The notes below the pieces were generated by a model. The model saw nothing but the letters and a program-made list of their open reading frames with translations, did not search any database and was not told the origin of the DNA. This document shows positions 1 to 64,000 of a stretch of 64,000 nucleotides of DNA, one piece after another. This DNA comes from Fictibacillus terranigra (GTDB taxonomy: Bacteria; Bacillota; Bacilli; Bacillales; Fictibacillaceae). Every line of letters begins with the position of its first letter. The stretch's first letter is position 1. The stretch lies in contig NZ_JAUHLN010000001.1 of assembly GCF_030412265.1 (NCBI RefSeq), positions 1,433,438 through 1,497,437 of the forward strand, in the 5' to 3' direction. A program made the position numbers and the translations under genes.

Positions 1-35
1 ATGAAGACAATGGAGAAGTCATTTTAATTAGGAAA

Positions 36-66
36 GCGGCTCTGAAATTGGAGCCGCCTTTTGTTT
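36..66 (+). terminator. Rho-independent terminator
   Basis: A perfect 7-bp stem (GCGGCTC / GAGCCGC) is followed by a T-rich tail. It would end transcription of a gene lying mostly left of the window. An open frame ends with TAA at 25-27, just before the stem, and may be the last codons of that gene. Confidence 0.8.
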
Positions 67-168
67 GGGGGCAAGGTGGAGAAGGAGGGCGACTCAACCG
101 ATATTTTGGAAAGAACTCTTAGAAGAGAGATATATGAAGAAGTGGATGATATTATATGGATCACATAA
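64..168 (+). pseudogene. Nudix hydrolase remnant
   Basis: The frame from 64 to the TAA at 166-168 reads FGGKVEKEGDS, then LERTLRREIYEEV. This resembles the Nudix signature: a GG-K-V-E opening and an RE-x-x-EE core that binds metal and pyrophosphate. The rest of a Nudix protein (about 130-150 residues) is absent on both sides and there is no start codon. I read it as a leftover fragment with no expected activity. The match is by eye to the Nudix box only. Confidence 0.45.
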
Positions 169-247
169 AGGAAAATATTAGACGAGCAGATCAATCAGTC
201 AAGATTCAGAGTTAGTATAATTACAGATGAGGTTATAAAAAGGCGGA

Positions 248-421
248 TTAAGGGCCCCCTCCGTCATATCGATTGTCGCCCATCAAATGATTAGAATCCT
301 CGCCAGGCTTCGCACCAGGGTGGGTGGACCGGTTCAACTGATTATTATTTTTTTTGCGTCTCCAATCGATAAAGAAAGCAAAAAGCAGCAAGAAGAATAT
401 AAAGAGCGATAGCCCCATCAT
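248..421 (-). CDS. Small single-pass membrane protein, 57 aa
   Basis: The ORF begins MMGLSLFIFFLLLFAFFIDW, one strongly hydrophobic helix of about 18 residues. A basic RRKKNNN stretch follows, then a polar Gly/Asp-rich tail ending in GGGP. A good Shine-Dalgarno (GGAGGTG at 435-429) lies 7 bases before the start. The start overlaps the stop of the preceding small ORF by 4 bases (ATGA), which suggests translational coupling. The positive residues after the helix predict an outside-N, inside-C topology. I do not recognise a family. Its size and hydrophobicity resemble the many small membrane proteins of bacilli with no known role. Confidence 0.6.
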   Translation of the reverse strand: MMGLSLFIFFLLLFAFFIDWRRKKNNNQLNRSTHPGAKPGEDSNHLMGDNRYDGGGP

Positions 422-570
422 GGGTAAACACCTCCGTCTATATTTTTTGTTTTTTGGATAATTCTTAATCTCTCATAGCGGTCATCTTTTCCATCATATT
501 TTAAAAATTTATCCTCACTATTCCCATCTGGCCGTATTACTTTTACTCTATTCTTGTGAGGACATTCCAT
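418..570 (-). CDS. Small basic ORF, 50 aa, upstream of membrane peptide
   Basis: From ATG at 570 the frame reads MECPHKNRVKVIRPDGNSED and ends IQKTKNIDGGVYP. Its stop overlaps the start of the 57-aa membrane protein. An in-frame GTG at 585 is an alternative start. No good ribosome site stands before either codon. A different frame just upstream does have one (GGAGGG, then TTG), so this may be the tail of a longer, frameshifted gene. Function unknown. Confidence 0.35.
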   Translation of the reverse strand: MECPHKNRVKVIRPDGNSEDKFLKYDGKDDRYERLRIIQKTKNIDGGVYP

Positions 571-812
571 CCCTTCCGCAGCCACTGATCAAAACGTACT
601 TAAACAATAGAGGCATCATTGTCCTGGTCCATCTTTTCAATACATATTCCCTCCCTCTCTGTAAGGATATCTTTTATTATCATCCATAATATGGACATAT
701 GCCAAATAAAAGTACGTTGAAGGAAAAACGAATCTTAATGCTCAGAGCAACAACTTGCAAATGGGGTTGTTTATGTAGAAATGGCTACCACTATGGCAGC
801 CTTCATTCAACA

Positions 813-1019
813 CTACTTTTTAAAATTTTTTACGACCCTAAAGGATTGGACATTCACCGTTATATTTTTTCCCGATTGATCTTTAAAAATATACTCAGCT
901 TTCCTCTGAAACAACGCCATTTTTTTCATTTTTATTTTTGGGATCTCCTCTAGTGAAAAACGGATACCTTCTTCGGTGAATATATCAATATTGAAAGTGT
1001 CTCTCCCATTCTCAGACAT
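813..1019 (-). CDS. Hypothetical small protein, 68 aa
   Basis: The ATG at 1019 is preceded by AAAAGGGG with 6 bases spacing. The product starts MSENGRDTFNIDIFTEEGIR and is rich in Lys and Glu, soluble, with no signal peptide or membrane helix. A hydrophobic/charged alternation (EYIFKDQSGKNITVNV) suggests beta strands, as in small one-domain proteins. I recognise no family. The ribosome site and plausible amino-acid use support a real gene, but it lies in an eroded stretch. Confidence 0.45.
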   Translation of the reverse strand: MSENGRDTFNIDIFTEEGIRFSLEEIPKIKMKKMALFQRKAEYIFKDQSGKNITVNVQSFRVVKNFKK

Positions 1020-1585
1020 CAAATTCCCCTTTTAAAGAATTTTTTCGTGAACAATTTTAATGTATTTCAATCGCCTAAGAATTGTGTATGTACCCAATGG
1101 AATTATTTGCAACACGGCGATAGTCAAAATGGCTTTTCCGCAGCAATAAAGAAGATATTTAAACAATTAAGATTCATTGTAGAAAATAGAGTGTGCCAGC
1201 TATTTTGGCGGACAATCGTGCAAGTTTTCTTTCATGCCTTTCATACCTTTGGAACTGGGGTTTTCATGGCAGCAAAAAAGTCGATAAATGTCCACCATCG
1301 GATACTTCCAAAAGATTCTCTTATTTATTTCGCTTAAAAATAAGCTCCTGCAACTGCTTGTATCAAGAGGAAATGGACGATTAACAGCTTAAATACCGAG
1401 GATAAGGCGGTATTTTTGCGTTGGGCCATATCTGCTCATTTGCGGATTTTAAAAAAAATAAATGGTTGTCCAACCAAATCTAGTAAATCTGCATAAACTG
1501 TAATAATTAACTAGAAGGGAGAGGGTCATCATCATACAAGTAAAAGATGAGGGCTTATAAATTAATAGTATAGGGGGAAATGTAA
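1020..1585. other. Intergenic, no convincing gene
   Basis: About 560 bases without a supported gene. Two overlapping plus-strand frames (1047-1337 and 1193-1384) look like chance or decayed sequence and have no ribosome site. A terminator-like hairpin sits at 1391-1417. The last 90 bases are AT-rich and should hold the speD promoter, but I could not pick clear -35/-10 boxes. Confidence 0.5.
1391..1417 (+). terminator. Terminator-like hairpin
   Basis: AAATACCG pairs with CGGTATTT around a 9-base loop, and the stem runs directly into a T run. No intact gene precedes it, so it probably marks the end of a gene that has since decayed. Confidence 0.6.
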
Positions 1586-1978
1586 TTGGAAATGAAAGGG
1601 TTCCATATCATTATTGATGCGTTTAACTGCAAGTCCAGTATTCTGAATGACGCAAAGGAGCTTGAAAACCAACTGAATCTAACGGCGGAGCGACTGGAAA
1701 TGACAGTATTAAATCGCTACTTTTACAGTTTTCAGCCGTATGGGGTGACAGGTACGCTTGTACTATCTACCTCCCATATGTCCATACACACGTGGCCAGA
1801 AAAGAACTATGCGGCTATTGATATTTACACTTGCGGAACAAAGAATCCATTTCTTGAAGTACAAAATGTCCTTAATTTTCTAGGTGCAGATTATGCTGTA
1901 GTACACGATGTTTCCAGAGGAGAAGAGTACATTGCGAACCCGTCGGTCCGTATTATTCGAAAAAACGGTGGTAGCTAA
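1586..1978 (+). CDS. speD: S-adenosylmethionine decarboxylase proenzyme (SpeD)
   Basis: SpeD decarboxylates SAM to provide the aminopropyl donor for spermidine synthesis. It is a pyruvoyl enzyme that cuts itself. The core SHMSIHTWPEKNYAAIDIYT is present: the Ser that becomes the pyruvoyl group, HTWPE, and the later Cys. At 130 residues it fits the small class-1b proenzymes. The residue before the cleavage Ser is Thr (TSH), where I would expect Glu (ESH). I chose the TTG at 1586 because AGGGGG lies 8 bases upstream; the ATG at 1592 is the alternative. The neighbouring mtn genes recycle the methylthioadenosine that polyamine synthesis produces. Confidence 0.93.
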   Translation: MEMKGFHIIIDAFNCKSSILNDAKELENQLNLTAERLEMTVLNRYFYSFQPYGVTGTLVLSTSHMSIHTWPEKNYAAIDIYTCGTKNPFLEVQNVLNFLGADYAVVHDVSRGEEYIANPSVRIIRKNGGS

Positions 1979-1991
1979 AATCAACTCCATC

Positions 1992-2034
1992 ACAAAACCC
2001 GATTTCAACAAGAAACCGGGTTTTTTATTTTTTC
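1992..2034. terminator. Bidirectional terminator between speD and mtnA
   Basis: An AAACCCGATTTC arm pairs with GAAACCGGGTTT around a short loop, with a T run on the plus side and A-rich sequence before the left arm. It lies between the convergent ends of speD and mtnA and can serve both. Confidence 0.85.
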
Positions 2035-3089
2035 TGTAATAATGGATGAATGGGAAGGTTATACTGCCCATGCTGATCTGGATGGACAATGCCTTTCTCG
2101 GTTATGAAGGCCGTTATCAGATGATACGGAGTAACATCAAAAGCAGGATTGTAAATCTTGATGCCTTCCGGTGCTGTTCGTTTTCCAAGAACTGCTGCTA
2201 CCTCTTCTATGGGTCTTTCTTCAATCGGAATATCCAGGCCGGACATCGTCTGCAAATCAATCGAAGATGTTGGCGCAGCCACATAAAACGGGATATTATG
2301 AGCTTTTGCAAGGAGTGCAAGTCCATACGTACCAATCTTGTTGGCTGTATCTCCATTTGCGGCTACCCGGTCCGTTCCCACAATGACCGCTTGAATCCAG
2401 CCCTTTGCCATAACCATGGCAGCCATGTTGTCGCATAGAAGAGTAACATCAATATCCGCCTGCTGTAATTCCCATGCGGTTAAACGGGCTCCTTGAAGTA
2501 CAGGCCGAGTTTCACCGGCAAACACCTTCAAATGCCATCCTCTTGCCTTGGCGAGATAAAAAGGCGCTGTAGCTGTCCCATATTTTGCCGTTGCCAAACT
2601 GCCTGCATTGCAATGAGTGAGGATTCCCATATCATCCTTAAATAATGTCAAAGCATGTTCACCGATGTTTCTGCAAGCTTCCTCGTCCTCCAACTGAATG
2701 AATAAAGCTTCCTCAAGCAGCGCAGCTTTTATTTTTGGCAATTGTGATCCTAGGGCTGTTTCTTGATAGGCTCTGTTCAAAAGTCGTTCTATTGCCCAGC
2801 ATAAATTGACAGCTGTCGGCCTTGCTGTTGTTAAATATGCAGCTTTTTTCTCTAGACTTAGAAGAAAGTCATCTTCATGTTCTTTACTGTCCCTTACCCC
2901 TAAATATAAGCCGTATGCGGCTGCCATTCCAATGGCAGGAGCACCGCGTACTTTTAGTGTATGAATGGCCTCCCATACATCTACTATCTCGGTTAACTCG
3001 ATATATACCGTTTGTGCGGGGAGCTGGGTCTGATCGAGTAATATCAATCGGTCATTATTCCATTCAACGGATTGCACAATCTTACCCAT
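2025..3089 (-). CDS. mtnA: Methylthioribose-1-phosphate isomerase (MtnA)
   Basis: MtnA isomerises 5-methylthioribose-1-phosphate to methylthioribulose-1-phosphate, the step after MtnK in methionine salvage. The 354 residues match the eIF2B-alpha-like fold of the family: RGAPAIG near residue 49, THCNAG near 160 (catalytic Cys), the [20 protein letters not shown] stretch near 236-255 with its catalytic Asp, and a C-terminal [15 protein letters not shown]. The start overlaps the end of mtnK by 8 bases, so the two form one operon. Length and motifs are typical and nothing is missing. Confidence 0.96.
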
Positions 3090-4296
3090 CGGAAGACACC
3101 TTTTTAGCTAGGGACGTGATATCCTTAATGTTCTGTATACGATCACCTTTTATAACGAGCTGCTGGCCAATACCGAGGGCTAGTTTTTCGCCCTTTGCTC
3201 GAGATTCGAGGTCTTCTATACTTTCAAGATCTTCCACATGCGCGAGGCCAATAACCCTGCGCAACATTTTACAACCTGCAAATCCAGACGCATCTTGAAG
3301 AATCCTCATTATATAATCGTCAACATACCCTTTTGCTGCTGCCGTTGGTTCTTTTGCTTGTTCCTTCCATAACGCTCTAAATTCCTGCTCAAAGGCTAAC
3401 CAAACTTGTTCAATGGTATTTAGTAGATAGTTCTGATAGTCTTTGCGTTTGCGTTCTTCCACACTTAATGAATGCCCCACTTGTGAGGCATAGGAGAGCA
3501 GCAGATTGGCAAAAAGGGCCCCGACATCGAATCCCATCGGTCCATAAAAGGCAAATTCAGGATCGATCACTTTAAGGTCGTTCCCGGTAACCATGATGCT
3601 TCCTGTGTGCAGATCCCCATGAATGAGCGCCTGCGAATGAGTAAGAAACTTTTCCTTCAGTTTAGCGATCTGATATTTGAGCTTGTCATTTCCCCAAATT
3701 TTCTTCACTTCCTCATCCAGCAACGGGTTAAATCGGTTGGTTTCTGCATCATAATAGGGATCGGTAAACACGAGGTCTTCCGTAATTTTGCACATCTCCG
3801 GGTTTGAAAATTGGATCATTCGATTCTTTTTTTCGAGCGGATCCAAGACGATATCAGAAGTGAGCAGCAGTGTTCGGGCAAGAAAAGAACCGATTTGTTT
3901 TGCAAATAATGGATAGGCTGTTCTTGCCATTAACCCTTTGCGCAGGATGATATGTGTCGACAAGTCTTCCATGACTGTAAGGGCCAATCCAGGATCATAG
4001 TGATAGACTTTCGGAACCATTCCAGGGCACATGCAATGGTGAACGATCAGGGCTTCACTTTCAATCCTGGCCCTGTCCAAGGTTAACGGCCACGACTCCC
4101 CTACCACTCTTGCATAGGGGAGTGCCTGTTTGATAATCACTCCTGTTGCCGCTGATTTTTCTTTGATATGAAAAACGAGATTTAAATTTCCATCTCCAAT
4201 TTCACGGCACACAAGAGAAGAATGATCAGGAAATATCCCCAGCTTGCCGACATACTCCATTGCTTGCTGTGAATTAAGAGGATAATAATTTGACAT
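3082..4296 (-). CDS. mtnK: S-methyl-5-thioribose kinase (MtnK)
   Basis: MtnK phosphorylates methylthioribose at C1 using ATP, which commits it to salvage. The protein (404 aa) has the aminoglycoside-phosphotransferase-like kinase fold: an N-terminal GDGNLN loop near residue 34, the catalytic loop [11 protein letters not shown] near 224, and the metal-binding [11 protein letters not shown] near 245. An AAAGGA ribosome site precedes the ATG. It is the first gene of mtnKA, divergent from mtnW. I see no S-box (SAM riboswitch) in the 172 bases between mtnK and mtnW, although mtn genes of B. subtilis are controlled by one. Confidence 0.96.
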
Positions 4297-4468
4297 CGAT
4301 CATCATTCCTTTGTTCTCTTTTGATCCAATCGCAATTTGATGATGTGGACAAACATTGTTTTTTTTGCAAACCCATACACCAAATCACTTAAACTATCAT
4401 ATGCTGATTCTATGAAAGAGGTGATGAAAGGTTAATAAATCCCTTTTTCTTTTAGGAGGTGACAAAGA

Positions 4469-5689
4469 ATGGCGGCAGCAGTAGAAGATTATGTTTTGGC
4501 CACTTACTTGCTGCATGGCAATGTAAACTATCATAAAAAGGCTCACGATATCGCCATTGGACTCACTGTAGGTACATGGACCGAACTTACAAAGGAACAA
4601 CAACAGAAAATGATGCAGCACAAAGGCAAGGTGTTCGACATCCATGAAATTGATTCCGAACCCAGAAAAGCTTTTATCACGATCGGATACCCAATCACCA
4701 ATATGACCCCTGATCTGCCTTCCATCCTGACGACTGTCTTTGGAAAACTATCTATGGATGGCCAAATTAAATTAATGGACCTTGAATTACCAGATTCTTT
4801 TATCGCACAATTCCCAGGCCCCCGTTTCGGTATAAAGGGTGTCCGAAACTTGCTCGGTGTGAACGAACGCCCTCTGCTAATGAGCATTTTCAAGCAATGT
4901 ATCGGTTTGTCATTGGTAGAACTGGATGAAGAGTACCAAAAACAAATCGCGGGTGGCGTCGATCTGGTAAAAGATGATGAAATCTTTTTTACCAGGGATC
5001 CAAACGATGTCGTTCAAAGAATTAAACAAATGGAAAAACGAAACAGAGAACTTCAGGAACAGTCGGGAAAAAAGGTCCTTTACGCCGTCAACCTGACGGG
5101 CCCAGTTACAGAATTAACCGAACGTGCCAAACGCTATGTGGGGGAGGGGGCTTCATGTTTGCTGTTAAATGTCTTTCCATATGGACTGGATATTCTTCAC
5201 CGGCTGGCTCAAGATCCGGATATCAATGTACCAATCATGGCTCACCCTTCCTTTTCGGGGGCATTATATCCTTCAGCCGAGTTTGGTGTCGCTGCCCCCC
5301 TTCTGCTCGGAAAAATTATGCGATGGGCAGGCGCTGACATGACCCTCTATCCTTCCCCGTATGGATCGGTCACGATGCCAAAAGAGGATTCTCTAAAAAT
5401 CGCAAGCCATTTACGTTCGGCCAATAAATATCATGTGCGAGCTTTTCCGGTGCCTTCTGCAGGAGTATATCCAGGGCTTGTCCCCCTTTTGTATCGGGAC
5501 TTCGGAAATGAAGTGATTGTCAATGCAGGCGGAGGCATCCATGGACATCCACAAGGGGCAACGGCAGGAGCAAAAGCCTTTATTCATGCCATAGAAGCTG
5601 TTACAACGGGACGTTCCTTGGAGGAATACGCCCTGCAATCACCTGAACTTTATACTGCCATCCAAAAATGGGGAGTGAAGGCTACGTGA
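4469..5689 (+). CDS. mtnW: 2,3-diketo-5-methylthiopentyl-1-phosphate enolase (RuBisCO-like MtnW)
   Basis: MtnW enolises diketo-methylthiopentyl-phosphate in methionine salvage. It belongs to the RuBisCO-like proteins and is not a carbon-fixing enzyme. At 406 residues it has the usual two-domain form. The Mg-binding segment GGVDLVKDDE contains the Lys expected to be carbamylated, followed by the two acidic ligands. PGPRFGIKG and NAGGGIHGHP mark phosphate-binding loops of the barrel. An AGGAGGTGA ribosome site stands ahead of the ATG. The stop overlaps the GTG start of mtnX (GTGA), so translation is probably coupled. Confidence 0.96.
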   Translation: MAAAVEDYVLATYLLHGNVNYHKKAHDIAIGLTVGTWTELTKEQQQKMMQHKGKVFDIHEIDSEPRKAFITIGYPITNMTPDLPSILTTVFGKLSMDGQIKLMDLELPDSFIAQFPGPRFGIKGVRNLLGVNERPLLMSIFKQCIGLSLVELDEEYQKQIAGGVDLVKDDEIFFTRDPNDVVQRIKQMEKRNRELQEQSGKKVLYAVNLTGPVTELTERAKRYVGEGASCLLLNVFPYGLDILHRLAQDPDINVPIMAHPSFSGALYPSAEFGVAAPLLLGKIMRWAGADMTLYPSPYGSVTMPKEDSLKIASHLRSANKYHVRAFPVPSAGVYPGLVPLLYRDFGNEVIVNAGGGIHGHPQGATAGAKAFIHAIEAVTTGRSLEEYALQSPELYTAIQKWGVKAT

Positions 5690-6390
5690 CAACATCCTCC
5701 ACGATCATGATCTTCTGTGATTTTGACGGAACAATCACGAAAATCGATAACATCATCCGCATCATGCGCCATTTTGATCCTCCAGGCTGGGAAATAATTA
5801 AAGACGATATTTTGAATCAACGGATAAGTATCCGTGACGGTGTTGGAACATTGTTTTCCTTGCTGGATACCTCACAACAAGATGAAATTGTTCGATTTGC
5901 GGTTGAAAAGGTTGAAATTCGCAGCGGGTTCCCAGAATTTGTGGCGTTTTGCGAGAAACGAAACATCGAGCTTTTGGTGATAAGCGGGGGCATTGATTTT
6001 TTTGTTTATCCGATCCTTTCCCGTTTTAACATTCCGCCGAAAAACATTTATTGCAACGTGGGCAGCTTTAGCGGGGAGAAGGTCAACATTGTATGGCCAT
6101 ATCCTTGTGATGAGCATTGTTCGAACGACTGCGGCCTGTGTAAACCGAGTATCATTCGTTCTTTCCAAAACCTTCCCGATAAGAAAACCGTCAAGAAAGT
6201 CGTCATTGGAGACAGCATCACAGACGTAGCTGCAGCGAAACAAGCTGACCTTGTGATCGCCAGAGAACTTTTGTTGGAGAAGTGTAAACAATACGCACTG
6301 CCTTACAGAGAATTTCATTCCTTTTACGATGTCATTGCGATCTTCCAACAATTATACAAGCGAGGTGATCTATTTGATGGACACCCTTAA
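5686..6390 (+). CDS. mtnX: 2-hydroxy-3-keto-5-methylthiopentenyl-1-phosphate phosphatase (MtnX)
   Basis: MtnX dephosphorylates the enol product of MtnW to give the acireductone. It is a HAD-superfamily phosphatase of 234 residues: motif I FCDFDGTIT (nucleophile Asp) near residue 10, VISGGIDFF for motif II, and IGDSITDVAAAK for the acidic motif near the C-terminus. A Cys cluster (CDEHCSNDCGLCKPS) resembles the one in B. subtilis MtnX. I start at GTG 5686, which overlaps the mtnW stop. An upstream in-frame ATG at 5668 lies deep inside mtnW and has no ribosome site of its own. Confidence 0.94.
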   Translation: MTTSSTIMIFCDFDGTITKIDNIIRIMRHFDPPGWEIIKDDILNQRISIRDGVGTLFSLLDTSQQDEIVRFAVEKVEIRSGFPEFVAFCEKRNIELLVISGGIDFFVYPILSRFNIPPKNIYCNVGSFSGEKVNIVWPYPCDEHCSNDCGLCKPSIIRSFQNLPDKKTVKKVVIGDSITDVAAAKQADLVIARELLLEKCKQYALPYREFHSFYDVIAIFQQLYKRGDLFDGHP

Positions 6391-7024
6391 AAATGTCACA
6401 TTGGAGGATATTCAAGCCTCCTTTTCGCTCCTGCGTGAGATGAAGAAAACATTCGCAACAAGGGGCTGGTTTCCAGCAACAAGCGGCAATCTCTCGATTC
6501 GGGTCAGACCTGGATTGGAGATTTTTGCGATCACATCCAGCGGGAAAGATAAATCCATGGACACCCCGGAAGATTTTCTAATCATCGATGTGCAAGGAAA
6601 ACCCCTCACAACGACAGCATTAAAGCCTTCCGCAGAAACGCTGATCCATACGGCAGTATATGAATCCATCCCTGATTGTGAAGCGGTTTTTCACGTTCAT
6701 ACGGTTCCAAATAATCTGATTTCCGAGCTGTATGGGGATGAGGGGGAGGTTATCTTTAAAGGACAAGAACTGATTAAAGCATTTGATCTATGGGAACAAG
6801 ATGCCTCTATTTCGATCCCGATCGTAGAAAACTTTGCGGATATTCCTAAGCTGGCTGCAGAGATCAAAAAGAGCTTGAAGTTCGAGGTTCCCGGGGTATT
6901 AATTCGAAACCACGGTATATACGTATGGGGGGACAGTGATTTTAGCGCCAAACGCCATCTGGAGGCATTTGAATTTTTGTTTAACTATCACATCAGACTG
7001 CTTTCGATCCAACGGAAGGTCTAA
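6377..7024 (+). CDS. mtnB: Methylthioribulose-1-phosphate dehydratase (MtnB)
   Basis: MtnB removes water from methylthioribulose-1-phosphate to give the diketone used by MtnW. It is a class II aldolase/adducin-type zinc enzyme of 215 residues. Visible features are TSGNLSIR near the N-terminus, the zinc ligands in FHVHT and in RNHGIYVWG, and the acidic EG/GQE region between them. GAGGTGA lies 8 bases before the ATG at 6377, and this start overlaps mtnX by 14 bases. A longer frame from 6329 has no ribosome site. Confidence 0.95.
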   Translation: MDTLKNVTLEDIQASFSLLREMKKTFATRGWFPATSGNLSIRVRPGLEIFAITSSGKDKSMDTPEDFLIIDVQGKPLTTTALKPSAETLIHTAVYESIPDCEAVFHVHTVPNNLISELYGDEGEVIFKGQELIKAFDLWEQDASISIPIVENFADIPKLAAEIKKSLKFEVPGVLIRNHGIYVWGDSDFSAKRHLEAFEFLFNYHIRLLSIQRKV

Positions 7025-7029
7025 TGGTT

Positions 7030-7047
7030 CCGGCCCGAAAAAGCCGG
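7030..7047. other. Short GC hairpin between mtnB and mtnD
   Basis: CCGGC pairs with GCCGG around an 8-base loop. The plus side is followed by A residues rather than T, so it is not a terminator for mtnB. It could be an mRNA-stability or processing stem within the operon. Confidence 0.35.
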
Positions 7048-7081
7048 CCAAAAAAAATCAATTGACAAGGGGATAGTGTAA

Positions 7082-7618
7082 ATGGCAAACATTCGTATTC
7101 GAAATACAAATGAACGATTAACAACTGAAGAAAGTGTTCGGGAATTTCTCGAAGCTCAGGGAGTTTTATATGAACATTGGGACCCTGAGAAACTGCCAGA
7201 AGATCTTCGGGATAAATTTATCCTTTCCGATGAGGAAAAAGCAAAGATCCTGGAGACCTATCATGATGAAATTACGTCACTAGCCACTCGAAACGGCTAC
7301 AAAGAATGGGATATCATCTCTTTGTCTGATGCCACTCCAAACTTGGATGTCCTTCTGAAAAAATTCGAACAAGTCCATGTCCACACAGAGGACGAAGTTC
7401 GTGCCATTACAGCAGGAAACGGCATCTTCACGATCAAAGGAGAAAAGGCGGGATATTTTGATGTGGAGCTGTCCGCAGGAGATGTCATCTCTGTGCCAGT
7501 TAACATCCCTCACTTTTTTACTTTAATGGAAAACCGTAAAGTCGTCGCCGTTCGATTGTTTATAGATTCCACAGGTTGGGTAGCTCATTCATATAACGAT
7601 CCTGATTTTAAAGCGTAA
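7082..7618 (+). CDS. mtnD: Acireductone dioxygenase (MtnD)
   Basis: MtnD oxidises the acireductone to 2-keto-4-methylthiobutyrate, the direct precursor of methionine, and is the last salvage step before transamination. It is a 178-residue cupin. The metal site is visible as HVHTEDEVR (His-x-His-x4-Glu) near residues 99-107, with the fourth ligand in NIPHFF near 143. The metal (Fe or Ni) decides the products and cannot be read from sequence. It lies 57 bases after mtnB across a short GC hairpin and is probably in the same operon. Confidence 0.95.
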   Translation: MANIRIRNTNERLTTEESVREFLEAQGVLYEHWDPEKLPEDLRDKFILSDEEKAKILETYHDEITSLATRNGYKEWDIISLSDATPNLDVLLKKFEQVHVHTEDEVRAITAGNGIFTIKGEKAGYFDVELSAGDVISVPVNIPHFFTLMENRKVVAVRLFIDSTGWVAHSYNDPDFKA

Positions 7619-7667
7619 AGAATAGAGAGGCATGTTTTGTCTCTTTTTTTGTTGTTAAGTAAAGCAT

Positions 7668-7696
7668 AAAGGCTATCCTCTTAAAGGATAGCCTTT
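7668..7696. terminator. Hairpin between mtnD and first SASP gene
   Basis: AAAGGCTATCCT pairs perfectly with AGGATAGCCTTT around a 5-base loop. It lies between the convergent ends of mtnD and the SASP gene. The T tail is weak on both sides, but the stem is strong and probably acts in both directions. A second, weaker stem with a T run (AGAGA / TCTCT, 7625-7649) sits just after mtnD. Confidence 0.7.
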
Positions 7697-7720
7697 GCAA
7701 ATAATATTCTGTTAAATGAA

Positions 7721-7945
7721 TTAACGAGATCCTGCTCCGCCAAAACCTCCGGAAAGTTGCGATTGTGCTTGAGCAACAAGACGTTTTGTGATCTCACCAC
7801 CTACTGAACCGTTCGCGCGAGAAGCTGTGTCAGCTCCTAGTTGAACACCAAACTCAGTAGCAATTTCATATTTCATTTGATCTAGTGCTTGTTGTGCACC
7901 TGGTACCAATACCTGATTACGATTTCCACCACTACGATTTGCCAT
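7721..7945 (-). CDS. Alpha/beta-type small acid-soluble spore protein
   Basis: This DNA-binding protein coats spore DNA and shields it from UV and hydrolysis. It is made in the forespore and degraded by the Gpr protease in germination. The 74 residues contain both family signatures: [18 protein letters not shown], which includes the Gpr cleavage site (EIA then EFGV), and [15 protein letters not shown] start at MANRSGG (7945), with GGAGGTGAT upstream; the longer frame has no signal. A sigma-G-like promoter lies at 7968-7997. It is one of three tandem genes, each with its own promoter and hairpin. Confidence 0.96.
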
Positions 7946-7967
7946 TATGTAATCACCTCCTTTTTGA

Positions 7968-7997
7968 TAACATCTCACCAGCAACAAGTTTTTATTC
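7968..7997 (-). promoter_or_regulatory. Sigma-G-like promoter
   Basis: Read on the minus strand: GAATA, 18 bases, GATGTTA. This fits the forespore sigma-G consensus (GHATR, 17-18 bases, CATNHTA) with one mismatch in the -10. The match is by eye and sits about 23 bases before the SASP start codon. Confidence 0.65.
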
Positions 7998-8116
7998 ATA
8001 TATTTGAAGTAATTGTTAAAGATTTACTGATTTAGTGTGAATATTTCTGTTTCCTTTGTTCATATTAAAAAATAGTGAGATTGGAATTATGTAACAGTGA
8101 CATTATTTATAAAAAA

Positions 8117-8140
8117 CGACTACCTACAAGTAGGTAGTCA
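8117..8140. terminator. Hairpin after second SASP gene
   Basis: GACTACCTAC pairs with GTAGGTAGTC around a short loop. It lies about 70 bases beyond the stop of the 8210-8425 gene on the minus strand and is followed there by TTTTTTAT, as expected for a terminator. Confidence 0.75.
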
Positions 8141-8209
8141 CAGCCATTTAGAAGTATTAAGTTGTAGGTACATTTTAATTAAATTCCCGTCAAAGTGGTC
8201 TGAAATGGA

Positions 8210-8425
8210 TTAGCGAGACGAATCAGAACCCCCAAGTCCAGAAAGCTGCTGTTGAGCTGCAGCAACCAAACGCTTTGTAATTTCACCGCCAACTGAACCG
8301 TTTGAACGGGAAACCGTATCAGAACCAAGTTGTACCCCGAATTCCGTAGCGATCTCATATTTAAATTGGTCGATTACTTGTTGAGCCCCCGGAACCAGTA
8401 ATTCATTACGACCTCGATTTGCCAT
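8210..8425 (-). CDS. Alpha/beta-type small acid-soluble spore protein
   Basis: The second of three tandem SASP genes, 71 residues. It carries the Gpr-site region [18 protein letters not shown] and the second conserved block [20 protein letters not shown]. The start MANRGRN at 8425 follows GGAGGTGAGATAT; the ORF extension (MRY) overlaps the ribosome site and is not used. A sigma-G-like promoter (8448-8476) precedes it. It differs from its neighbours mainly at the two ends, as is usual for members of this multigene family. Confidence 0.96.
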
Positions 8426-8447
8426 ATATCTCACCTCCCTATATAGT

Positions 8448-8476
8448 TATAATCCCTTTATGAAATCAAAACATGC
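8448..8476 (-). promoter_or_regulatory. Sigma-G-like promoter
   Basis: On the minus strand: GCATG, 17 bases, GATTATA. The -35 matches GHATR fully and the -10 matches CATNHTA at all but the first base. It sits 22 bases upstream of the SASP start. Confidence 0.65.
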
Positions 8477-8522
8477 CCTGAAATATATGGGATTACAGGG
8501 AGGTTAGATGGAACATATCAAA

Positions 8523-8554
8523 AAGGCTGCCTAAAATGTTATAGACAGCCTGAT
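8523..8554. terminator. Hairpin after third SASP gene
   Basis: AGGCTG(CC) pairs with CAGCCT across a loop of about 15 bases, just beyond the stop of the 8565-8783 gene. In minus-strand direction it is followed by TTTTTGATAT, consistent with a terminator. Confidence 0.65.
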
Positions 8555-8564
8555 CCATTCCTAT

Positions 8565-8783
8565 TTATTGTTGTTGTCCGCCAAATCCAGACAGCTGCTG
8601 TTGGGCAGTAGCTACTAGACGTTTAGTGATCTCTCCACCGACGGACCCGTTTGCACGAGAAGTTTGGTCAGCTCCCAGTTGTACTCCAAATTCAGTAGCG
8701 ATTTCAAACTTCATTTGGTCGATCGCTTGTTGTGCACCTTGTACTAATAGGCGATTACGGTTTCCTTCACCACGATTTGCCAT
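8565..8783 (-). CDS. Alpha/beta-type small acid-soluble spore protein
   Basis: The third SASP of the cluster, 72 residues, starting [10 protein letters not shown] after CGGAGGTGAACAAT. It contains [18 protein letters not shown] and [20 protein letters not shown], the two conserved segments of the family. It ends in GFGGQQQ. Its candidate promoter at 8834-8862 also fits sigma-G and is bracketed by a 10-bp inverted repeat. Confidence 0.96.
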
Positions 8784-8833
8784 ATTGTTCACCTCCGTTT
8801 CATTATTAAATTCTGAATATATGCCTCAATTAA

Positions 8834-8862
8834 TACCATGAAATTTTTGTAAAAATACATGC
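8834..8862 (-). promoter_or_regulatory. Sigma-G-like promoter inside an inverted repeat
   Basis: On the minus strand: GCATG, 17 bases, CATGGTA (one mismatch to CATNHTA). The -10 overlaps one arm of a perfect 10-bp inverted repeat (ATACCATGAA at 8833-8842, TTCATGGTAT at 8869-8878). Confidence 0.55.
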
Positions 8863-8950
8863 TTGAGTTCATGGTATAAAGAGTTTGATTCTGGTTTTTA
8901 TGGGTATTTGATAACAGGTAAAATGTTGTTTGCCAAAGCACTTCCTTCAT

Positions 8951-9398
8951 TTATCCCTTAACCTCCTGTATCTTTAACATTAGAAGCAGCACCCATGGGT
9001 CAAATTCACGATTTTCGGACAAACGAATAGAGCAGCTGAGCATTTTATATAAGGTTACAAGGCTGTTGTAAATGAAGAACGATCCCCCCATACATGCAGG
9101 TGTTAACAACAACCAGTTCGGGACTTTCCTTCCCCGATCCTGGACCAATGCAAGCGCGAGCAGAGAAGCGGTCACCGATAAAATAGCGGTAAAGCCGATG
9201 CCATAATCGTACAGATATCTGCTGACTGCGCCGGCGTTCGTCTCGATGGAGGAATGGAGATCCTCAATCCCTTTACTGGTAGAGGGAAATGACAATTCCA
9301 TTGGCCCAAAGCGTCTTAAAATCACATAGGGAATGAGCGCAAAAGACGCAGTATATCCCCATTTTTTTTGATAACCACCCTGTTCTTTTCTTCCTCAT
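8951..9398 (-). pseudogene. Multi-pass membrane protein, frameshifted at an A8 run
   Basis: A 124-codon frame (8951-9325) encodes three to four hydrophobic segments (for example FTAILSVTASLLALALV) and lacks its own ribosome site. A proper start lies upstream: ATG at 9398 after GGAGATTCCC gives MRKKRTGWLSKK. The two frames meet at a run of eight A (minus strand, 9362-9369). A one-base shift there joins them into a continuous membrane protein of about 148 residues (WGYTASFALIPYVILRRFGP follows the junction). It could be a recent frameshift, a sequencing error in the homopolymer, or a slippage-controlled gene. Family not recognised. Confidence 0.6.
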
Positions 9399-9512
9399 GG
9401 GAATCTCCTTTCTGATAATTTTGTTACTCATATTTTAGGGAACGAAAGTAAACAAGAGGTAAACAGCAGAGAAACTTCATCCCAATTTTGCAATGGTACT
9501 GAGTTTTATGTG

Positions 9513-9582
9513 TTTACATAATTTTAATTTGATTGTAATGGAGCCCTTCAGATTTCTCATTTACAATTAAACATTGTAAATA
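9513..9582 (+). promoter_or_regulatory. 70-bp conserved regulatory module, copy A
   Basis: Block 1 begins TTTACATAATTTTAATTTGA and continues TTGTAATGG. After 19 unconserved bases, block 2 is the dyad ATTTACAAT-N5-ATTGTAAAT (perfect 9-bp arms, 9559-9581). The same two blocks with identical spacing recur at 54956-55025. Block 1 probably includes the promoter and block 2 looks like an operator or an mRNA hairpin just before the ribosome site of the LysM deacetylase. Confidence 0.65.
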
Positions 9583-9596
9583 AAGGAGGAATCACG

Positions 9597-10568
9597 ATGT
9601 ATAAAAGAATCACCGGGTTATTAGCCATATTTTTAGTTAGTCAGCTTACGGCTGACCAGTATGCGGTGGCTGCATCCTACACCGTTCAGCAGGGAGATAC
9701 GATTTCAAAAATAGCCGACAAGTATAAAACCTCTAAAGACAGAGTGGTAAACCTGAATAAATTATTTACTACTGGCCTGGAACAAGGACAAAGTTTAGAG
9801 ATTCCTAATCCTGTGCAGCACAGGGTAATAGAAGGAGATACTATTCATAAACTCGCCGTTAAATATGGTGTTTCTACCACACAGATGAAACGAGCGAATC
9901 CCCAAATTACCAATTATCGAATGATTTATCCGGGACAAATTATTAAAGTGCCCATGAAAAACGAACCGGGTTACTATATGGGTAATACGAGCAAGAAGCA
10001 GATTGCCCTTACTTTTGATGATGGACCGGATAACCGCTTTACTCCACAAATTTTAAAAATCTTAAAAGAAAAAGGCGTTAAAGCTACTTTCTTTGTGGTT
10101 GGAGAGAGGGCAAAGCAATATCCTGACAGACTGAAGCAAATTTACAGAGAAGGACATGCTATTGGTAATCATACTTGGGATCATCCGAACATAACGCAAC
10201 TTACAGACAAGGAACTAGAGAAAAACATACAGTCAACAAGCACAGAAATTGAAAAAATTACAGGTCTCAAAACAAATTTATTCCGGCCTCCGTTTGGTGA
10301 AATAAACGATCACCAGATAGACATGCTTAATAATCATCACTATCATTCTGTTTTGTGGACAGCAGATACCAAGGATTGGAATGGTACATCAGCTGAAGAA
10401 ATTGTATCAGCGGTAAAGAAGAACGCAAGCCCTGGAGTTATTGTTCTTCAACATTCCTATCATGAATCCGGGAAATTCGAAACAGTTAAGGCCCTGCCTC
10501 AAATGATTGACCAATTACGAGCAAAAGGATACAAATTTGTTACCGTTCCATCCCTAATAGGTCAGTAG
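9597..10568 (+). CDS. Secreted LysM polysaccharide deacetylase (NodB/CE4 family)
   Basis: The enzyme removes acetyl groups from a GlcNAc- or MurNAc-containing polymer such as peptidoglycan. Order: signal peptide 1-26, LysM 1 near 27-71 (YTVQQGDTISKIADKY), LysM 2 near 74-121, NodB domain from about 130. NodB motifs are complete: TFDDGPD (catalytic base and metal Asp), HTWDHP (two metal His), RPPFGE, and the late LQHS. LysM domains anchor it to the wall. RBS AAAGGAGG precedes the ATG. A paralogue lies at 55250-56362. The exact polymer is unknown. Confidence 0.92.
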   Translation: MYKRITGLLAIFLVSQLTADQYAVAASYTVQQGDTISKIADKYKTSKDRVVNLNKLFTTGLEQGQSLEIPNPVQHRVIEGDTIHKLAVKYGVSTTQMKRANPQITNYRMIYPGQIIKVPMKNEPGYYMGNTSKKQIALTFDDGPDNRFTPQILKILKEKGVKATFFVVGERAKQYPDRLKQIYREGHAIGNHTWDHPNITQLTDKELEKNIQSTSTEIEKITGLKTNLFRPPFGEINDHQIDMLNNHHYHSVLWTADTKDWNGTSAEEIVSAVKKNASPGVIVLQHSYHESGKFETVKALPQMIDQLRAKGYKFVTVPSLIGQ

Positions 10569-10590
10569 TAGGGAATTAAATCCAACAAAA

Positions 10591-10630
10591 AAACAGAGTA
10601 ACCGTCCGATAACGGTTATTCTGTTTCTTT
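10591..10630 (+). terminator. Terminator after LysM deacetylase
   Basis: AACAGAGTAACCGT pairs with ACGGTTATTCTGTT around a 6-base loop, then TTCTTTATT. A strong stem with a U-rich tail. Confidence 0.85.
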
Positions 10631-10747
10631 ATTATAAATCCTTAAAAAAAGTTTACAGTCTATTTAAATCCTTCTATCAGGAAATGTTTTATCAGCTGTG
10701 GTGGGGAAACGCCAGAGTTATATAAGAAAAATGGTCAATTGTGGGCA

Positions 10748-10756
10748 TGTTATAAT
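10748..10756 (+). promoter_or_regulatory. Extended -10 promoter candidate for the 551-aa gene
   Basis: TGTTATAAT is a perfect TATAAT with the TGn extension. No good -35 stands 17 bases upstream, which is tolerated by extended -10 promoters. It lies about 95 bases before the ATG at 10852. It differs from the module that precedes the paralogue at 54840. Confidence 0.45.
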
Positions 10757-10851
10757 GGTCACCGTATGCTCGGTACATACCTTTTCTTACAAATGTGCAA
10801 TACTGTTAATCATTATCACACTCCACAATAAAAAATTAGAGGAGGAAGATT

Positions 10852-12507
10852 ATGAAGCGTTTTCGGTTGTATTTCCTGCTATCTTCATTTGTTCTCAGCG
10901 TAATCTCCGGGTTTGCCGCACCCAAAACAGCGAACGCAGCAGAAACGGGAATCCCAGGAAACATTCTTGGAGATTATGCCGGGGTTATCCGCGAGACGTC
11001 ACCCCGTTCCGATGGGATTTATCATATTGATACACCCCGTTCCATCGAGAAGATGAAAGAATTACATATCAACACCTATTATTTTCTGATTTGGCACGAA
11101 AAAACAGATTGGGATGACCTGAGAAACGAATTTTTACCGGCTGCTAAAAAGGCCGGAATCAATGTGGTCGTGTATGTTGTTCCCCCAACTGAATCAACCG
11201 GTGAGCGAAAATCCTATCCTTATACAACAGATTATCTTTCCTGGTCCAGAGAGATAGCGAAACTGTCTGTTGAATATCCTAACGTAATCGGATGGGCCAT
11301 CGATGATTTTAATCATAACCTTACAACTTTCACCCCGGATTATTTGGATCAAATGAAAAAAACGTCCGAAGCGATTAATCCTGACCTGTTTTTCACTCCT
11401 CTAATGTATACCGATTCATTGAATGACTCTTTTCTTCAGACAAGGGGAGCATATATTGATGGGGTAATCATTGCTTTCAGGGATGGAATCTACCGGAATA
11501 CCCAAGTATATGCATCCGAACAGGAACAAATCGACAGCGCTTATCGTTTGCTTAGCAAATATCATTTACCGTTATATTGGATGATTTACGCCTCTCAATT
11601 ATCCAACACTCCTGCCAATCCTTCGGCAAACTATATTAGAGAAGCGACCCAAATCGCGTTGGAGAACATGAAGCAGGGAAAAATAAAAGGAACCATCTCC
11701 TATGTCCTCAAAAAGAATTTTGAGCCTGAGCCCAACGACGATAAGGCATATGATGACGCTGGATATTTAAACTTTTTTATTGGAAGCGGCGTCCCAAGTT
11801 CAGCCGGCAATTACACTCAGGCGACCCAACGTGTGAGGGTAAATAAGGCGGACAGCTATTCATTAACGTTTCAGACGATGAACCTTGGAGCAGACGTCTA
11901 CGGTTACCATAAAAAACAGCTACTGGTGGATGGAAAGGTCGTCTGGGAACAGGATACCGCTGACATTGTTCCCGACCTCCTTTGGATCCCAGTGACGGTA
12001 GACCTGAAACCGTATCTGGCCGGCAAATCCTGGGCAGATCTATCGTTCCGTTTTTATGAGAAGAAGGGAGTAAATAACTTCTGGACGTACGCAGGTTTCG
12101 ATGCACTGGAACCTGTTGGTTTTACCGTTAACAATGCAAATTTTGCCGATAGCAGCAGCTGGAATTTCTCATCTAACTATGCCGGAATCATCGGTGAAAT
12201 TTTGCATTATGATGAGCAGAGACGCGAGCGCGCCTATAATCATATAAAGGTTTCCTATGCAACGTATGAATTGTATTCTTCCATTTTCTCTTCCGATGTT
12301 GAAGCTTCGACAAAAAGCAGCCTTCTTAAAAAGGCAGACAGCATCATGACCTGCCACTTTGAAGAGCAAAATGACAGGGCCATCCAGGGTCTTGACAGTT
12401 TACAAAACCAGATTGCTTCACTAAAAGGAAAGCAAATAACTGTTGATCAGGCTGAAAGCTGGGATGCCTTGATCAATGAGCTTGAGGGCTATTATTCTGC
12501 TCTATAG
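10852..12507 (+). CDS. Secreted 551-aa TIM-barrel-like protein, putative glycosidase
   Basis: Signal peptide 1-30 (cut near TANAAE). The next ~280 residues alternate strands and helices like a glycoside-hydrolase barrel: NTYYFLIWHEKTDWDD, AGINVVVYVVPP, NVIGWAIDDFNHN (paired acids, candidate catalytic site) and LPLYWMIYASQL. Residues ~325-430 look like a beta-sandwich ending near NNFWTYAGFDALEP. The last ~100 are helical. I do not know a named family; the IDDF motif recalls DUF4434-type barrels. RBS GAGGAGGAAG. It follows a LysM deacetylase, and a near-identical paralogue at 53185-54840 is again next to one, so I infer joint action on a wall or matrix polysaccharide. Confidence 0.8.
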   Translation: MKRFRLYFLLSSFVLSVISGFAAPKTANAAETGIPGNILGDYAGVIRETSPRSDGIYHIDTPRSIEKMKELHINTYYFLIWHEKTDWDDLRNEFLPAAKKAGINVVVYVVPPTESTGERKSYPYTTDYLSWSREIAKLSVEYPNVIGWAIDDFNHNLTTFTPDYLDQMKKTSEAINPDLFFTPLMYTDSLNDSFLQTRGAYIDGVIIAFRDGIYRNTQVYASEQEQIDSAYRLLSKYHLPLYWMIYASQLSNTPANPSANYIREATQIALENMKQGKIKGTISYVLKKNFEPEPNDDKAYDDAGYLNFFIGSGVPSSAGNYTQATQRVRVNKADSYSLTFQTMNLGADVYGYHKKQLLVDGKVVWEQDTADIVPDLLWIPVTVDLKPYLAGKSWADLSFRFYEKKGVNNFWTYAGFDALEPVGFTVNNANFADSSSWNFSSNYAGIIGEILHYDEQRRERAYNHIKVSYATYELYSSIFSSDVEASTKSSLLKKADSIMTCHFEEQNDRAIQGLDSLQNQIASLKGKQITVDQAESWDALINELEGYYSAL

Positions 12508-12543
12508 CCCTCTAGAAGCTTTGTCTGACTACATGATAAAACG

Positions 12544-12581
12544 AGCTGATCGCTGGTACATACTGGCGATCAGCTTTTTTA
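12544..12581 (+). terminator. Terminator after 551-aa gene
   Basis: AGCTGATCGC pairs with GCGATCAGCT and runs into TTTTTT. The same stem sequence ends the paralogue near 53080-53115, so the terminator was duplicated with the gene. Confidence 0.9.
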
Positions 12582-12788
12582 CTGTATTTTCATCATCAGG
12601 TTTCCCAGTCCAAAGTCGATGCATTTTAATGTGGCAACCATAGGTTGCGGCAATATGCACCCATAAAGATCTTTACCTAAACATTCATGTGAGCCGCGAA
12701 TCCGTTTTTAAAGGGTAGACTGGAAAGAATTATCTCGTTCGGATCCAATGTCAGAATAAACGTGAACTCTAACGCAGGTAGATAAGGC

Positions 12789-13442
12789 TTATTTCCTTTT
12801 TTGACGGAATAAGTCCATCGATTTATATCCTTGCGAAAGAATATCCACCATCTGGAGATAACGCTTATCCCGTGTCTGCTGTTGTTTAGCTGAGTAAATA
12901 TATCGTGCCCAGTCTTTTTGATAGACTCGTGTTAACTGTTGGTAGAATTTCATTTCATTTGGATGGTTCGTTAGTAAACGTTCAACGTCTTTGATATGAT
13001 CCTCATAATCCGCAACACACTGGCTTGCTGCTAAAGATTTTTTGATTTTCTTTTTCTCCCGTTTTAACCCAACAACAGTAAAAACCTCATCCATACTAAC
13101 CATTCGCGCAAATTTGATATCACTGTCACCCACATATCCATCCTCTCCCACATTCAAGGCAGGAAACATTTCATCTCTATGGATAAAGGTCTTAAATCGT
13201 TTATTTCCCTTCTTCGGATAAGCAACAAAGAGATACCCGTTCTCTAGCAAAATCTGATCATTTTTCACAATGGCTTCAACATGTTGCACCATCTCATCTA
13301 ACGTTTCCACAAAAATAAAAATCGCATCATGATCTTTAGACACAGCAGTCGATTGATCGGTAAAGATATGATATTCACTTAATTGATTAAGAACGGCCAT
13401 GTTCTGATATTTTGTTAGCTTTAATTTATCAATAATCGTCAT
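12789..13442 (-). CDS. YdeI/OmdA-like protein, 217 aa
   Basis: I start at MTIIDKLKLTKYQ (13442), with AAGGAG 7 bases upstream; the longer frame to 13550 has no signal. The N-terminal half (FVETLDEMVQHVEAI, then GYLFVAYPKKGNKRF) resembles the DUF3052/YdaT-like fold. The C-terminal half (YQKDWARYIYSAKQQQTRDK) resembles the YdeI/OmpD-associated tail. Members of that group have been linked to antimicrobial-peptide tolerance, but the function is not established. No signal peptide; cytoplasmic. It stands alone between a terminator and the divergent phoA. Confidence 0.7.
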   Translation of the reverse strand: MTIIDKLKLTKYQNMAVLNQLSEYHIFTDQSTAVSKDHDAIFIFVETLDEMVQHVEAIVKNDQILLENGYLFVAYPKKGNKRFKTFIHRDEMFPALNVGEDGYVGDSDIKFARMVSMDEVFTVVGLKREKKKIKKSLAASQCVADYEDHIKDVERLLTNHPNEMKFYQQLTRVYQKDWARYIYSAKQQQTRDKRYLQMVDILSQGYKSMDLFRQKRK

Positions 13443-13561
13443 TGTATGCTCCTTATATATTTCAAACATTAATCTTATATCCAATTTACAACAATCTGCT
13501 GCGGAGGCGCAATACGGCCAGCCTGACACAAAAAAGTGGGGATTAGTCACAATATACTTAA

Positions 13562-13600
13562 TTTACAATTTATTAATATCGGTTTAACGCTAGCTTAATA
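13562..13600 (+). promoter_or_regulatory. PhoP box, four direct repeats
   Basis: Four TTAACA-like hexamers stand exactly 11 bases apart: TTTACA (13562), TTAATA (13573), TTAACG (13584), TTAATA (13595). This spacing and sequence are the hallmark of PhoP~P core binding regions. A -10-like TATATT follows at 13610-13615, so the last repeats overlap the -35 position, as in PhoP-activated promoters. It would switch on the alkaline phosphatase in phosphate starvation. Confidence 0.75.
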
Positions 13601-13648
13601 GTAAAGTTCTATATTGAAAAAGCTTGAGAAAATTTTTAGGGGGATCAT

Positions 13649-15010
13649 ATGTTGAAGAACAAGTGGATGAAAAAACTATTGCCATTAGCTGTACTCTCAT
13701 CGGTAGGGATTGCAAGTTTAGCGAGTACACAACCAGAAGCAAATGCAGAGGAAGTAACAAAACCTGGAGAAATCAAAAATGTCATTTTCTTGATTGGCGA
13801 TGGTATGGGTATTTCTTATACATCTGCACATCGCTATTTGAAAGACAACCCGGCCACTGAAACGCTGGAGAAAACCGAATTCGATAAGCACCTGGTCGGA
13901 ACTCAGATGACCTATCCTGAAGATCCCGCACAAAACGTTACAGACTCAGCTGCCGCCGCTACTGCGATGTCCGCAGGTGTTAAAACATATAATGCAGCCA
14001 TTGCAGTTGACAATGATGAATCAGAGGTTAAAACGGTTCTTGAAGCAGCAAAAGAAAACGGAAAAGGAACTGGACTCGTCTCTACTTCCGAAACGACGCA
14101 TGCAACACCTGCTTCATTTGGTGCCCATGACATCAGCCGTAAGAACATGAACTCAATCGCAGACGATTATTATGATGAAAAGATCAACGGCAAACACAAA
14201 GTGGACGTTATCCTAGGCGGAGGAAGCAGCAACTTTGTTCGTCCAGACCGCAATTTGACTGAGGAATTCAAAGAAGACGGATACAGCTATGTAACAAACC
14301 GCGAGCAAATGACGAAGGATAAGAACGGAAAAGTTCTAGGATTGTTTGCTCCGGGAGGTCTCCCGAAAATGATCGACCGAAACGAAGAAACTCCTTCATT
14401 AAAAGAAATGACAAGCTCTGCCATCGAACGTCTGAGCAAGAACAAAAAGGGATTCTTCCTGATGGTTGAAGGAAGTGAGATTGACTGGGCAGGACACGAC
14501 AATGATATCGTTTCGGCCATGAGTGAAATGGAAGACTTCGAAAGAGCGTATAAAGCGGCTATCGATTTTGCCAAAAAGGACGGACACACTTTAGTTGTTG
14601 CCACTGCTGACCATTCGACCGGCGGATATTCAATCGGTGCAAACGGAATTTACAACTGGTTTGGCGCTCCAATTAAAGCAGCTAAACGCACACCTGACTT
14701 CATGGCTGCAGAAATCACAAAAGGCGCAGATGTGGAAGCAATTTTAAAGAAATACATCGACCTTGAATTGACAACAGAAGAAATTCAATCCGTTAAAAAA
14801 GCAGCCGAAACAAAAAAAGAAACCGAAATCGATAATGCCATTGAGAAAATTTTTGATGAGCGTTCTCACACAGGATGGACGACGGGTGGACATACTGGTG
14901 AAGACGTGCCGGTCTTCGCTTTCGGTCCTGGAAAGGAACGGTTCTCCGGGCAGATTAATAACACGGATAACGCGAAAATCATTTTTAACATTCTTAAAAA
15001 CAACCGGTAA
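13649..15010 (+). CDS. phoA: Secreted alkaline phosphatase
   Basis: It hydrolyses phosphate monoesters outside the cell to release phosphate. Signal peptide about 1-33 (ends EANAEE). The catalytic domain shows FLIGDGMG (metal Asp), VTDSAAAATAMSAG with the nucleophile Ser, THATPASF, EGSEIDWAGH (metal ligands), ADHSTGG and HTGWTTGGHTGEDVPVFA with the last His ligands. The 453-residue length fits the Bacillus PhoA/PhoB type. RBS AGGGGG before the ATG. The PhoP box upstream predicts PhoPR control. A strong hairpin separates it from the following lipoprotein gene. Confidence 0.95.
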   Translation: MLKNKWMKKLLPLAVLSSVGIASLASTQPEANAEEVTKPGEIKNVIFLIGDGMGISYTSAHRYLKDNPATETLEKTEFDKHLVGTQMTYPEDPAQNVTDSAAAATAMSAGVKTYNAAIAVDNDESEVKTVLEAAKENGKGTGLVSTSETTHATPASFGAHDISRKNMNSIADDYYDEKINGKHKVDVILGGGSSNFVRPDRNLTEEFKEDGYSYVTNREQMTKDKNGKVLGLFAPGGLPKMIDRNEETPSLKEMTSSAIERLSKNKKGFFLMVEGSEIDWAGHDNDIVSAMSEMEDFERAYKAAIDFAKKDGHTLVVATADHSTGGYSIGANGIYNWFGAPIKAAKRTPDFMAAEITKGADVEAILKKYIDLELTTEEIQSVKKAAETKKETEIDNAIEKIFDERSHTGWTTGGHTGEDVPVFAFGPGKERFSGQINNTDNAKIIFNILKNNR

Positions 15011-15037
15011 GAATAGAACGAATCATACAGAAAAAAA

Positions 15038-15074
15038 TATATCCCGTTGCTTAATAGGGCAACGGGATATTTAT
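15038..15074 (+). terminator. Terminator between phoA and lipoprotein gene
   Basis: ATATCCCGTTGC pairs perfectly with GCAACGGGATAT around an 8-base loop, then TTATT. The tail is short, so some read-through into the lipoprotein gene is possible. Confidence 0.75.
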
Positions 15075-15087
15075 TGGGGGGTCATCA

Positions 15088-15768
15088 ATGAGATCGGTAA
15101 TAGTATTATTATCCCTTGCCGTCTTCCTATTCGGCTGTTCAACGAACGAACCGGCTAAAAATGAGCAGCCTGCCGAGACGAAGGGAAAAACGACAGGAAC
15201 TGAAAAAAACAAACCTGAACGCAAAGGTGAAAGTAAAGATGTACACGTTCCGAATCCACAAGTCAGTGATGACCGAAACCTGACGAAAATCGGACAAACC
15301 ATTGATGATTCAAAGGGCGAGATGACGCTGAAGGGGATAAAGAATGTCAATAAACATTACAATCATGAACCCATTAGCTTAACCATTAAAGATGTAAAAC
15401 TTATTCATCACAAACCTGATAACAGCATGATTGACTTTTTTCATTCCTATACACACGAAGAAGAATTCGATTTCGTTAAGATTGCAGTGGAAATAAAAAA
15501 TAACTCGGATAAAACGGTGAAGTTTGCTCCTGTTGCATTGATAAAAACAAGTGACGGCCAGAAAAAAATGTTCGATGAAGACATTTATCTGGAAGAGCTG
15601 GGCGGAGAGATGAAGGAAAACAGCACGAAAGAAGGAACCCTTGGATTTATTGTAGAAGAAGCAAAACAGCCGATCCAATGGGTTGAGGTTACTACAAGTG
15701 ATGTGTTTAATCAAAATGATAAGTTAATCCACAAAGCCCAAACGATTAAGATAGATTTGAATCGATAA
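15088..15768 (+). CDS. Lipoprotein with DUF4352-like domain
   Basis: The lipobox LFGC at residues 14-17 predicts a lipid-anchored outer-face protein. A charged linker (Lys/Glu/Thr rich, ~18-50) leads to a beta-rich domain with VKIAVEIKNNSDKTVKFAPV near 131, typical of the immunoglobulin-like DUF4352 group. GGGGGG at 15075-15080 stands 7 bases before the ATG. It lies 77 bases behind phoA beyond a hairpin and may be partly co-expressed. Function unknown. Confidence 0.8.
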   Translation: MRSVIVLLSLAVFLFGCSTNEPAKNEQPAETKGKTTGTEKNKPERKGESKDVHVPNPQVSDDRNLTKIGQTIDDSKGEMTLKGIKNVNKHYNHEPISLTIKDVKLIHHKPDNSMIDFFHSYTHEEEFDFVKIAVEIKNNSDKTVKFAPVALIKTSDGQKKMFDEDIYLEELGGEMKENSTKEGTLGFIVEEAKQPIQWVEVTTSDVFNQNDKLIHKAQTIKIDLNR

Positions 15769-15786
15769 TTAACTACATTTAAAAAT

Positions 15787-15818
15787 AAACCCAAGAGATT
15801 TTTCTCTTGGGTTTTTCT
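15787..15818 (+). terminator. Terminator after lipoprotein gene
   Basis: AAACCCAAGAGA pairs with TCTCTTGGGTTT around a 4-base loop and is followed by TTC. A strong factor-independent terminator. Confidence 0.9.
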
Positions 15819-15829
15819 GACCTGTCTGT

Positions 15830-16180
15830 GAAAGTTACCGGATCAGGCCTTGCCCTTTTGGAAGGAAACAATGAGCGAGGAATTATCAATGAAACGGAAC
15901 CTGTATGAGGGACTAAATGCGAAATTTATAGTGTTCTTCAACTAGTATTTATAAGGGTTTTGGTGTTGCCAGGCGGCATTGGACGAACAACTCACTTTTA
16001 CTAGCTTTTAAATAATTTATAATTATCATATAATAGTAGTAGATAATAAATAATTAAGATAAAAAATTGTAAGTGACATGGTTTTACCCGAGACAAAAAA
16101 GGTGTGTGACTAGGTGGCGCCTTAGTTTGGTGTGACGCCTGCATCTTTTCTGCAAATTTTAGGCGAAAAGGTTGGTAATA
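15830..16180. other. Intergenic ahead of mqo
   Basis: About 350 bases. An AT-rich block near 16006-16050 holds TATAAT (16029-16034) without a good -35. It also contains TTATAATTATCATAT, which resembles a PerR/Fur-type 7-1-7 box at 13 of 15 positions, but the AT content makes this weak. A GGCGCC/GACGCC stem around 16115-16140 may form in the mqo leader. No gene is supported. Confidence 0.4.
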
Positions 16181-17683
16181 ATGAGCAACAGAGAAGCTAA
16201 AACAGACGTTATCTTAATTGGTGCCGGAATCATGAGTGCCACTTTAGGGACTCTTTTGAAAGAATTAGTACCGGAATGGAATATTAAAGTGTTTGAGAAG
16301 CTCGACAAAGCTGGCGAGGAAAGCTCTAACGAATGGAATAACGCAGGAACGGGGCATGCGGCGCTGTGCGAGCTGAATTACACAGTCGAAAAACCGGATG
16401 GATCTGTAGATATTAGTAAAGCGATAAAAATTAATGAACAGTTTCAGGTTTCTATGCAGTTTTGGTCTTATTTGGTAAACAGCAAGCGGTTACAAAACCC
16501 ACAGGACTTTATCATGCCATTGCCTCATATGAGTTTAGTACAAGGGGACCAAAATGTTACGTTTTTAAAGAAACGTTTTGAAGCGATGTCGAATAATCCT
16601 CTTTTCCAAGGGATGGAGTTTTCAGATGTTCCGGAAAAACTGTTGGAATGGATTCCGCTTATTATGGAAGGGCGTAAATTGGATGAACCGATAGCAGCTA
16701 CAAAAATTGACTCTGGAACAGATGTCAACTTTGGTGCTTTAACCCGCATGTTGTTTGACCACCTAACGAGTAAAAATGTCGAAATCAACTACAAACACAG
16801 TGTTAATGATATTAAGCGTAAAAACGACGGCTCGTGGGAATTGAAAGTACGGAATCTCGACAGCAGTAGGATAGAAAGCCATACTGCAAAATTCGTCTTT
16901 ATCGGTGGCGGAGGAGGGAGCCTGCATTTACTGCAAAAATCCGGTATTCCTGAAGGAAAACATATTGGAGGATTCCCTGTAAGCGGAATCTTTATGGTAT
17001 GTAATAATCCGGATGTTGTAGCTGAGCATCATGCAAAGGTATACGGCAAAGCGAAGGTTGGTGCTCCGCCAATGTCGGTTCCGCATCTTGACACACGATT
17101 TATCGAAAATAAAAAATCATTGCTGTTTGGACCGTTTGCCGGCTTCTCACCAAAGTTCTTAAAAACGGGTTCATTGTTGGATTTAGTAACTTCCGTAAAA
17201 CCGAACAATGTCTTAACGATGCTGGCGGCAGGCGCAAAAGAAATGTCATTGACAAAATACCTGATCCAGCAAGTGATGTTATCGAAAGAGCAGCGCATGG
17301 AAGAGTTACGGGAGTTTATACCGAATGCTAAAACGGAGGATTGGGATTTAGTGGTAGCGGGCCAACGTGTGCAAGTGATTAAAGATACAGAGGCTGGCGG
17401 TAAAGGAACACTTCAATTTGGTACCGAAGTGATTACTGCCGCTGATGGCTCCATCGCAGCATTACTGGGCGCTTCTCCAGGTGCTTCTACGGCCGTTCAC
17501 GTTATGCTTGAGGTAATCAAAAAATGCTTCCCGCAACATACGAAAGAGTGGGAACCGAAAATCAAGGAAATGATTCCTTCTTACGGCGTGTCACTGATGG
17601 AAAACCCAGAGCTTCTGCAAAAAATTCATACTTCAACAGCGCAGACGCTTGGTTTTGGCGAAAAAGAGATGGTCTTTAGTTAA
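16181..17683 (+). CDS. mqo: Malate:quinone oxidoreductase
   Basis: Mqo oxidises malate to oxaloacetate and passes electrons to menaquinone at the membrane, bypassing NAD malate dehydrogenase. The 500-residue FAD protein starts with the dinucleotide-binding [14 protein letters not shown], then [20 protein letters not shown]. Later family blocks are [20 protein letters not shown] and AGQRVQVIK, with [18 protein letters not shown] near the C-terminus. I use ATG 16181 with AAAAGG upstream; the extension MVI begins with a poorly placed TTG. It stands alone with its own terminator. Confidence 0.96.
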
Positions 17684-17708
17684 TTCCTTAGATTTAAAAA
17701 AAAGTTGC

Positions 17709-17744
17709 GAACCTTCGATCTCTCTTTGGATTGAAGGTTTTTTT
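17709..17744 (+). terminator. Terminator after mqo
   Basis: AACCTTC(GAT) pairs with (ATT)GAAGGTT and is followed by TTTTTT. Confidence 0.85.
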
Positions 17745-17762
17745 AATCACAAATCAAAAAAA

Positions 17763-17842
17763 GAAGGGTTCATATGAACTCCTTCGTTTAAAAATGCCTG
17801 CCGGAAAATTTTCCGATAAAGTATTTATCGACTTTCTTCCGG
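17763..17842. repeat. Nested palindromes
   Basis: Two structures in tandem. First is a near-palindrome GAAGGGTTCATATGAACTCC with TTC at 17763-17785. Second, at 17801-17842, CCGGAA and TTCCGG enclose GGAAAATTTTCC and CGATAAAGTATTTATCG. Together they could fold as a cruciform or a multi-stem RNA. They lie in a gene-free stretch after the mqo terminator. Purpose unknown. Confidence 0.5.
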
Positions 17843-17965
17843 TAGCTTTGTATCCATTTATGTTGTCTTTTCACAACTACATTTACTTTTACATCATTAA
17901 TGAACTTTTATAGTATCAAAAACGCCCTCGAAGTCTTCTTCGTCTTTTGTAGCGCCTATCATCTT

Positions 17966-18294
17966 TTAATGAATAAAATCAATTGTGGCTGTTTTCTTTT
18001 GACCTTTCCCGTCCTGAAATTCCGGTTTTAATACATTTAAACCGTTAAGGTCAAATTCATGATGATTGGGCACCTTCAAACAGAAGTCATATTTTATGTC
18101 TGATAGTTCTGTTCCTTTGACATGAGCCGACCTATTAATGTCGAAAATTAGAAAGTGCTGCTTGTTAATCTCTACAATGTTCACTCAACGATTTTTTAAA
18201 ACACTAAGAATATTATTAATAAGTTCTAATTTCGTTAGTTCTAAATTAAGACGTGCAGAGTCTTTTTTTATTACTTCCTTCTTTGAAATAACAT
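17966..18294 (-). pseudogene. Decayed hypothetical gene (frameshift and stop)
   Basis: A good ribosome site (GGAGGT) and ATG at 18294 begin MLFQRRK, but that frame stops at once. Another frame then reads EVIKKDSARLNLELTKLELI and reaches a TGA at 18187-18185. The same frame continues as NIVEINKQHFLIFDINRSAH and on to IDFIH at 17966. The simplest reading is one gene of about 108 codons broken by a frameshift and a nonsense codon. The ribosome site lies in the loop of a small CACAC/GTGTG stem. No family recognised. Confidence 0.5.
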
Positions 18295-18479
18295 ATCACA
18301 CACCTCCGTGTGTAAAACTCTTAATTGAAAAACGAAAAGACACAGGATACGAATTTTATACAAACAGTGAAAAATATCAAAGGTTGTCTAAAAAACAGTT
18401 ATGTGACGAATGATATAAAAGGGAATAAGTATGTTGCCGGTGGGAAATCAAGAAATAGATGTGAAAGAGGCGAGATTGA

Positions 18480-19622
18480 ATGATTACCTTCAAGAATATC
18501 GGAAAAACCTATGCAGATGGATTTCAAGCGCTGAAAAATATTAACTTAGAAATTAAGGAAGGGGAGCTTGTTGCTTTAATTGGACCTAGCGGCTCCGGAA
18601 AAACAACAACTATGAAAATGATTAACCGTTTAATAGAGCCATCTCGCGGCGAAATTTTAATTAACGGAGAAAGCATATCCGAGAAAGACCCTGTCCAGCT
18701 GCGCAGGAATATTGGATATGTGATTCAGCAGATCGGTTTGCTGCCGCATATGAGCATCGGGGATAACATATCCCTTGTTCCCCGCTTAAAAGGGTGGAAA
18801 AAGGAACAGTATGAAAACAAAGTCGATGAATTGCTGGAATTGGTCGGCTTAGATCCTGAAACCTTCAGAGATCGTTTTCCTTCCGAACTTAGCGGGGGAC
18901 AACAGCAAAGAGTAGGAGTGGTTCGAGCGCTGGCAGCTGAACCACCGATCATCTTAATGGATGAACCATTTAGCGCATTGGATCCGATCAGCCGTGAACA
19001 GCTTCAGGATGAGCTGGTTAAGCTTCAGGATACCATTAAAAAAACGATTGTGTTTGTCACTCATGATATGGATGAAGCCATCAAAATTGCTGACCGTATC
19101 GCTATTATGAAAGATGGTGTAATTGTTCAGTTTGATACACCTGAGAAAATCCTTCGTCATCCAAAGGATGATTTTGTGAAAGGGTTTATAGGTGAGCAGC
19201 GTCTGGAAGCTGGATTAAATGAACAGCTAACTGCTTCTGACCTTATGATCAATAAAGTTGTAACGGCTAAGCCAACAAGAGGATTGGCTGAAGCATTAAA
19301 AATGATGAAGAAATACAGAGTGGACACCCTGCTTGTCACCAATTCACAAAATGAACTCCTTGGAATTGCCACTGTGGAAAATGTAGAGCGCTATTACTAT
19401 GAAGAAGATAAGACATTGCAAGATATTATGAACCAGGAAGGTCCAACTGTTCAGATTGACTGCCCTTATACGGATGTGGCAGAAGTATTCGCGACAGAAG
19501 GTGTTTCTCTAATCCCGGTTCTTCAAAATGAAAAATTGGTTGGTTTAATAACGCGTTCCACAATGATGAGAGGATTAGCGGGGATGAAACCAGCAGGACC
19601 AAGGGAAGGAGAAAATGTGTAA
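18480..19622 (+). CDS. opuFA: Glycine betaine/carnitine-type ABC transporter ATPase with CBS domains
   Basis: ATPase of an osmoprotectant importer. Residues 1-240 form the nucleotide-binding domain: Walker A GPSGSGKTT, Q-loop YVIQQIGLLPH, signature LSGGQQQRVG, Walker B IILMDEPFSALD and switch His FVTHDMD. Two CBS motifs fill about 250-370 and probably sense ionic strength or nucleotides. GAGGCGA precedes the ATG. The next gene begins immediately after its stop and encodes a permease fused to a binding protein, which is the two-gene OpuF layout described in Bacillus, so I use that name; OpuCA is the closest alternative. Confidence 0.85.
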   Translation: MITFKNIGKTYADGFQALKNINLEIKEGELVALIGPSGSGKTTTMKMINRLIEPSRGEILINGESISEKDPVQLRRNIGYVIQQIGLLPHMSIGDNISLVPRLKGWKKEQYENKVDELLELVGLDPETFRDRFPSELSGGQQQRVGVVRALAAEPPIILMDEPFSALDPISREQLQDELVKLQDTIKKTIVFVTHDMDEAIKIADRIAIMKDGVIVQFDTPEKILRHPKDDFVKGFIGEQRLEAGLNEQLTASDLMINKVVTAKPTRGLAEALKMMKKYRVDTLLVTNSQNELLGIATVENVERYYYEEDKTLQDIMNQEGPTVQIDCPYTDVAEVFATEGVSLIPVLQNEKLVGLITRSTMMRGLAGMKPAGPREGENV

Positions 19623-21179
19623 ATGAATGATCAAGGCTTTTTTAGTTTATTATTAGATACATTTAAGACAAGATATCCAGAAATATTAGAAGGGTTGCAA
19701 CAGCATTTAGTACTTTCGGTTGTATCCATTTTAATAGCTTCCATAATAGCCGTGCCACTTGGGATCTATATATCCCGGAGGAAAAGAATAGCTGAGCCTG
19801 TTATAGGCATTACTGCTATCTTTCAAACCGTTCCTAGTTTAGCGCTGTTTGGATTTCTATTGCCCTTATTCGGCATTGGCAGTACCACTGCGATCATTGC
19901 CTTAACGGTTTACGCCCTGCTCCCTATTTTAAGAAATACATATACCGGAATTACAGGTGTAGACCAATCTGCAGTGGAAGCAGGCAAAGGAATGGGAATG
20001 ACAAAGAATCAAATTCTTAGAATGATAGAACTTCCCCTGGCATTGCCTATTATTATGGCAGGGCTTCGAACAGCCACTGTATTAACGATTGGCGTGGCAA
20101 CTCTAGCGGCATTTATCGGTGCAGGAGGTTTAGGTGATTTAATTTACAGGGGGTTATCCACAACACGCAATGAGCTCGTATTAGCAGGTGCTATTCCAGC
20201 AGCTCTTCTGGCCATTATCATTGATTTGATTTTAAAACGTATCGAAATCGCTAGTGATCCAAAGGTTATGAAGAGATTTTCTTGGAAGAAGGCATCCTTC
20301 ATTGCCATTCCTCTTTTAGCTCTTATCTTGTTTTTGGGGCTGAGAGGCGGAACTTCTGAGGATACAGTTGTGATCGCTGGGAAGAAATGGACTGAGCAAT
20401 ACATTCTTCCATACATTATTTCGGAATATGTCCAAGAAAAAACAAATTATAATGTCAAGGTGGAGGAAGGCTTAGGGGAGACCCCAATATTGACGGAAGC
20501 CATCAAAAAAGGGGACATCGACATGTTTGTTGAATATACAGGGACAGGATTACTGACCATACTCAAAGAAAAGTATTCTCCTGATTCGAGTGCAGATGAA
20601 GTTTATGACAAGGTAAAACAAGGCTATAGTAAAAAGTATCAGCTGGAGTGGCTAAAACCCTTTGGTTTTGAAAATACGTACGCATTAGCATTGAATCAGG
20701 ACACCTATAAAAAAATGGGAGTCAAAACGATATCGGAGCTTGCTCCGAAATCTTCACAGATCACGTTTGGCGGTCCAACGGAATTTTATGAGCGTGAAGA
20801 TGGTTATGACGCTTTTGTGAAAACCTATAATCTTAAATTTAAAGATAAAAGAAGCCTCGATCCAAATCTAATGTATTCAGCTGTAAAAGAAGGTAAAGTC
20901 GATGCCATCCCGGCTTACACAACAGACGGAAGAATCCTGCGCTTCAATTTACAAACATTAAGGGATGATAAAAAATTCTTCCCCCCTTATTATGCAGCTC
21001 CTATCGTAAGACAGGAAACACTGAAAAAGTTTCCTAAACTGAAAAAGACAGTAAATGAGCTCGGTGGGAAAGTCTCTGAAAAAGATATGGCCAAAATGAA
21101 TGCAAGAGTTGATCTTGATAAAAAGGATCCAAGAGATGTGGCACGGGAATTCCTGAAGGAAAAAGGCCTGATTAAGTAA
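19623..21179 (+). CDS. opuFB: Compatible-solute ABC permease fused to substrate-binding domain
   Basis: Residues 1-220 are the membrane domain with about six helices and the EAA-type loop EAGKGMGMTKNQILRMIELP that contacts the ATPase. After a linker helix (IAIPLLALILFLGLRGG) comes an extracytoplasmic OpuAC/ProX-type binding domain (about 250-518) starting VVIAGKKWTEQYIL and including EYTGTGLL and PAYTTDGRIL. The fusion replaces separate OpuCB/OpuCC/OpuCD proteins. The start directly abuts the opuFA stop. The substrate (betaine, choline, carnitine or other) cannot be fixed from sequence alone. Confidence 0.88.
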   Translation: MNDQGFFSLLLDTFKTRYPEILEGLQQHLVLSVVSILIASIIAVPLGIYISRRKRIAEPVIGITAIFQTVPSLALFGFLLPLFGIGSTTAIIALTVYALLPILRNTYTGITGVDQSAVEAGKGMGMTKNQILRMIELPLALPIIMAGLRTATVLTIGVATLAAFIGAGGLGDLIYRGLSTTRNELVLAGAIPAALLAIIIDLILKRIEIASDPKVMKRFSWKKASFIAIPLLALILFLGLRGGTSEDTVVIAGKKWTEQYILPYIISEYVQEKTNYNVKVEEGLGETPILTEAIKKGDIDMFVEYTGTGLLTILKEKYSPDSSADEVYDKVKQGYSKKYQLEWLKPFGFENTYALALNQDTYKKMGVKTISELAPKSSQITFGGPTEFYEREDGYDAFVKTYNLKFKDKRSLDPNLMYSAVKEGKVDAIPAYTTDGRILRFNLQTLRDDKKFFPPYYAAPIVRQETLKKFPKLKKTVNELGGKVSEKDMAKMNARVDLDKKDPRDVAREFLKEKGLIK

Positions 21180-21207
21180 ACATTAGAGTTGATGCCCTAT
21201 CGTGCAA

Positions 21208-21241
21208 AACAAACCCGCTTTGTAATAAAAGCGGGTTTGTT
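21208..21241 (+). terminator. Terminator after opuF operon
   Basis: AACAAACCCGCTTT pairs perfectly with AAAGCGGGTTTGTT around a 6-base loop. Confidence 0.85.
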
Positions 21242-21398
21242 AGTGTGGGTCCGCCTCCTGCCATTGAAGAGGGAGTATTTTCGTCCATTGACGCTAGGAG
21301 TTTTTATTGAGCATTACTTTTGTCATGCCTGCTGAATCTCTTTTTTTGTAAAAACAAATTGAAGTGATATACACTAATTAAAGAAGAGGTGATCAATA

Positions 21399-21794
21399 AT
21401 GGAATTTTTAATGAAAGACAATGGGTTTCAGAGTCAATTTGAATATGGGACACTCGACATATCAGGGGATGAGCAATTTGGTTTCAGGCCTTATCAGTTG
21501 ATGGTTTCGTCTGTCGCTGTCTGTAGCGGGGGAGTGCTGCGCAAAGTACTGGCAAAGATGAGAATAGAGGTTACTGACATCACGATAAAAACGGAAGTGG
21601 TCCGTAACAAGGAAGAAGCGGACCGGATCGAAAGCATTCACATGCACTTTATTTTAAAAGGCATAGGACTCATTCCAGAACGAATTGAAAAAGCTTTACG
21701 GGTTACGGAAAAAAATTGTTCGATGGTCCAATCGGTAAAAGGAAGCATAAAAATTACGGACTCCTTTGAATTATCTTCCAAGAAATCTCTCTGA
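21399..21794 (+). CDS. OsmC/Ohr family protein
   Basis: OsmC-type proteins reduce organic peroxides with a pair of Cys residues. Here the two Cys stand in VAVCSGGVLRKVL (near residue 47) and EKNCSMVQSVKGS (near 112), at the expected places. FRPYQLMVSSVAVCSGG matches the P-x-x-L-x-x-A-x-x-x-C helix. The 131-residue length is typical of short YmaD-like forms. RBS GAAGAGGTGATC. It lies alone after the opuF terminator. Confidence 0.85.
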   Translation: MEFLMKDNGFQSQFEYGTLDISGDEQFGFRPYQLMVSSVAVCSGGVLRKVLAKMRIEVTDITIKTEVVRNKEEADRIESIHMHFILKGIGLIPERIEKALRVTEKNCSMVQSVKGSIKITDSFELSSKKSL

Positions 21795-21800
21795 TATTCT

Positions 21801-22128
21801 GTGGCTGTCATCCGTTTAGCCGTATTGACGATTTTTATGGTCATTTTTGCGCTGCTTCGCGCGGAGCAACTGCCAGGTGAACGTCTTCGCTTGGGTAACA
21901 CGTAATTCATCTACCTTTGCCCCAGTGATGCCGCTTTGTCTCGGCCGGTGGGACATTGTGAAATTTTATTTGAATGTTCATCCGGTCTGGATAGGAATGA
22001 TCATTAATATCCTGACGATTATGTCTGCCAGTTTGATTGATAATGCCGATGAGTGGAAATGGAGTTTTTCTGTCAGCAGTTTCGCGGTCTATTTATTAGA
22101 GAAAGACGGTTCAACAGAAATTTCGTAG
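21801..22128 (+). pseudogene. Sodium:solute symporter C-terminal remnant
   Basis: One frame reads VAVIRLAVLTIFMVIFALL before stopping. A second reads VNVFAWVTRNSSTFAPVMPL, then FYLNVHPVWIGMIINILTIM. Together they resemble the last helices of SSF transporters (helix, then an AW-G-x-x-FGP-type loop, then the N-x-HPV-x-x-G helix). The order is right but the frame changes and no N-terminal part exists. I read it as the remains of a PutP/PanF-like gene. A terminator at 22172-22197 still follows. Confidence 0.5.
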
Positions 22129-22171
22129 ACGGTATAACACGTCAGGCGAGCCGGTTATTGTGAGAGAGGAG

Positions 22172-22198
22172 GAAGGGATGGAAATCCCTTCTTTTTTT
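22172..22198 (+). terminator. Terminator after symporter remnant
   Basis: GAAGGGAT pairs with ATCCCTTC around 4 bases, then TTTTTTT. Confidence 0.85.
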
Positions 22199-22260
22199 AT
22201 TCGAATCGAAATCGAACACACTCCAGGATCTTTGGAGCAAGAATAGTAGAAGGCCGATTG

Positions 22261-23133
22261 CTAGAAATGGTCCAAAACAAACTGTTTAAATTTTTGAGCG
22301 GCTGGTGATAAATATCTTCCCTCAACCCACGCAATCCCAATTGCGCGTTGGCACTGCGGGCTTTGGATGGGTATTTGTGTTATTTTACTTTGGTCTGTTC
22401 CCTTTAAATTCGGCAGAATTGAAATTCCCAGCCCCGCAGCGACAAGCCCGGCAACGGTGTCTGCTTCCTCTCCCTCAAATGTGATTCTAGGTGTAATTCC
22501 TGCTGCTTTAAACAATTGCTCGATGGTGATACGAAGGGAAAATCCTTTTTTTAAATGAACAAAAGGTTCATCTGCAATTTTTTCTAATGTGATCTTTTTA
22601 AGGTTTGCGTATTTATGGTCTTTAGGGACAATGACAAACAGTTCTTCATTCCAAAGCTGTTTCCACACAATGGGTGATCTAATCTCCATAGGGGCAATCA
22701 AACCCAGATCAAATTCCCCTGATTGCAGCTGATCAATTAGATGATGGGAAGGCCCTTGGCCGAGTCGAAAGTTGATTTTAGGATAACACTTACGAAAAGA
22801 GGAGAGTAAATCAGGTATATGACTTGTACTTAAAGTGTGCAGAAAACCAATCGACACTTCTCCCTGCTCAGGATCAAGCAAATCTTGAAGCTCTCGTTTG
22901 CCTTCATAGAATTCTTTCATCATATTATCCACACGCTTTAAAAAGATATGACCATATTGATTTAATCTAATGGATCGACCCTGTCGTTCAAATAAGGGCA
23001 CACCTATTTCATCCTCAAACCGGGTAATCGAACGGCTAAGGGCTGGCTGGGAAATTGACAGGGCTTCCGCGGCATGAGTTACATGCTGCATTCGTGCCAG
23101 TGTTTGAAAATATTCAAACTGTTGCCATTCCAT
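22261..23133 (-). CDS. LysR-family regulator (YybE-like)
   Basis: 290 residues. The N-terminal winged HTH is clear: FEYFQTLARMQHVTHAAEAL and SISQPALSRSITRFEDEIGV. An effector-binding domain follows from about 90 (VSIGFLHTLSTSHIPDLL; LVAAGLGISILPN). It is divergent from an MFS gene with 188 bases between start codons, the usual layout when a LysR protein controls its neighbour. B. subtilis yybE/yybF have this arrangement. The gap contains ACTAC-ATAA-GTAGT (23205-23218), a candidate operator. Confidence 0.9.
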   Translation of the reverse strand: MEWQQFEYFQTLARMQHVTHAAEALSISQPALSRSITRFEDEIGVPLFERQGRSIRLNQYGHIFLKRVDNMMKEFYEGKRELQDLLDPEQGEVSIGFLHTLSTSHIPDLLSSFRKCYPKINFRLGQGPSHHLIDQLQSGEFDLGLIAPMEIRSPIVWKQLWNEELFVIVPKDHKYANLKKITLEKIADEPFVHLKKGFSLRITIEQLFKAAGITPRITFEGEEADTVAGLVAAGLGISILPNLKGTDQSKITQIPIQSPQCQRAIGIAWVEGRYLSPAAQKFKQFVLDHF

Positions 23134-23204
23134 TCTTTAACACCACTTTCCATCGGATTTATTCATTACACAGATGCATAAAAAACATTAATATAATGAA
23201 TTAT

Positions 23205-23218
23205 ACTACATAAGTAGT
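23205..23218. promoter_or_regulatory. Candidate LysR operator dyad
   Basis: ACTAC-ATAA-GTAGT is a perfect 5-bp dyad in the LysR/MFS intergenic region. Size and location suit a LysR-type site but nothing else proves it. Confidence 0.4.
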
Positions 23219-23277
23219 CGGTGGTACTATAAAAACAAGGAATCATGTTTTTCACTTAACATTTAAAGGGATGATTG

Positions 23278-23325
23278 ATGATGCAACAAATGGGAAGTCA
23301 AACGAATGGAGCGATTGTAGGATGA
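23278..23325 (+). CDS. Possible 15-aa leader peptide before the MFS gene
   Basis: ATG at 23278 stands 7 bases after AAAGGG and opens a 15-codon frame (MMQQMGSQTNGAIVG). Its TGA overlaps the ATG of the MFS protein (ATGA at 23322-23325). This would load ribosomes onto the MFS start, which lacks a clear site of its own. It could also be a frameshifted N-terminus of the transporter. Confidence 0.4.
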   Translation: MMQQMGSQTNGAIVG

Positions 23326-24530
23326 GTTATATTCAACAAGGTACACCGATCTTTCGCAGAACCAGTATGGCTTTCTTTGCCGCTGGTTTTAATACTTTTG
23401 CCATTCTTTATTGCGTACAGCCTTTAATGCCCGAATTTGCTGAAGAATTCAGGATTACCCCCACTACGGCAAGCCTGTCTCTATCGATAACAACCATCGT
23501 GCTTGCATGTAGCATGCTGATTTTTGGTTCTTTGTCCGAAGTATGGGGCCGCAAGCCCATCATGGTCATTTCCATGTTCGCGGCTTCAGTGTTTTGTATT
23601 CTTTCAGCGTTCAGTCCTGATTTTCACTTTCTTCTTGTGTTAAGAACGATTGAAGGAATTTCATTAGCAGGCCTGCCCTCCATTGCAATGGCTTTTCTTG
23701 GGGAAGAAATAGAACCCAAGAGTCTTGGAGCAGCTATGGGTCTTTATATATGCGGCAATTCAATTGGCGCTGTTTTTGGCAGGGTATTCACAGGTATGTT
23801 GAGCGATTTCTTTAACTGGCACATTGCTATAGGGGGAATCGGGTTTATAAGCTTGGCTGCCACATTCGTTTTTTGGCATAGCCTGCCACCTTCCCAAAAT
23901 TTCAAAGCTCGGCCATTAAAAATTGGGAAGTTAGTTCAATCTTTAATTGAACACCTGAAAGATCCCGGCCTCGTCAGTTTATTTTTAATGGGCTTTTTAC
24001 TATTAGGAAGCAACGTGGCATTATTTAATTATGTCGCCTACGTTTTACTCGGAAAGCCCTATTCGCTAAGTCAAACATTTGTAAGTTCGATATTTTTAAT
24101 CATGATCATCGGAATGTTTAGCTCTGTCTGGACAGGAAAGTTGTTCGATCGTCATGGTAAGCAAAAAATATTATTCATAAACTTATTGATTGCGTTAATC
24201 GGCGTCTGTCTGACTTTGGATACTATTTTATTAATAAAAATACTTGGGCTTGGAATGTTTACATATGGCTTCTTTGGAGGCCATTCGATTGCAAGCAGCT
24301 GGGTAGGACAACGTGCAACAAAAAATAAAGCACAAGCCTCTTCCTTATACTTATTTCTTTACTATACTGGCTCTAGTGTGGGAGGAACACTGGGAGGGTT
24401 ATTTTGGTCCTCATTCGGTTGGGGAGGAGTAATCAGCATGAATGTTGGCTTTCTTTTCATGGGTTTTATCCTTTGGGCGTTCGTTTCGAAAATTGTGCAA
24501 AATTCGAAAAAAAATGCCGAGGTAGCCTAA
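23322..24530 (+). CDS. MFS transporter (YybF-like)
   Basis: 402 residues with about 12 hydrophobic helices. The motif-A loop between helices 2 and 3 reads GSLSEVWGRKPIMV. The start region FAILYCVQPLMPEFAEEF is shared with Bacillus YybF/YtbD and arabinose-efflux type drug exporters. I start at MSYIQQG (23322), coupled to the small leader; an in-frame ATG at 23271 adds 17 unlikely residues and has no spaced ribosome site. Probably controlled by the divergent LysR gene. Substrate unknown. Confidence 0.85.
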   Translation: MSYIQQGTPIFRRTSMAFFAAGFNTFAILYCVQPLMPEFAEEFRITPTTASLSLSITTIVLACSMLIFGSLSEVWGRKPIMVISMFAASVFCILSAFSPDFHFLLVLRTIEGISLAGLPSIAMAFLGEEIEPKSLGAAMGLYICGNSIGAVFGRVFTGMLSDFFNWHIAIGGIGFISLAATFVFWHSLPPSQNFKARPLKIGKLVQSLIEHLKDPGLVSLFLMGFLLLGSNVALFNYVAYVLLGKPYSLSQTFVSSIFLIMIIGMFSSVWTGKLFDRHGKQKILFINLLIALIGVCLTLDTILLIKILGLGMFTYGFFGGHSIASSWVGQRATKNKAQASSLYLFLYYTGSSVGGTLGGLFWSSFGWGGVISMNVGFLFMGFILWAFVSKIVQNSKKNAEVA

Positions 24531-24570
24531 ATTGTTTTAATAAAATCATGTGATTCTGTGAAATAACCTA

Positions 24571-24615
24571 TTCAGTAAGAAAAGTAACACGATTAGTGTT
24601 ACTTTTCTTACTGAA
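24571..24615. terminator. Long perfect bidirectional terminator
   Basis: Arms of 20 bp (TTCAGTAAGAAAAGTAACAC and its exact complement) enclose GATTA. It lies between the convergent MFS and DinB genes. The stem has T-rich sequence on each outgoing strand. Confidence 0.85.
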
Positions 24616-24635
24616 AGGGAGTCATTTGTTTCGGT

Positions 24636-25106
24636 TCAGCGGTGGGATGGCCAGGACCCTTGCATTTTTCTGATTTGTATAATTTGGCCTGTATGGTATG
24701 CATCATGAAGCATGATGTCGATTAGCTTCGCCTCAAGGGAATTTTGGTCAAGCTCTTCGACGGAAGTATTACTAAGTATTTGTCTTAAACTGCGTTGAAC
24801 GTCTTCGGCGCGTTCAACGACTTTTTTCCATTCCTTGTCGTCATTCGTTTGTTCGGTGAGAGAAAAGGTTTCATTACCGTCGAGATGATTTGTCCATTCA
24901 CGGCCTTCCATGTTTGCTGCAAGTCTCTCTTTGTAATAGATGAGGTGATTAACGTTCTCCCAAATGGTTTTGGTCGCCTCTCCAGCTGGCCTCCAGTTAG
25001 CCTGTTCTGCCGTGATTCCCTCTATTGCATGCCTGAACGGCGCATACCAGCTCTCCTTGTCGAATGTTGTATCCAGCACGTTTAAGAGCAAGCCCCTTCG
25101 ATTCAA
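24636..25106 (-). CDS. DinB-like metal-binding protein
   Basis: 156 residues, four-helix DinB/YfiT fold. The three His expected to bind a metal appear in WENVNHLIYYKERL (near 52) and MLHDAYHTGQIIQIRK (near 135). Start is TTG at 25106, 7 bases after GGAGGAG. DinB-fold proteins include thiol transferases and many of unknown role; nothing nearby narrows it down. Confidence 0.85.
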   Translation of the reverse strand: MNRRGLLLNVLDTTFDKESWYAPFRHAIEGITAEQANWRPAGEATKTIWENVNHLIYYKERLAANMEGREWTNHLDGNETFSLTEQTNDDKEWKKVVERAEDVQRSLRQILSNTSVEELDQNSLEAKLIDIMLHDAYHTGQIIQIRKMQGSWPSHR

Positions 25107-25235
25107 AGTGATCTCCTCCTCGAAATAATCAATTTTCAGAGTTATAGGAGAAGTGTACCATTATGAAAGAAAATTTGGCAATATTTTCATGGGTGAGTCT
25201 CAGCATAAGACAAGACTTACCAGAGCTTATTCGCT

Positions 25236-25418
25236 TTATTCTCCATTGCTTTCAATCAGATTGACCATGTGGGCGTAGGCATCACCAGCTAAAAGAGCAG
25301 CTGTGACTAGAATCGCCTCTGACAGCTCTTCTTTTGCGGCTCCGGCTTTTTGAGCAGACGATGTATGGTCTCTAATGAGATGGTTTGACTTCAAGCGTAT
25401 TCGGTCTGCATCCCTCAA
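25236..25418 (-). pseudogene. Carboxymuconolactone decarboxylase/AhpD-like remnant
   Basis: The 60 codons read IRDHTSSAQKAGAAKEELSE and AILVTAALLAGDAYAHM. This is the second half of a CMD/AhpD domain (His-x5-A-x-x-AGA-x-x-EEL). The first half, with the CxxC redox pair, is missing, and the sequence upstream on the minus strand is stop-ridden. A TTG start would be needed and has no ribosome site. Confidence 0.5.
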
Positions 25419-25592
25419 TTTAAAGAATATTTTACCTCTTCATTTTTACCCCTTAGGTTATAAAAAATCTGTCGAATATTATCCAAACAACACTCTTTTC
25501 GTTTTAAACACGAATAGCATCGTGTAAAGAAAACAGATCTGAAACTTTTGGAAAACTATTGTGATGAAGTGATAAAAGTGAAGGGGGATAAT

Positions 25593-26294
25593 ATGAGATC
25601 GAGATTTCAACGCCAAAAGAGAAAAAAGCTGCATGTAAGTCTGAACGCCTTGATTTGTATCGTATTGGTCCTAATATTTGTTGTAGCAGGAAATATAATA
25701 TGGGGAGACAGCAATGAGGCATCAACCAATAACCAACAAAACCAAACCAGAAGTGAAAGTGAACAAAGTAACCAACAAAATAATGACACCACGATCCGAA
25801 AAGATAAAGAGACGGATTTAAAAAAACAAGATATAAAATTGAGGGAAAATAAAAAAACGAAAGAACAGCAAGAAGCTAAGAGAATCCAGAAAGATTCCGA
25901 GGAAGCTAAAAAAGAACAAAAAGCTCAAAAAGACAGAGAGGAACAGAAAGCAAAGGATGCCAGGAAAGAACGTGAGCAGCAAAGACCTCAAGACGAGAAG
26001 AGAGTGACAGGATCTGGGGCGTCGAAACCCATTGGAACGAGTCAGACTGGACCACATACTTCAAGTTATGTTAAGGGTTCAGTGGATTGGAACGAAAAAG
26101 TAAAAGCGATCCAAATGGCAACAGGTCTAGGGGACAACATGAACATCTGGCGTATTGAAAATGGCGGGGGACCGCAAAAATCGGTTGGAAAAGTGAGCCC
26201 TGATGGCGAAGATAGCTGGATGTATGTTGTAAATCTTGAGTGGGTTGATCAAAAAGGTTGGAAAATAACAAGTGTTAGTAAACAAAATCGATGA
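25593..26294 (+). CDS. yrrS: YrrS-like membrane-anchored protein (DUF1510)
   Basis: 233 residues: short basic N-terminus, one membrane helix (ALICIVLVLIFVVAGNIIW, about 20-38), a long Glu/Lys/Gln-rich coiled or disordered linker (about 45-145), and a C-terminal globular DUF1510 domain from about 170 (VDWNEKVKAIQMATGLGDN to WKITSVSKQ). AAGGGGG precedes the ATG at 25593; the ORF extension to 25548 lacks a site. In B. subtilis yrrS sits with the PBP gene pbpI, which is not present here. The domain would face the wall side. Confidence 0.85.
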   Translation: MRSRFQRQKRKKLHVSLNALICIVLVLIFVVAGNIIWGDSNEASTNNQQNQTRSESEQSNQQNNDTTIRKDKETDLKKQDIKLRENKKTKEQQEAKRIQKDSEEAKKEQKAQKDREEQKAKDARKEREQQRPQDEKRVTGSGASKPIGTSQTGPHTSSYVKGSVDWNEKVKAIQMATGLGDNMNIWRIENGGGPQKSVGKVSPDGEDSWMYVVNLEWVDQKGWKITSVSKQNR

Positions 26295-26429
26295 TTTCAT
26301 AAGGCGAATAAAAGACCTCTAATATCAAGTGAATATAGAGCAGTCATAACTCCAAGATTACAGCCGTGGCTACCCACAAACTCATCTTGTTGAAATGTCC
26401 TATTTTCTTGATAAACAAAAAGGAAAACT

Positions 26430-26460
26430 CCACCAGCGTTAACCGCGGTGGAGTTTGTTA
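26430..26460 (-). terminator. Terminator after yflT-like gene
   Basis: AAACTCCACC pairs with GGTGGAGTTT around about 12 bases. On the minus strand it is followed by TCC and a T run. Confidence 0.75.
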
Positions 26461-26506
26461 TATTTAAATTACCGGCTCACAAAGATGGAATGGCTAGTTT
26501 TTTTGG

Positions 26507-26854
26507 TTACCATCCGTCTGTTCTTTCATTGTCCGTACAAATGATTAAACCTTTCCCCTCCTCGAGTTTCTTCTCATATCTTTCTGCTTCGGTGGTTGAA
26601 AGACCCATTTCTTTAAGTTTTGATACCAAATGACCTGGGTTGCTATCGAACAATTGAAACATGCCGTTAATGCCCAATTGGCCCCTGCCAATGGTTTTGA
26701 CTTCAGCTTCAGTTGCCAAACGGTTGACGTTATTATTTTGGCGGGTCCATATATAAATGCTATTTTTGTCAACACCACGGCTCTGTAATTCTCGAACGTC
26801 ATTGACCAATTGACCGCTACTGTCATATTCACGTACGATTGGTTTGATATCCAT
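26507..26854 (-). CDS. yflT: General stress protein 17M-like (YflT domain)
   Basis: 115 residues beginning IKPIVREYDSSGQLVNDVRE. It has the YflT-domain pattern: ReY, then V-elq-rGv-knsIYi, then TIGRGQLG, and a C-terminal LEEGKGLIICTDNE. In B. subtilis such proteins belong to the sigma-B general stress regulon; their molecular role is not known. RBS GGGAGAAG before the ATG. A sigma-A-like TTTAGA-17-GATAAT lies close upstream; I did not find a clear sigma-B promoter. Confidence 0.85.
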   Translation of the reverse strand: MDIKPIVREYDSSGQLVNDVRELQSRGVDKNSIYIWTRQNNNVNRLATEAEVKTIGRGQLGINGMFQLFDSNPGHLVSKLKEMGLSTTEAERYEKKLEEGKGLIICTDNERTDGW

Positions 26855-26999
26855 GATTCTTCTCCCTTCTCCATTATCATCTTGTTTTCCAAAGATCTAA
26901 ACAAAGTTCCAGAAAGTCAGAAGCAGGGTATGCCAACAGAATGGCCGCCAAGGGATGGTGGAAAAAGCATCAATCGGAGATTCCGGCAATTTTATTCTC

Positions 27000-27311
27000 T
27001 TATACATCAGCTTCTCTTGCCGGAATATAGAGAGAAACAGAATCAAGTGGATTCCAATTATTATCATACAATTGAAAATGAACCAGGCGGCCGTCCTCAT
27101 TATAAAAAGAATGTCGGGACCCGACTATATTTCCGTTTGTATTGTAGAGATATTTCGTTATTGACACGATTTTTTGTTCTTTTATAAACTCTTCTTGTTC
27201 TCTATTAAGTGCATTCTCTCTGTACTCTTTCCACTTTTCTACCGGCAGTGTTTTTTGGTACAGTCTTCGATTGCTAGTATATACTTCTAATACGATGGAA
27301 TTAGGAATCAT
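27000..27311 (-). CDS. Hypothetical protein, 103 aa, sigma-B-like promoter
   Basis: MIPNSIVLEVYTSNRRLYQK starts 5 bases after GGAAGGAGG. Two FYNEDGRLVHFQLYDNNWNP / YLYNTNGNIVG-type segments suggest a small beta protein. No signal peptide. A sigma-B-like promoter at 27347-27372 points to a general stress role next to the yflT homologue. Family not recognised. Confidence 0.75.
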   Translation of the reverse strand: MIPNSIVLEVYTSNRRLYQKTLPVEKWKEYRENALNREQEEFIKEQKIVSITKYLYNTNGNIVGSRHSFYNEDGRLVHFQLYDNNWNPLDSVSLYIPAREADV

Positions 27312-27346
27312 TGTCTTTTCCTCCTTCCGTACATATCAATTTATAA

Positions 27347-27372
27347 ATTCCCTTATTTTCCGAACGTCAAAC
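27347..27372 (-). promoter_or_regulatory. Sigma-B-like promoter
   Basis: On the minus strand: GTTTGA, 14 bases, GGGAAT. This fits GTTTAA-N12-14-GGGWAW with one mismatch. It lies 36 bases before the 27311 start codon. Confidence 0.6.
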
Positions 27373-27595
27373 GTGTTTGTCCTTACTTCCCTTATATTTT
27401 AATTAAGCTAGCTCAAAGGAGAACGAATTAGGCTATTATTATTAATGTCCATCCGATGCAAAGTCATCTCTTCCTCGAACTAAAAACCGTTCCTGTTCTC
27501 GATCGCCTTTTTTGTAGCCCTCCGTTCAGCTTTGGGTTTACGTTAACAGCCTTTGTGGTAATGGTGCAAAGAGACTTATAAGGAAGGCGTGTTAA

Positions 27596-28243
27596 ATGTA
27601 TAAATATTTGGCGTTTACTTTACCGATTGTGTTTACTGCCGTTTTGTTTACCGTTGATACCAGTGAAAAAACAAAATCTCAGAGAACATCACCCGCAGCC
27701 AATATGAATACAACCCAAGCTTCAATAAAAACGCTATCGAATGTGGTCATTTCAACCAATCAGCTTGCAGGAAGCGGCAAGGACATTTTGTTCGAACAGA
27801 TTATTGCTACGGATGGAATATTCCCCAATCAGCGGGCATTGGAAGAACAGAGTCCAAATGATAAGCCAGCGGTAAAAAAGATGTCTCTGACTCCTCAAAA
27901 TAGCAGCAAGTCAAGGGAGGGGAAGTCAAAAAAACAAAAGCCTATTATTGATGAAGATAAGCCGAAAAAAGAAAATAAACAAAAACAAATAAAACCGCCA
28001 AAATCCTCAGGACAAGCAGAGGAGAAGGCAATCAAACGGCCAAAACCTTCTGTTAAACAAGATAGGCCAATGAAAGCAAAGCCTCCGGTTAATCAAGGTA
28101 AGGCAGAAAAAGATAAAGAAGATACGAAAGCGATAAATTCGAAGAAGTCGGGAGTTCCAGCAGAGGAGAAGGCGAACAAACCACCAAAACCTCCTGATAA
28201 TCAAGAAAAGACGAAAAAAGAAAAAAAGCGGCGAAGCCAATAA
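27596..28243 (+). CDS. Secreted Lys/Pro-rich low-complexity protein with internal repeat
   Basis: 215 residues. Residues 1-20 look like a signal sequence or anchor (YLAFTLPIVFTAVLFTV). From about 95 on the protein is Lys-, Pro- and Glu-rich and contains a repeated unit: SSGQAEEKAIKRPKPSVKQ and SGVPAEEKANKPPKPPDNQ, about 50 residues apart. Such tails often bind anionic wall polymers. RBS AAGGAAGG. Family unknown; the repeat suggests recent expansion. Confidence 0.6.
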   Translation: MYKYLAFTLPIVFTAVLFTVDTSEKTKSQRTSPAANMNTTQASIKTLSNVVISTNQLAGSGKDILFEQIIATDGIFPNQRALEEQSPNDKPAVKKMSLTPQNSSKSREGKSKKQKPIIDEDKPKKENKQKQIKPPKSSGQAEEKAIKRPKPSVKQDRPMKAKPPVNQGKAEKDKEDTKAINSKKSGVPAEEKANKPPKPPDNQEKTKKEKKRRSQ

Positions 28244-28396
28244 GCAAAAGTCGAATAAACAGTAGGAAGCAACCAATCTGAGGTAACCTTTGATGAGAAT
28301 AAAATAGCATTGTTTGGATCAATAAAACATTCCTGAGTAATTTTGTTTCTAAATGGATAAAGTAACAAAGGAATATAAGAGAGGGGCTGTGAATTA

Positions 28397-28528
28397 GTGG
28401 AAAACACAAGTGATTTTGTAGAAAAGCTGCATGAAAACCAGGAAAAAGCCGAAAAAAATAAAAAGCACCAAGGTAAAGGTAATCCAGGGGCCAGGCTACC
28501 AAATAAACAGCACAGTACGAACAAGTAG
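28397..28528 (+). CDS. DUF4023 small protein, 43 aa
   Basis: GTG start at 28397 gives MENTSDFVEKLHENQEKAEK, then NKKHQGKGNP and LPNKQHS. This is the pattern of the short DUF4023 proteins of bacilli (FVeKLHe-QeKae-nKkHQGkGNP--kLPNKQH). The Shine-Dalgarno AGAGGGG lies 10 bases upstream. A strong terminator follows. Function unknown; probably cytoplasmic and disordered. Confidence 0.75.
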   Translation: MENTSDFVEKLHENQEKAEKNKKHQGKGNPGARLPNKQHSTNK

Positions 28529-28538
28529 CTTTTGTTGA

Positions 28539-28572
28539 AGAAAGACCATATCTAGACGGTCTTTCTTTTTTT
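28539..28572 (+). terminator. Terminator after DUF4023 gene
   Basis: AGAAAGACC pairs with GGTCTTTCT, then TTTTTT. Confidence 0.9.
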
Positions 28573-28769
28573 ATAGGAAAAATGGAGCCAGGAGTTAAAA
28601 CAACTGGTTAAAGATGAAAAGCAATTAAAAGGATGTGGCTTAAGCTGTCACAAAAGCCCAAAAATTAGCTGAACTATTGGGAGAATCTGGTTCTTTCAAA
28701 AGATTCAACCTAGACAATAAATCTGGAACTTAGCTTCATAAAATACGACCGGGAAAAAATGGACGTGTT

Positions 28770-28964
28770 ATGGCTTTCAATTCAGCTAAAAATAAGTATC
28801 TTTTTATGGCGGTGTTCTTTCTATTATGGTTTCCGCATTTTATTTATGTCCCCATTTTTTCTCAATCATTGGAAGGAAAGTATACATTTACCGGGATTGT
28901 ATTGAGCTGCTACGGACTTAAGACAAGAGGTCTATCATTAGAACAAATAGAGCGCAACTTTTAA
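28770..28964 (+). pseudogene. Truncated MFS transporter
   Basis: The first 50 codons (YLFMAVFFLLWFPHFIYVPI, then YTFTGIVLSCYGL) match the first helix and start of helix 2 of an MFS exporter. The frame then turns into KTRGLSLEQIERNF and stops; the remaining ten or so helices are absent. No convincing ribosome site. I read it as a deletion remnant. Confidence 0.55.
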
Positions 28965-29039
28965 GGCTGTGTAGGAACTTAATTGGCACTGGGTGATAAA
29001 GTTATTCCACCTGAAAATTAAATAGTTTTAAAAGCAATG

Positions 29040-29072
29040 AAGCATTTCTGTGTAATGAGGAATGCTTTTTAT
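29040..29072 (+). terminator. Terminator-like hairpin ahead of yoaS
   Basis: AAGCATT pairs with AATGCTT and is followed by TTTATCTTT. A near copy stands before the second yoaS-like gene at about 63050-63085, so it belongs to the duplicated block. Confidence 0.65.
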
Positions 29073-29195
29073 CTTTGTCTTAAATCAAGGGATAGTTCTA
29101 TAACAATAATAATATAATAAAAAACAATAATGTTTTATTGTGAAACGATAAATTCTGTGTTAAAGTAAATTGACGAAATAAGTGAGGTGTTTTTC

Positions 29196-29678
29196 ATGAA
29201 ACGCGGAACAACACTCTTTTTAAAGATAGCGGTTATTTTTATTGGAATTCCAGTTCCTGCATTGTGCATATTTTTGGTGCCTGAGATAGTAAATTATGCA
29301 GCAGAATTGTATCCGGATATTGCATATATGAAATATCTCGTCTTAATCGATTTGTATGCAGCGGCGATACCTTTTTACTTTGCTCTGTATCAAGCTTTTA
29401 AACTTTTAAGCTATATTGACAAGAATAACGCTTTCTCGGAGTTATCAGTAAAGGCTTTAAGGACGATCAAATACTGTGCAATCACAATCAGTAGCTTGTT
29501 TGTAGCACGGATGCCACTCTTTTTTCTCGTGGGGGATAAAGACGACGCCCCAGGTGTCATAGTACTCGGATTGGTCATTATTTTTGCTTCTATGGTGATT
29601 GCAGTCTTCGCTGCTGTTCTTCAAAGGCTTTTAAAGGAAGCCATTGATATCAAATCAGAAAACGTTTTAACGGTCTGA
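29196..29678 (+). CDS. yoaS: DUF2975 membrane protein (YoaS-like), copy 1
   Basis: 160 residues with four predicted helices: LFLKIAVIFIGIPVPALCIF, LVLIDLYAAAIPFYFALYQA, CAITISSLFVA and VLGLVIIFASMVIAVFAAVL. A charged loop YIDKNNAFSELSVKALRTIK separates helices 2 and 3, as in DUF2975. ATG 29196 follows GAGGTG; the frame start at 29187 overlaps that site. The next gene, an HTH protein, starts 10 bases later. This pair recurs at 63199-63908. The HTH partner may control expression or be held by the membrane protein. Confidence 0.88.
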   Translation: MKRGTTLFLKIAVIFIGIPVPALCIFLVPEIVNYAAELYPDIAYMKYLVLIDLYAAAIPFYFALYQAFKLLSYIDKNNAFSELSVKALRTIKYCAITISSLFVARMPLFFLVGDKDDAPGVIVLGLVIIFASMVIAVFAAVLQRLLKEAIDIKSENVLTV

Positions 29679-29688
29679 GGTGAATAAC

Positions 29689-29907
29689 ATGGCGATTATA
29701 ATCAATATTGATGTGATGTTGGCTAAAAGGAAAATGAGCGTAACAGAACTTTCGGAGAGAGTTGGAATAACAATGGCTAACCTTTCTATATTGAAAAATG
29801 GAAAGGCAAAAGCGATTCGATTATCAACTTTAGAGGCGATCTGTAAGGCTTTAGAATGTCAGCCTGGAGATATTTTAGAATACAAAAGTGACGATGACAC
29901 CCATTAA
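29689..29907 (+). CDS. yozG: XRE/Cro-type HTH protein (YozG-like), copy 1
   Basis: 72 residues, almost all one HTH domain: MSVTELSERVGITMANLSIL, then KNGKAKAIRLSTLEAICKAL and CQPGDILEY. The family binds DNA as a dimer. ATG 29689 follows GAGGTGAATAAC. It is the middle gene of a yoaS-yozG-yoaT-like operon. Copy 2 at 63693-63908 differs at only a few residues, so both may bind the same operator. Confidence 0.9.
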   Translation: MAIIINIDVMLAKRKMSVTELSERVGITMANLSILKNGKAKAIRLSTLEAICKALECQPGDILEYKSDDDTH

Positions 29908-29942
29908 GCAGGATTCAGAAAAAAACTTTGGAGGCACAAATC

Positions 29943-30728
29943 ATGAGAGCACTAGAACAACTCGTTCGTTTTGGCTGGGAACAGGCCCTATCTTGTTTGT
30001 TTCCTGTCGTTATTTTTGCCTCTCTGGCTTTTACGCAACACATGCCACTTCCTTTCCTGCCACGGTATGACTGGCTGCTCATCATCTGCCTTCTGATGCA
30101 GTGGTGGATGGTGCGTTGTGGGCTTGAAACATGGGATGAACTTAAGGTCATAACATTGTTCCACCTTATTGGACTTGCTCTTGAACTTTTTAAGGTAAAT
30201 ATGGGCTCTTGGTCTTATCCAGAGGAAGGTTATTTCAAAATTTTTGGAGTGCCTTTGTATAGCGGATTCATGTACGCAAGTGTGGCGAGCTACCTTTGCC
30301 AGGCATGGAGGAGGCTTAAGGTTGAACTGGTTAAATGGCCGCCGTTTTTGGTAGTTGTATCTCTTGCAGCTGCGATTTATTTGAATTTTTTCACCCACCA
30401 TTATTGGATCGACATTCGTTGGTGGTTATCTGGACTTGTAATCATTGTCTTTTGGCAATCTTGGGTCACATATGAGGTCGATGGAACCCGTTACCGTATG
30501 CCACTTGCACTTTCTTTTGTGCTCATCGGATTTTTTATATGGATAGCTGAAAATGTCGCAACGTTCTTTGGAGCTTGGGAATATCCAAATCAAACCGATG
30601 CATGGAGTCTCGTTCATCTAGGAAAGGTGAGTTCATGGCTCTTATTAGTGATTGTTAGCTTTCTTATAGTTGCGACGTTAAAGCAGGTTAAGGGGAAAAT
30701 TTCAGTAGGTACTAGTCAATTTTTATAA
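29943..30728 (+). CDS. yoaT: DUF817 membrane protein (YoaT-like)
   Basis: 261 residues with about eight hydrophobic helices. Typical DUF817 segments are FKVNMGSWSYPEEGYFKIFG, PLYSGFMYASVASYLCQAW and FGAWEYPNQ. ATG 29943 follows TTGGAGG by 9 bases. It lies in the yoaS-yozG-yoaT order known from B. subtilis. The second yoaS-yozG pair in this window lacks it. Function unknown; probably in the cytoplasmic membrane. Confidence 0.88.
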   Translation: MRALEQLVRFGWEQALSCLFPVVIFASLAFTQHMPLPFLPRYDWLLIICLLMQWWMVRCGLETWDELKVITLFHLIGLALELFKVNMGSWSYPEEGYFKIFGVPLYSGFMYASVASYLCQAWRRLKVELVKWPPFLVVVSLAAAIYLNFFTHHYWIDIRWWLSGLVIIVFWQSWVTYEVDGTRYRMPLALSFVLIGFFIWIAENVATFFGAWEYPNQTDAWSLVHLGKVSSWLLLVIVSFLIVATLKQVKGKISVGTSQFL

Positions 30729-30827
30729 AGATAAGAATCCTCTTGCGTTTCTGCTAAAAATACAATTATGTTAACACTATAGGACTCATAGATATGTTAA
30801 AGAAATCCTATTAAACCCTTGCTTGTA

Positions 30828-30852
30828 AAACCCGGTCATATATGATCGGGTT
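30828..30852. repeat. Hairpin of a duplicated intergenic segment, copy 1
   Basis: AACCCGGTCATATATGATCGGGTT is nearly palindromic. This hairpin and the following ~130 bases (including GAGACAGCAATAC and TCATAAGGTGT) recur at 59228-59370, each time ending in a coat-protein terminator. Confidence 0.7.
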
Positions 30853-30964
30853 GTGTGTAAGGGAGATTGTTTATATATGAGACAGCAATACTTATGATTT
30901 TCACTACTCACCGTTCATATAACTAATCATTGGCTCATAAGGTGTGGTTTCGGTAATAGAAAAA

Positions 30965-30992
30965 AACACCTGAACCTTCCTTCAGGTGTAAT
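30965..30992 (-). terminator. Terminator of coat gene copy 1
   Basis: ACACCTGAA pairs with TTCAGGTGT; on the minus strand it runs into TTTTTTT. Confidence 0.85.
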
Positions 30993-30998
30993 TTATAA

Positions 30999-31553
30999 TT
31001 AGGATGCGTTTGATGCAATTAAAGTAAGAACTACGGTCAATACATTGGCCATCGTTTGAACCGCGATAGCAGCTTGTTCAGTTTCTGCTTCTATTCGAAC
31101 GCCTCTTGAATTCTCAATACAAATGTTGTCGCGTGTCCTTTGTTTTTGTGCGAACAGTTGCAGGAAATCTGCTTGAAGCAGGTCATCATTCAGATCAAGG
31201 TTTGATAAAGTGGCTGTAATAACAACAGTGATCGCATTGATCATCGTTTGAACGACAATCGAAGTTTGTTCGGACTCGACTTCGACAAATACATCACAGG
31301 AATCCTTTATTGTAATACATCTTTCAGTAACTTGTTTCGCAACGTCAGCTTGGGCGAGGTCGAAATTAAGACCACCCGCATTAAAACCAGAAAGTGCGTT
31401 AAAAGCACTTACATTGCCGTTGCAGCACGGGTGGCATTTTCTAGCAGCTGCTTCTTCCTCTTCTCTTTCCGCTGCCGCCGCCTCAGCTCTTGCTGCTGCT
31501 GCTCTCTCAAATCTGTCTACATCTCTTGCAGAAATATTATCGAATAAACTCAT
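30999..31553 (-). CDS. Spore coat protein, two CotX/CotV-type domains, copy 1
   Basis: Insoluble-coat-fraction protein made in the mother cell. From MSLFDN (31553; GGAGG upstream) it has an Ala/Glu/Arg-rich coil (about 8-42), a CHPCCNG Cys cluster, then two related ~45-residue X/V domains: CITIKDSCDVFVEVESEQTS with VVQTMINAITVVITA, and CIENSRGVRIEAETEQAAIA with TMANVLTVVLTLIASN. The Cys residues may crosslink the coat. A shorter paralogue lies at 59396-59887 with a similar upstream region. Confidence 0.9.
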   Translation of the reverse strand: MSLFDNISARDVDRFERAAAARAEAAAAEREEEEAAARKCHPCCNGNVSAFNALSGFNAGGLNFDLAQADVAKQVTERCITIKDSCDVFVEVESEQTSIVVQTMINAITVVITATLSNLDLNDDLLQADFLQLFAQKQRTRDNICIENSRGVRIEAETEQAAIAVQTMANVLTVVLTLIASNAS

Positions 31554-31654
31554 TTTTTTTTCCTCCAATTTCAATTTCTTTTATTTCTTTATTACATTAG
31601 ATGCGAGAATTGATAGCTTGGCATAGATAAACGTCTTGCAAACTCGCATTTATT

Positions 31655-31922
31655 TTGTATTTTTATTTTTCCTTTGCTGCGGGTACATTTGAGGTTACTC
31701 GGCCATCAAAGATTTTGCGAAAAACCCTTACCTATGATCCCTCTGAAAGAGGAGAACAGTGCGATGAATTCCCGTTTGCTTCTATCTATGAGGGAGCAGG
31801 GAAAAGGGAAGGAAACTTCTCAGTCGTTACATTCCTTATGCCGTTCAAGAGAGTCGGAACGCCCTCTTAACAAATTACCTTCGGAAAAGTTTATGGTAGA
31901 TACCTACGGACAGGTACATTAG
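31655..31922 (+). pseudogene. NucA/NucB-type nuclease fragment, frameshifted
   Basis: One frame gives RGEQCDEFPFASIYEGAGK, then REGNFSVVTF. This matches the CDEFPFAST-x-EGA core of NucA/NucB DNases, including the catalytic region. The reading then passes to another frame, SEKFMVDTYGQVH, where the family's C-terminus would lie. The N-terminal part is missing. A terminator-like T run follows at about 31950-31972. Confidence 0.5.
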
Positions 31923-32146
31923 AGAAACGGTAATAAAAAGCCCCCAGATTTTTAAATCTAAGGTTTTTTTTATTACCGGGAACTGTTTTAGGATTATAGT
32001 TTGCTTATTTGCAAAGGTCTAGCATGGTTCCATAAATCTCTTGTTTACTTCCTTACTTTTTTGATTAGAACTCGACTTTTTACCCAAACCAACTATCATT
32101 CCTTAACATATGATATGGAAGGACAAGCGCTAGGGGTGATCAGAGA

Positions 32147-33520
32147 TTGAAAGTGATAGTAATAGACCCAGGACACGGAGGCAGTGATCTTGGGGCGACG
32201 TTTAAAGAGTCTCAGGAAAAACTTTTCAACCTGAAAATAGCTTTGAGGGTAAGGGATTATATGGAAAAAACCTATACTGTTAAAATTATAATGACAAGAA
32301 CTAGCGATAAGGCTTTATCCTTAAAAGAGCGTACTGATTTGGCGAATTCTACAGCTCCAAATTTTTATCTCTCCATACACAACAATGCAGGTGGCGGAAG
32401 CGGGTTTGAGAGTTATATTTTTAATGGTCATGTTCCTGAACAGACTAAAACCTATCAGGAAGTCATTCATGAAGCCATTATGAACCAGGTAAAAGTGAAA
32501 TATGATATCACGGATCGAGGAAAAAAACGAGCAAACTTCCATGTGCTTCGAGAAACTAAAAGTCCTGCGTTACTTTTGGAAGTTTTATTTGTCGATAATC
32601 TAAAAGATCATGCCTTTCTTAACCAATCCTCTTTTATTGAGGACGTGTCGATCGATATTGCAGAAGCCATTGCCAAGGCATTAGATTTACCCGTTAAACC
32701 ACAGCCGAAAATTTTTTATAAAGTAATTGCTGGTTCATTGAAAAATCGAACAAATGCGGAAGAAAGAGTCTCGTATCTGGAATCAAAGGGAATAGAAGCA
32801 TTTATTGATCCAATTCTAATTTTAGGCGAACAGCATTATCGTGTGTTGGCCGGTGCCTTTTCCAGCAGAGAAAATGCAAAAGAACGTGTGAATGCTTTAA
32901 AAAGAGGTGGCATTACAGATGTATATATAGTGACGGAGAAACCTAAAGGTGCTCCTTCCCAACTGCCATCCAAACCAGAGGACAAGTTTACGATTAGAGG
33001 AGAAACCAGTTTAACCGATCAACAGATGGATTTCTTTGTTCAGATGGTAAATCCGAATGCTCCACTTCTTGGTGCCCTTTATCATAGGTTTGGAGAAATT
33101 TTCGGGGTAAGAGCAGATGTGGCTTTTGCGCAAGCGGTACACGAAACCAACTATTTTCGTTTTACGGGAATCATTCGCAAAGAACAAAACAATTTTGCCG
33201 GTATTGGTGCTGCAGGTGAAGGAAATCCAGGAGCGGCTTTCAAAACAGCTGAAGAAGGTGTACTTGCTCATATTCAACATCTTTTTGCTTATGCTTCTAC
33301 AGAAAAAATCCCAGAAGGATATCTTCTCGTTGATCCGTTATTTAGTTTGGTGGATCGTGGCAGTGCGGTTGCCTGGACACAGCTGAATGGGAAGTGGGCA
33401 TTTCCTGGTACATCGTATGGCCAAACCATTCTTTCCATTTATAAAAAAATGGTAAACTTTACGATACAACCGCTTGTAGAACAAAAACTAAAATTAGAGC
33501 AGATATTAAAAGCAATGTAA
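32147..33520 (+). CDS. N-acetylmuramoyl-L-alanine amidase with SPOR and glucosaminidase domains
   Basis: Bifunctional wall hydrolase of 457 residues. Amidase_3: VIVIDPGHGGSDLGA (zinc His), Glu near residue 23, SIHNNAGG (zinc His) and LLEVLFVDN (Glu). Two SPOR-like repeats at about 188-265 (FYKVIAGSLKNRTNAEERV; YRVLAGAFSSRENAKERV). Glucosaminidase domain from about 285 (FAQAVHETNYFRFTG, NNFAGIGA). No signal peptide, like CwlC of B. subtilis, which lyses the mother cell late in sporulation; its place beside sigK fits. Start TTG 32147 after AGGGGTGA. Confidence 0.88.
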   Translation: MKVIVIDPGHGGSDLGATFKESQEKLFNLKIALRVRDYMEKTYTVKIIMTRTSDKALSLKERTDLANSTAPNFYLSIHNNAGGGSGFESYIFNGHVPEQTKTYQEVIHEAIMNQVKVKYDITDRGKKRANFHVLRETKSPALLLEVLFVDNLKDHAFLNQSSFIEDVSIDIAEAIAKALDLPVKPQPKIFYKVIAGSLKNRTNAEERVSYLESKGIEAFIDPILILGEQHYRVLAGAFSSRENAKERVNALKRGGITDVYIVTEKPKGAPSQLPSKPEDKFTIRGETSLTDQQMDFFVQMVNPNAPLLGALYHRFGEIFGVRADVAFAQAVHETNYFRFTGIIRKEQNNFAGIGAAGEGNPGAAFKTAEEGVLAHIQHLFAYASTEKIPEGYLLVDPLFSLVDRGSAVAWTQLNGKWAFPGTSYGQTILSIYKKMVNFTIQPLVEQKLKLEQILKAM

Positions 33521-33544
33521 AAAGGTTTATCAAACATCAAAAAC

Positions 33545-33577
33545 CACAGATTAACAGGAATCCGTGGTTTTATTTCT
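33545..33577 (+). terminator. Terminator after amidase
   Basis: AAAACCAC pairs with GTGGTTTT across about 16 bases, then ATTTCTT. Confidence 0.8.
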
Positions 33578-33579
33578 TA

Positions 33580-33859
33580 TAACTTAACAGCTTTTTGATT
33601 CTTTATCGAAATACATATAACCGATCAGGTACGGCGGCTATTTGGACATAGCTTCGTTGCAAAATACTCAACGAGCACTGGATTCCTGCCAAGCGCGGGG
33701 CAAAAGTACATCATCGTGAGGAACAGTATTCTGCTCTACTTTTTTGGTGTTATGTTTATTGTAACAATGCAGAGCAATCTTTATTCCCTGGTACAGACAC
33801 CTAACAAGCCCAACCGGGCATACAGATAAGAGTAACAAAAAAAGCCGGGAGGTGTTTGT
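33580..33859. other. sigK upstream region
   Basis: About 280 bases. A minus-strand frame here (EQNTVPHDDVLLPRAWQESS) has a coding look but no start and soon stops, so it may be a relic. Near its right end is the sporulation-like -10 element described separately. Nothing else is supported. Confidence 0.4.
33819..33827 (+). promoter_or_regulatory. Sigma-E/K-like -10 element
   Basis: CATACAGAT matches the mother-cell -10 core CATACA, placed 33 bases before the sigK ATG. The -35 is not clear. sigK of B. subtilis is read first by sigma-E, then by sigma-K. Confidence 0.4.
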
Positions 33860-34327
33860 ATGTCCGGGTTGCTTGCCGTATTAGCGTACTTTTTTAAAGA
33901 AGTCATGCTGTTTGTTTCCTACGTAAAAAACAATGCATTTCCGCAGCCCCTCTCCGAAAATGAAGAGAAAGAATACTTAAAAGCGATGGCCGAAGGGGAC
34001 CAGGAGGCCAGAAGCAAACTGATCGAACACAACTTGCGTTTGGTTGCACATATCGTAAAGAAATTTGAAAATACAGGGGAAGATACGGAAGACTTGATTT
34101 CCATCGGAACCATTGGACTGATCAAGGCGATCGAGAGCTATTCGAGAGGGAAGGGTACGAAGCTTGCGACGTATGCAGCCAGATGTATTGAAAATGAGAT
34201 TCTAATGTCAATAGTGGTGCATGAAAAATACATTATAGGTAATGTGCACCCACAAGGATGGGTGCTTTTTTTATTTATATCTACTCTCCTGGTTTTGCTG
34301 GTCATGGAATCAGTTGGAGTGGTTTAG
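33860..34327 (+). CDS. sigK: RNA polymerase sigma-K, N-terminal half, interrupted (SpoIVCB-like)
   Basis: Residues 1-116 match sigma-K closely: the pro-sequence region with [12 protein letters not shown], then region 2 ([53 protein letters not shown]). Similarity ends exactly there; the next 39 codons (SIVVHEKY to ESVGVV) are unrelated, and regions 3-4 (promoter -35 binding) are absent. Codons 112-113 contain AATGA (34193-34197), the crossover sequence I recall for the skin element in B. subtilis sigK. No SpoIIIC half or SpoIVCA recombinase is in the window. RBS GGGAGGTG. Either an active skin-type split gene or a broken copy. Confidence 0.9.
34246..34272 (+). terminator. Terminator just beyond the sigK junction
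   Basis: GCACCC pairs with GGGTGC around 8 bases, then TTTTTTT. It lies 48 bases after the AATGA junction, inside the out-of-family tail, and would stop sigK transcription in the unrearranged state. Confidence 0.8.
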
Positions 34328-34593
34328 CCATGAGATTTCAAATTTAAGTAATAATGAACGGAAAAAATCTTAAGACTGGATACAGTAAATAAGACTACAG
34401 CTAACACAGAGCTTTTTCACTATCATTATGTGGGTTTTGTGACAAAATGGACTATACTTGTTCACTTATATTTTTCGATTGTAATAGGGAAGGAAATGTA
34501 AAGGGTTTGATTAGGACATATATACCTTTCAAAAAATGAACGAGAGCATATCCTAAAAAATAAATATGATTAGGAGGAAACCAAATTAGAAAC

Positions 34594-35460
34594 ATGGACA
34601 TGAACCCATCAGATCTTTGCATAGAATTTGCAAGGATCCTCAATTCAACACCTAGTGTGGTTAATGGTGTTTGCTTGGCTACGCGGTCACGCACGAACAT
34701 TCATCCAGTGGTTTTAGGAAGAAAGGCTGAGTCTTTTATGTTTGTTCCCCAAGCGTTTTCGTTCGAAAATATGGACGAAAAAGGGAATGCACTATGCCTA
34801 GGGGAGACTGTTATTCTTCAAGAAGAAATCAACCCATTTTTAACCAAGCTTCGCCAGTTTGGTATTATTGTTACTGCCGTTCATAATCACTGGCTTTTTG
34901 ATAAGCCACGACTTATGTATATGCATTTTGAATCAATCGATCAACCACTTGGATTTGCCAGAAAAGTTAGAGAAGCTATGAAGGTTTTAATTACCCGAGA
35001 TGTTTATGGTAACTGTGATTACGAAAAGAAAGTAATAATAGGTAATCCAGGTCTTTGTGATGAATTCAATGACATTCTTGGTGGGGCAATGCACACTTTT
35101 GAAAATGGAATTTGTACGGTAATGAAATTGCGTAACAATATAAAACCTGTTGTCCTTGGTAGACGAGGAAGGTCATTTTTACTCATTCCTCAAATGTTTA
35201 CATTTGAGTCCATGACAAAAGATGGTCGTGCGCTTTGTAGTGGGGAAACTGTAATCCTTCAAGAGGAAATTAATCCCTTTATTAGTAAATTACGTGAACA
35301 TGGGATTATCGTTACTGCGGTTCATAATCATTGGCTTTTTGAAAGTCCACGGCTTATGTTTATGCATTTTGAATCAATCGATAAACCACTGGCCTTTGCA
35401 AAGAAAGTAAGGGATGCATTAAGCGTGCTTACTACTAAAAAGGTCCGTGGCCATTGTTAA
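34594..35460 (+). CDS. DUF1259 protein, tandem duplication
   Basis: 288 residues made of two ~140-residue repeats. Each has LCxEFxxIL, then PVVLGR(K/R)..SF, GETVILQEEINPF, KLRxxGIIVTAVHNHWLF and PRLM(Y/F)MHFESID. The conserved His/Glu set (HNHW, MHFE) suggests a metal or ligand site in each half. No signal peptide, unlike mycobacterial LppY/LpqO of the same family. AGGAGG at 34572-34577 is 16 bases from this ATG but 7 from an in-frame ATT at 34585. Function unknown. Confidence 0.82.
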   Translation: MDMNPSDLCIEFARILNSTPSVVNGVCLATRSRTNIHPVVLGRKAESFMFVPQAFSFENMDEKGNALCLGETVILQEEINPFLTKLRQFGIIVTAVHNHWLFDKPRLMYMHFESIDQPLGFARKVREAMKVLITRDVYGNCDYEKKVIIGNPGLCDEFNDILGGAMHTFENGICTVMKLRNNIKPVVLGRRGRSFLLIPQMFTFESMTKDGRALCSGETVILQEEINPFISKLREHGIIVTAVHNHWLFESPRLMFMHFESIDKPLAFAKKVRDALSVLTTKKVRGHC

Positions 35461-35485
35461 TTAATAAATGCTTTAGTGATTTAAA

Positions 35486-35515
35486 CATGCGATTCTCATA
35501 AAGAATCGCTTTTTT
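35486..35515 (+). terminator. Terminator after DUF1259 gene
   Basis: GCGATTCT pairs with AGAATCGC around 5 bases, followed by TTTTTTC. Confidence 0.9.
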
Positions 35516-35939
35516 CTTTAACTTATAACTCCTAGTTTGAAAAGTTTCACCTTCAACTAAACTGCCACTTTAACTCAATAAAAAAGCCATTTCAGTGGAT
35601 GAAAATATTCAATTGTTGAACCCTAACAACCTGAAAGAAACAAATAGAAGCATGAAACAAATGGATGGTTTTTAATTTTGTCTGAAATGTTATCAATTGA
35701 TAACGACGCTGAAAGATTTGGTCGTTCTTGTCCAACATTTTTCCTTAGCTTAAAGAGCTGTATTGTATTGATTCTATTTCAGGTACAACTCCAAGGCATC
35801 TGTGTGGAACTCGGATGCTATTGGTCCAGACGGTCGCTTTCATCAGTTTCGTTGCCCTCACGCTGATTGTTTAGTTTTTATTCAACAAACGGGTGCATTC
35901 TTAAATAGAAAGCGCCTTTTTTTTGCATGATCCAATAGG
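35516..35939. other. Intergenic, no supported gene
   Basis: About 420 bases. Short frames here have no ribosome site. At 35884-35896 stands AACAAACGGGTGC, identical to a motif at 62958-62970. It leads into a GGTGC/GCGCC stem and T8, a likely terminator (35891-35926) oriented plus. Confidence 0.5.
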
Positions 35940-37106
35940 TCAAACAGTTGCGTTTCTGTTTTCATTAATTTTTAAGAAAAACAGAAAAATTTTCAGTTGG
36001 ACTGCATCATTGAAACGTTTTGGATTTAATCCCCAAAGCTGTTTCACCTTATCAAGTCGATAGTTTACTGTATTTCGGTGAACATTTAATTGTTTAGAAG
36101 TTAGTTCAACATTTAAATCCAAGTCTAAGAACATTTCAAGAGTATCTTGTAACTCGGAATCTAAATAAGAAGAACTTTGATGTGAAAATTCATTAAAATA
36201 GGAATTCATGAATTCCTCTGGGATTTTATCCAGTATTCTTGTAATGCCCCATTCATGAATGTGCATAACCTTTTTTGGATAATTCAACTTTTTTATTATT
36301 TTAATGCTTTGTGATGCCTCCTTGTAGCTTTCCCGGTATCCAATAATGGTTTTTTTAGAAGTACCAATGCCTATACAAACATCAAAATGCTCATTCCTTA
36401 ATTTTTCATATATGCGCTCCGATAAATGCCTGATTTTAATCAAATCGTGATTATTTTTATCTTGAAATGCCATCATAAATTGATCTTTTCCAATGAAGGA
36501 AATGAAATGTGGAGTGAAATAAAGACTCATAAGCTGCAGAATTCGTTCCTGTTTTTCCGATAACTCGTCATATATTGATGTTTTATTGGTGAAGTCTCCC
36601 ACTTCTACCAGAACAAACGTACATAATTGCGCTGTATTCATCTTAAGGAATTCAGCTCTTTTTTCTAAGTCAATGAAATTTGTGAAATGTGGGTTAACTA
36701 GGTCAAGAGCCCATTCCTGAATAACCTTCCTTTTTTGGTTGAGCTGCCCACTCAAATAATGTTGCTGTAAAAGAGCTTCGACCGTTATTTTAACAATGGA
36801 GGCGATATTATAAACTTCTTTAGGATCCCCCGTTATACCTACAGTGCCAATGCATTCATTTAGATATAAGATTGGTAAATTCACTCCTGGTTTAGTGCCC
36901 ATTAAATTTCCACATTCAGAAGGATAGATCAAACGTTCCGATTTCATTTCCATGACTTCGATGGCACCTTGATGAACCTGATGAATCCTCTCTGAATCGC
37001 TGCTGGCAACGATGACACCGTCGGCATCCATTATGTTAATGTTACGGCCTGCAACTTTTGCTATTTTTCCAATGATCGGCTGTGCAAGTTCTGATGTAAT
37101 CAACAT
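35940..37106 (-). CDS. CdaR-family regulator (sugar diacid type)
   Basis: 388 residues. The N-terminal sensor (about 1-135) reads LAQPIIGKIAKVAGRNINIM and GTKPGVNLPI, typical of the diacid recognition domain. The C-terminal PucR-type HTH is QLNVHRNTVNYRLDKVKQLW near 345. ATG 37106 follows AAGGAG by 9 bases. It diverges from the glycerate kinase gene. CdaR proteins sense glycerate or sugar diacids and activate neighbouring glycerate genes, which fits the location. Confidence 0.9.
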   Translation of the reverse strand: MLITSELAQPIIGKIAKVAGRNINIMDADGVIVASSDSERIHQVHQGAIEVMEMKSERLIYPSECGNLMGTKPGVNLPILYLNECIGTVGITGDPKEVYNIASIVKITVEALLQQHYLSGQLNQKRKVIQEWALDLVNPHFTNFIDLEKRAEFLKMNTAQLCTFVLVEVGDFTNKTSIYDELSEKQERILQLMSLYFTPHFISFIGKDQFMMAFQDKNNHDLIKIRHLSERIYEKLRNEHFDVCIGIGTSKKTIIGYRESYKEASQSIKIIKKLNYPKKVMHIHEWGITRILDKIPEEFMNSYFNEFSHQSSSYLDSELQDTLEMFLDLDLNVELTSKQLNVHRNTVNYRLDKVKQLWGLNPKRFNDAVQLKIFLFFLKINENRNATV

Positions 37107-37272
37107 CGATCTCAACTCCTTCAAAATAATAGTACTTCACTTTTTGTGCATTTGAACAAAAATTTTCCGATTTTGTGCGGTGAAATTTAGAAATATAGTT
37201 AATGAATTTATGTAGATTATTAGATAGATTAATAATATGACAATTTTGAATAGACAAAAAGCGAGGCTTATG

Positions 37273-38394
37273 ATGCGAATAATAATAGCTCCTGATTCAT
37301 TTAAAGAATGTCTTTCGGCAAGGGAAGTAGCAATTAGTATACGAAAAGGATTTGAATCTGAATTACCTGCCGCTAAGGTTGATATTTTTCCAATGGCTGA
37401 TGGCGGAGAAGGAACGATGGATGCATTAGTTTATTCCACTAAAGGAAGAAAAGTGGAAATAAGAAGCACAGGTCCCCATGGTAAAGAGACAAATTCCTGC
37501 TATGGAGTTTTAGGGGATGAACAGACCGTAGTTATTGAAGTTGCAAATGTAGCGGGCCTACAGATGGTGATTGAAAGGAACCCGCTTATTACAACCTCAT
37601 ATGGTTTGGGTGAACAGATTAACCATGCGTTGAATGAGGGATACCGTAAATTTATCATAGGTTTAGGTGGAAGCGCCACCAATGACGGCGGGATGGGCAT
37701 GTTACAGGCGTTAGGCGGGATCTTTCTTGATAAAAAAGGTACTATGGTTCCACCTAATGGAGGCGGACTCGAACAAATTCATTCTATTGACTTGTCTGGT
37801 ATTAACCCAATACTGACAGAATGTGAATTAATCGTAGCGAGTGATGTTGATAATGTTCTCTGCGGTCCAAGCGGAGCATCCCATGTGTTTGGTCCTCAAA
37901 AAGGGGCAACACCTGAAGATGTTGTACGGCTGGATTTTGGTTTAAAACATTATGCTGACCTTTTGGAAAGAACATTAGGTGGGTCAATGCAAAACGAGGC
38001 GGGTGCTGGCGCCGCTGGGGGATTGGGATTTGCCTTTTTAGTACTCGGCGCCCAAATTCAATCGGGAGCCAAAATTGTAGCTGAGGCAATGGAATTGGAG
38101 CACCAAATAAAATCTGCGGATTGGGTTGTGACAGGCGAGGGAAAGTCTGATTTTCAATCTTTATACGGGAAAGTTCCCATTTATGTTGCGAAAATTGCTG
38201 AACGCTACAATGCCAAACCGTTATTAATTTCTGGATCGTTGGGAAGAGGGTATGAGCAATTATATGATTATTTTATTAGCTGCCAATCAATCACAAATGG
38301 TCCGATGAGTTTGCAGGATGCCATTAACAATGGTAAACAATTACTGATAAATACATCACGGGATGTAGCAAGGCTCATTAAGTTAATTAAATAG
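37273..38394 (+). CDS. garK: Glycerate kinase (GarK/GlxK family)
   Basis: Phosphorylates D-glycerate (to 2-phosphoglycerate in this family). The 373-residue protein opens RIIIAPDSFKECLSAREVA and shows FPMADGGEGT, the glycine-rich FIIGLGGSATNDGGMGML, NEAGAGAAGGLG and VVTGEGKSDFQSLYGK. I choose ATG 37273, 6 bases after GCGAGG. First gene of a run with an amidase and a permease, divergent from cdaR. With the mannosidase cluster downstream it would consume the glycerate released from mannosylglycerate. Confidence 0.93.
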   Translation: MRIIIAPDSFKECLSAREVAISIRKGFESELPAAKVDIFPMADGGEGTMDALVYSTKGRKVEIRSTGPHGKETNSCYGVLGDEQTVVIEVANVAGLQMVIERNPLITTSYGLGEQINHALNEGYRKFIIGLGGSATNDGGMGMLQALGGIFLDKKGTMVPPNGGGLEQIHSIDLSGINPILTECELIVASDVDNVLCGPSGASHVFGPQKGATPEDVVRLDFGLKHYADLLERTLGGSMQNEAGAGAAGGLGFAFLVLGAQIQSGAKIVAEAMELEHQIKSADWVVTGEGKSDFQSLYGKVPIYVAKIAERYNAKPLLISGSLGRGYEQLYDYFISCQSITNGPMSLQDAINNGKQLLINTSRDVARLIKLIK

Positions 38395-38430
38395 TGGGAA
38401 TTAAAAAGTAAAATAGAGGAGGTTCTCAAA

Positions 38431-39297
38431 TTGACAAAGGTCGCGATTGGACAAATTACACCAGTTACTGGTGACAAAAAGCAAAATTTAAAGAAAATGA
38501 AGGAGCTGACGCTTGAAGCGGTGGAGCAAGGCGCCCAATTAATCGTGTTTCCGGAACTAGCATTAACCGGATATAACTGTGGTGATGACTTTTTCGAAGT
38601 GGCCGAACCAATACCGGGAGAGGCAACATGTTTTTTTGAAGAATTGGCGCACAATCATGATATCCATATTATTTGGGGCATGCCGGAGAAAAGTATTAGC
38701 GGTGTTCTATATAATGCAGCTGCATTAGTAGGACCCAATGGATTTATTGGAAAATGGAGAAAGAATACGTTGCCAGGACACGCAACAGACCAAACAGGAC
38801 CGGGAGCGTTTCCAGACCGCAGATATTTTAAAGCAGGTGAAGACTTACCCGTTTACGATACTGAAATAGGAAAAATAGGAGTATTGATCTGTTACGATAT
38901 CTTTTTTCCTGAATTATCACGTGCACTTACGATGAAAGGTGCTGATTTAATCGTTGGAATTTCTGGTTCTCCCACATTTGAAAAAGAGATATTTGAGCCG
39001 ATCGTCAAAGTTCGGGCAATGGAAAATATCATTAATTTTGTTTATACCAACCTGGTGGGGAAAGAAGGGGATACCGAGTATTGGGGTGGAGGCTGTATTG
39101 TAAGTGCCGGTGACAAGGAGACCAAGGTACCAGGGCATCCAATTCTCTGTAAAGCGCCATACGAGGGAGAATGTATCACTCTGGCTGAAATCGATATTCA
39201 AGCCCATCATAAGGTTCGGCCGTATTTTCCGGTATTAAGAGATCTAACAACACGAATGTATGAACAACTTGCTGATATCCATCGAAAATTGTCTTAA
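38431..39297 (+). CDS. Carbon-nitrogen hydrolase (nitrilase-superfamily amidase)
   Basis: 288 residues with the full Glu-Lys-Cys triad: FPELALTGY (Glu), GKWRKNTLPGH (Lys) and LICYDIFFPE (Cys). These enzymes split amides or carbamoyl compounds, releasing ammonia. TTG start at 38431, 8 bases after GAGGAGG. It lies 36 bases after glycerate kinase. The pairing suggests an amide whose acid product is glycerate, for example glyceramide. That substrate is inference only. Confidence 0.88.
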   Translation: MTKVAIGQITPVTGDKKQNLKKMKELTLEAVEQGAQLIVFPELALTGYNCGDDFFEVAEPIPGEATCFFEELAHNHDIHIIWGMPEKSISGVLYNAAALVGPNGFIGKWRKNTLPGHATDQTGPGAFPDRRYFKAGEDLPVYDTEIGKIGVLICYDIFFPELSRALTMKGADLIVGISGSPTFEKEIFEPIVKVRAMENIINFVYTNLVGKEGDTEYWGGGCIVSAGDKETKVPGHPILCKAPYEGECITLAEIDIQAHHKVRPYFPVLRDLTTRMYEQLADIHRKLS

Positions 39298-39335
39298 TTA
39301 TTGTTAAGAAAAAAATTGAAAAGGTGGGGGAAGGT

Positions 39336-40808
39336 ATGAGTAAGTGGAAAGAATGGTTTCAGGGGCCTCAGGATATTACCAAAGCAGAAGCGGTAGAAGA
39401 TTATGCGATAGGCCGTGTTCCTGCTCGTTACCGCTGGCCAATACCCGCAATTATTCTTGTTCTTTTAGGAAATTCGACGGCGATGTTTTTCTTTACTTAT
39501 GGTGCCGAATTTGGTTATACAGTTGGCTGGCCGACCATGCTCATCCCTATTTTGTACTTTTTTATCGGTGCCACCATTATCGGTTCATGCACGATGAAGA
39601 TTGCCAGCAAAGAAGGCCTGTCGATGAGTCTGTTAACAAGAGGGCTTGGTTTTGGGTACTTGGGCTCGGCGGTAACATCATTGATATATGCGATTAACTA
39701 TATCTTTTATTTTATTTTTGAAGGAACAATCGTTACCCATGCTATTGCCAATTATGCAGGTATTGAAATTAATTCCGCTGGGGGAATAGCGATTTTTGCT
39801 GTTTTAGGTTTAATAACGATCTGGTTTGTGTGGAAAGGGATGACGTCCATGCAATTTTTGCAAACATGGGGAGTTCCTATCTTTCTTATTTTATTCCTTA
39901 TTGGAATGTATCAGCTTTCGTTTAATTATGATATTGTTGGAACGGCTTCCTGGATGCCAAGAAACGATGTAACAGCAACTACGATGTGGACGGCAATGAA
40001 TATGGCCAATGGCCAGCTTGTATTTCAGGGTTTATTGGCTACAGATTATGGACGTTTTGCGAAACCAAGTATAACGTATAAAGGAACCGCTACGATTATG
40101 GTCGGAATGTTAATTCCGATGCTTGCCGTTATACTTCTCGGGGCAATGCTCGCTTATACACTTTTGCCCAACCTTGAAAATACCACCTATTCGCTGGCTT
40201 CTGATCCAGGTTTTGTGTTCCCTTTTGTAATGGGAATAGTTGGTGTTGTGTTTGCGGTCATAACCCAAATAAGAATCAATGTCATGAATTTGTACTCCGG
40301 ATCGTTGGCTCTATCCAATACGATGGACAGTATGTTTAATTATCGTCCTGGCCGACAATGGTGGATGATGTTGGTTTGGCTGTTAGGGGTCATATTTTAC
40401 GCGGTGAATGTTCTTCAATATATGAATACTTTCCTGGCTATTACCGGTATATTAACGAACACCTGGGTTTTCATTATCCTAACAGATTATTATATCTGCA
40501 GAAAAGTGTTTAAACTGGCTCCCACTGAATTTGTGGAGTATCGACAGGAGTATCTTCGTTCCTGGAACCCGGCAGGTATTATATCTTTATCCGTAGCTGT
40601 TATTATTGGCACACTTGGTGTGTTTAATGTTTATCCGATTTACTACGCCTCCTTTTTAGCGATGCTTACTGGACCTGTGTTACATGTACTCATATCAGTA
40701 ATGACAAAAGGGAAATACTATTTTTCGAAGTTTCCTGCAGATGTTGAAACCAACTGGTCACCGGGAGTTTCATATTCAAGTGCTGACAGGAGTTCAAGTA
40801 CAAACTGA
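39336..40808 (+). CDS. NCS1-family permease (cytosine/purine/allantoin type)
   Basis: 490 residues and about 12 helices. The family start is EDYAIGRVPARYRWPIPAI, with GNSTAMFFFTYGAEFGY in helix 1-2 and MNLYSGSLALSN in helix 8. NCS1 permeases import nucleobases, hydantoins or related nitrogen compounds with Na+ or H+. ATG 39336 follows GGTGGGGG. Last gene of the garK-amidase-permease operon; it probably brings in the amide used by the hydrolase. Substrate unknown. Confidence 0.85.
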   Translation: MSKWKEWFQGPQDITKAEAVEDYAIGRVPARYRWPIPAIILVLLGNSTAMFFFTYGAEFGYTVGWPTMLIPILYFFIGATIIGSCTMKIASKEGLSMSLLTRGLGFGYLGSAVTSLIYAINYIFYFIFEGTIVTHAIANYAGIEINSAGGIAIFAVLGLITIWFVWKGMTSMQFLQTWGVPIFLILFLIGMYQLSFNYDIVGTASWMPRNDVTATTMWTAMNMANGQLVFQGLLATDYGRFAKPSITYKGTATIMVGMLIPMLAVILLGAMLAYTLLPNLENTTYSLASDPGFVFPFVMGIVGVVFAVITQIRINVMNLYSGSLALSNTMDSMFNYRPGRQWWMMLVWLLGVIFYAVNVLQYMNTFLAITGILTNTWVFIILTDYYICRKVFKLAPTEFVEYRQEYLRSWNPAGIISLSVAVIIGTLGVFNVYPIYYASFLAMLTGPVLHVLISVMTKGKYYFSKFPADVETNWSPGVSYSSADRSSSTN

Positions 40809-40849
40809 TCTATATTTTTTGGATATGCCGTTTAATACAACAATAAGAA

Positions 40850-40887
40850 AGAAGAACCTGTTTTAATACATGGTTCTTCTTTTTTGT
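40850..40887 (+). terminator. Terminator after permease
   Basis: AAGAAGAACC pairs with GGTTCTTCTT, then TTTTG. Confidence 0.9.
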
Positions 40888-40894
40888 ACCTGTG

Positions 40895-40908
40895 TGTAAG
40901 CGTTTCCT
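40895..40908 (+). promoter_or_regulatory. cre (CcpA) site candidate
   Basis: TGTAAGCGTTTCCT fits the cre core WTGNAANCGNWNNCW at all but the outermost base. It lies about 160 bases before the PTS IIA start and would give glucose repression of the mannosylglycerate genes. A TATAAT follows at 40956-40961 with a poor -35, as expected for an activator-dependent promoter. Confidence 0.6.
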
Positions 40909-41070
40909 ATGCACTTAGGAAAAGAGTTAATTTTTATTCTGTTAAGCACGGTTTTATAATAATAAGTGTAGTTCAATAGGAGGTTCCTTCACTAATAACT
41001 AGATAAGTAAACAAGAAATAAATCCGGATTATTTCTTATACCGCTACCAAAGAGAATGAGGGTGGAATTT

Positions 41071-41544
41071 TTGGAAATAACATCATTGATTAATGAAGAC
41101 CTGATAGATCTCAAAATTGATGCTTCAAATCAACAAGCAGTGATTGAGTACCTGGCTTCGTTACTCGAAAACCAGGATCGCATTGAATCAAAATCAGCTT
41201 TTATTCAAGGGGTAATGGAAAGGGAATCACAATTCACAACAGGCTTTGGAAATGGGATTGCGATTCCGCATTGCAAAAGTGAAACCGTCAAGAATACGAG
41301 CATTGTTATTGGAAAAATGAAAAATGAAGTGGATTGGAAAGCAATGGATGATCGAGGAGTTTCATTTGTAATCATGCTTGCCATCCCAGAATCAGAAGGT
41401 GGAACCACTCATCTTCAAATTCTATCCACACTGTCTGGAAAATTAATCGATGATGATTTTCGGACAAGTTTAATGAATGCTGCACATAAAGAGAATGTAT
41501 TACGTTTATTAGAAGATTGCGTTAGTAAAAAATCCAACTCATAA
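41071..41544 (+). CDS. PTS fructose/mannitol-type IIA component
   Basis: Carries phosphate from HPr to the IIB protein. 157 residues; the phosphorylated His is in TTGFGNGIAIPHCKSE. I prefer TTG 41071 (MEITSLINED) because GAGGGTGG lies just upstream; ATG 41056 has no site. First gene of a IIA-IIB-IIC-mannosidase-regulator operon. In E. coli MngA these three parts are one polypeptide. Confidence 0.9.
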   Translation: MEITSLINEDLIDLKIDASNQQAVIEYLASLLENQDRIESKSAFIQGVMERESQFTTGFGNGIAIPHCKSETVKNTSIVIGKMKNEVDWKAMDDRGVSFVIMLAIPESEGGTTHLQILSTLSGKLIDDDFRTSLMNAAHKENVLRLLEDCVSKKSNS

Positions 41545-41556
41545 GGAGAGATTGTT

Positions 41557-41868
41557 ATGAAATTGATCGCTATTACAGCTTGTCCCGCTGGTGTTGCACA
41601 TACACATATGGCTGCTGCTGCCTTAGAAGCTTCTGCTAAAAAAATGGGTTTAAAAATTAAGGTTGAAAAACAAGGTGCGATGGGAATTGAAAACGCCATC
41701 AAAGAAAAAGAAGTCTCAGAAGCAGAAGCACTTATTCTTGCGGTAGATACGGCCATTGCAAAGTCTGAACGATTTAATAATATCCCAACCGTTAAAGTTT
41801 CAGTTGCAGAGGCGGTAAAAAATCCTCAAGGATTACTAAATCAGGCTATCGAACTTGCAAAGAAATAA
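41557..41868 (+). CDS. PTS fructose-type IIB component
   Basis: 103 residues. The active-site Cys is in ITACPAGVAHTHMAA, the hallmark of fructose-class IIB. It transfers phosphate to the sugar during uptake by IIC. It begins 12 bases after IIA with AAGGAGAG upstream. Confidence 0.93.
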   Translation: MKLIAITACPAGVAHTHMAAAALEASAKKMGLKIKVEKQGAMGIENAIKEKEVSEAEALILAVDTAIAKSERFNNIPTVKVSVAEAVKNPQGLLNQAIELAKK

Positions 41869-41893
41869 TCGTTGTTAGGAAAGGAAGGTCACT

Positions 41894-42913
41894 ATGAAAA
41901 AGGTGCTAGAAGAAGCAAAAACACATCTAATGACCGGTGTTTCATATATGCTGCCTTTCGTCGTAGCGGGGGGATTGTTACTTACGATCGGATTACTGCT
42001 TGGCGGTGGAGAACAAGAAACAGGCTACGCTAAAAAAATAGTAGAAACCGGTACTCTCATTTTCTCTCTTATGGTCCCAGTTATGGCGGGTTATATGTCA
42101 TACTCGATTGCTGACAGGCCGGGTATTGCTCCTGGAATGGTAGGTGGTTTGATTGCAAATGAAATCGGAGCAGGCTTTTTAGGCGGGATTGTTGCAGGTT
42201 TCCTTGCGGGTTATATCGTAGAGGGACTAAAAAAAATGCCTATGCATAGATATTTTGCTCAATTAAAACCAATCATTGTTATTCCTTTATTGGGCGCAGG
42301 AAGTGTTGCGTTATTAATGTATATTATAGGTCAGCCGATTGCTGCACTTTCAAAAGAATTAACCGCTTGGTTAACTTCATTAAGCGGCGGGAACTTATTA
42401 ATTCTTGGGCTAATTATAGGTGCTATGATGGCGTTTGATATGGGAGGACCTGTTAATAAAGTAGCTTTTGCTTTCTGTGTAGGTATGTTGAAAGATGGTG
42501 TATATGCTCCAATGGCGGCTTGTTGGATCGGAATCATGACACCGCCTATTGGTTTAGCACTTGCAACCAGACTAGCTCCAAAGAAATTTACGTTAGCAGA
42601 AAGACAAAGTGCGCTTCCAAGTACATTCATGGGAGCAACAGGAATAACGGAGGGGGCTATTCCATTTGCAGTAAGTGACCCACTGCGTGTTATTCCATCG
42701 ATTGTCATTGGTTCAGCGGTTGGCGGCGGGTTAGCGCTTTCATTAGGTGCAAAAGCCCCAGTCCCAAGTGGCGGTGTATTCGTACTGCCATTCTTCACAA
42801 AACCCATTATGTTCTTAATTGCTTTTACAGCTGCAATCCTTGTAACGGCTTTTATAGTAGCTGCCTTAAAGAATAATATTGAAGAAGAAATGCCGATTAC
42901 AGAAGAAGCGTAA
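41894..42913 (+). CDS. PTS fructose-type IIC permease
   Basis: 339 residues and about nine helices. HLMTGVSYMLPFVVAGGLLL, DMGGPVNKVAFAFCVGML and ITEGAIPFAVSDPLR are the conserved IIC segments that form the sugar channel. It imports the sugar as its phosphate together with IIA and IIB. The adjacent GH38 mannosidase points to 2-O-mannosylglycerate. Confidence 0.93.
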   Translation: MKKVLEEAKTHLMTGVSYMLPFVVAGGLLLTIGLLLGGGEQETGYAKKIVETGTLIFSLMVPVMAGYMSYSIADRPGIAPGMVGGLIANEIGAGFLGGIVAGFLAGYIVEGLKKMPMHRYFAQLKPIIVIPLLGAGSVALLMYIIGQPIAALSKELTAWLTSLSGGNLLILGLIIGAMMAFDMGGPVNKVAFAFCVGMLKDGVYAPMAACWIGIMTPPIGLALATRLAPKKFTLAERQSALPSTFMGATGITEGAIPFAVSDPLRVIPSIVIGSAVGGGLALSLGAKAPVPSGGVFVLPFFTKPIMFLIAFTAAILVTAFIVAALKNNIEEEMPITEEA

Positions 42914-42986
42914 ATCATAAATTTGAGAGGGGGGATCTAAATCATAGGTTCCCCTTGTTTTTCATTATAATAATGGAGGCATCTAA

Positions 42987-45626
42987 ATGAACTTTCATGT
43001 TATTTCCCACACTCACTGGGATCGAGAGTGGCACCAAACCTATCAACAATATCGTGTAAAGCTTGTAAGGTTTATGGATGAGTTAATTCAATTGCTGGAC
43101 AATAGTCCAAAGTATACATCGTTCATGTTGGACGGACAAACGATTGTATTAGAGGATTATTTAGAGATCAAGCCTAATCAACGTGAATCAATAGCAAAGC
43201 TGGTTAGAGAAGGCCGATTACTCATTGGACCGTGGTATATCCAACCGGATGAGTTTATTCCGAGCGGGGAATCTCTTATTCGTAACTTGTTAATTGGTCA
43301 GCAAATCGCTAATGAGTTCGGAATGGCCATGAAAATTGGCTATCTTCCAGATTCCTTCGGACAGGCTGCACAAATTCCTCAGGTATTAAATGGATTTGGT
43401 ATTCATCACGCACTGTTTTGGCGTGGTATTACAAACGAGGAAACAGAGAAAACAGAATTCTGGTGGGAAGGACCGGATGGGTCAAAGGTGTTTACAACCC
43501 ATTTGCCATTAGGCTATGGAAATGGAAGAATGCTTTCTGCTAACCTCGATCAAAATTTGAAAATCATTGATGATAATATGAATGATTTAAATAAAATGCT
43601 TACGTCCCCTAATCTGTTATTAATGTGTGGCTTTGACCAAAGAAGTGCAGTGAAAGAGCTTCCGGAAATCGTTGAAGAATTGAATCGTCATTTTTCTTCT
43701 CAAGGTTTAGATTATTCGATAAAAATCAGCCAGCTCATGGATTACTTTACAGCGGTAAAGAAAGAAACAGAAAACCTGGAAACCATTGCGGGAGAATTTA
43801 GAAAAGGTAAAAATATGCGCGTTCATGTAAGTATCGCATCAACCCGCTTGGACTTGAAAAAGGAAAACTTTGAAGTTCAAAACTTATATGAAAAGTACCT
43901 GGAACCTCTTAATTCAATGTCTCTTCTTCTAGGCAACAGTTACGACAATGCAATAATCAATAAGGGATGGAAATATACACTTCAAAACCATGCGCATGAT
44001 TCCATTTGCAATGTTTGCACAGATGCTACGCATAAGGAAATGGAATTAAGGTATCAATTTGCTAAGCAAATCGGGCAGACTCTTCAAAATGACACAACGG
44101 CAGATCTAATTGATAAAATCCAATTTGATTACAACAAAGGCAACCCCCTTGTTGTGTTTAACACATTGGGTCACAAAAGAAGCAATATTGCAGATGCTGT
44201 TCTTCAATTAAAATCAAAGCATTTTGCCATTACGGATTCTGCAGGAAATCACGTTCCTTATCAAATTGTTGAAACCAAGCAAGAAAACTTAAACGATAAA
44301 CAAATTGAGATTGGCGTAAAGAACGAAGATCACTTTGTATGGACGACCCATATCAAGTTTCTTGCAGAAATGAATGGCTTCGGTTATAAAACATTCTATC
44401 TCAAAGAGAATGAATCCACTGAGCATGATTCGTCTCTTGTTTATCAAGACGGTGTATTTTCAAATGATTATTTTCAAGCAGAAGTTCAACCAAATGGATC
44501 CCTTGCCGTTAAAGAACATTCAACAGGAAGGATATTTTCTAGCCTCAATGTATTCGAAGAGGGTGGGAATGCGGGAGATGAATATGATTTTTCTCCGCCT
44601 AGGGAAGATGAAATCATAACAACAAAGGACTCTGCTCCTGAGATATCAGTCGTTCATAATGGTCCTGTTTTTGCTACCGTAAGGATCGTTCATACTCTGC
44701 ATTTTCCTGTGGATTCGGATGTTAACGGGCGTTCAAAGGAATTCAGAGTGTCCACGATTGAAAGCTTTGTCACGGTAAACCGTCATGAGGACAGAATAGA
44801 TATAAGAACAGTTATAGATAACACGGTGAAAAATCATAGAATTCGTGCCCTTTTTGAAACAGGGCTTAAGGCAGGCACTCATATCGCTGATCAACAATTC
44901 GGAACCATTCGCCGTGATAATGTTCTGCCTCAAGTAGAATATTGGGAAGAAGAAAACTGGGAGGAAAAGTATTATCCAATCTATCCTCAACAAAAATTTG
45001 TCGATGTCTCAGATGAAAAAAATGGGCTTTCTATTTTTAATAAAGGACTGCCTCAATATGAGATACTGAGTGGACAAGAACCAACCATTGCACTTACATT
45101 GCTGTGTGGAACAGATTATATGGGTAACCAGGACCTAGTGGACCGCCCCGGAAGAAGATCAGGACTTCATGTTGAAACACCAGATAGCAGTCTGATAGGA
45201 AAGTATGAAATGGAGTATTCCATCGTCCCATATTCCGGCGGCAGTACCAGGGCGGAAATTGGAAGGAAGTCTAACGAATATGTAACTCCATTATTAGCGA
45301 TTCCGGTCTATCATCAGTCTGAAACAGCAATGGTTAAAGATCAGAATGAATTCTTTAAAATTGATAACCCGCATATGGCTATCAGTGCTGTAAAAAAATG
45401 CGAAAATGATGACAGTATCATTGTACGAATATATAATACAACCGATCAGGTACTTCCGTTGGTAAAGGCTTCTGTAAACCCGGAATTCTTCAATAAAATT
45501 GAACTGGTGGATTTAAATGAGATTCTTATTTCTGAAGCAGATGAACGAATTCAATTAAATCATAACGAGATCGGAATAAACGATGTTGCGAGTAATGAAA
45601 TTTTTACCTTGAAAATAAGTAAATAA
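42987..45626 (+). CDS. mngB: GH38 alpha-mannosidase, mannosylglycerate hydrolase type
   Basis: Expected to split 6-phospho-mannosylglycerate into mannose-6-phosphate and glycerate. 879 residues. Zinc site and catalysis: ISHTHWDREWHQTY at the N-terminus, the nucleophile Asp in IGYLPDSFGQAAQIP near 119, and NHAHDSICN near 336. The C-terminal half is the beta-rich GH38 part with DLVDRPGRRSG. No signal peptide, so it acts in the cytoplasm on a PTS product. It follows IIC by 73 bases with AATGGAGG before the ATG. A plain alpha-mannoside phosphate is the alternative substrate. Confidence 0.9.
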   Translation: MNFHVISHTHWDREWHQTYQQYRVKLVRFMDELIQLLDNSPKYTSFMLDGQTIVLEDYLEIKPNQRESIAKLVREGRLLIGPWYIQPDEFIPSGESLIRNLLIGQQIANEFGMAMKIGYLPDSFGQAAQIPQVLNGFGIHHALFWRGITNEETEKTEFWWEGPDGSKVFTTHLPLGYGNGRMLSANLDQNLKIIDDNMNDLNKMLTSPNLLLMCGFDQRSAVKELPEIVEELNRHFSSQGLDYSIKISQLMDYFTAVKKETENLETIAGEFRKGKNMRVHVSIASTRLDLKKENFEVQNLYEKYLEPLNSMSLLLGNSYDNAIINKGWKYTLQNHAHDSICNVCTDATHKEMELRYQFAKQIGQTLQNDTTADLIDKIQFDYNKGNPLVVFNTLGHKRSNIADAVLQLKSKHFAITDSAGNHVPYQIVETKQENLNDKQIEIGVKNEDHFVWTTHIKFLAEMNGFGYKTFYLKENESTEHDSSLVYQDGVFSNDYFQAEVQPNGSLAVKEHSTGRIFSSLNVFEEGGNAGDEYDFSPPREDEIITTKDSAPEISVVHNGPVFATVRIVHTLHFPVDSDVNGRSKEFRVSTIESFVTVNRHEDRIDIRTVIDNTVKNHRIRALFETGLKAGTHIADQQFGTIRRDNVLPQVEYWEEENWEEKYYPIYPQQKFVDVSDEKNGLSIFNKGLPQYEILSGQEPTIALTLLCGTDYMGNQDLVDRPGRRSGLHVETPDSSLIGKYEMEYSIVPYSGGSTRAEIGRKSNEYVTPLLAIPVYHQSETAMVKDQNEFFKIDNPHMAISAVKKCENDDSIIVRIYNTTDQVLPLVKASVNPEFFNKIELVDLNEILISEADERIQLNHNEIGINDVASNEIFTLKISK

Positions 45627-45645
45627 CGTCATCAAAAAGGGTGAT

Positions 45646-45692
45646 TCCTTGAAACAGAGAGTTGGAAGACTCTTTTCAAGGTCTTCCTTTTA
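45646..45692 (+). terminator. Hairpin between mngB and regulator
   Basis: CCTTGAAA pairs with TTTCAAGG, followed by TCTTCCTTTT. Imperfect tail; it may attenuate rather than end transcription. Confidence 0.5.
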
Positions 45693-45777
45693 ATGTATGG
45701 CATTTTTTTATCTAGCATGAAAAGCAAGTCAGATGAAATAATAGTAAGGATATCTGCTAAGAAAGGGGGGACACTTT

Positions 45778-47757
45778 TTGGATTTTTTAAACAATCGTCT
45801 AAAAGAAATAATTAAAGAATTACTAGCAAACGAAGAGCCTGTCACAAGCGGATACTTATCAAAGGTATTGGCGGTCACATCACGGACGATAAGAAATGAT
45901 ATATCTGCTTTAAATCATGAGTTGAAAAAAATCGGTGTGAAAATAGATGCTCAAAGAGGAATTGGCTACTTTATACAACCGACCCCCGACAAGAAAATCA
46001 GAGAATTAATTGAAGAATTGTTCCAGTTAAATCAACCATCGGAAGCACAAACCCTGCCTATTTTACCCGAAGAAAGAGTTCTGTACATTTTAAAAAACAT
46101 CATTATGGCTGATGATTTTATAACAATTGAGCAATTAGCCAGGGAATTATTTGTAAGTAAATCAACGGTAGACAACGATTTAAAACAAGTAGAAAAGCTA
46201 TTGAGTAAATTTGATGTCTCCATTTATAAAAAACCAAACTATGGAATAAAAATAGCAGGAAATGAGATGAACATTCGTTTTTGTTTATCAGATTGTTTGG
46301 CCAATATTAAAAATGAGCAAACAAAAACAGTGGAAAATAACAACCATTTTTTGGCCGAAGGAATAGATATTGATTTAATTGAAAACATCACAAAACAACA
46401 TATTCAGCAGCTGCCTTTTAATATAGCAGAAATGCCGTTGAATAACTTAATTATGCATATTGCGATTGGAATACAACGCATAAAAAAGGGGAAAAACGTT
46501 GAACTTGATAAATTGGAGCTTAATCATCTAGAAGAAGAGAAAGAATACGTTGTGGCATCCAATATCGTAAAGTCATTGGAAAGGGAATTCTCCATAAACA
46601 TTCCGGATGAGGAAATCGCGTATATTACCATTCACCTACTCGGAGCAAAGCGGTTTCGGGATGGAAATATATTACGAGATGATTTTATTGAATTAATCGG
46701 AAAAAGTAATTATCAACTAGTGATAGATATTCTAGAAGAGATAAACACAGTATATCGGATTGATTTAATGGACGATAAAGAACTTATTTATGGATTGGGA
46801 TTGCATTTACGATCAGCTATGAACCGAATGAGATATAAAATGAACCTTCGAAATCCGATGTTGAAAGAAATCAAAAAAAACTACCCTTTTGCTTTTGAAT
46901 TAGCCGTTGTTGCTTCTGACATCATTCTGAGAGAACACCAAATGAAAATAAATGAAGATGAGATTGGATACATTGCTGTTCATTTAGCTGCAGCAATCGA
47001 AAGTATAAAAAATAAGAAAAAGCGTAAGGTAAGGCGAGTAGCCATTGTTTGTGCTTCAGGTATGGGAACAGCCAAGCTTCTAGCTGCAAGCATTGAAGGT
47101 GAGTTTCCAGGATTAAATATTGTTGGAACGTATCCTTCTTATTCCTTAAAGGATATTGAAAATCAAGATGTTGATTTAATCTTAAGTACAGTTCCAGTAA
47201 AAGAAGAACGAACGATCCCGATTCTGCATATTAACGCATTATTAACAGAAAAAGACGTGGATATGGTCAATAACTATATTTCACGAAGGTTTTTAAATGA
47301 TGACCAAGAGAAATCGTTTGAAAAACTCCGGAATTTATTTAGTGAAGAATTATTTTTCCCGGAGATTGAAGAAGAAGAACCGGCAGCCATTATTAAATCA
47401 TTGGCTAGCGCATTAAATAGGAAGGGATATGTAGATGATTCCTACCTGGATTCTGTTCTTGAACGGGAAGATATATCACCCACTTCAATTGGCAATTTAG
47501 TAGCTATTCCACATCCGGTAAAACAAAATGCACTCGATTCATGCATTGCGATTGGGATTCTAAAAAAACCGGTGCAATGGGGAGGGAACCACGTCCAATT
47601 AGTGTTTCTCCTCGCTTTAAATGAAAAAGACAAGGAAGAATTCAGCACCCTTTTTGACCGGCTCTGGAAGGTAGTCCATAATAAGAATTTGGTTGAGGAA
47701 TTTTGCAAAACCTCTAGCTTTACTGTAGTGATGACTAAATTAGGAAAAATTAAATAA
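45778..47757 (+). CDS. PRD-containing transcriptional activator (BglG/MtlR/ManR type)
   Basis: 659 residues: HTH_11 at 1-65 (TSGYLSKVLAVTSRTIRNDI), a second HTH near 110-150 (IEQLARELFVSKSTVDND), PRD1 about 205-305 (ITIHLLGAKR), PRD2 about 315-415 (LGLHLRSAM; IAVHLAAAIE), an EIIB-like domain about 420-505 (VAIVCASGMGTAKLL, Cys), and a IIA-like domain about 525-659 (LVAIPHPVK, His). Phosphorylation of these by the PTS would set activity. TTG start after AAAGGGGGG. Likely activator of the PTS-mngB operon. Confidence 0.9.
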   Translation: MDFLNNRLKEIIKELLANEEPVTSGYLSKVLAVTSRTIRNDISALNHELKKIGVKIDAQRGIGYFIQPTPDKKIRELIEELFQLNQPSEAQTLPILPEERVLYILKNIIMADDFITIEQLARELFVSKSTVDNDLKQVEKLLSKFDVSIYKKPNYGIKIAGNEMNIRFCLSDCLANIKNEQTKTVENNNHFLAEGIDIDLIENITKQHIQQLPFNIAEMPLNNLIMHIAIGIQRIKKGKNVELDKLELNHLEEEKEYVVASNIVKSLEREFSINIPDEEIAYITIHLLGAKRFRDGNILRDDFIELIGKSNYQLVIDILEEINTVYRIDLMDDKELIYGLGLHLRSAMNRMRYKMNLRNPMLKEIKKNYPFAFELAVVASDIILREHQMKINEDEIGYIAVHLAAAIESIKNKKKRKVRRVAIVCASGMGTAKLLAASIEGEFPGLNIVGTYPSYSLKDIENQDVDLILSTVPVKEERTIPILHINALLTEKDVDMVNNYISRRFLNDDQEKSFEKLRNLFSEELFFPEIEEEEPAAIIKSLASALNRKGYVDDSYLDSVLEREDISPTSIGNLVAIPHPVKQNALDSCIAIGILKKPVQWGGNHVQLVFLLALNEKDKEEFSTLFDRLWKVVHNKNLVEEFCKTSSFTVVMTKLGKIK

Positions 47758-48504
47758 TGATAGTTAAGTTTAATTTTATGGCCGCAAGCAAGAAGAGGGG
47801 GCTGGGTGTTAAAAAAAATCGGCGAAATTGTTATTTGCCGTTCTGATGTTTAGTCGATTGTCTGCCAGAAAGTAAATCCTACAAAGGGGTTGAGATATAC
47901 GGGATTACCAGCAGTAAGATAATACTCTCCTAATCAAGAAAAAACAAGGTGAATAAAAGCCATCTCTTCGTAAAGTTTACCCCATGTGAAGGACATTTTA
48001 AAAAAGGCTAGGATCACTTCATAAAAAATTAGGCACCTTCTTGAACGTTTTCGTACTAAGAAAGTGCCTATTTTCATTTACCTTTTTGTTGTTGCACCTT
48101 GTATTTCCATACCAAATAGACCCGCAGTTGATGCCGTATCATACCCTTGTCCATGTTTAAATTCCCTATTTTTTGCTTCAATTTTTAACGTGAACGTGCT
48201 AGTTCTTTAAACTCTTCACTGTTTTGGAATGCTTCCTGTTCCTTATGTACCCTATGTGTCTACACTATAGGGTACACATAATATAGGGGATAGGCTTTTT
48301 ATTTGGCTTTTCGCTTATAAATACTCTTTATGAAACTAAGTAACAAGGTGTTTAACAAGATGCATTTTATCATGCATCTTATTTGTTATGTCTACGTAAT
48401 GAAAATGAAAGGTATAGTTTCAATTGGTTCTGAATCTTTGTGGCGTATAATTATTTTTCCTGACCATATATATTCTATATATGATTTGGACAAGGAATGA
48501 TTTC
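47758..48504. other. Gene-poor stretch with three inverted repeats
   Basis: About 745 bases without a supported gene. It holds a terminator-like stem (AGGCAC.TCTT / AAGA.GTGCCT, 48029-48066) with a T-rich tail. It also holds a long near-perfect palindrome at 48243-48280 (TTATGTACCCTATGTGT and its complement with one bulge) and a stem AAGATGCAT / ATGCATCTT (48357-48382). The palindrome is listed separately. Confidence 0.5.
48243..48280. repeat. Long imperfect palindrome
   Basis: TTATGTACCCTATGTGT, two central bases, then ACAC-T-ATAGGGTACA-c-ATAA. Nearly every base is paired. It has no T run, so it is not a terminator. It may be a protein-binding site or a relic of a mobile element. Confidence 0.55.
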
Positions 48505-49086
48505 ATGATTCGAAAAATTAAAATAACAGTTTTATCAAGCTTACTGATGGGAATTGGCATAAACGGGTTTATTATTCCGATTCACTTAATTAATGGAGGA
48601 TTATGGGGCGTTAGTTTAATTCTTAATTATTTACTTGGGTTTAAGGTTGCCATTACCTTTATTTGCTTAAATGCTCCGATTTTTATAGTTGCCCGTCTAT
48701 ATGATAAAACCTATTTTTTTAACGGGTTGTTAGGGGTTTTAATCTCTAGTGTAATAATTTATTTGTTAACGCCAATTCAGTTTATGGTACACATGTCAAC
48801 TTTATGTAGTGTTCTCCTTGGTGGTACCGCTATTGGCATTGGTTTAGGATTTATGTTGAGGGAACATATCAGTCCTGGGGGAATTGACTTACTAGCATTG
48901 ATTATTTCGAAATTATTTTCTATAAATGTTGGAATGGCTTTGTTATTATTAGATGCCATTATTATTTTTATTGGAATCTTAACCCTTAGAGATGAAAGAC
49001 TAATATATTCTTTGACAATCGTTATAATAGCTGGATTAACTGCAACAATTATAACCTCAATTAAAAGTATTAAGGTATACGTGTAG
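48505..49086 (+). CDS. YitT-family membrane protein, short form
   Basis: 193 residues with five to six helices. INGGLWGVSLILNYL near 27 and EHISPGGIDLLALIISKLF near 115 are the duplicated N/SPGG-type motifs of the YitT/DUF161 family. The C-terminal DUF2179 domain of full-length members is missing; the protein stops right after the last helix at IKVYV. ATG 48505 follows AAGGAATGA. An IS21-type element begins 19 bases after the stop. Role unknown. Confidence 0.8.
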   Translation: MIRKIKITVLSSLLMGIGINGFIIPIHLINGGLWGVSLILNYLLGFKVAITFICLNAPIFIVARLYDKTYFFNGLLGVLISSVIIYLLTPIQFMVHMSTLCSVLLGGTAIGIGLGFMLREHISPGGIDLLALIISKLFSINVGMALLLLDAIIIFIGILTLRDERLIYSLTIVIIAGLTATIITSIKSIKVYV

Positions 49087-49098
49087 AATGAAATATCA

Positions 49099-49104
49099 GC
49101 CTCC
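49099..49104 (+). repeat. Target site duplication, left copy
   Basis: GCCTCC directly left of the IS end; the same six bases follow the right end at 51745-51750. Confidence 0.8.
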
Positions 49105-49171
49105 TGATTACAGCCATTGAAATGTACCACGTCTGACATCTTATTTACCAAAGAGTGACAAAGAATTTACC
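49105..49171 (+). repeat. IS21 left terminal inverted repeat
   Basis: 67 bases matching the reverse complement of 51678-51744 at most positions, including TTATTTACCA, GAGTGAC and the final TTTACC. Confidence 0.88.
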
Positions 49172-49268
49172 AGTTGAGGACATGATACCGACCAAACAAA
49201 TATAATGCCTCTATATAATTGATGTGCACATCCTCAGGTGTGACATCGATACATAGGAGGTATTTTTT

Positions 49269-50827
49269 ATGCTTCAATATTCCAGGATTTTGAGGTTGAA
49301 GGAGGAAGGATTCAGCTTAAGAAGCATCGCGTCAAGCACAGGCAATTCGAGACAAAAAGTGACGGAGGTGATTGAGCGAGCAGAGAGAAAAGGGCTGAAA
49401 GAACCATTAGACGAAGATGTGACCGACAAATGGCTCGAGGAATTTTTGTTCCCTGAAAAATCTTTGAAGGCTTCAGGAAGGCAGCCCATCGACTTTGACC
49501 ACATCCACAAAGAACTGGCCAAACCGAATGTCACGTTGTCGCTCCTCCATCATGAATATGAGACGGAGTGCCGTGTAAACAAGAAAATTCCTTACTCCTA
49601 TCGGAGTTTTGTGCGCCATTACAGTAGTTATGCGAACAAACACAAGGCAACGCTTCGCATATCCGCCGCAAACCAGGAGAAGTCATGGAAGTTGACTGGG
49701 CCGGTTCCACCGCCTTCATCATTGACCGGGACACAGGTGAAAAAGCGAAAGCCTATATTTTCGTGGCGACCTTGCCGTGCAGCCAGTTGTCTTATGCGGA
49801 AGCCAGTTTGTCCATGAACTTGTCCGCTTGGATCACGGCCCATAACCATGCGTACTCGTACTTCGGGGGAAGCACACAGATTGTCATTCCAGACAATCTG
49901 AAAGCCGGCGTCACCAAACATACGTTGCGCGAGCTTGTCCTCAATCCGACATACAGGGAGATGGCGGACCATTACGGAACAGTGGTCATGCCCGCGCGAG
50001 TAGGGGCTCCGAAAGACAAGCCAAGTGTCGAAGGGTCTGTTGGTGTCATCTCCACTTGGATTATCGCCGCACTAAGGAATACTCACTGCTTCAGCATCGA
50101 AGAGTTGAACCGGGAGGTTCGCGGAAAATTAGAAGAGTTCAATCACAGATCCTTTACACGAAAGCAGGGTTGTCGATTCTCCGCCTTTGAAGAAGAAGAG
50201 AAGTTTGCCCTTTCTCCTCTTCCCGAAATACCGTACAAAATGTCTGAGTGGAGGACAGCTAAAGTCCGACCAGATTATCATGTCTCTGTCGAGAGCATGT
50301 TTTATTCCGTCCCTTATGAATACATCAATCGGCAAGTTGAGGTACGTCTCTCAGAAAATCTCGTCGAGATCTATTTCAACCATATGCGAATCGCTTCTCA
50401 CAAAAGATTATATGGGAAGTTTGGACAGTTGGCCACGACCCATGACCACATGCCTGACAACCATAAACTCTATGTCGACCAGACACCAGAGAACGCTAAG
50501 GAATGGGCGGGCAGCATCGGTGGGAACACTTTAAAAGTCATTCACTACCTTTTGGACTCTTCGCAGACAGAAAAGTTGGCCCTTCAATCGATTTTTTCAC
50601 TGAAGAAGACAGAACGGCGATACTCTAAGTATGAAATTGAGCGTGCCTGTAAGATGATCATCTCGATGACCGCCAGACCTACGGTCAAAGGTATCCAAAC
50701 CTTATTGGCGAACAACAAAAAAAATGATGCCGAGCTAGAGCTGAAAAGAAAGGCAGAAAGCACCAACAACCATTATGGCTTCATGCGCGGAGCAGCCTAT
50801 TACGGAGGGGCGGATACCAATGAATGA
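49269..50827 (+). pseudogene. istA: IS21 transposase IstA, split by a -1 frameshift
   Basis: IstA cuts and joins the element ends. The first frame (49269 to about 49672) carries the HTH (GFSLRSIASSTGNSRQKVTE). The second frame (about 49670 to 50827) continues IRRKPGEVMEVDWAG and carries the DDE core: Asp in EVDWAG, Asp in IVIPDNLKAGV and Glu in DKPSVEGSVG, then the C-terminal beta domain. The frames join cleanly by a -1 shift at CGCATATCCGCC; no slippery A run is there. Joined length about 520 residues, normal for IstA. Either an inactivating mutation or a sequencing error. RBS AGGAGG. Confidence 0.88.
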
Positions 50828-51569
50828 GCAAACGATGACCAAGTTGAATGAAATGAAATTAAATGGGATGGCCGAGGCCTATGCGGAACAGGCGTCCAAT
50901 AGAGATTTTCAAAAAATGGACTTTGATGAGCGCTTTTCGTTACTCGTCGATTTGGAACATTCCCGTCGAAAAAACAATAAGCTGCATCGGCTGATCAACG
51001 CCGCCTCTTTCATAAATTCTAATGCCTGTATCGAAGATATTGAATACCACGCAGATCGCCGCCTGAACAAAGAGCAGATACTGAAGCTGGCCAGTGGCGC
51101 TTACATCTTGGATGGCCATAATCTGATTTTGAAGGGTCCGACAGGATCGGGAAAAACTTACCTTGCGACCGCATTTGGCGTATCAGCTTGTCGGCAATCC
51201 TTCAGAGTGCGGTATATCCGATTACCCGAACTGCTTGATGAACTCACGTTAGCGAAGCTGGCAGCTGACGGAAGTTATCGACGACTCATCAAAAAATACA
51301 CAAAAGTGGACCTACTCATTCTCGACGAATGGCTTTTAACTGATCTGACGACTGATGAAGCAGCAATTCTGCTTGAGATTTCCGAGTCCCGACATAAAAC
51401 AGTCTCCACCATCTACTGCTCACAAATCGATCCTAGCGGGTGGCACTTGAGATTAGGGAACGAAACCATCGCAGAAGCGATACTCGACCGGATCATCCAT
51501 GACTCCTATCAGATATTGATTGATGGGGAGGTCTCTATGCGCGAGCGCCACGGATTAGCTCAGAGATAA
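50820..51569 (+). CDS. istB: IS21 helper ATPase IstB
   Basis: DnaA/DnaC-like AAA+ ATPase that selects the target and stimulates IstA. 249 residues: Walker A LKGPTGSGKTYLA near 106, Walker B LLILDEWLL near 166, and sensor TIYCSQ. ATG 50820 stands after GGAGGGG and overlaps the end of istA by 8 bases, the normal coupling. It appears intact and could act in trans with a complete IstA. Confidence 0.94.
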   Translation: MNEQTMTKLNEMKLNGMAEAYAEQASNRDFQKMDFDERFSLLVDLEHSRRKNNKLHRLINAASFINSNACIEDIEYHADRRLNKEQILKLASGAYILDGHNLILKGPTGSGKTYLATAFGVSACRQSFRVRYIRLPELLDELTLAKLAADGSYRRLIKKYTKVDLLILDEWLLTDLTTDEAAILLEISESRHKTVSTIYCSQIDPSGWHLRLGNETIAEAILDRIIHDSYQILIDGEVSMRERHGLAQR

Positions 51570-51590
51570 ACGGTGCCTGAGGCACCTTGA

Positions 51591-51643
51591 GGAAAGCAAA
51601 ACGGAAGCCCTGCAGACCCAATGACTTTGGCCTGTAGGGCTTC
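51591..51643 (+). terminator. Hairpin after istB
   Basis: GGAAGCCCTGCAG(A) at 51611 pairs with CTGTAGGGCTTCC around about 18 bases. A strong stem inside the right end of the IS, with no long T run. Confidence 0.5.
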
Positions 51644-51677
51644 CCTGTGTGAGATGGTCAGTAAATTGGCACAAAAC

Positions 51678-51744
51678 GGTAAAGCATACGTCACTCAGTG
51701 GTAAATAAGATGGCAGATGCGGTAAGTTTTAATGGCTGTAATCA
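51678..51744 (-). repeat. IS21 right terminal inverted repeat
   Basis: Reverse complement begins TGATTACAGCCATTAAAACT and ends TTTACC, aligning base for base in length with 49105-49171. GCCTCC follows at 51745-51750 as the target duplication. Confidence 0.88.
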
Positions 51745-51893
51745 GCCTCCAAGGTGGTGCCGAGATGGCCTCTAACTTATGCTCTTAATTACTGGTTTGG
51801 TGGAAAAGTGGCTGGTGTACATCAAGATTGGAGTTATAGTTGTTTAATTTGTTACATATATATTCAAAAGTAAAAGAATAAGGAGGGGGTTCT

Positions 51894-52223
51894 GTGCACG
51901 AGCATGATATTGAACAAATAGAATGGAATGACAGAGTTCTTCATCGACATCAATATGCCACGGAAACGACGATAAATAACGGACATTCGCACAACGTTCA
52001 GGGAACAACAACGCCAGTAAATAACACCGTTGCTCATGTTCATTACTATGAGGGAAAAACCACTTTTGCAGATGGGCATGTTCATGGTTTTTCAGGAGAC
52101 ACAGGACCTGCTGTCCATCTGAGCGATGGGACACATTATCATGAGTTTTCTGGAACAACCACCTTTAATAATGGACACGTACATTATTACTCGGGAAGGA
52201 CAGGAAGGAACATTAGCCCTTAG
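51894..52223 (+). CDS. ymaF: YmaF-family His-rich repeat protein
   Basis: 109 residues, 17 of them His. It consists of ~25-residue repeats of the form (G)H-x-H-x(Y/F)-x-G-x-T-x-x-x-x-GH: HSHNVQGTTTP, HVHYYEGKTTFADGHVHGF, HYHEFSGTTTFNNGHVHYY. The regular His pairs suggest metal binding. GTG start after AGGAGGGGG. No signal peptide. YmaF of B. subtilis has no known role. The terminator at 52206-52243 ends it. Confidence 0.85.
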   Translation: MHEHDIEQIEWNDRVLHRHQYATETTINNGHSHNVQGTTTPVNNTVAHVHYYEGKTTFADGHVHGFSGDTGPAVHLSDGTHYHEFSGTTTFNNGHVHYYSGRTGRNISP

Positions 52224-52243
52224 ATTTTAAAAATCTAAGGGTT
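52212..52243 (+). terminator. Terminator after ymaF
   Basis: CCTTAGATTTTTA-type arms (CCCTTAGATTTT / AAAATCTAAGGG) run into TTTTTTT. Confidence 0.9.
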
Positions 52244-52384
52244 TTTTTATTGCTGAAGAACTCCCTTAAAGTGCAAGGTTACTGAATTTTTCATTGCTGT
52301 AGATTAATTCTGATTCATGTTGCAAAAAGCATATGAACTAAACCGATCTAAAGACCTAGAATTTTTCAAGATAAAAATTTTTTG

Positions 52385-52741
52385 CTAACTTGGACCCTTG
52401 ATACCTTCCGCAGCTGCAGACAATGGAAGCACTACAAACCGTTCTTCTTTTATTGCTTTGACACCACTAAGTGCATGGTGATTTAATAAAAAGTTCTTTT
52501 TTTGTTCAAGAGTTGTTTCTCCGTAATCGATAAAAACAATAATGTCAGGATTGCGATTTAAAACTTCCTCCCAAGAAACGCTAGACCAGCCTTTTTCAAT
52601 ATCACCAAAAACATTAGGTTCGCCAGCTAATGTTATCATTTCATTTAATATGGTTATTTCGGCATTGCTTTGTTTAACTTTAAAACATTTAGCCTCATAG
52701 ATTGCGTATATCGGACTTACTCTTAGCTCTTCAACTACCAT
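52385..52741 (-). pseudogene. Siderophore/cobalamin ABC binding-protein remnant
   Basis: The 118 codons include ILNEMITLAGEPNVFGDIEK, GWSSVSWEEVLNRNPDIIVF and ALSGVKAIKEERFVVLP. This is the second lobe of a TroA/BtuF-type binding protein. The signal peptide, the first lobe and the last residues are missing. A minus-strand frame just upstream (52745-52878, ADRIQSVLSEKKWMDIESRV) may be part of the same decayed gene in another frame. No transporter permease or ATPase is near. Confidence 0.65.
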
Positions 52742-53080
52742 AAAACATAATTCCTATAAAGAACTGTTTTTCGTAACAACTTTCTCTTACCCGGCTCTCT
52801 ATATCCATCCACTTCTTTTCCGATAAAACAGATTGAATCCGATCCGCTTGATTACGCCAGACTCTTTTCTTCTCCATTGTGGCACGAATTCCAATTGAAT
52901 AAAGGGTTTCGGAGATAGAAGATATTTTGCATTTCTAATTTAAGAACCTTACTGCGGGTAGTGACAGCTTCGCTGGTACTACCCCATTAAAGAAGTTAGC
53001 TCTAGATAACACCTTGAAGTAGCAGCATGGGTAATCCAGACGAAACGCATGAAAACGAATGTTGAACCAACGGAGAAAAA
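52742..53080. other. Decayed intergenic stretch
   Basis: Holds the likely frameshifted extension of the binding-protein remnant (52745-52878, minus) and otherwise no supported gene. Confidence 0.4.
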
Positions 53081-53117
53081 GGCCGATCGCCAGTGAATCA
53101 CCAGCGATCAGCTTTTT
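53081..53117 (-). terminator. Terminator of the 551-aa paralogue
   Basis: On the minus strand AGCTGATCGC pairs with GCGATCGGC(C), then TTTTTC. Left-arm sequence is the same as at 12544-12553. Confidence 0.85.
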
Positions 53118-53184
53118 AGTCACAAATATAAAGGCTTTTTAATAAAACACCGCTTCACCTCGTCATAACTTTTTAGAATAAACG

Positions 53185-54840
53185 CTATACAGCAGAATAA
53201 TATTCCTTAAGTTCCTTAATCAAGGCCTCCCAGGCTTCAGCCTGATCAACAGATATTCCTTTTCCTTTTAAGGAAGCAATCTTGCTTTGTAAACTGTCAA
53301 GACCTTGAATTGCCCTGTCATTTTGATCTCCAAAGTGGTAGGTCATGATGGCTGCTGCCTTTTTAAGAAGGCTGCTTTTTGTTGAAGATTCAACATTTGA
53401 AGAGTAAATGGAAGAATACAATTCATACGTTGCATAGGAAACCTTGATATGATTATATGCACGCTCACGTCTCTGTTCATCATATTGCAAGATCTCACCG
53501 ATGATACCCGAATAGTTAGATGAGAAATTCCAGCTGGTTGTATCGGTAAAGTTTGGGTTGTTTACGGTAAAACCAACTGGCTGCAAGGCATCAAACCCTG
53601 CATACGTCCAGAAATTATTTACTCCCTTCCTCTCATAAAAACGGAAAGTTATATTCGCCCAGGATTTTCCAGTCAGATACGGTTTCAGATCTACAGTAAC
53701 TGGTTTCCAAAGCAGGTCGGGAACTATTTCAGCAGTATCCTGTTCCCAGACCACCTTGCCATCAACCAGCAGCTGTTTTTTATGGTAACCGGAGACGTCT
53801 GCTCCAAGGTTCATGGTCTGGAACGTTAATGAATAGTTGTCGGAGTTATTCACCCGCACTCGCTGGGATGCCTGCGTGTAATTACCAGCAGAACTTGGGA
53901 CGCCACTTCCTATAAAAAAGTTTAAATATCCTTTATCGTCATATGCCTTATCGTCGGTTGGTTCAGGTTCAAAGTTCTTTTTGAGGACATAGGAGATGGT
54001 TCCCTTGATTTTTCCCTGCTTCATATTCTTCAACGCAATTTGAGTCGCTTCTCTTATATAGTTTGCCGATGGATTTGCAGGAGTGTTCGACAATTGAGAG
54101 GCATAGATCATCCAATATAACGACAGATTATATTTGCTGAGCAGGCTAAATGCTGCATCGATTTGTTCCTGTTCTGACGCAAATACCTGTGTATTCCGGT
54201 AGACGCCATCTCTGAAGGCTATGATCACACCATCAATATATGCTCCACGTGTCTGAAGAAAAGGTTCATTCAATGAATCGAAATACATGAGAGGAGTAAA
54301 AAATAGGTCAGGATTAATTGCTTCTGACGTTTTCTTCATTTGGTCCATATACTCCGGGGTGAATTTGTTAAGATTATGATTAAAATCATCGATAGCCCAA
54401 CCGATCACATTGGGATATTGAACAGATAATTTTGCTATTTCTCTGGACCATGCAAGGTAATCAGTGGTGTAAGGGTAGGATTTTCGCTCACCAGTGGATT
54501 CAGTTGGGGGAACAACATAGACAACCACATTGATTCCGGCCTTTTGGGCAGCAGGTAAAAATTCGTTTCTCAGGTCATCCCAATCTGTTTTTTCGTGCCA
54601 AATCAGAAAATAATAGGTGTTGATATGTAATTCTTTCATCTTCTCGATGGAACTAGGTGTATCAATATGATAAATCCCATCGGAACGGGGTGATGTCTCC
54701 CGGATAACCCCGGCATAATCTCCAAGAATGTTTCCTGGTTTTGCCGCTTCTGCTGCATCAGCTGATTTAGGTGCGGCAAACCCAGTGAAAACGCTGATAA
54801 AAAAGGATGTTAGAAGAAAATAAAACCCCAATCTTTTCAT
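53185..54840 (-). CDS. Secreted 551-aa TIM-barrel-like protein, second copy
   Basis: Same length as the 10852-12507 product and alike along its entire length, with scattered substitutions (for example HLPLYWM/NLSLYWM, PEPNDD/PEPTDD). Signal peptide 1-30 (ADAAE). The barrel region keeps AIDDFNHN and WHEKTDWDD, and the sandwich and helical tail are conserved. RBS GGAGGAAAGATT. It is divergent from a LysM deacetylase at 55250 and is preceded by the 70-bp module that, at the first locus, precedes the deacetylase instead. Catalytic role inferred only. Confidence 0.8.
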   Translation of the reverse strand: MKRLGFYFLLTSFFISVFTGFAAPKSADAAEAAKPGNILGDYAGVIRETSPRSDGIYHIDTPSSIEKMKELHINTYYFLIWHEKTDWDDLRNEFLPAAQKAGINVVVYVVPPTESTGERKSYPYTTDYLAWSREIAKLSVQYPNVIGWAIDDFNHNLNKFTPEYMDQMKKTSEAINPDLFFTPLMYFDSLNEPFLQTRGAYIDGVIIAFRDGVYRNTQVFASEQEQIDAAFSLLSKYNLSLYWMIYASQLSNTPANPSANYIREATQIALKNMKQGKIKGTISYVLKKNFEPEPTDDKAYDDKGYLNFFIGSGVPSSAGNYTQASQRVRVNNSDNYSLTFQTMNLGADVSGYHKKQLLVDGKVVWEQDTAEIVPDLLWKPVTVDLKPYLTGKSWANITFRFYERKGVNNFWTYAGFDALQPVGFTVNNPNFTDTTSWNFSSNYSGIIGEILQYDEQRRERAYNHIKVSYATYELYSSIYSSNVESSTKSSLLKKAAAIMTYHFGDQNDRAIQGLDSLQSKIASLKGKGISVDQAEAWEALIKELKEYYSAV

Positions 54841-55249
54841 AATCTTTCCTCCTGTTTTCTTCGATTAATAGGCATCAAATTCATACCCCTTTCTACGTAA
54901 AATTTAGGAGAAAAAGGTGTTAACGAGTAGTTTTCTACACATGATTGTCATCGCCTATTTACAATGTCTAATTGTAAGCGAAGAATGAGGTAGGTACCAT
55001 TACAATCGAATTAAAAGTATGTAAATAAAAGTTACTCAGATCAAATTTCGAATGACGCCCCCCATTCTGCACAATGACCCGAATAGAAGACTTACTGGGT
55101 TTTACTACCATTTACGTATTGTCGCTCTATTTTCTTCCCTTTCTTTCACGGTCAAAAATAGATCCATTTGTCGAAAAATACTACTGAGGACTCGGAGAGG
55201 GATAACATTTTTGTCGAGATCAGTTCATAACTCCTAGGAGGGACAGCAT
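54841..55249. other. Divergent regulatory region
   Basis: About 410 bases between the start codons of the 551-aa gene and the deacetylase. It contains the 70-bp module (54956-55025) facing the 551-aa gene. No supported gene; a frame at 55052-55237 looks spurious. I did not find an obvious promoter for the deacetylase. Confidence 0.5.
54956..55025 (-). promoter_or_regulatory. 70-bp conserved regulatory module, copy B
   Basis: Reading the minus strand: TTTACATACTTTTAATTCGA, TTGTAATGG, 19 variable bases, then TTACAATTAGACATTGTAAA. Both blocks match copy A (9513-9582) with only a few differences and identical spacing, while the 19 bases between differ almost fully. The dyad here is TTACAAT-N5-ATTGTAA. 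Confidence 0.65.
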
Positions 55250-56362
55250 GTGAAGAAAATTGGTTCTTTATTAGCAATATGCTTAGTAAGTCAACTCACG
55301 GTTAGCCATCTTGCATCCGCTGCATCTTATACCGTTCAACCAGGTGATACCGTTAAGAAAATTTCCAACAAATATCATACGTCTCAAGATCGGATTGTAA
55401 ACCTAAACAAATTATTCTCTACTGGTCTCGCAGATGGACAGCGCTTAGAGATCCCCAATCCAAATAAGCATAGTGTAAAAGCAGGAGACACCATTTCGAA
55501 ACTCTCAAGTAAATATGGTGTTTCGACATCGAAAATGAAACGAGCTAACCCTCAGATTAAGGATTATCATCCCGGGCAAAAATTGAACGTGGGGCAAAAC
55601 TTGAACGTGCCTATGAAACAAACAACCGGGTATTATATGGGGAATACCAGTAAGAAACAAATCGCCCTTACGTTTGATGACGGACCGGATAACCGCTATA
55701 CTCCTCAAATTTTAAAAATCTTAAAAGAAAAAGGTGTTAAAGCTACTTTCTTTGTGATCGGAGAGCAGGCAAAACAACATCCTGAAGTACTGAAACAAAT
55801 TCATAGAGAAGGTCATGTGATTGGGAATCATACGTGGGATCACCAGAATGTACCGCAGCTAACAGATCAGGAATTAGAGAATGATGTCCAGGCCACAAGC
55901 GAAGAAATTGAAAAAGTTACAGGTGCTAAAACCCATTTATTCCGGCCGCCAATGGGAGAAATCAACGATCACCAGGTAAGTATGCTTAATAAACAAGGCT
56001 ACCGTTCGATTATATGGACAGCAGATACTAAGGATTGGGAAGGTAGACCTTCTGAACAAATTGTATCAGCAGTCAACAAGGACGCGGCTCCTGGAGTTAT
56101 TGCTCTTCAGCATTCCTATCATGCCTCCGGGAAATTTGAAACGGTTAAAGCTTTGCCTGAAATTATTGACCAATTACGTGCAAAAGGGTACAAATTTGTT
56201 ACCGTTCCAACCCTGATAGACGATATAGACGAAAATGAGGCAACCTTATACACACCTGGAAACGGAGAGGATGAAACAGGATGGCGAGCAACCGTTCAGA
56301 AAATACGAGACATCATAAACGACTTTAAAGAAACAATAAATCGGCTAGTGAAGAAGGAGTAA
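55250..56362 (+). CDS. Secreted LysM polysaccharide deacetylase, second copy
   Basis: 370 residues. Signal peptide about 1-25 (HLASAASY), LysM 1 (YTVQPGDTVKKISNKY), LysM 2 (HSVKAGDTISKLSSKYGVST), then the NodB domain with TFDDGPD, HTWDHQN, RPPMGE and LQHS. Compared with the first copy it has PM for PF in the third motif, a few extra residues before the catalytic domain, and about 45 extra C-terminal residues rich in charge (DENEATLYTPGNGEDETGW). GTG start, 8 bases after AGGAGGG. Divergent from the second 551-aa gene. Confidence 0.92.
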   Translation: MKKIGSLLAICLVSQLTVSHLASAASYTVQPGDTVKKISNKYHTSQDRIVNLNKLFSTGLADGQRLEIPNPNKHSVKAGDTISKLSSKYGVSTSKMKRANPQIKDYHPGQKLNVGQNLNVPMKQTTGYYMGNTSKKQIALTFDDGPDNRYTPQILKILKEKGVKATFFVIGEQAKQHPEVLKQIHREGHVIGNHTWDHQNVPQLTDQELENDVQATSEEIEKVTGAKTHLFRPPMGEINDHQVSMLNKQGYRSIIWTADTKDWEGRPSEQIVSAVNKDAAPGVIALQHSYHASGKFETVKALPEIIDQLRAKGYKFVTVPTLIDDIDENEATLYTPGNGEDETGWRATVQKIRDIINDFKETINRLVKKE

Positions 56363-56368
56363 CCTGTA

Positions 56369-56539
56369 GGTAAAAAGGTTCACAAAAAACGTGGCCGTCC
56401 CAAAATTCTCGCTTCGATCGTTGTCGGATTGGGTCCTGACGAGGAAAGCGGAAAGGAAGTCCAAGCTCGGATTATCTTTGTCCGCGATCGGAATCGGTTA
56501 AATAATTGGTTAGCCTTACTTATCACTCTCAAGGCGTAA
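56369..56539 (+). pseudogene. IS4-like transposase C-terminal scrap
   Basis: The frame reads KRGRPKILASIVVGLGPDEE, then ARIIFVRDRNRLNNWLALLI. VRDRNR-x-x-x-WLALL is a typical segment of IS4/IS1182-type transposases ahead of the last catalytic part. Nothing else of the element is present and no start codon exists. It begins 7 bases after the deacetylase stop, so an IS probably inserted and decayed there. Confidence 0.5.
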
Positions 56540-56864
56540 CAACATGTTAAACCTCAATTTTCCCTTTTGGGTTGAGGTTGATTTACCATATCCGAAAGTT
56601 GAGTTAAGTACAAAAGGGAGAAGCTCAATGATCGCGATATTTGCAAGGGTAAATATGCCGGAGCAGGAAAAAAGGGCTTCAGCTTTTGGAAAAGTCCACT
56701 TATTTTACCTTTTGTACCCTTGCAGAGCTAAAACTTGTTTCGTGTCCCCAGCCCTACAGCTTCAAAACGAGGGAGTATGCCTGCACTCTTGTATGTTTTA
56801 TATTTCGATTCAACTTAATCCAAGAAGGATTTTATCTGGTATTAAGCAGAATATTTGTTATGAA
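56540..56864. other. No supported gene
   Basis: About 325 bases. A long plus-strand frame (56544-56933) overlaps the dehydrogenase gene and has no ribosome site; its content looks like non-coding sequence, possibly IS remains. Confidence 0.4.
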
Positions 56865-58283
56865 TCATGGAACAATTTCAAAAACAGTACCTTGGTTAAA
56901 ATCAGTCACTTTCATAGAGCCATAAACCCCTAAATATAGTCTGGTCTGATCCAGATTCGTTCCCAAAGTAACGTAATAAGCTGATTGAGACCCAAAATTA
57001 TAATCTGTTTTAATAACACTATAATCATTGAGTTTACCATCTGTTCTTACCTTGGTATAAGCTAAAACCCCTCTAGCCGGAGATTGAGATTCCTGGGCAA
57101 GATCGGTAAACACAACGCTTCCCTTTAAATCGGGGATTCCATTCCCGATATATGGCTGGACTCCTGTAAGCGCAGTTCCTCCAAACTTATCGGGTCGGGG
57201 ATCTTTATGAAAATAACTAGTTAAAGGCTGAAGACGCCTCACTGAAGTTTTTATTGCTTCATTGTAATAAGCAATAGTTTTCTCATCCAAGGTCGGATTC
57301 GCAGAGCAGCCCCTTATAATAGAAGTAGGGAAATCACCTTCCCACCCCCGCCAGCCAAAGTTAATATAGTCTTCTTGGACAGGTTCAATTGAATAAGTTT
57401 GAATAAGCTGAGTAACCGGTATTGGTCTAAAATGAACGAATGCAAAAATGGACTCTGCAAAATCCTGTCCGACATTTCCCACATATTTGACATACTCATT
57501 ATAAAACCTTTGAAATGAAATGCCTGGTATATTGCGAACCCCTTTGGCAATTACTTTAAGCGTTTCCTGAATAGGTGCAGGAAGTTCATTAAAACGTGTG
57601 ACTACGGGTGGATTATAGATAAATGTATTCTTAACTACATCAATTTCAATTATTTTACCGGCTATTTCCATATCATCTTGGCTTAAATTAAATGGATCAT
57701 AGCCAGATCCCCCATCTCCGGTTGTTAAAACAAGTTTTCCTGTTTCAGGTGAAAAGTTTAAGCTATTAACACCGTTATGATTTAAAAATGGTCTTCTCAA
57801 GTTAAGTAATGTCCGTCGTTTTTGAGGTTGACCATTCGGTTGTAAAATCCATTCTTCAACTGTATCGATATGATCATATTGAGTTTCTCTATTTAACCAC
57901 TTGAGGTTTAGGGTTCTTGGATCACACGGGTTAGGATGAAAAGGTTCAGGAAGAGCACCTGGACCTTGTGTTCCAGCCACAGAAAAATGAAGATAAAACA
58001 GACCGTTGTAATAAAATTCGGGATGAAACGCCAGCCCTAGCAATCCCCGTTCATCATACCCACCACCAGAAACCCCTAGTTCAGAAGCACCTAGTTTTAT
58101 GATTCGCGGGCGAATATCTAAAAAAGTCCTTACACTTGAGTTTCCTATGTAAAAGATCTCTCCTACCTGGGTTGCTATAAATAATCTTTCAATTGTGTCA
58201 CCCGGAAGTATAGTTGTTTTCAAAACAGTGGGTAAATTTAACTTACTCACAATGGGCCGTAAACTAACCTTAACGTTTTTCAA
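56865..58283 (-). CDS. PQQ-type sugar dehydrogenase-like beta-propeller protein
   Basis: 472 residues. Family marks of glucose/sorbosone dehydrogenases: GGYDERGLLGLAFHPEFYYN near 75-94, FLNHNGVNSLNFSPETGKLV near 165, TTGDGGSGYDP near 186, and YINFGWRGWEGDFP near 311. Such six-bladed propellers oxidise sugars with PQQ. No signal peptide is seen, which is unusual for the family. TTG start with GAAGGAG 11 bases upstream. It stands alone between decayed genes. It could instead be a spore-surface or binding protein. Confidence 0.8.
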   Translation of the reverse strand: MKNVKVSLRPIVSKLNLPTVLKTTILPGDTIERLFIATQVGEIFYIGNSSVRTFLDIRPRIIKLGASELGVSGGGYDERGLLGLAFHPEFYYNGLFYLHFSVAGTQGPGALPEPFHPNPCDPRTLNLKWLNRETQYDHIDTVEEWILQPNGQPQKRRTLLNLRRPFLNHNGVNSLNFSPETGKLVLTTGDGGSGYDPFNLSQDDMEIAGKIIEIDVVKNTFIYNPPVVTRFNELPAPIQETLKVIAKGVRNIPGISFQRFYNEYVKYVGNVGQDFAESIFAFVHFRPIPVTQLIQTYSIEPVQEDYINFGWRGWEGDFPTSIIRGCSANPTLDEKTIAYYNEAIKTSVRRLQPLTSYFHKDPRPDKFGGTALTGVQPYIGNGIPDLKGSVVFTDLAQESQSPARGVLAYTKVRTDGKLNDYSVIKTDYNFGSQSAYYVTLGTNLDQTRLYLGVYGSMKVTDFNQGTVFEIVP

Positions 58284-58361
58284 CTAACTATACACTCCTT
58301 CTGATTTTTTTTCTTTTATAAGAATATGATTGGAACTGTTCTATTAGTACAAAATAAGCGT

Positions 58362-58788
58362 TTGCAAATCCATTGTTCCCGGTACCTATTTTCATGGAGA
58401 TAACAGAGGATACGATATATGGTCTTCAAAGTATAGAACAAGATCAGATGTTTATGCTGGATGGTTGTTTGGAACGGCTATCGATCACGATCCGAGCGTT
58501 GGACAAAGTATATAATACGATGATGCAGCAGGGACACAAGTATTGAAAAAAGCTAATTCATCATCATCAAGTGGAATCAAAATTACCAGAGACTCTTTAA
58601 CAAGTACAAAGGTTATATGGAGAACAAATCATGATGTGGGAGTACCTTGTAGTGCTTTGTATCCAAACATAACTTATTACTATGAAGGTACTCAATATAG
58701 TGGTGGAAGTATGAAAGTACATGATAAAGCTCCAAATCACGAATTGGGGGTTAGCTTATACGGATGGTACACCAAAACGGTATTTTGA
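58362..58788 (+). pseudogene. DUF3238-like protein, broken by an in-frame stop
   Basis: One frame reads SIVPGTYFHGDNRGYDIWSS, YRTRSDVYAGWLFGTAID and DPSVGQSI, meets TAA at 58528-58530, and continues YDDAAGTQVLKKANSSSSSG and TRDSLTSTKVIWRTNHDVGV to the stop at 58788. The FHGDNRG and RT pattern recalls DUF3238 secreted proteins. The N-terminus with signal peptide is missing, so it is non-functional even without the stop. The family call is tentative. Confidence 0.5.
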
Positions 58789-58846
58789 CATACAGGAGTT
58801 TATTAATACCAGGTTCACCACAAACATAATTCTCAATATAATAGAA

Positions 58847-58882
58847 AAAAGAGCCATAGATGATATGTGGCTCTTTTTTTAT
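58847..58882 (+). terminator. Terminator
   Basis: AAAAAAGAGCC pairs with GGCTCTTTTTT. It would have served the decayed DUF3238-like gene. Confidence 0.85.
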
Positions 58883-58940
58883 TAGAATTTTTGACCTCAT
58901 TTATCTATAATTGAATAGGAAGATAAAGGAAGAGGGGGGT

Positions 58941-59075
58941 ATGAAAAAAATAAAAAGAAAGTTTTTAGTAAGTGTAATTAAAAGAATTCGTTATCTTTTG
59001 CGGAATTTATCAAGTATCGAGAGGTGTGGAATTCAATATGAGAGGGTTTTTATTTTGGTGGGGTCACAGGGATAA
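58941..59075 (+). CDS. Possible 44-aa basic peptide
   Basis: ATG 58941 follows AGAGGGGGGT almost without spacing. The peptide starts MKKIKRKFLVSVIKRIRYLL: strongly basic and amphipathic. It lies in a gene-poor stretch, and a second short frame with its own weak site (ATG 59038) overlaps it. Low support; it may be chance. Confidence 0.25.
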   Translation: MKKIKRKFLVSVIKRIRYLLRNLSSIERCGIQYERVFILVGSQG

Positions 59076-59227
59076 GAATCCTCTCTCTCTTTTATTAAGT
59101 TGTTTTGGCATTGATTGTAGATTCTAATCCTTGTTCAACTCTGGAAAACCCGTATTGGACCTATTTCTTCAGTAACTTTTGTCTTATTCTTTGCATATAT
59201 TAAAGTAATCCGAATAAACTTTTTCCT

Positions 59228-59370
59228 TTGTAACCCGGTCATATCTGATCGGGTTCCTTTTTGTGTAAGGGGGATCATTTTATACTATGAGACAGCAATA
59301 CATATGATTTTCACCATTCACCAGTTCTTTGGTCATAAGGTGTCGTTCTGATAATAAAAAAAACACCTGA
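59228..59370. repeat. Duplicated intergenic segment, copy 2
   Basis: AACCCGGTCATATCTGATCG and the following bases, including GAGACAGCAATAC, ATGATTTTCAC and TCATAAGGTGT, match 30828-30960 with small indels. Each copy precedes the end of a CotX-type gene. Confidence 0.7.
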
Positions 59371-59392
59371 ACTTTCATTCAGGTGTATTTTA
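59360..59392 (-). terminator. Terminator of coat gene copy 2
   Basis: ACACCTGAA pairs with TTCAGGTGT; minus strand continues into TTTTTTT. Same stem as at 30965-30992. Confidence 0.85.
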
Positions 59393-59395
59393 TAA

Positions 59396-59887
59396 TTAGG
59401 ATGCGTTGGAAGCAATTAACGTAAGAACTACTGTCAATACATTGGTCATCGTTTGGACAGCGATCGCCGCTTGTTCAGTTTCTGCTTCTACTCGAACGCC
59501 TCTTGAATTCTCAATGCAAATTTTGTCGCGTGTTACTTGTTTTTGCTCGAACAGTTGCAGGAAATCTGCCTGAAGCAGATCATCATTCAGATCAAGGTTT
59601 GATAGAGTGGCCGTAATTACAACAGTGATCGCGTTTACCATCGTTTGAACGACAATCGAAGTTTGTTCAGACTCGACTTCAACAAACACATCACAGGAAT
59701 CCTTGACTGTAATACATCTTTCAGTAACTTGTTTTTGAACGTCAGCTTGAGCGAGGTCGAAATTAAGACCCCCATTTTCAGCAAATGCATTAAACCTACT
59801 AGTATTTCCATTGCAGCAAGGATGACATTTTCTATCATTTTGCTGAGCTCCCGCTGCCATTTCACAATTATTATCGAATAAACCCAT
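59396..59887 (-). CDS. Spore coat protein, two CotX/CotV-type domains, copy 2
   Basis: 163 residues from MGLFDNN (59887; GGAGG upstream). It lacks the Ala/Glu-rich coil of copy 1 but keeps CHPCCNGNTS and both X/V domains: CITVKDSCDVFVEVESEQTS with VVQTMVNAITVVITA, and CIENSRGVRVEAETEQAAIA with TMTNVLTVVLTLIASN. The two domain regions are nearly identical to copy 1. Upstream sequence (about 120 bases) is also conserved, so both are probably mother-cell genes under the same late sigma factor. Confidence 0.9.
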   Translation of the reverse strand: MGLFDNNCEMAAGAQQNDRKCHPCCNGNTSRFNAFAENGGLNFDLAQADVQKQVTERCITVKDSCDVFVEVESEQTSIVVQTMVNAITVVITATLSNLDLNDDLLQADFLQLFEQKQVTRDKICIENSRGVRVEAETEQAAIAVQTMTNVLTVVLTLIASNAS

Positions 59888-60334
59888 TGTTTTTTCCTCC
59901 AATTTCAATTTCTTGTATTTCTTTATTACATTAAATGCAAGAATTGATAGCTTGGTATAGATAAACGTCTTGTAAACTTGCATTTATATTTTATTTTTAG
60001 CGCCCTTTTTTTGCTTTTTAGCAATCGATAACAACTAGAGGAAGTTCTTCCTTTTGTGAGTTTCATATTGCCCATATCAAAAAAGACGGCAACAAAGAAT
60101 AACTAAAGAAAGATGAATTCAGAAGAAAAACTGATGGGTTCCAGGCTTTCATCCACGCCTTGTATAGAGCAGATGAAGTGCTAGTTGATGATATAGATTT
60201 CTTTTTAGACGATATCGCTTTTTAGAGAATGCTATCATTGCTCAAATGGCTGAGTTTTGAAATAATTATTTTAACCTAAAGGGGCAGGATTCTTAAGTTT
60301 GATTTAAAAATCTTCGAGGAGGGGAATCTCATCT
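59888..60334. other. Coat promoter region and decayed sequence
   Basis: The first 120 bases resemble those upstream of 31553 (AAGACGTTTATCTATACCAA, AAGCTATCAATTCT, TAATGTAATAAAGAAATA) and should hold the coat-gene promoter. Further right, the frame QAFIHALYRADEVLVDDIDF (about 60140-60225, plus) looks coding but lacks a start. A CCTAAAGGGGCAGG element stands at 60275-60292. Confidence 0.5.
60275..60292 (+). repeat. Cassette-boundary element E2
   Basis: CCTAAAGGGGCAGGATTC. Related to CTAAAGGGGCAGGTTAGC at 63020; lies 43 bases before the ABM-like pseudogene. Confidence 0.5.
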
Positions 60335-60607
60335 ATGCATTACATAACTACATGTTTGAAAATTATTAGATAAGAACTTAATGAAATAATGAGGGAGTTC
60401 AAAAAATTTGAGGAAGAAACTAATAAAGAAGAAGGATGTATCAAATTCCATGCTTATCCTCTTGTACCAACAGAACGAAAAATAATACTTTGGGTAAACT
60501 TGGCAAAAAGAAGAAGTGTAAATATTGATTTTACCAAACCACACACCAAAAATGTGCAAAAACAAAAACTAACAGAAGTAGAATGGTTAATTAAAAGTAA
60601 TGTGTAA
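60335..60607 (+). pseudogene. Antibiotic-biosynthesis-monooxygenase-fold protein with nonsense codon
   Basis: GAGGAGGGG and ATG 60335 open MHYITTCLKIIR, then TAA at 60371-60373. The same frame goes on ELNEIMREFKKFEEETNKEE, GCIKFHAYPL and FTKPHTKNVQKQKLTEVEWL. The order and length (about 90 codons) fit a small ABM/YgiN-type protein. The single stop disables it; a middle section (LWVNLAKRRSVNID) also looks frame-disturbed. Reinitiation at ATG 60389 would give a truncated form. Confidence 0.6.
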
Positions 60608-60690
60608 AAAAGGCCTACAACGATTTAGAGTGTGGAGGATTAAATCTTTTTTTGCAATTACGTTGAGCAATGATCAATAAGCGCTTTTCA

Positions 60691-60757
60691 TTACCTTAAG
60701 ATTAAGCTGCCATATCAGGTAGCTTTTCTTATTGAGCTAACGGGCATGTTTGTTTAA
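60691..60757 (+). repeat. Cassette-boundary element E3
   Basis: A hairpin (AAGCTGC / GTAGCTT, then TTCTTA) leads into GCTAACGGGCATGTTTG, 25 bases before the GNAT start. Same architecture as 61355-61425 and 62958-63037. Confidence 0.5.
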
Positions 60758-60782
60758 CAATGAATGTTGGGAGGAGTTTTTA

Positions 60783-61331
60783 ATGAGGGTTACTCAAAAA
60801 GATTTTTATATTCGTAATTTGCGTTATATTATAAGGTCTGCAAAAGAGAAAGATGCGAAAAACATGTCTGAAGTAAGAGTGCAGATAGATGGCGAAACAG
60901 AAAATATGGATAGAGAAAAAGGCGAGGCGTACATAGACGAATCAGGTTTTAAACAGATAATTAATGATGATACAGAAAGTGTAAGTAACCTATTTTTAGT
61001 TGCTGAAGTTAATGAAAGAATTGTAGGTTTTTCAAGGTGTGAAGGGAACAAATTGAAAAGAAGTTCTCATAAAGTAGAATTTGGAGTCTGTGTATTAAAA
61101 GAATATTGGGGATACGGTATAGGAAAAAACCTTTTAAAAGAATCTATTCATTGGGCAGACTCAAATGAAATTAAGAAAATAACTTTGAGTGTTCTCGAAA
61201 CGAATGATAAGGCTATAGAGCTTTATAAAAGATACGGTTTTGAAGTGGAAGGTATTTTAAAAAAAGACAAAATTCTAACTGACGGAAATTACTATAATAC
61301 CATATTGATGGGAAGGTTTGATAGGAATTAG
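60783..61331 (+). CDS. GNAT-family N-acetyltransferase
   Basis: 182 residues. The acetyl-CoA loop is in VLKEYWGYGIGKNLLKESIHWA (R/Q-x-x-G-x-G variant) near 115-135, followed by the beta-5/alpha-4 region LSVLETNDKAIELYKRYGFE. The RimJ/RimL- or YkkB-like type acetylates small molecules or protein N-termini. ATG 60783 after GGGAGGAG with 6 bases. It stands between two CTAACGGG-type elements as a single-gene unit. Substrate unknown. Confidence 0.88.
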   Translation: MRVTQKDFYIRNLRYIIRSAKEKDAKNMSEVRVQIDGETENMDREKGEAYIDESGFKQIINDDTESVSNLFLVAEVNERIVGFSRCEGNKLKRSSHKVEFGVCVLKEYWGYGIGKNLLKESIHWADSNEIKKITLSVLETNDKAIELYKRYGFEVEGILKKDKILTDGNYYNTILMGRFDRN

Positions 61332-61354
61332 AGAACAATCTTTCTCAAGTTATT

Positions 61355-61425
61355 AAACTGCGGGTGCTTAAAGTAGGATGGCTACGGTGATCCCATTTTT
61401 TATTGTGCTAACGGGGCAGGTTAGC
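61355..61425 (+). repeat. Cassette-boundary element E4
   Basis: AAACTGCGGGTGC (61355-61367), a GGATGG.../...CCATTTTTTATTG stem-like segment, then CTAACGGGGCAGGTTAGC (61408-61425). Lies between the GNAT and CPT-like genes. Confidence 0.55.
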
Positions 61426-61465
61426 AAATAAAACTGTTACATCTATGGTAAGAGGAGGAAAGAGA

Positions 61466-62101
61466 GTGCTAAATACAAATCAATTAGGTAAGATCGTCAT
61501 TCTGAACGGAACTCCTCGGTCAGGAAAATCAAGTATAGCAACCATTGTCCAAAATACGTTTGATGGAGTTTGGATGAATTTAGGTGTTGATAATTTTATT
61601 CGAATGACCCCTCAACGCTACCAACCTGGAATTGGATTAAGACCTGGAGGCGAACGCCCTGATTTAGAGCCATTAATCGTTACCTTGTATCAGGCTATGT
61701 ACGAATCTATTGCAGCACACAGTCGATTAGGTTTGAACGTGGTTGTTGATGTTGGGCATCACGATCACTATTCAACTAGGAGAGCGATTCTTTATAAGTG
61801 TGTTAGTATTTTGAAGGGTTTTCCCGTGTTATTTGTGGGTATCCGATGCCCCCTACATGTTGTAATGGAGCGACGAATTGCGACTTGGAATAATAGCTAC
61901 GCTGAAGATGGGTCTGTACCAAAACCCATTATGATGTGGCAGAAATCCGTTCATTTTCCAGGTATCTATGATCTGGAGATAGATACATCGGTTCTAAGTC
62001 CTGAAGAATGCGCAAATTTGATTCGAAAAAGATTAGAAGAGAATCCCATAAATACAGCATTTAAGCGTCTTGCAGATATGATAAACGAAGAGACAAACTG
62101 A
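61466..62101 (+). CDS. Chloramphenicol phosphotransferase-like P-loop protein
   Basis: 211 residues. Walker A ILNGTPRSGKSSIA near 14, then FDGVWMNLGVDNF and VVVDVGHHDHYS, the pattern of the CPT family that phosphorylates chloramphenicol in Streptomyces venezuelae. RCPLHVVMERRIA matches its lid region. GTG 61466 follows AGAGGAGG; an upstream ATG at 61445 has no site. Bacillus members are uncharacterised and may act on other alcohols. Single-gene unit. Confidence 0.82.
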   Translation: MLNTNQLGKIVILNGTPRSGKSSIATIVQNTFDGVWMNLGVDNFIRMTPQRYQPGIGLRPGGERPDLEPLIVTLYQAMYESIAAHSRLGLNVVVDVGHHDHYSTRRAILYKCVSILKGFPVLFVGIRCPLHVVMERRIATWNNSYAEDGSVPKPIMMWQKSVHFPGIYDLEIDTSVLSPEECANLIRKRLEENPINTAFKRLADMINEETN

Positions 62102-62111
62102 ATTCGTTATT

Positions 62112-62126
62112 AAACTAACGGTGCAG
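62112..62126 (+). repeat. Cassette-boundary element E5
   Basis: AAACTAACGGTGCAG, a reduced form of the element, between the CPT-like and Nif3-like genes. Confidence 0.45.
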
Positions 62127-62158
62127 AATAGTTGAAGAAAAAACTTAGGGGGAGAATA

Positions 62159-62920
62159 ATGAACTTAGAGCAATTCGAACAGCATATTAAAAAACTTTTT
62201 GATGAAGAATTATTAGAAGAACTTTGTGACGATTACGGTTTTACTAATAAGTCGAATAATTCAATTTCAAGAATTGGATATTCAACAAATTTATCCATTG
62301 AAACAATTGAAAAAGCTGTGAAGAACAATGTTGATTTGATGGTTACTCATCACGATGCCTGGGAATTTATTTATGGATTAAGAGAGGAATGCCTAAAGAA
62401 ATTACAAGAGCATAATATTAGTCACTTCTGGATACACGGTCCTTTAGACTTTAGCGAATTTGGCACTTGTACTTCTCTTATGAATGTTGTCGGTATAGAT
62501 AACATTATTAAATACTCGGTTTATAATAATGGGGATGTTCCTGGAATAGGAGAATTTAGTGAGCCTATTGATTTTCATCTTCTTGTTCAAAAAATGAGAG
62601 ATGTGTTAGAGGAGCCAGTTAGAGCCTGGAGGAATAATGATAAGAAAGTAAAGAAGGTAGGAGTGTTAACAGGTGCAGGGCATTCTTCAAACCATATAAA
62701 AATGGCAATTGAAGAAGGTTGTGATACCTATATTACAGGAGAAGCAACCTTATATACTATACAATATGCTCAATTTGTAGGGATTAACCTTTTAGTTGGT
62801 AGTCACACTTTTACAGAAATATTTGGTGTAGAAAGTCTAGCAAATAAAATTCAGCATTTAGATAAAGCCATTAAACTTGTTAAGTTAAAGGAAGACCACT
62901 TTGAGTTCAATCATAAATGA
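62159..62920 (+). CDS. Nif3-like dinuclear metal-centre protein
   Basis: 253 residues. The metal-binding residues are in VDLMVTHHDAWEF near 62 (His-His), GPLDFSEFGT (Asp), and near the C-terminus SHTFTEIFG (His, Glu). VGVLTGAGHSSNHIKMAIEE and DTYITGEA are the conserved Nif3/GTP-cyclohydrolase-type-2 segments. The fold is conserved widely but the reaction is not settled. ATG 62159 follows AGGGGGAG. It lies between CTAACGGTGCAG and AACAAACGGGTGC elements. Confidence 0.85.
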   Translation: MNLEQFEQHIKKLFDEELLEELCDDYGFTNKSNNSISRIGYSTNLSIETIEKAVKNNVDLMVTHHDAWEFIYGLREECLKKLQEHNISHFWIHGPLDFSEFGTCTSLMNVVGIDNIIKYSVYNNGDVPGIGEFSEPIDFHLLVQKMRDVLEEPVRAWRNNDKKVKKVGVLTGAGHSSNHIKMAIEEGCDTYITGEATLYTIQYAQFVGINLLVGSHTFTEIFGVESLANKIQHLDKAIKLVKLKEDHFEFNHK

Positions 62921-62957
62921 TTTTATGTTTTTCCGACTTTGTGAAGACTTGTACTTA

Positions 62958-63037
62958 AACAAACGGGTGCCGTTAGTTGAAAATTGGAGCTGTCTATAAG
63001 GCAGCTTTTTCTTATGGTACTAAAGGGGCAGGTTAGC
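62958..63037 (+). repeat. Cassette-boundary element E6
   Basis: AACAAACGGGTGC (62958-62970), a hairpin AGCTG/CAGCT with TTTTTCTTA, then CTAAAGGGGCAGGTTAGC (63020-63037). The most complete copy of the element. It separates the Nif3-like gene from the second yoaS-yozG pair. Confidence 0.6.
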
Positions 63038-63049
63038 TTTTAAAGTTAT

Positions 63050-63085
63050 AGAGCATTTCTTTGAATGAGGAATGCTTTTTATTTT
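63050..63085 (+). terminator. Hairpin ahead of second yoaS-like gene
   Basis: AGCATT pairs with AATGCT and is followed by TTTTATTTT. Copy of the hairpin at 29040-29072. Confidence 0.6.
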
Positions 63086-63198
63086 CGCTTAAAACAAAAT
63101 GCACAATAAAAATATTATCCAAATTAATATAAATTTATTGTAAATCGATAAATTTTATATTAAAATCAAAATCAGAATAAATAAGTGAGGTGCTTTTT

Positions 63199-63681
63199 AT
63201 GGAAAAAGTAACAACGTTGTTTTTAAAAATAGCTGTTATTCTTTTAGGCGTCCCAGTTCTTGGTCTGTGCATCTTTTTGGTGCCTGAGATGGCGAATCTT
63301 GCCGCAAAATTGCTTCCAGAGTTTGCTTTTATAAAACATCTCGTTTACATCGCTTTTGATGCATCGGCGATACCTTTTTACTTTGCTTTGTATCAGGCTT
63401 TCAAACTGTTACACTATATTGACAAAAATAAAGCTTTCTCCGATTTATCTGTAAAAGCTTTAAAGAAAATCAAATACTGTGCCATCACAATCAGTATTTT
63501 GCATGTGCTAGTTTGGCCGCTCTTCTATATCTTTGCGGAAGCAGACGACGCACCAGGAGTCATCTTTGTCGGATTGGTTGTTCCTTTTGCTTCGATGGTT
63601 ATCGCAGTCTTTGCGGCTGTTCTCCAAAAACTTTTACAAGAAGCAATTAATATCAAATCAGAAAATGATTTAACGGTCTGA
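63199..63681 (+). CDS. DUF2975 membrane protein (YoaS-like), copy 2
   Basis: 160 residues, four helices, same plan as 29196-29678 (LFLKIAVILLGVPVLGLCIF, IPFYFALYQAFKLLHYIDKN, MVIAVFAAVLQKLLQEAINI). Substitutions cluster in helix 1-2 and the loop before helix 4. ATG 63199 follows GAGGTG. The HTH gene follows after 11 bases. The block, including its upstream hairpin, is a duplication of 29.0-29.9 kb, but here yoaT is replaced by another gene starting at 63957. Confidence 0.88.
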   Translation: MEKVTTLFLKIAVILLGVPVLGLCIFLVPEMANLAAKLLPEFAFIKHLVYIAFDASAIPFYFALYQAFKLLHYIDKNKAFSDLSVKALKKIKYCAITISILHVLVWPLFYIFAEADDAPGVIFVGLVVPFASMVIAVFAAVLQKLLQEAINIKSENDLTV

Positions 63682-63692
63682 GGTGAATAACA

Positions 63693-63908
63693 ATGGCAAT
63701 TATAATCAATATTGATGTGATGTTAGCAAAAAGGAAAATGAGCGTAACAGAACTTTCGGAGAAGGTTGGAATAACAATGGCGAACCTTTCTATATTGAAA
63801 AATGGAAAGGCAAAAGCGATTCGATTATCCACTTTAGAGGCAATTTGTAAGGCTTTAGAATGTCAGCCTGGAGATATTTTAGAATACAAAAGTGACGAAG
63901 ACAGTTAA
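63693..63908 (+). CDS. XRE/Cro-type HTH protein (YozG-like), copy 2
   Basis: 71 residues. It differs from the 29689-29907 product only at SEK for SER and in the last residues (SDEDS for SDDDTH). The recognition helix TMANLSILKNGKAKA is identical, so both paralogues should bind the same DNA. ATG 63693 follows GAGGTGAATAAC. Confidence 0.9.
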   Translation: MAIIINIDVMLAKRKMSVTELSEKVGITMANLSILKNGKAKAIRLSTLEAICKALECQPGDILEYKSDEDS

Positions 63909-63956
63909 ACATTGTGGAGGAAACTTAATATAACAATTATTAGGGGAGGTATAACT

Positions 63957-64000
63957 ATGGACATTAACAATTTGATTATTGAAAATATTGCTAACCCTCA
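63957..64000 (+). CDS. Start of a gene cut by the window end
   Basis: ATG 63957 follows AGGGGAGGT by 6 bases and opens MDINNLIIENIANP before the window ends. It occupies the place of yoaT behind the second yoaS-yozG pair. Too short to identify. Confidence 0.6.
   Translation, partial: MDINNLIIENIANP

Follow-up and report, generated by a model that had tools for sequence, protein, structure and literature searches.

The sigK 5′ half in the window

The window is a 64,000-nucleotide stretch of contig C8 of Fictibacillus terranigra (C8:1433438-1497437), taken from a 16-contig draft genome of 4.97 Mb (G000). An open reading frame of 155 codons at 33860-34327 on the forward strand consists of the 5′ portion of sigK, a gene required late in sporulation, followed by an unrelated tail, and the features around it are as follows.

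33791..33859, + strand: sigK promoter region, from conservation among the copies of the genus, by eye
33860..34197, + strand: sigK 5′ half, codons 1-112 plus GA from codon 113, corresponding to spoIVCB, from the reading frame and profiles
34186..34213, + strand: predicted attL with crossover GA at 34196-34197, B arm ending in TATTGAAAATGA, P′ arm GATTCTAATGTCAATA
34246..34273, + strand: terminator just inside the predicted element, 3′ of the sigK 5′ half, at 34246-34265 and followed by a T run

The top families for the 155-codon frame are SigK (NF004471, 6e-61; TIGR02846, 2e-57), with profile coverage stopping at position 124 of 235 and 122 of 227, respectively, and scores under the curated cut-offs (205.6 against 252 bits and 194.5 against 298.65 bits), as expected of half a gene. 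A preliminary description of this DNA had reported that sigK is broken at codons 112-113 and that 39 unrelated codons and a strong terminator lie beyond the break. The break is borne out by the SigK match, which ends after ENEILM, and by AATGA at 34193-34197, which occupies these two codons; we take this to be the same site at which skin is inserted in B. subtilis. The 39 codons without likeness to sigK, after which a stop follows, and the terminator are both confirmed as well, and a scan of 801 bases on both strands yields two terminator-like sites against a mean of 0.4 in shuffled sequences. A search of the window genome finds no intact sigK elsewhere, a second copy being what the same description had named as speaking against an interruption. 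Set against intact relatives, the 5′ half has a dN/dS of 0.012-0.069 in four cases; the fifth comparison, with G003, is saturated.

The stretch upstream of sigK is conserved from GTACAGACACC onward in the ten genus copies displayed, with changes in G003. Upstream of GTACAGACACC the bases diverge by eye, except between the two G004 copies and between G001_B and G006. The sequence CATACAGAT at 33819-33827 resembles what we take to be the -10 box of sigma-E promoters.

A second contig with the sigK 3′ half beside a large serine recombinase

Scanning the genome for sigma region 4 leads to a 138-codon frame on contig C10 that is the sigK 3′ half, about 0.9 kb downstream of the sole PF07508 match in the genome. 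The 3′ half and the large serine recombinase that had been anticipated elsewhere in the genome thus adjoin each other on C10.

C10:503132-503521, - strand: sigK 3′ half, from the sigma region 4 scan
C10:503556-505142, - strand: frame of the large serine recombinase, which is open over 502 codons (PF00239, PF07508 and PF13408)
C10:504961-505158, - strand: Skr-like frame, 65 residues, from position, length and overlap

The order on the minus strand is Skr-like frame, recombinase, 24 bp, attR P arm and sigK 3′ half, the distance from the recombinase stop being 24 bp to the P arm and 37 bp to the GA core. The enzyme combines the three domains of large serine recombinases (resolvase, recombinase and zinc ribbon), and its PDB relatives by sequence include TP901-1 integrase and YokA of SP-beta. 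No NCBIfam model matches it over cut-off, the best being XisF, the model of the fdxN element excision recombinase, at 132 against 375 bits. An excess of silent changes is seen in the recombinase, whose silent sites are saturated against each of the four relatives compared. The 3′ half of sigK has no replacement changes against 43 (G004) and 54 (G005) silent ones. As read from these substitution patterns, both halves of sigK show purifying selection.

The Skr-like frame starts at a GTG 94 bp ahead of the recombinase ATG and overlaps the recombinase by 101 nt, excluding the stop; its 31 non-overlapping codons have a dN/dS of 0.06-0.20 against four relatives. A motif scan, which would miss some such frames, finds frames placed in this way at 20 of the 65 named loci; judged by eye, roughly a dozen of these resemble one another. 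A CATACC box upstream of the Skr-like frame and recombinase is kept in all five aligned sequences, which is only a hint of mother-cell-limited excision during sporulation.

Predicted attachment sites and the rejoined gene

The left junction is TATTGAAAATGA-GATTCTAATGTCAATA and the right junction, on C10, is TGACATTAGAATGGA-AATCCTCATG. The segment ATTCTAATGTCA of the attL P′ arm is an inverted copy of TGACATTAGAAT, the P arm of attR. The att arms are symmetric about GA, and the two copies would flank it evenly in the predicted circle. With up to one mismatch the 12-mer of the arm occurs four times in C8 from the window start to the contig end plus the last 12.2 kb of C10, and two of these occurrences are the att arms. 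When the halves are joined at GA by script, the product is a 240-residue SigK of which 239 residues are identical to the intact SigK of G004. The preliminary description had expected AATGA ahead of the 3′ half, an expectation that fails: this sequence is not repeated at the right junction, and the shared part is GA, its last two bases. The ten named relatives displayed share the GA core; their att arms are identical or nearly identical in L113, L129 and L114 and diverged in L140, L130 and L155. The stretch left of sigK might be one more element of this series; across the window genome the attL pattern gives one sigK junction, plus a two-mismatch match on C9 in a context that is not sigK-like.

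Inferred contig join and probable size of the element

34198..64000, no strand: left 29.8 kb of the predicted element, presumably continued by the remainder of C8 (59.6 kb more), a gap of about 0.72 kb and C10

Right of the left junction C8 holds 89.4 kb, and the part of C10 assigned to the element is its last 3.66 kb. The terminal 227 bp of C8 and the terminal 199 bp of C10 correspond to the left and right flanks of one repeat, with identities of 92-96% (C8 end) and 95-98% (C10 end) to copies in C12, G004, G005 and G001. In the four copies having both flanks these are spaced by 722-723 bp and oriented such that C8 would be joined to C10. Because the two ends flank one repeat unit, they are placed adjacent to each other, and the element is probably about 93.8 kb long with direct ends. 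That these ends are direct repeats on one chromosome is strongly though indirectly supported by the match and spacing of the flanks. Searched in the window genome, the terminal stretches match only themselves and the C12 copy, one side each. The earlier proposal that the 3′ half would follow downstream on the same strand therefore stands by way of two contigs joined through a repeat, with support that is strong but indirect.

The repeat unit measures about 1.15 kb and occurs at the C8 end, at the C10 end, at G000:C12:149276-150402 and in G004, G005 and G001. Its copies in C12 and G005, in two species, contain nearly identical reductase-like frames (named by eye); in the copies of G004 and G001 another frame is the longest. 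No direct overlap was found between the C8 and C10 ends, though other ends of the assembly share 55 bases; contig C7 (2.8 kb), which has N at its printed ends, was left out of this comparison. A tRNA search over the final 59.6 kb of C8 and the final 12.2 kb of C10 gave no match.

Cargo and relics within the element

34594..47757, no strand: metabolic cargo, from profiles and from reading frames by eye
49269..51569, + strand: IS21-type insertion sequence, NF033546 over cut-off at 49685-50827, neighbouring frames by position and eye
56602..56685, + strand: relic of a recombinase 5′ end, of the same kind as the presumably active one, 86% DNA identity over 85 bases

Twenty-eight element proteins were scanned with Pfam or NCBIfam, and the remaining reading frames were read by eye. 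The metabolic cargo includes a DUF1259 protein, the domains of a CdaR-type regulator and a PTS EIIC of fructose type (TIGR01427) over curated cut-off; an NCS1-type permease and a mannosylglycerate hydrolase-like protein below cut-off; and, by eye, glycerate kinase-like, nitrilase-like and PTS regulator-like frames. Further element proteins are an IS110 transposase (below cut-off) and a tyrosine integrase. A set comprising an HTH regulator, an M78 peptidase, a TraG-type coupling protein, an AAA_10 ATPase and a lysozyme-M23 protein looks like conjugation genes, with no relaxase identified among the element proteins scanned. No phage structural family was found among the 28 scanned proteins, and the element is composite and seemingly non-phage. 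A phosphoenolpyruvate synthase-like frame in the element, at L020:8084-10684, is also over the cut-off of NF041857 (rifamycin-inactivating phosphotransferase).

The preliminary description saw no recombinase in the roughly 30 kb right of the break, and indeed none of full length is present at 34.2-64 kb, only the relic, which tblastn detects at 56598-56678 as 27 residues of the recombinase N-terminus at 59% identity. A recombinase 3′-end relic is found at L021:6283-6426 (90283-90426 of the window plus its tail), with 83% DNA identity over 144 bases. Four stretches left of sigK are duplicated inside the element, with 77-87% identity.

9618-10560 and 55268-56219: duplicated stretch 1
10840-12508 and 53184-54853: duplicated stretch 2, inverted
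29023-29899 and 63034-63903: duplicated stretch 3
30792-31665 and 59195-59999: duplicated stretch 4, spore coat protein-like by eye

Comparison with known elements

Known elements are compared here as described in the papers cited. The B. subtilis skin (spoIVCB, SpoIVCA, Skr and spoIIIC) shares with the element of the window the gene, sigK, and a large serine recombinase. In B. subtilis the recombinase adjoins the sigK 5′ half (PMC10745906), whereas here the recombinase and Skr-like frame adjoin the 3′ half and are read with sigK; the preliminary description was right to place the 3′ half beyond the window with a recombinase nearby, but the B. subtilis arrangement is not followed, the recombinase being at the far end beside the 3′ half. 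B. subtilis Skr has 64 residues, and the frame encoding it shares 101 nt with spoIVCA at a +1 shift (PMC6957869). The small frame found here likewise ends inside the start of the recombinase, which is in the +1 frame relative to it, the likeness being one of position, length and overlap. The element of the window differs from the B. subtilis skin in size (about 94 kb against 48 kb) and in carrying conjugation-type genes and insertion sequences; the 28 proteins scanned include no phage structural family.

The C. difficile skin and the sigK insertions of the B. cereus group are described as excisable elements with a serine recombinase that split sigK, at insertion points that by these papers' description differ from that of the B. 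subtilis element (PMC5025042, PMC10745906). The gin element in gerE of B. cereus ATCC10987 is described as 28.6 kb long with three recombinases and no phage genes (PMC5595907); like the seemingly non-phage element of the window it is gene-intervening and relies on the serine recombinase type, and it lies in another gene. At the same sigK site F. nanhaiensis carries an element of 30.3 kb and F. phosphorivorans one of about 33 kb, both with direct halves and much smaller than that of the window; their recombinases, at 81% and 77% identity, are two of the three nearest found. The element is a skin element of known kind, larger and more composite than the B. subtilis skin.

Interrupted and scarred sigK loci in the family

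Sixty-five named loci were retrieved, 48 with a sigK piece in the fetched flank (at least 62% identity) and 17 without. F. nanhaiensis, F. phosphorivorans and P. salsuginis among them appear, by their contig coordinates, to be G014, G020 and G029 of a survey of 34 family genomes, and the two sets overlap; genus g2 of the survey would then be Fictibacillus, and g4 would include Pseudalkalibacillus. In that survey sigK is full-length in 26 genomes and split in eight, at codon 112-113 in G000, G014, G020, G028, G029 and G030 and near codon 66 in G002 and G024, the sites in G024, G028 and G030 being set from match limits alone. As read from these genomes, the splits show repeated insertion at the codon 112-113 site of sigK among related bacteria.

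With up to two mismatches the attL pattern is matched in 12 of the 34 genomes, the reversed control matching once (G009). In the genus of the window (g1), 12 matches in six of seven genomes are read as sigK-type junctions (G000 1, G001 3, G002 2, G004 2, G005 1 and G006 3, including the weak L212). G001, G004, G005 and G006 have complete sigK plus such attL scars, and G001 has two complete copies. Those scars that were compared have an identical junction end followed by differing cargo that is partly common to several species, and one G006 scar begins like the element of the window. A lone sigK 3′ half was not found at E 1e-15 in G001, G004 or G006, nor on the large contig of G005. G005 does have one on a 192-kb contig, where it carries an attR-like arm and adjoins a plasmid replication-like gene (by eye); it is closest to copy B of G001 (91.8%), against 80.6% to the G005 sigK itself. 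The complete sigK of G005 stands behind a recombinase remnant that lacks its middle (ends by eye).

In two other species the halves are inverted, as listed here.

Pseudalkalibacillus salsuginis (L113), 9149-9499, - strand: sigK N half
Pseudalkalibacillus salsuginis (L113), 20481-20852, + strand: sigK C half
Pseudalkalibacillus salsuginis (L113), 10001-11584, + strand: recombinase
Caenibacillus caldisaponilyticus (L158), 1384-1752, + strand: sigK C half, single
Caenibacillus caldisaponilyticus (L158), 11595-11936, - strand: sigK N half, single

The P. salsuginis halves are the only two found in its genome, the att arms look intact, the recombinase is open, and the halves joined by script give a 237-residue SigK. 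Recombination there would invert 11.3 kb rather than excise it. The C. caldisaponilyticus recombinase is frame-shifted about two thirds along, through error or decay. With the halves in this orientation, the gene would be rebuilt in these two species only by inversion, which suggests that excision may not be the sole way to rebuild sigK. In the literature found on sigK and serine recombinases, inversion concerns plasmid constructs.

Further arrangements occur. The gene is in three pieces in Anoxybacillus sediminis (L130) and Brevibacillus laterosporus (L116) and in at least three in a Bacilli MAG (L137), with cuts near codons 62-66, 112 and/or 145; in L130 and L137 the cuts have differing serine recombinases close by. 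In L108 and L071 (G002:C46) an insertion of about 22 kb divides sigK near codon 66, and the C part on G002:C46 adjoins another recombinase, 29% identical to that of the window with one stop inside the match.

Unequal divergence of the two halves

In g1 without G003 (six sigK copies, five genomes), all 15 pairs show less silent divergence in the 5′ half than in the 3′ half, with means of 0.376 and 0.626; p<0.01 is reached in 11 pairs, the four that miss it including G000-G004 and G001A-G006. Pairs with 3′-half divergence outside 0.1-0.9 were dropped, a filter that reduces the g1 set including G003 from 21 to 17 pairs, 16 of them with the lower 5′ half, and that removed none from the other sets. 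Between G000 and G001A the silent divergence is 0.31 in the 5′ half and 0.68 in the 3′ half, with flanking genes at 0.73-0.74; between G004 and G005 the values are 0.05 in the 5′ half, 0.08 in the flanks and 0.28 in the 3′ half.

The controls were the 14 of 15 genomes of the sister genus (g2) with intact sigK (G019 left out) and all five genomes of g4, the single g3 genome being unpaired. The 5′ half is lower in 61 of 91 g2 pairs (means 0.623 and 0.672), five pairs being significant in this direction at p<0.01 and one in the opposite, and in five of ten g4 pairs, none significant in this direction and one in the opposite; pairs in these counts are not independent. The g2 trend has the same direction as that of g1 but is weak, and g4 has no trend; these control results weaken the case for a travelling 5′ half.

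We read the divergence in g1 as a sign that sigK halves have passed from species to species, the breakpoint lying close to the att core. The scars together with the less diverged 5′ half suggest that this half itself may travel between species. Tentatively, and with the balance somewhat against it, the 5′ half may be mobile cargo: incoming elements would bring the promoter and 5′ half and complete the host 3′ half at their right end, the old 5′ half would stay behind as an attL scar, and the window would represent the un-mended form of the same traffic. An element carrying the promoter and 5′ half is the simplest picture for the transfer of halves. Alternatively, circles carrying an attL may have recombined homologously, or sigK may have been duplicated in the past with insertion into one copy, and two complete copies do occur in G001.

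Interpretation of the interrupted locus

Taken together, the evidence makes it very probable that a skin-type element of about 93.8 kb splits sigK at codon 113, and the original suggestion that the region right of about 34.2 kb lies in a skin-like element is sustained by the two halves, the att arms and the recombinase. In the mother cell the recombinase and the Skr-like factor would recombine attL with attR, releasing a circle that carries attP and leaving behind an intact sigK, and the chromosome of the spore would retain the element. Counting against this reading are the position of the halves on two draft contigs whose ends show no direct overlap, a size about double that of the B. subtilis skin, the composite make-up and the low NCBIfam score of the recombinase.

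The element might instead be a fixed relic that is unable to leave, in a strain that has lost late sporulation. It contains relics of two recombinase ends of the same type (56602-56685 and, counted over the window plus its tail, 90283-90426), and many decayed 5′ halves of sigK occur in the genus; nevertheless, the two sigK halves, the Skr-like frame and the recombinase with its 502 codons are all open with an excess of silent changes and the att arms match each other, and we regard a fixed relic as very improbable. The draft is in 16 contigs with the halves on two of them, and inverted halves are known in two other species, so that the halves could be real without a simple 94-kb element between them, other contigs intervening or the ends being inverted. 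Against this, in searches of the window genome the C8 and C10 ends match, apart from themselves, only the two sides of the C12 copy, their spacing and orientation fit the four copies with both flanks, and the join makes the halves direct, which renders such an arrangement very improbable. An ordinary pseudogene or a sequencing artefact with no recombination system has in its favour the truncated frame alone and can hardly be entertained: the 3′ half, a matching att arm and the recombinase are in the same genome, features by which a simple pseudogene is ruled out, and the junction recurs in relatives.

With an interruption by a skin-type element as the preferred reading, one genus contains complete, interrupted and much-scarred sigK loci side by side. 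This makes it possible to test how bacteria tolerate, escape or mend an insertion that disrupts a gene essential to development, and whether elements of this sort burden their hosts or serve to carry gene halves. If the 5′ half does travel as cargo, sigK would have been rebuilt repeatedly from halves of different species.
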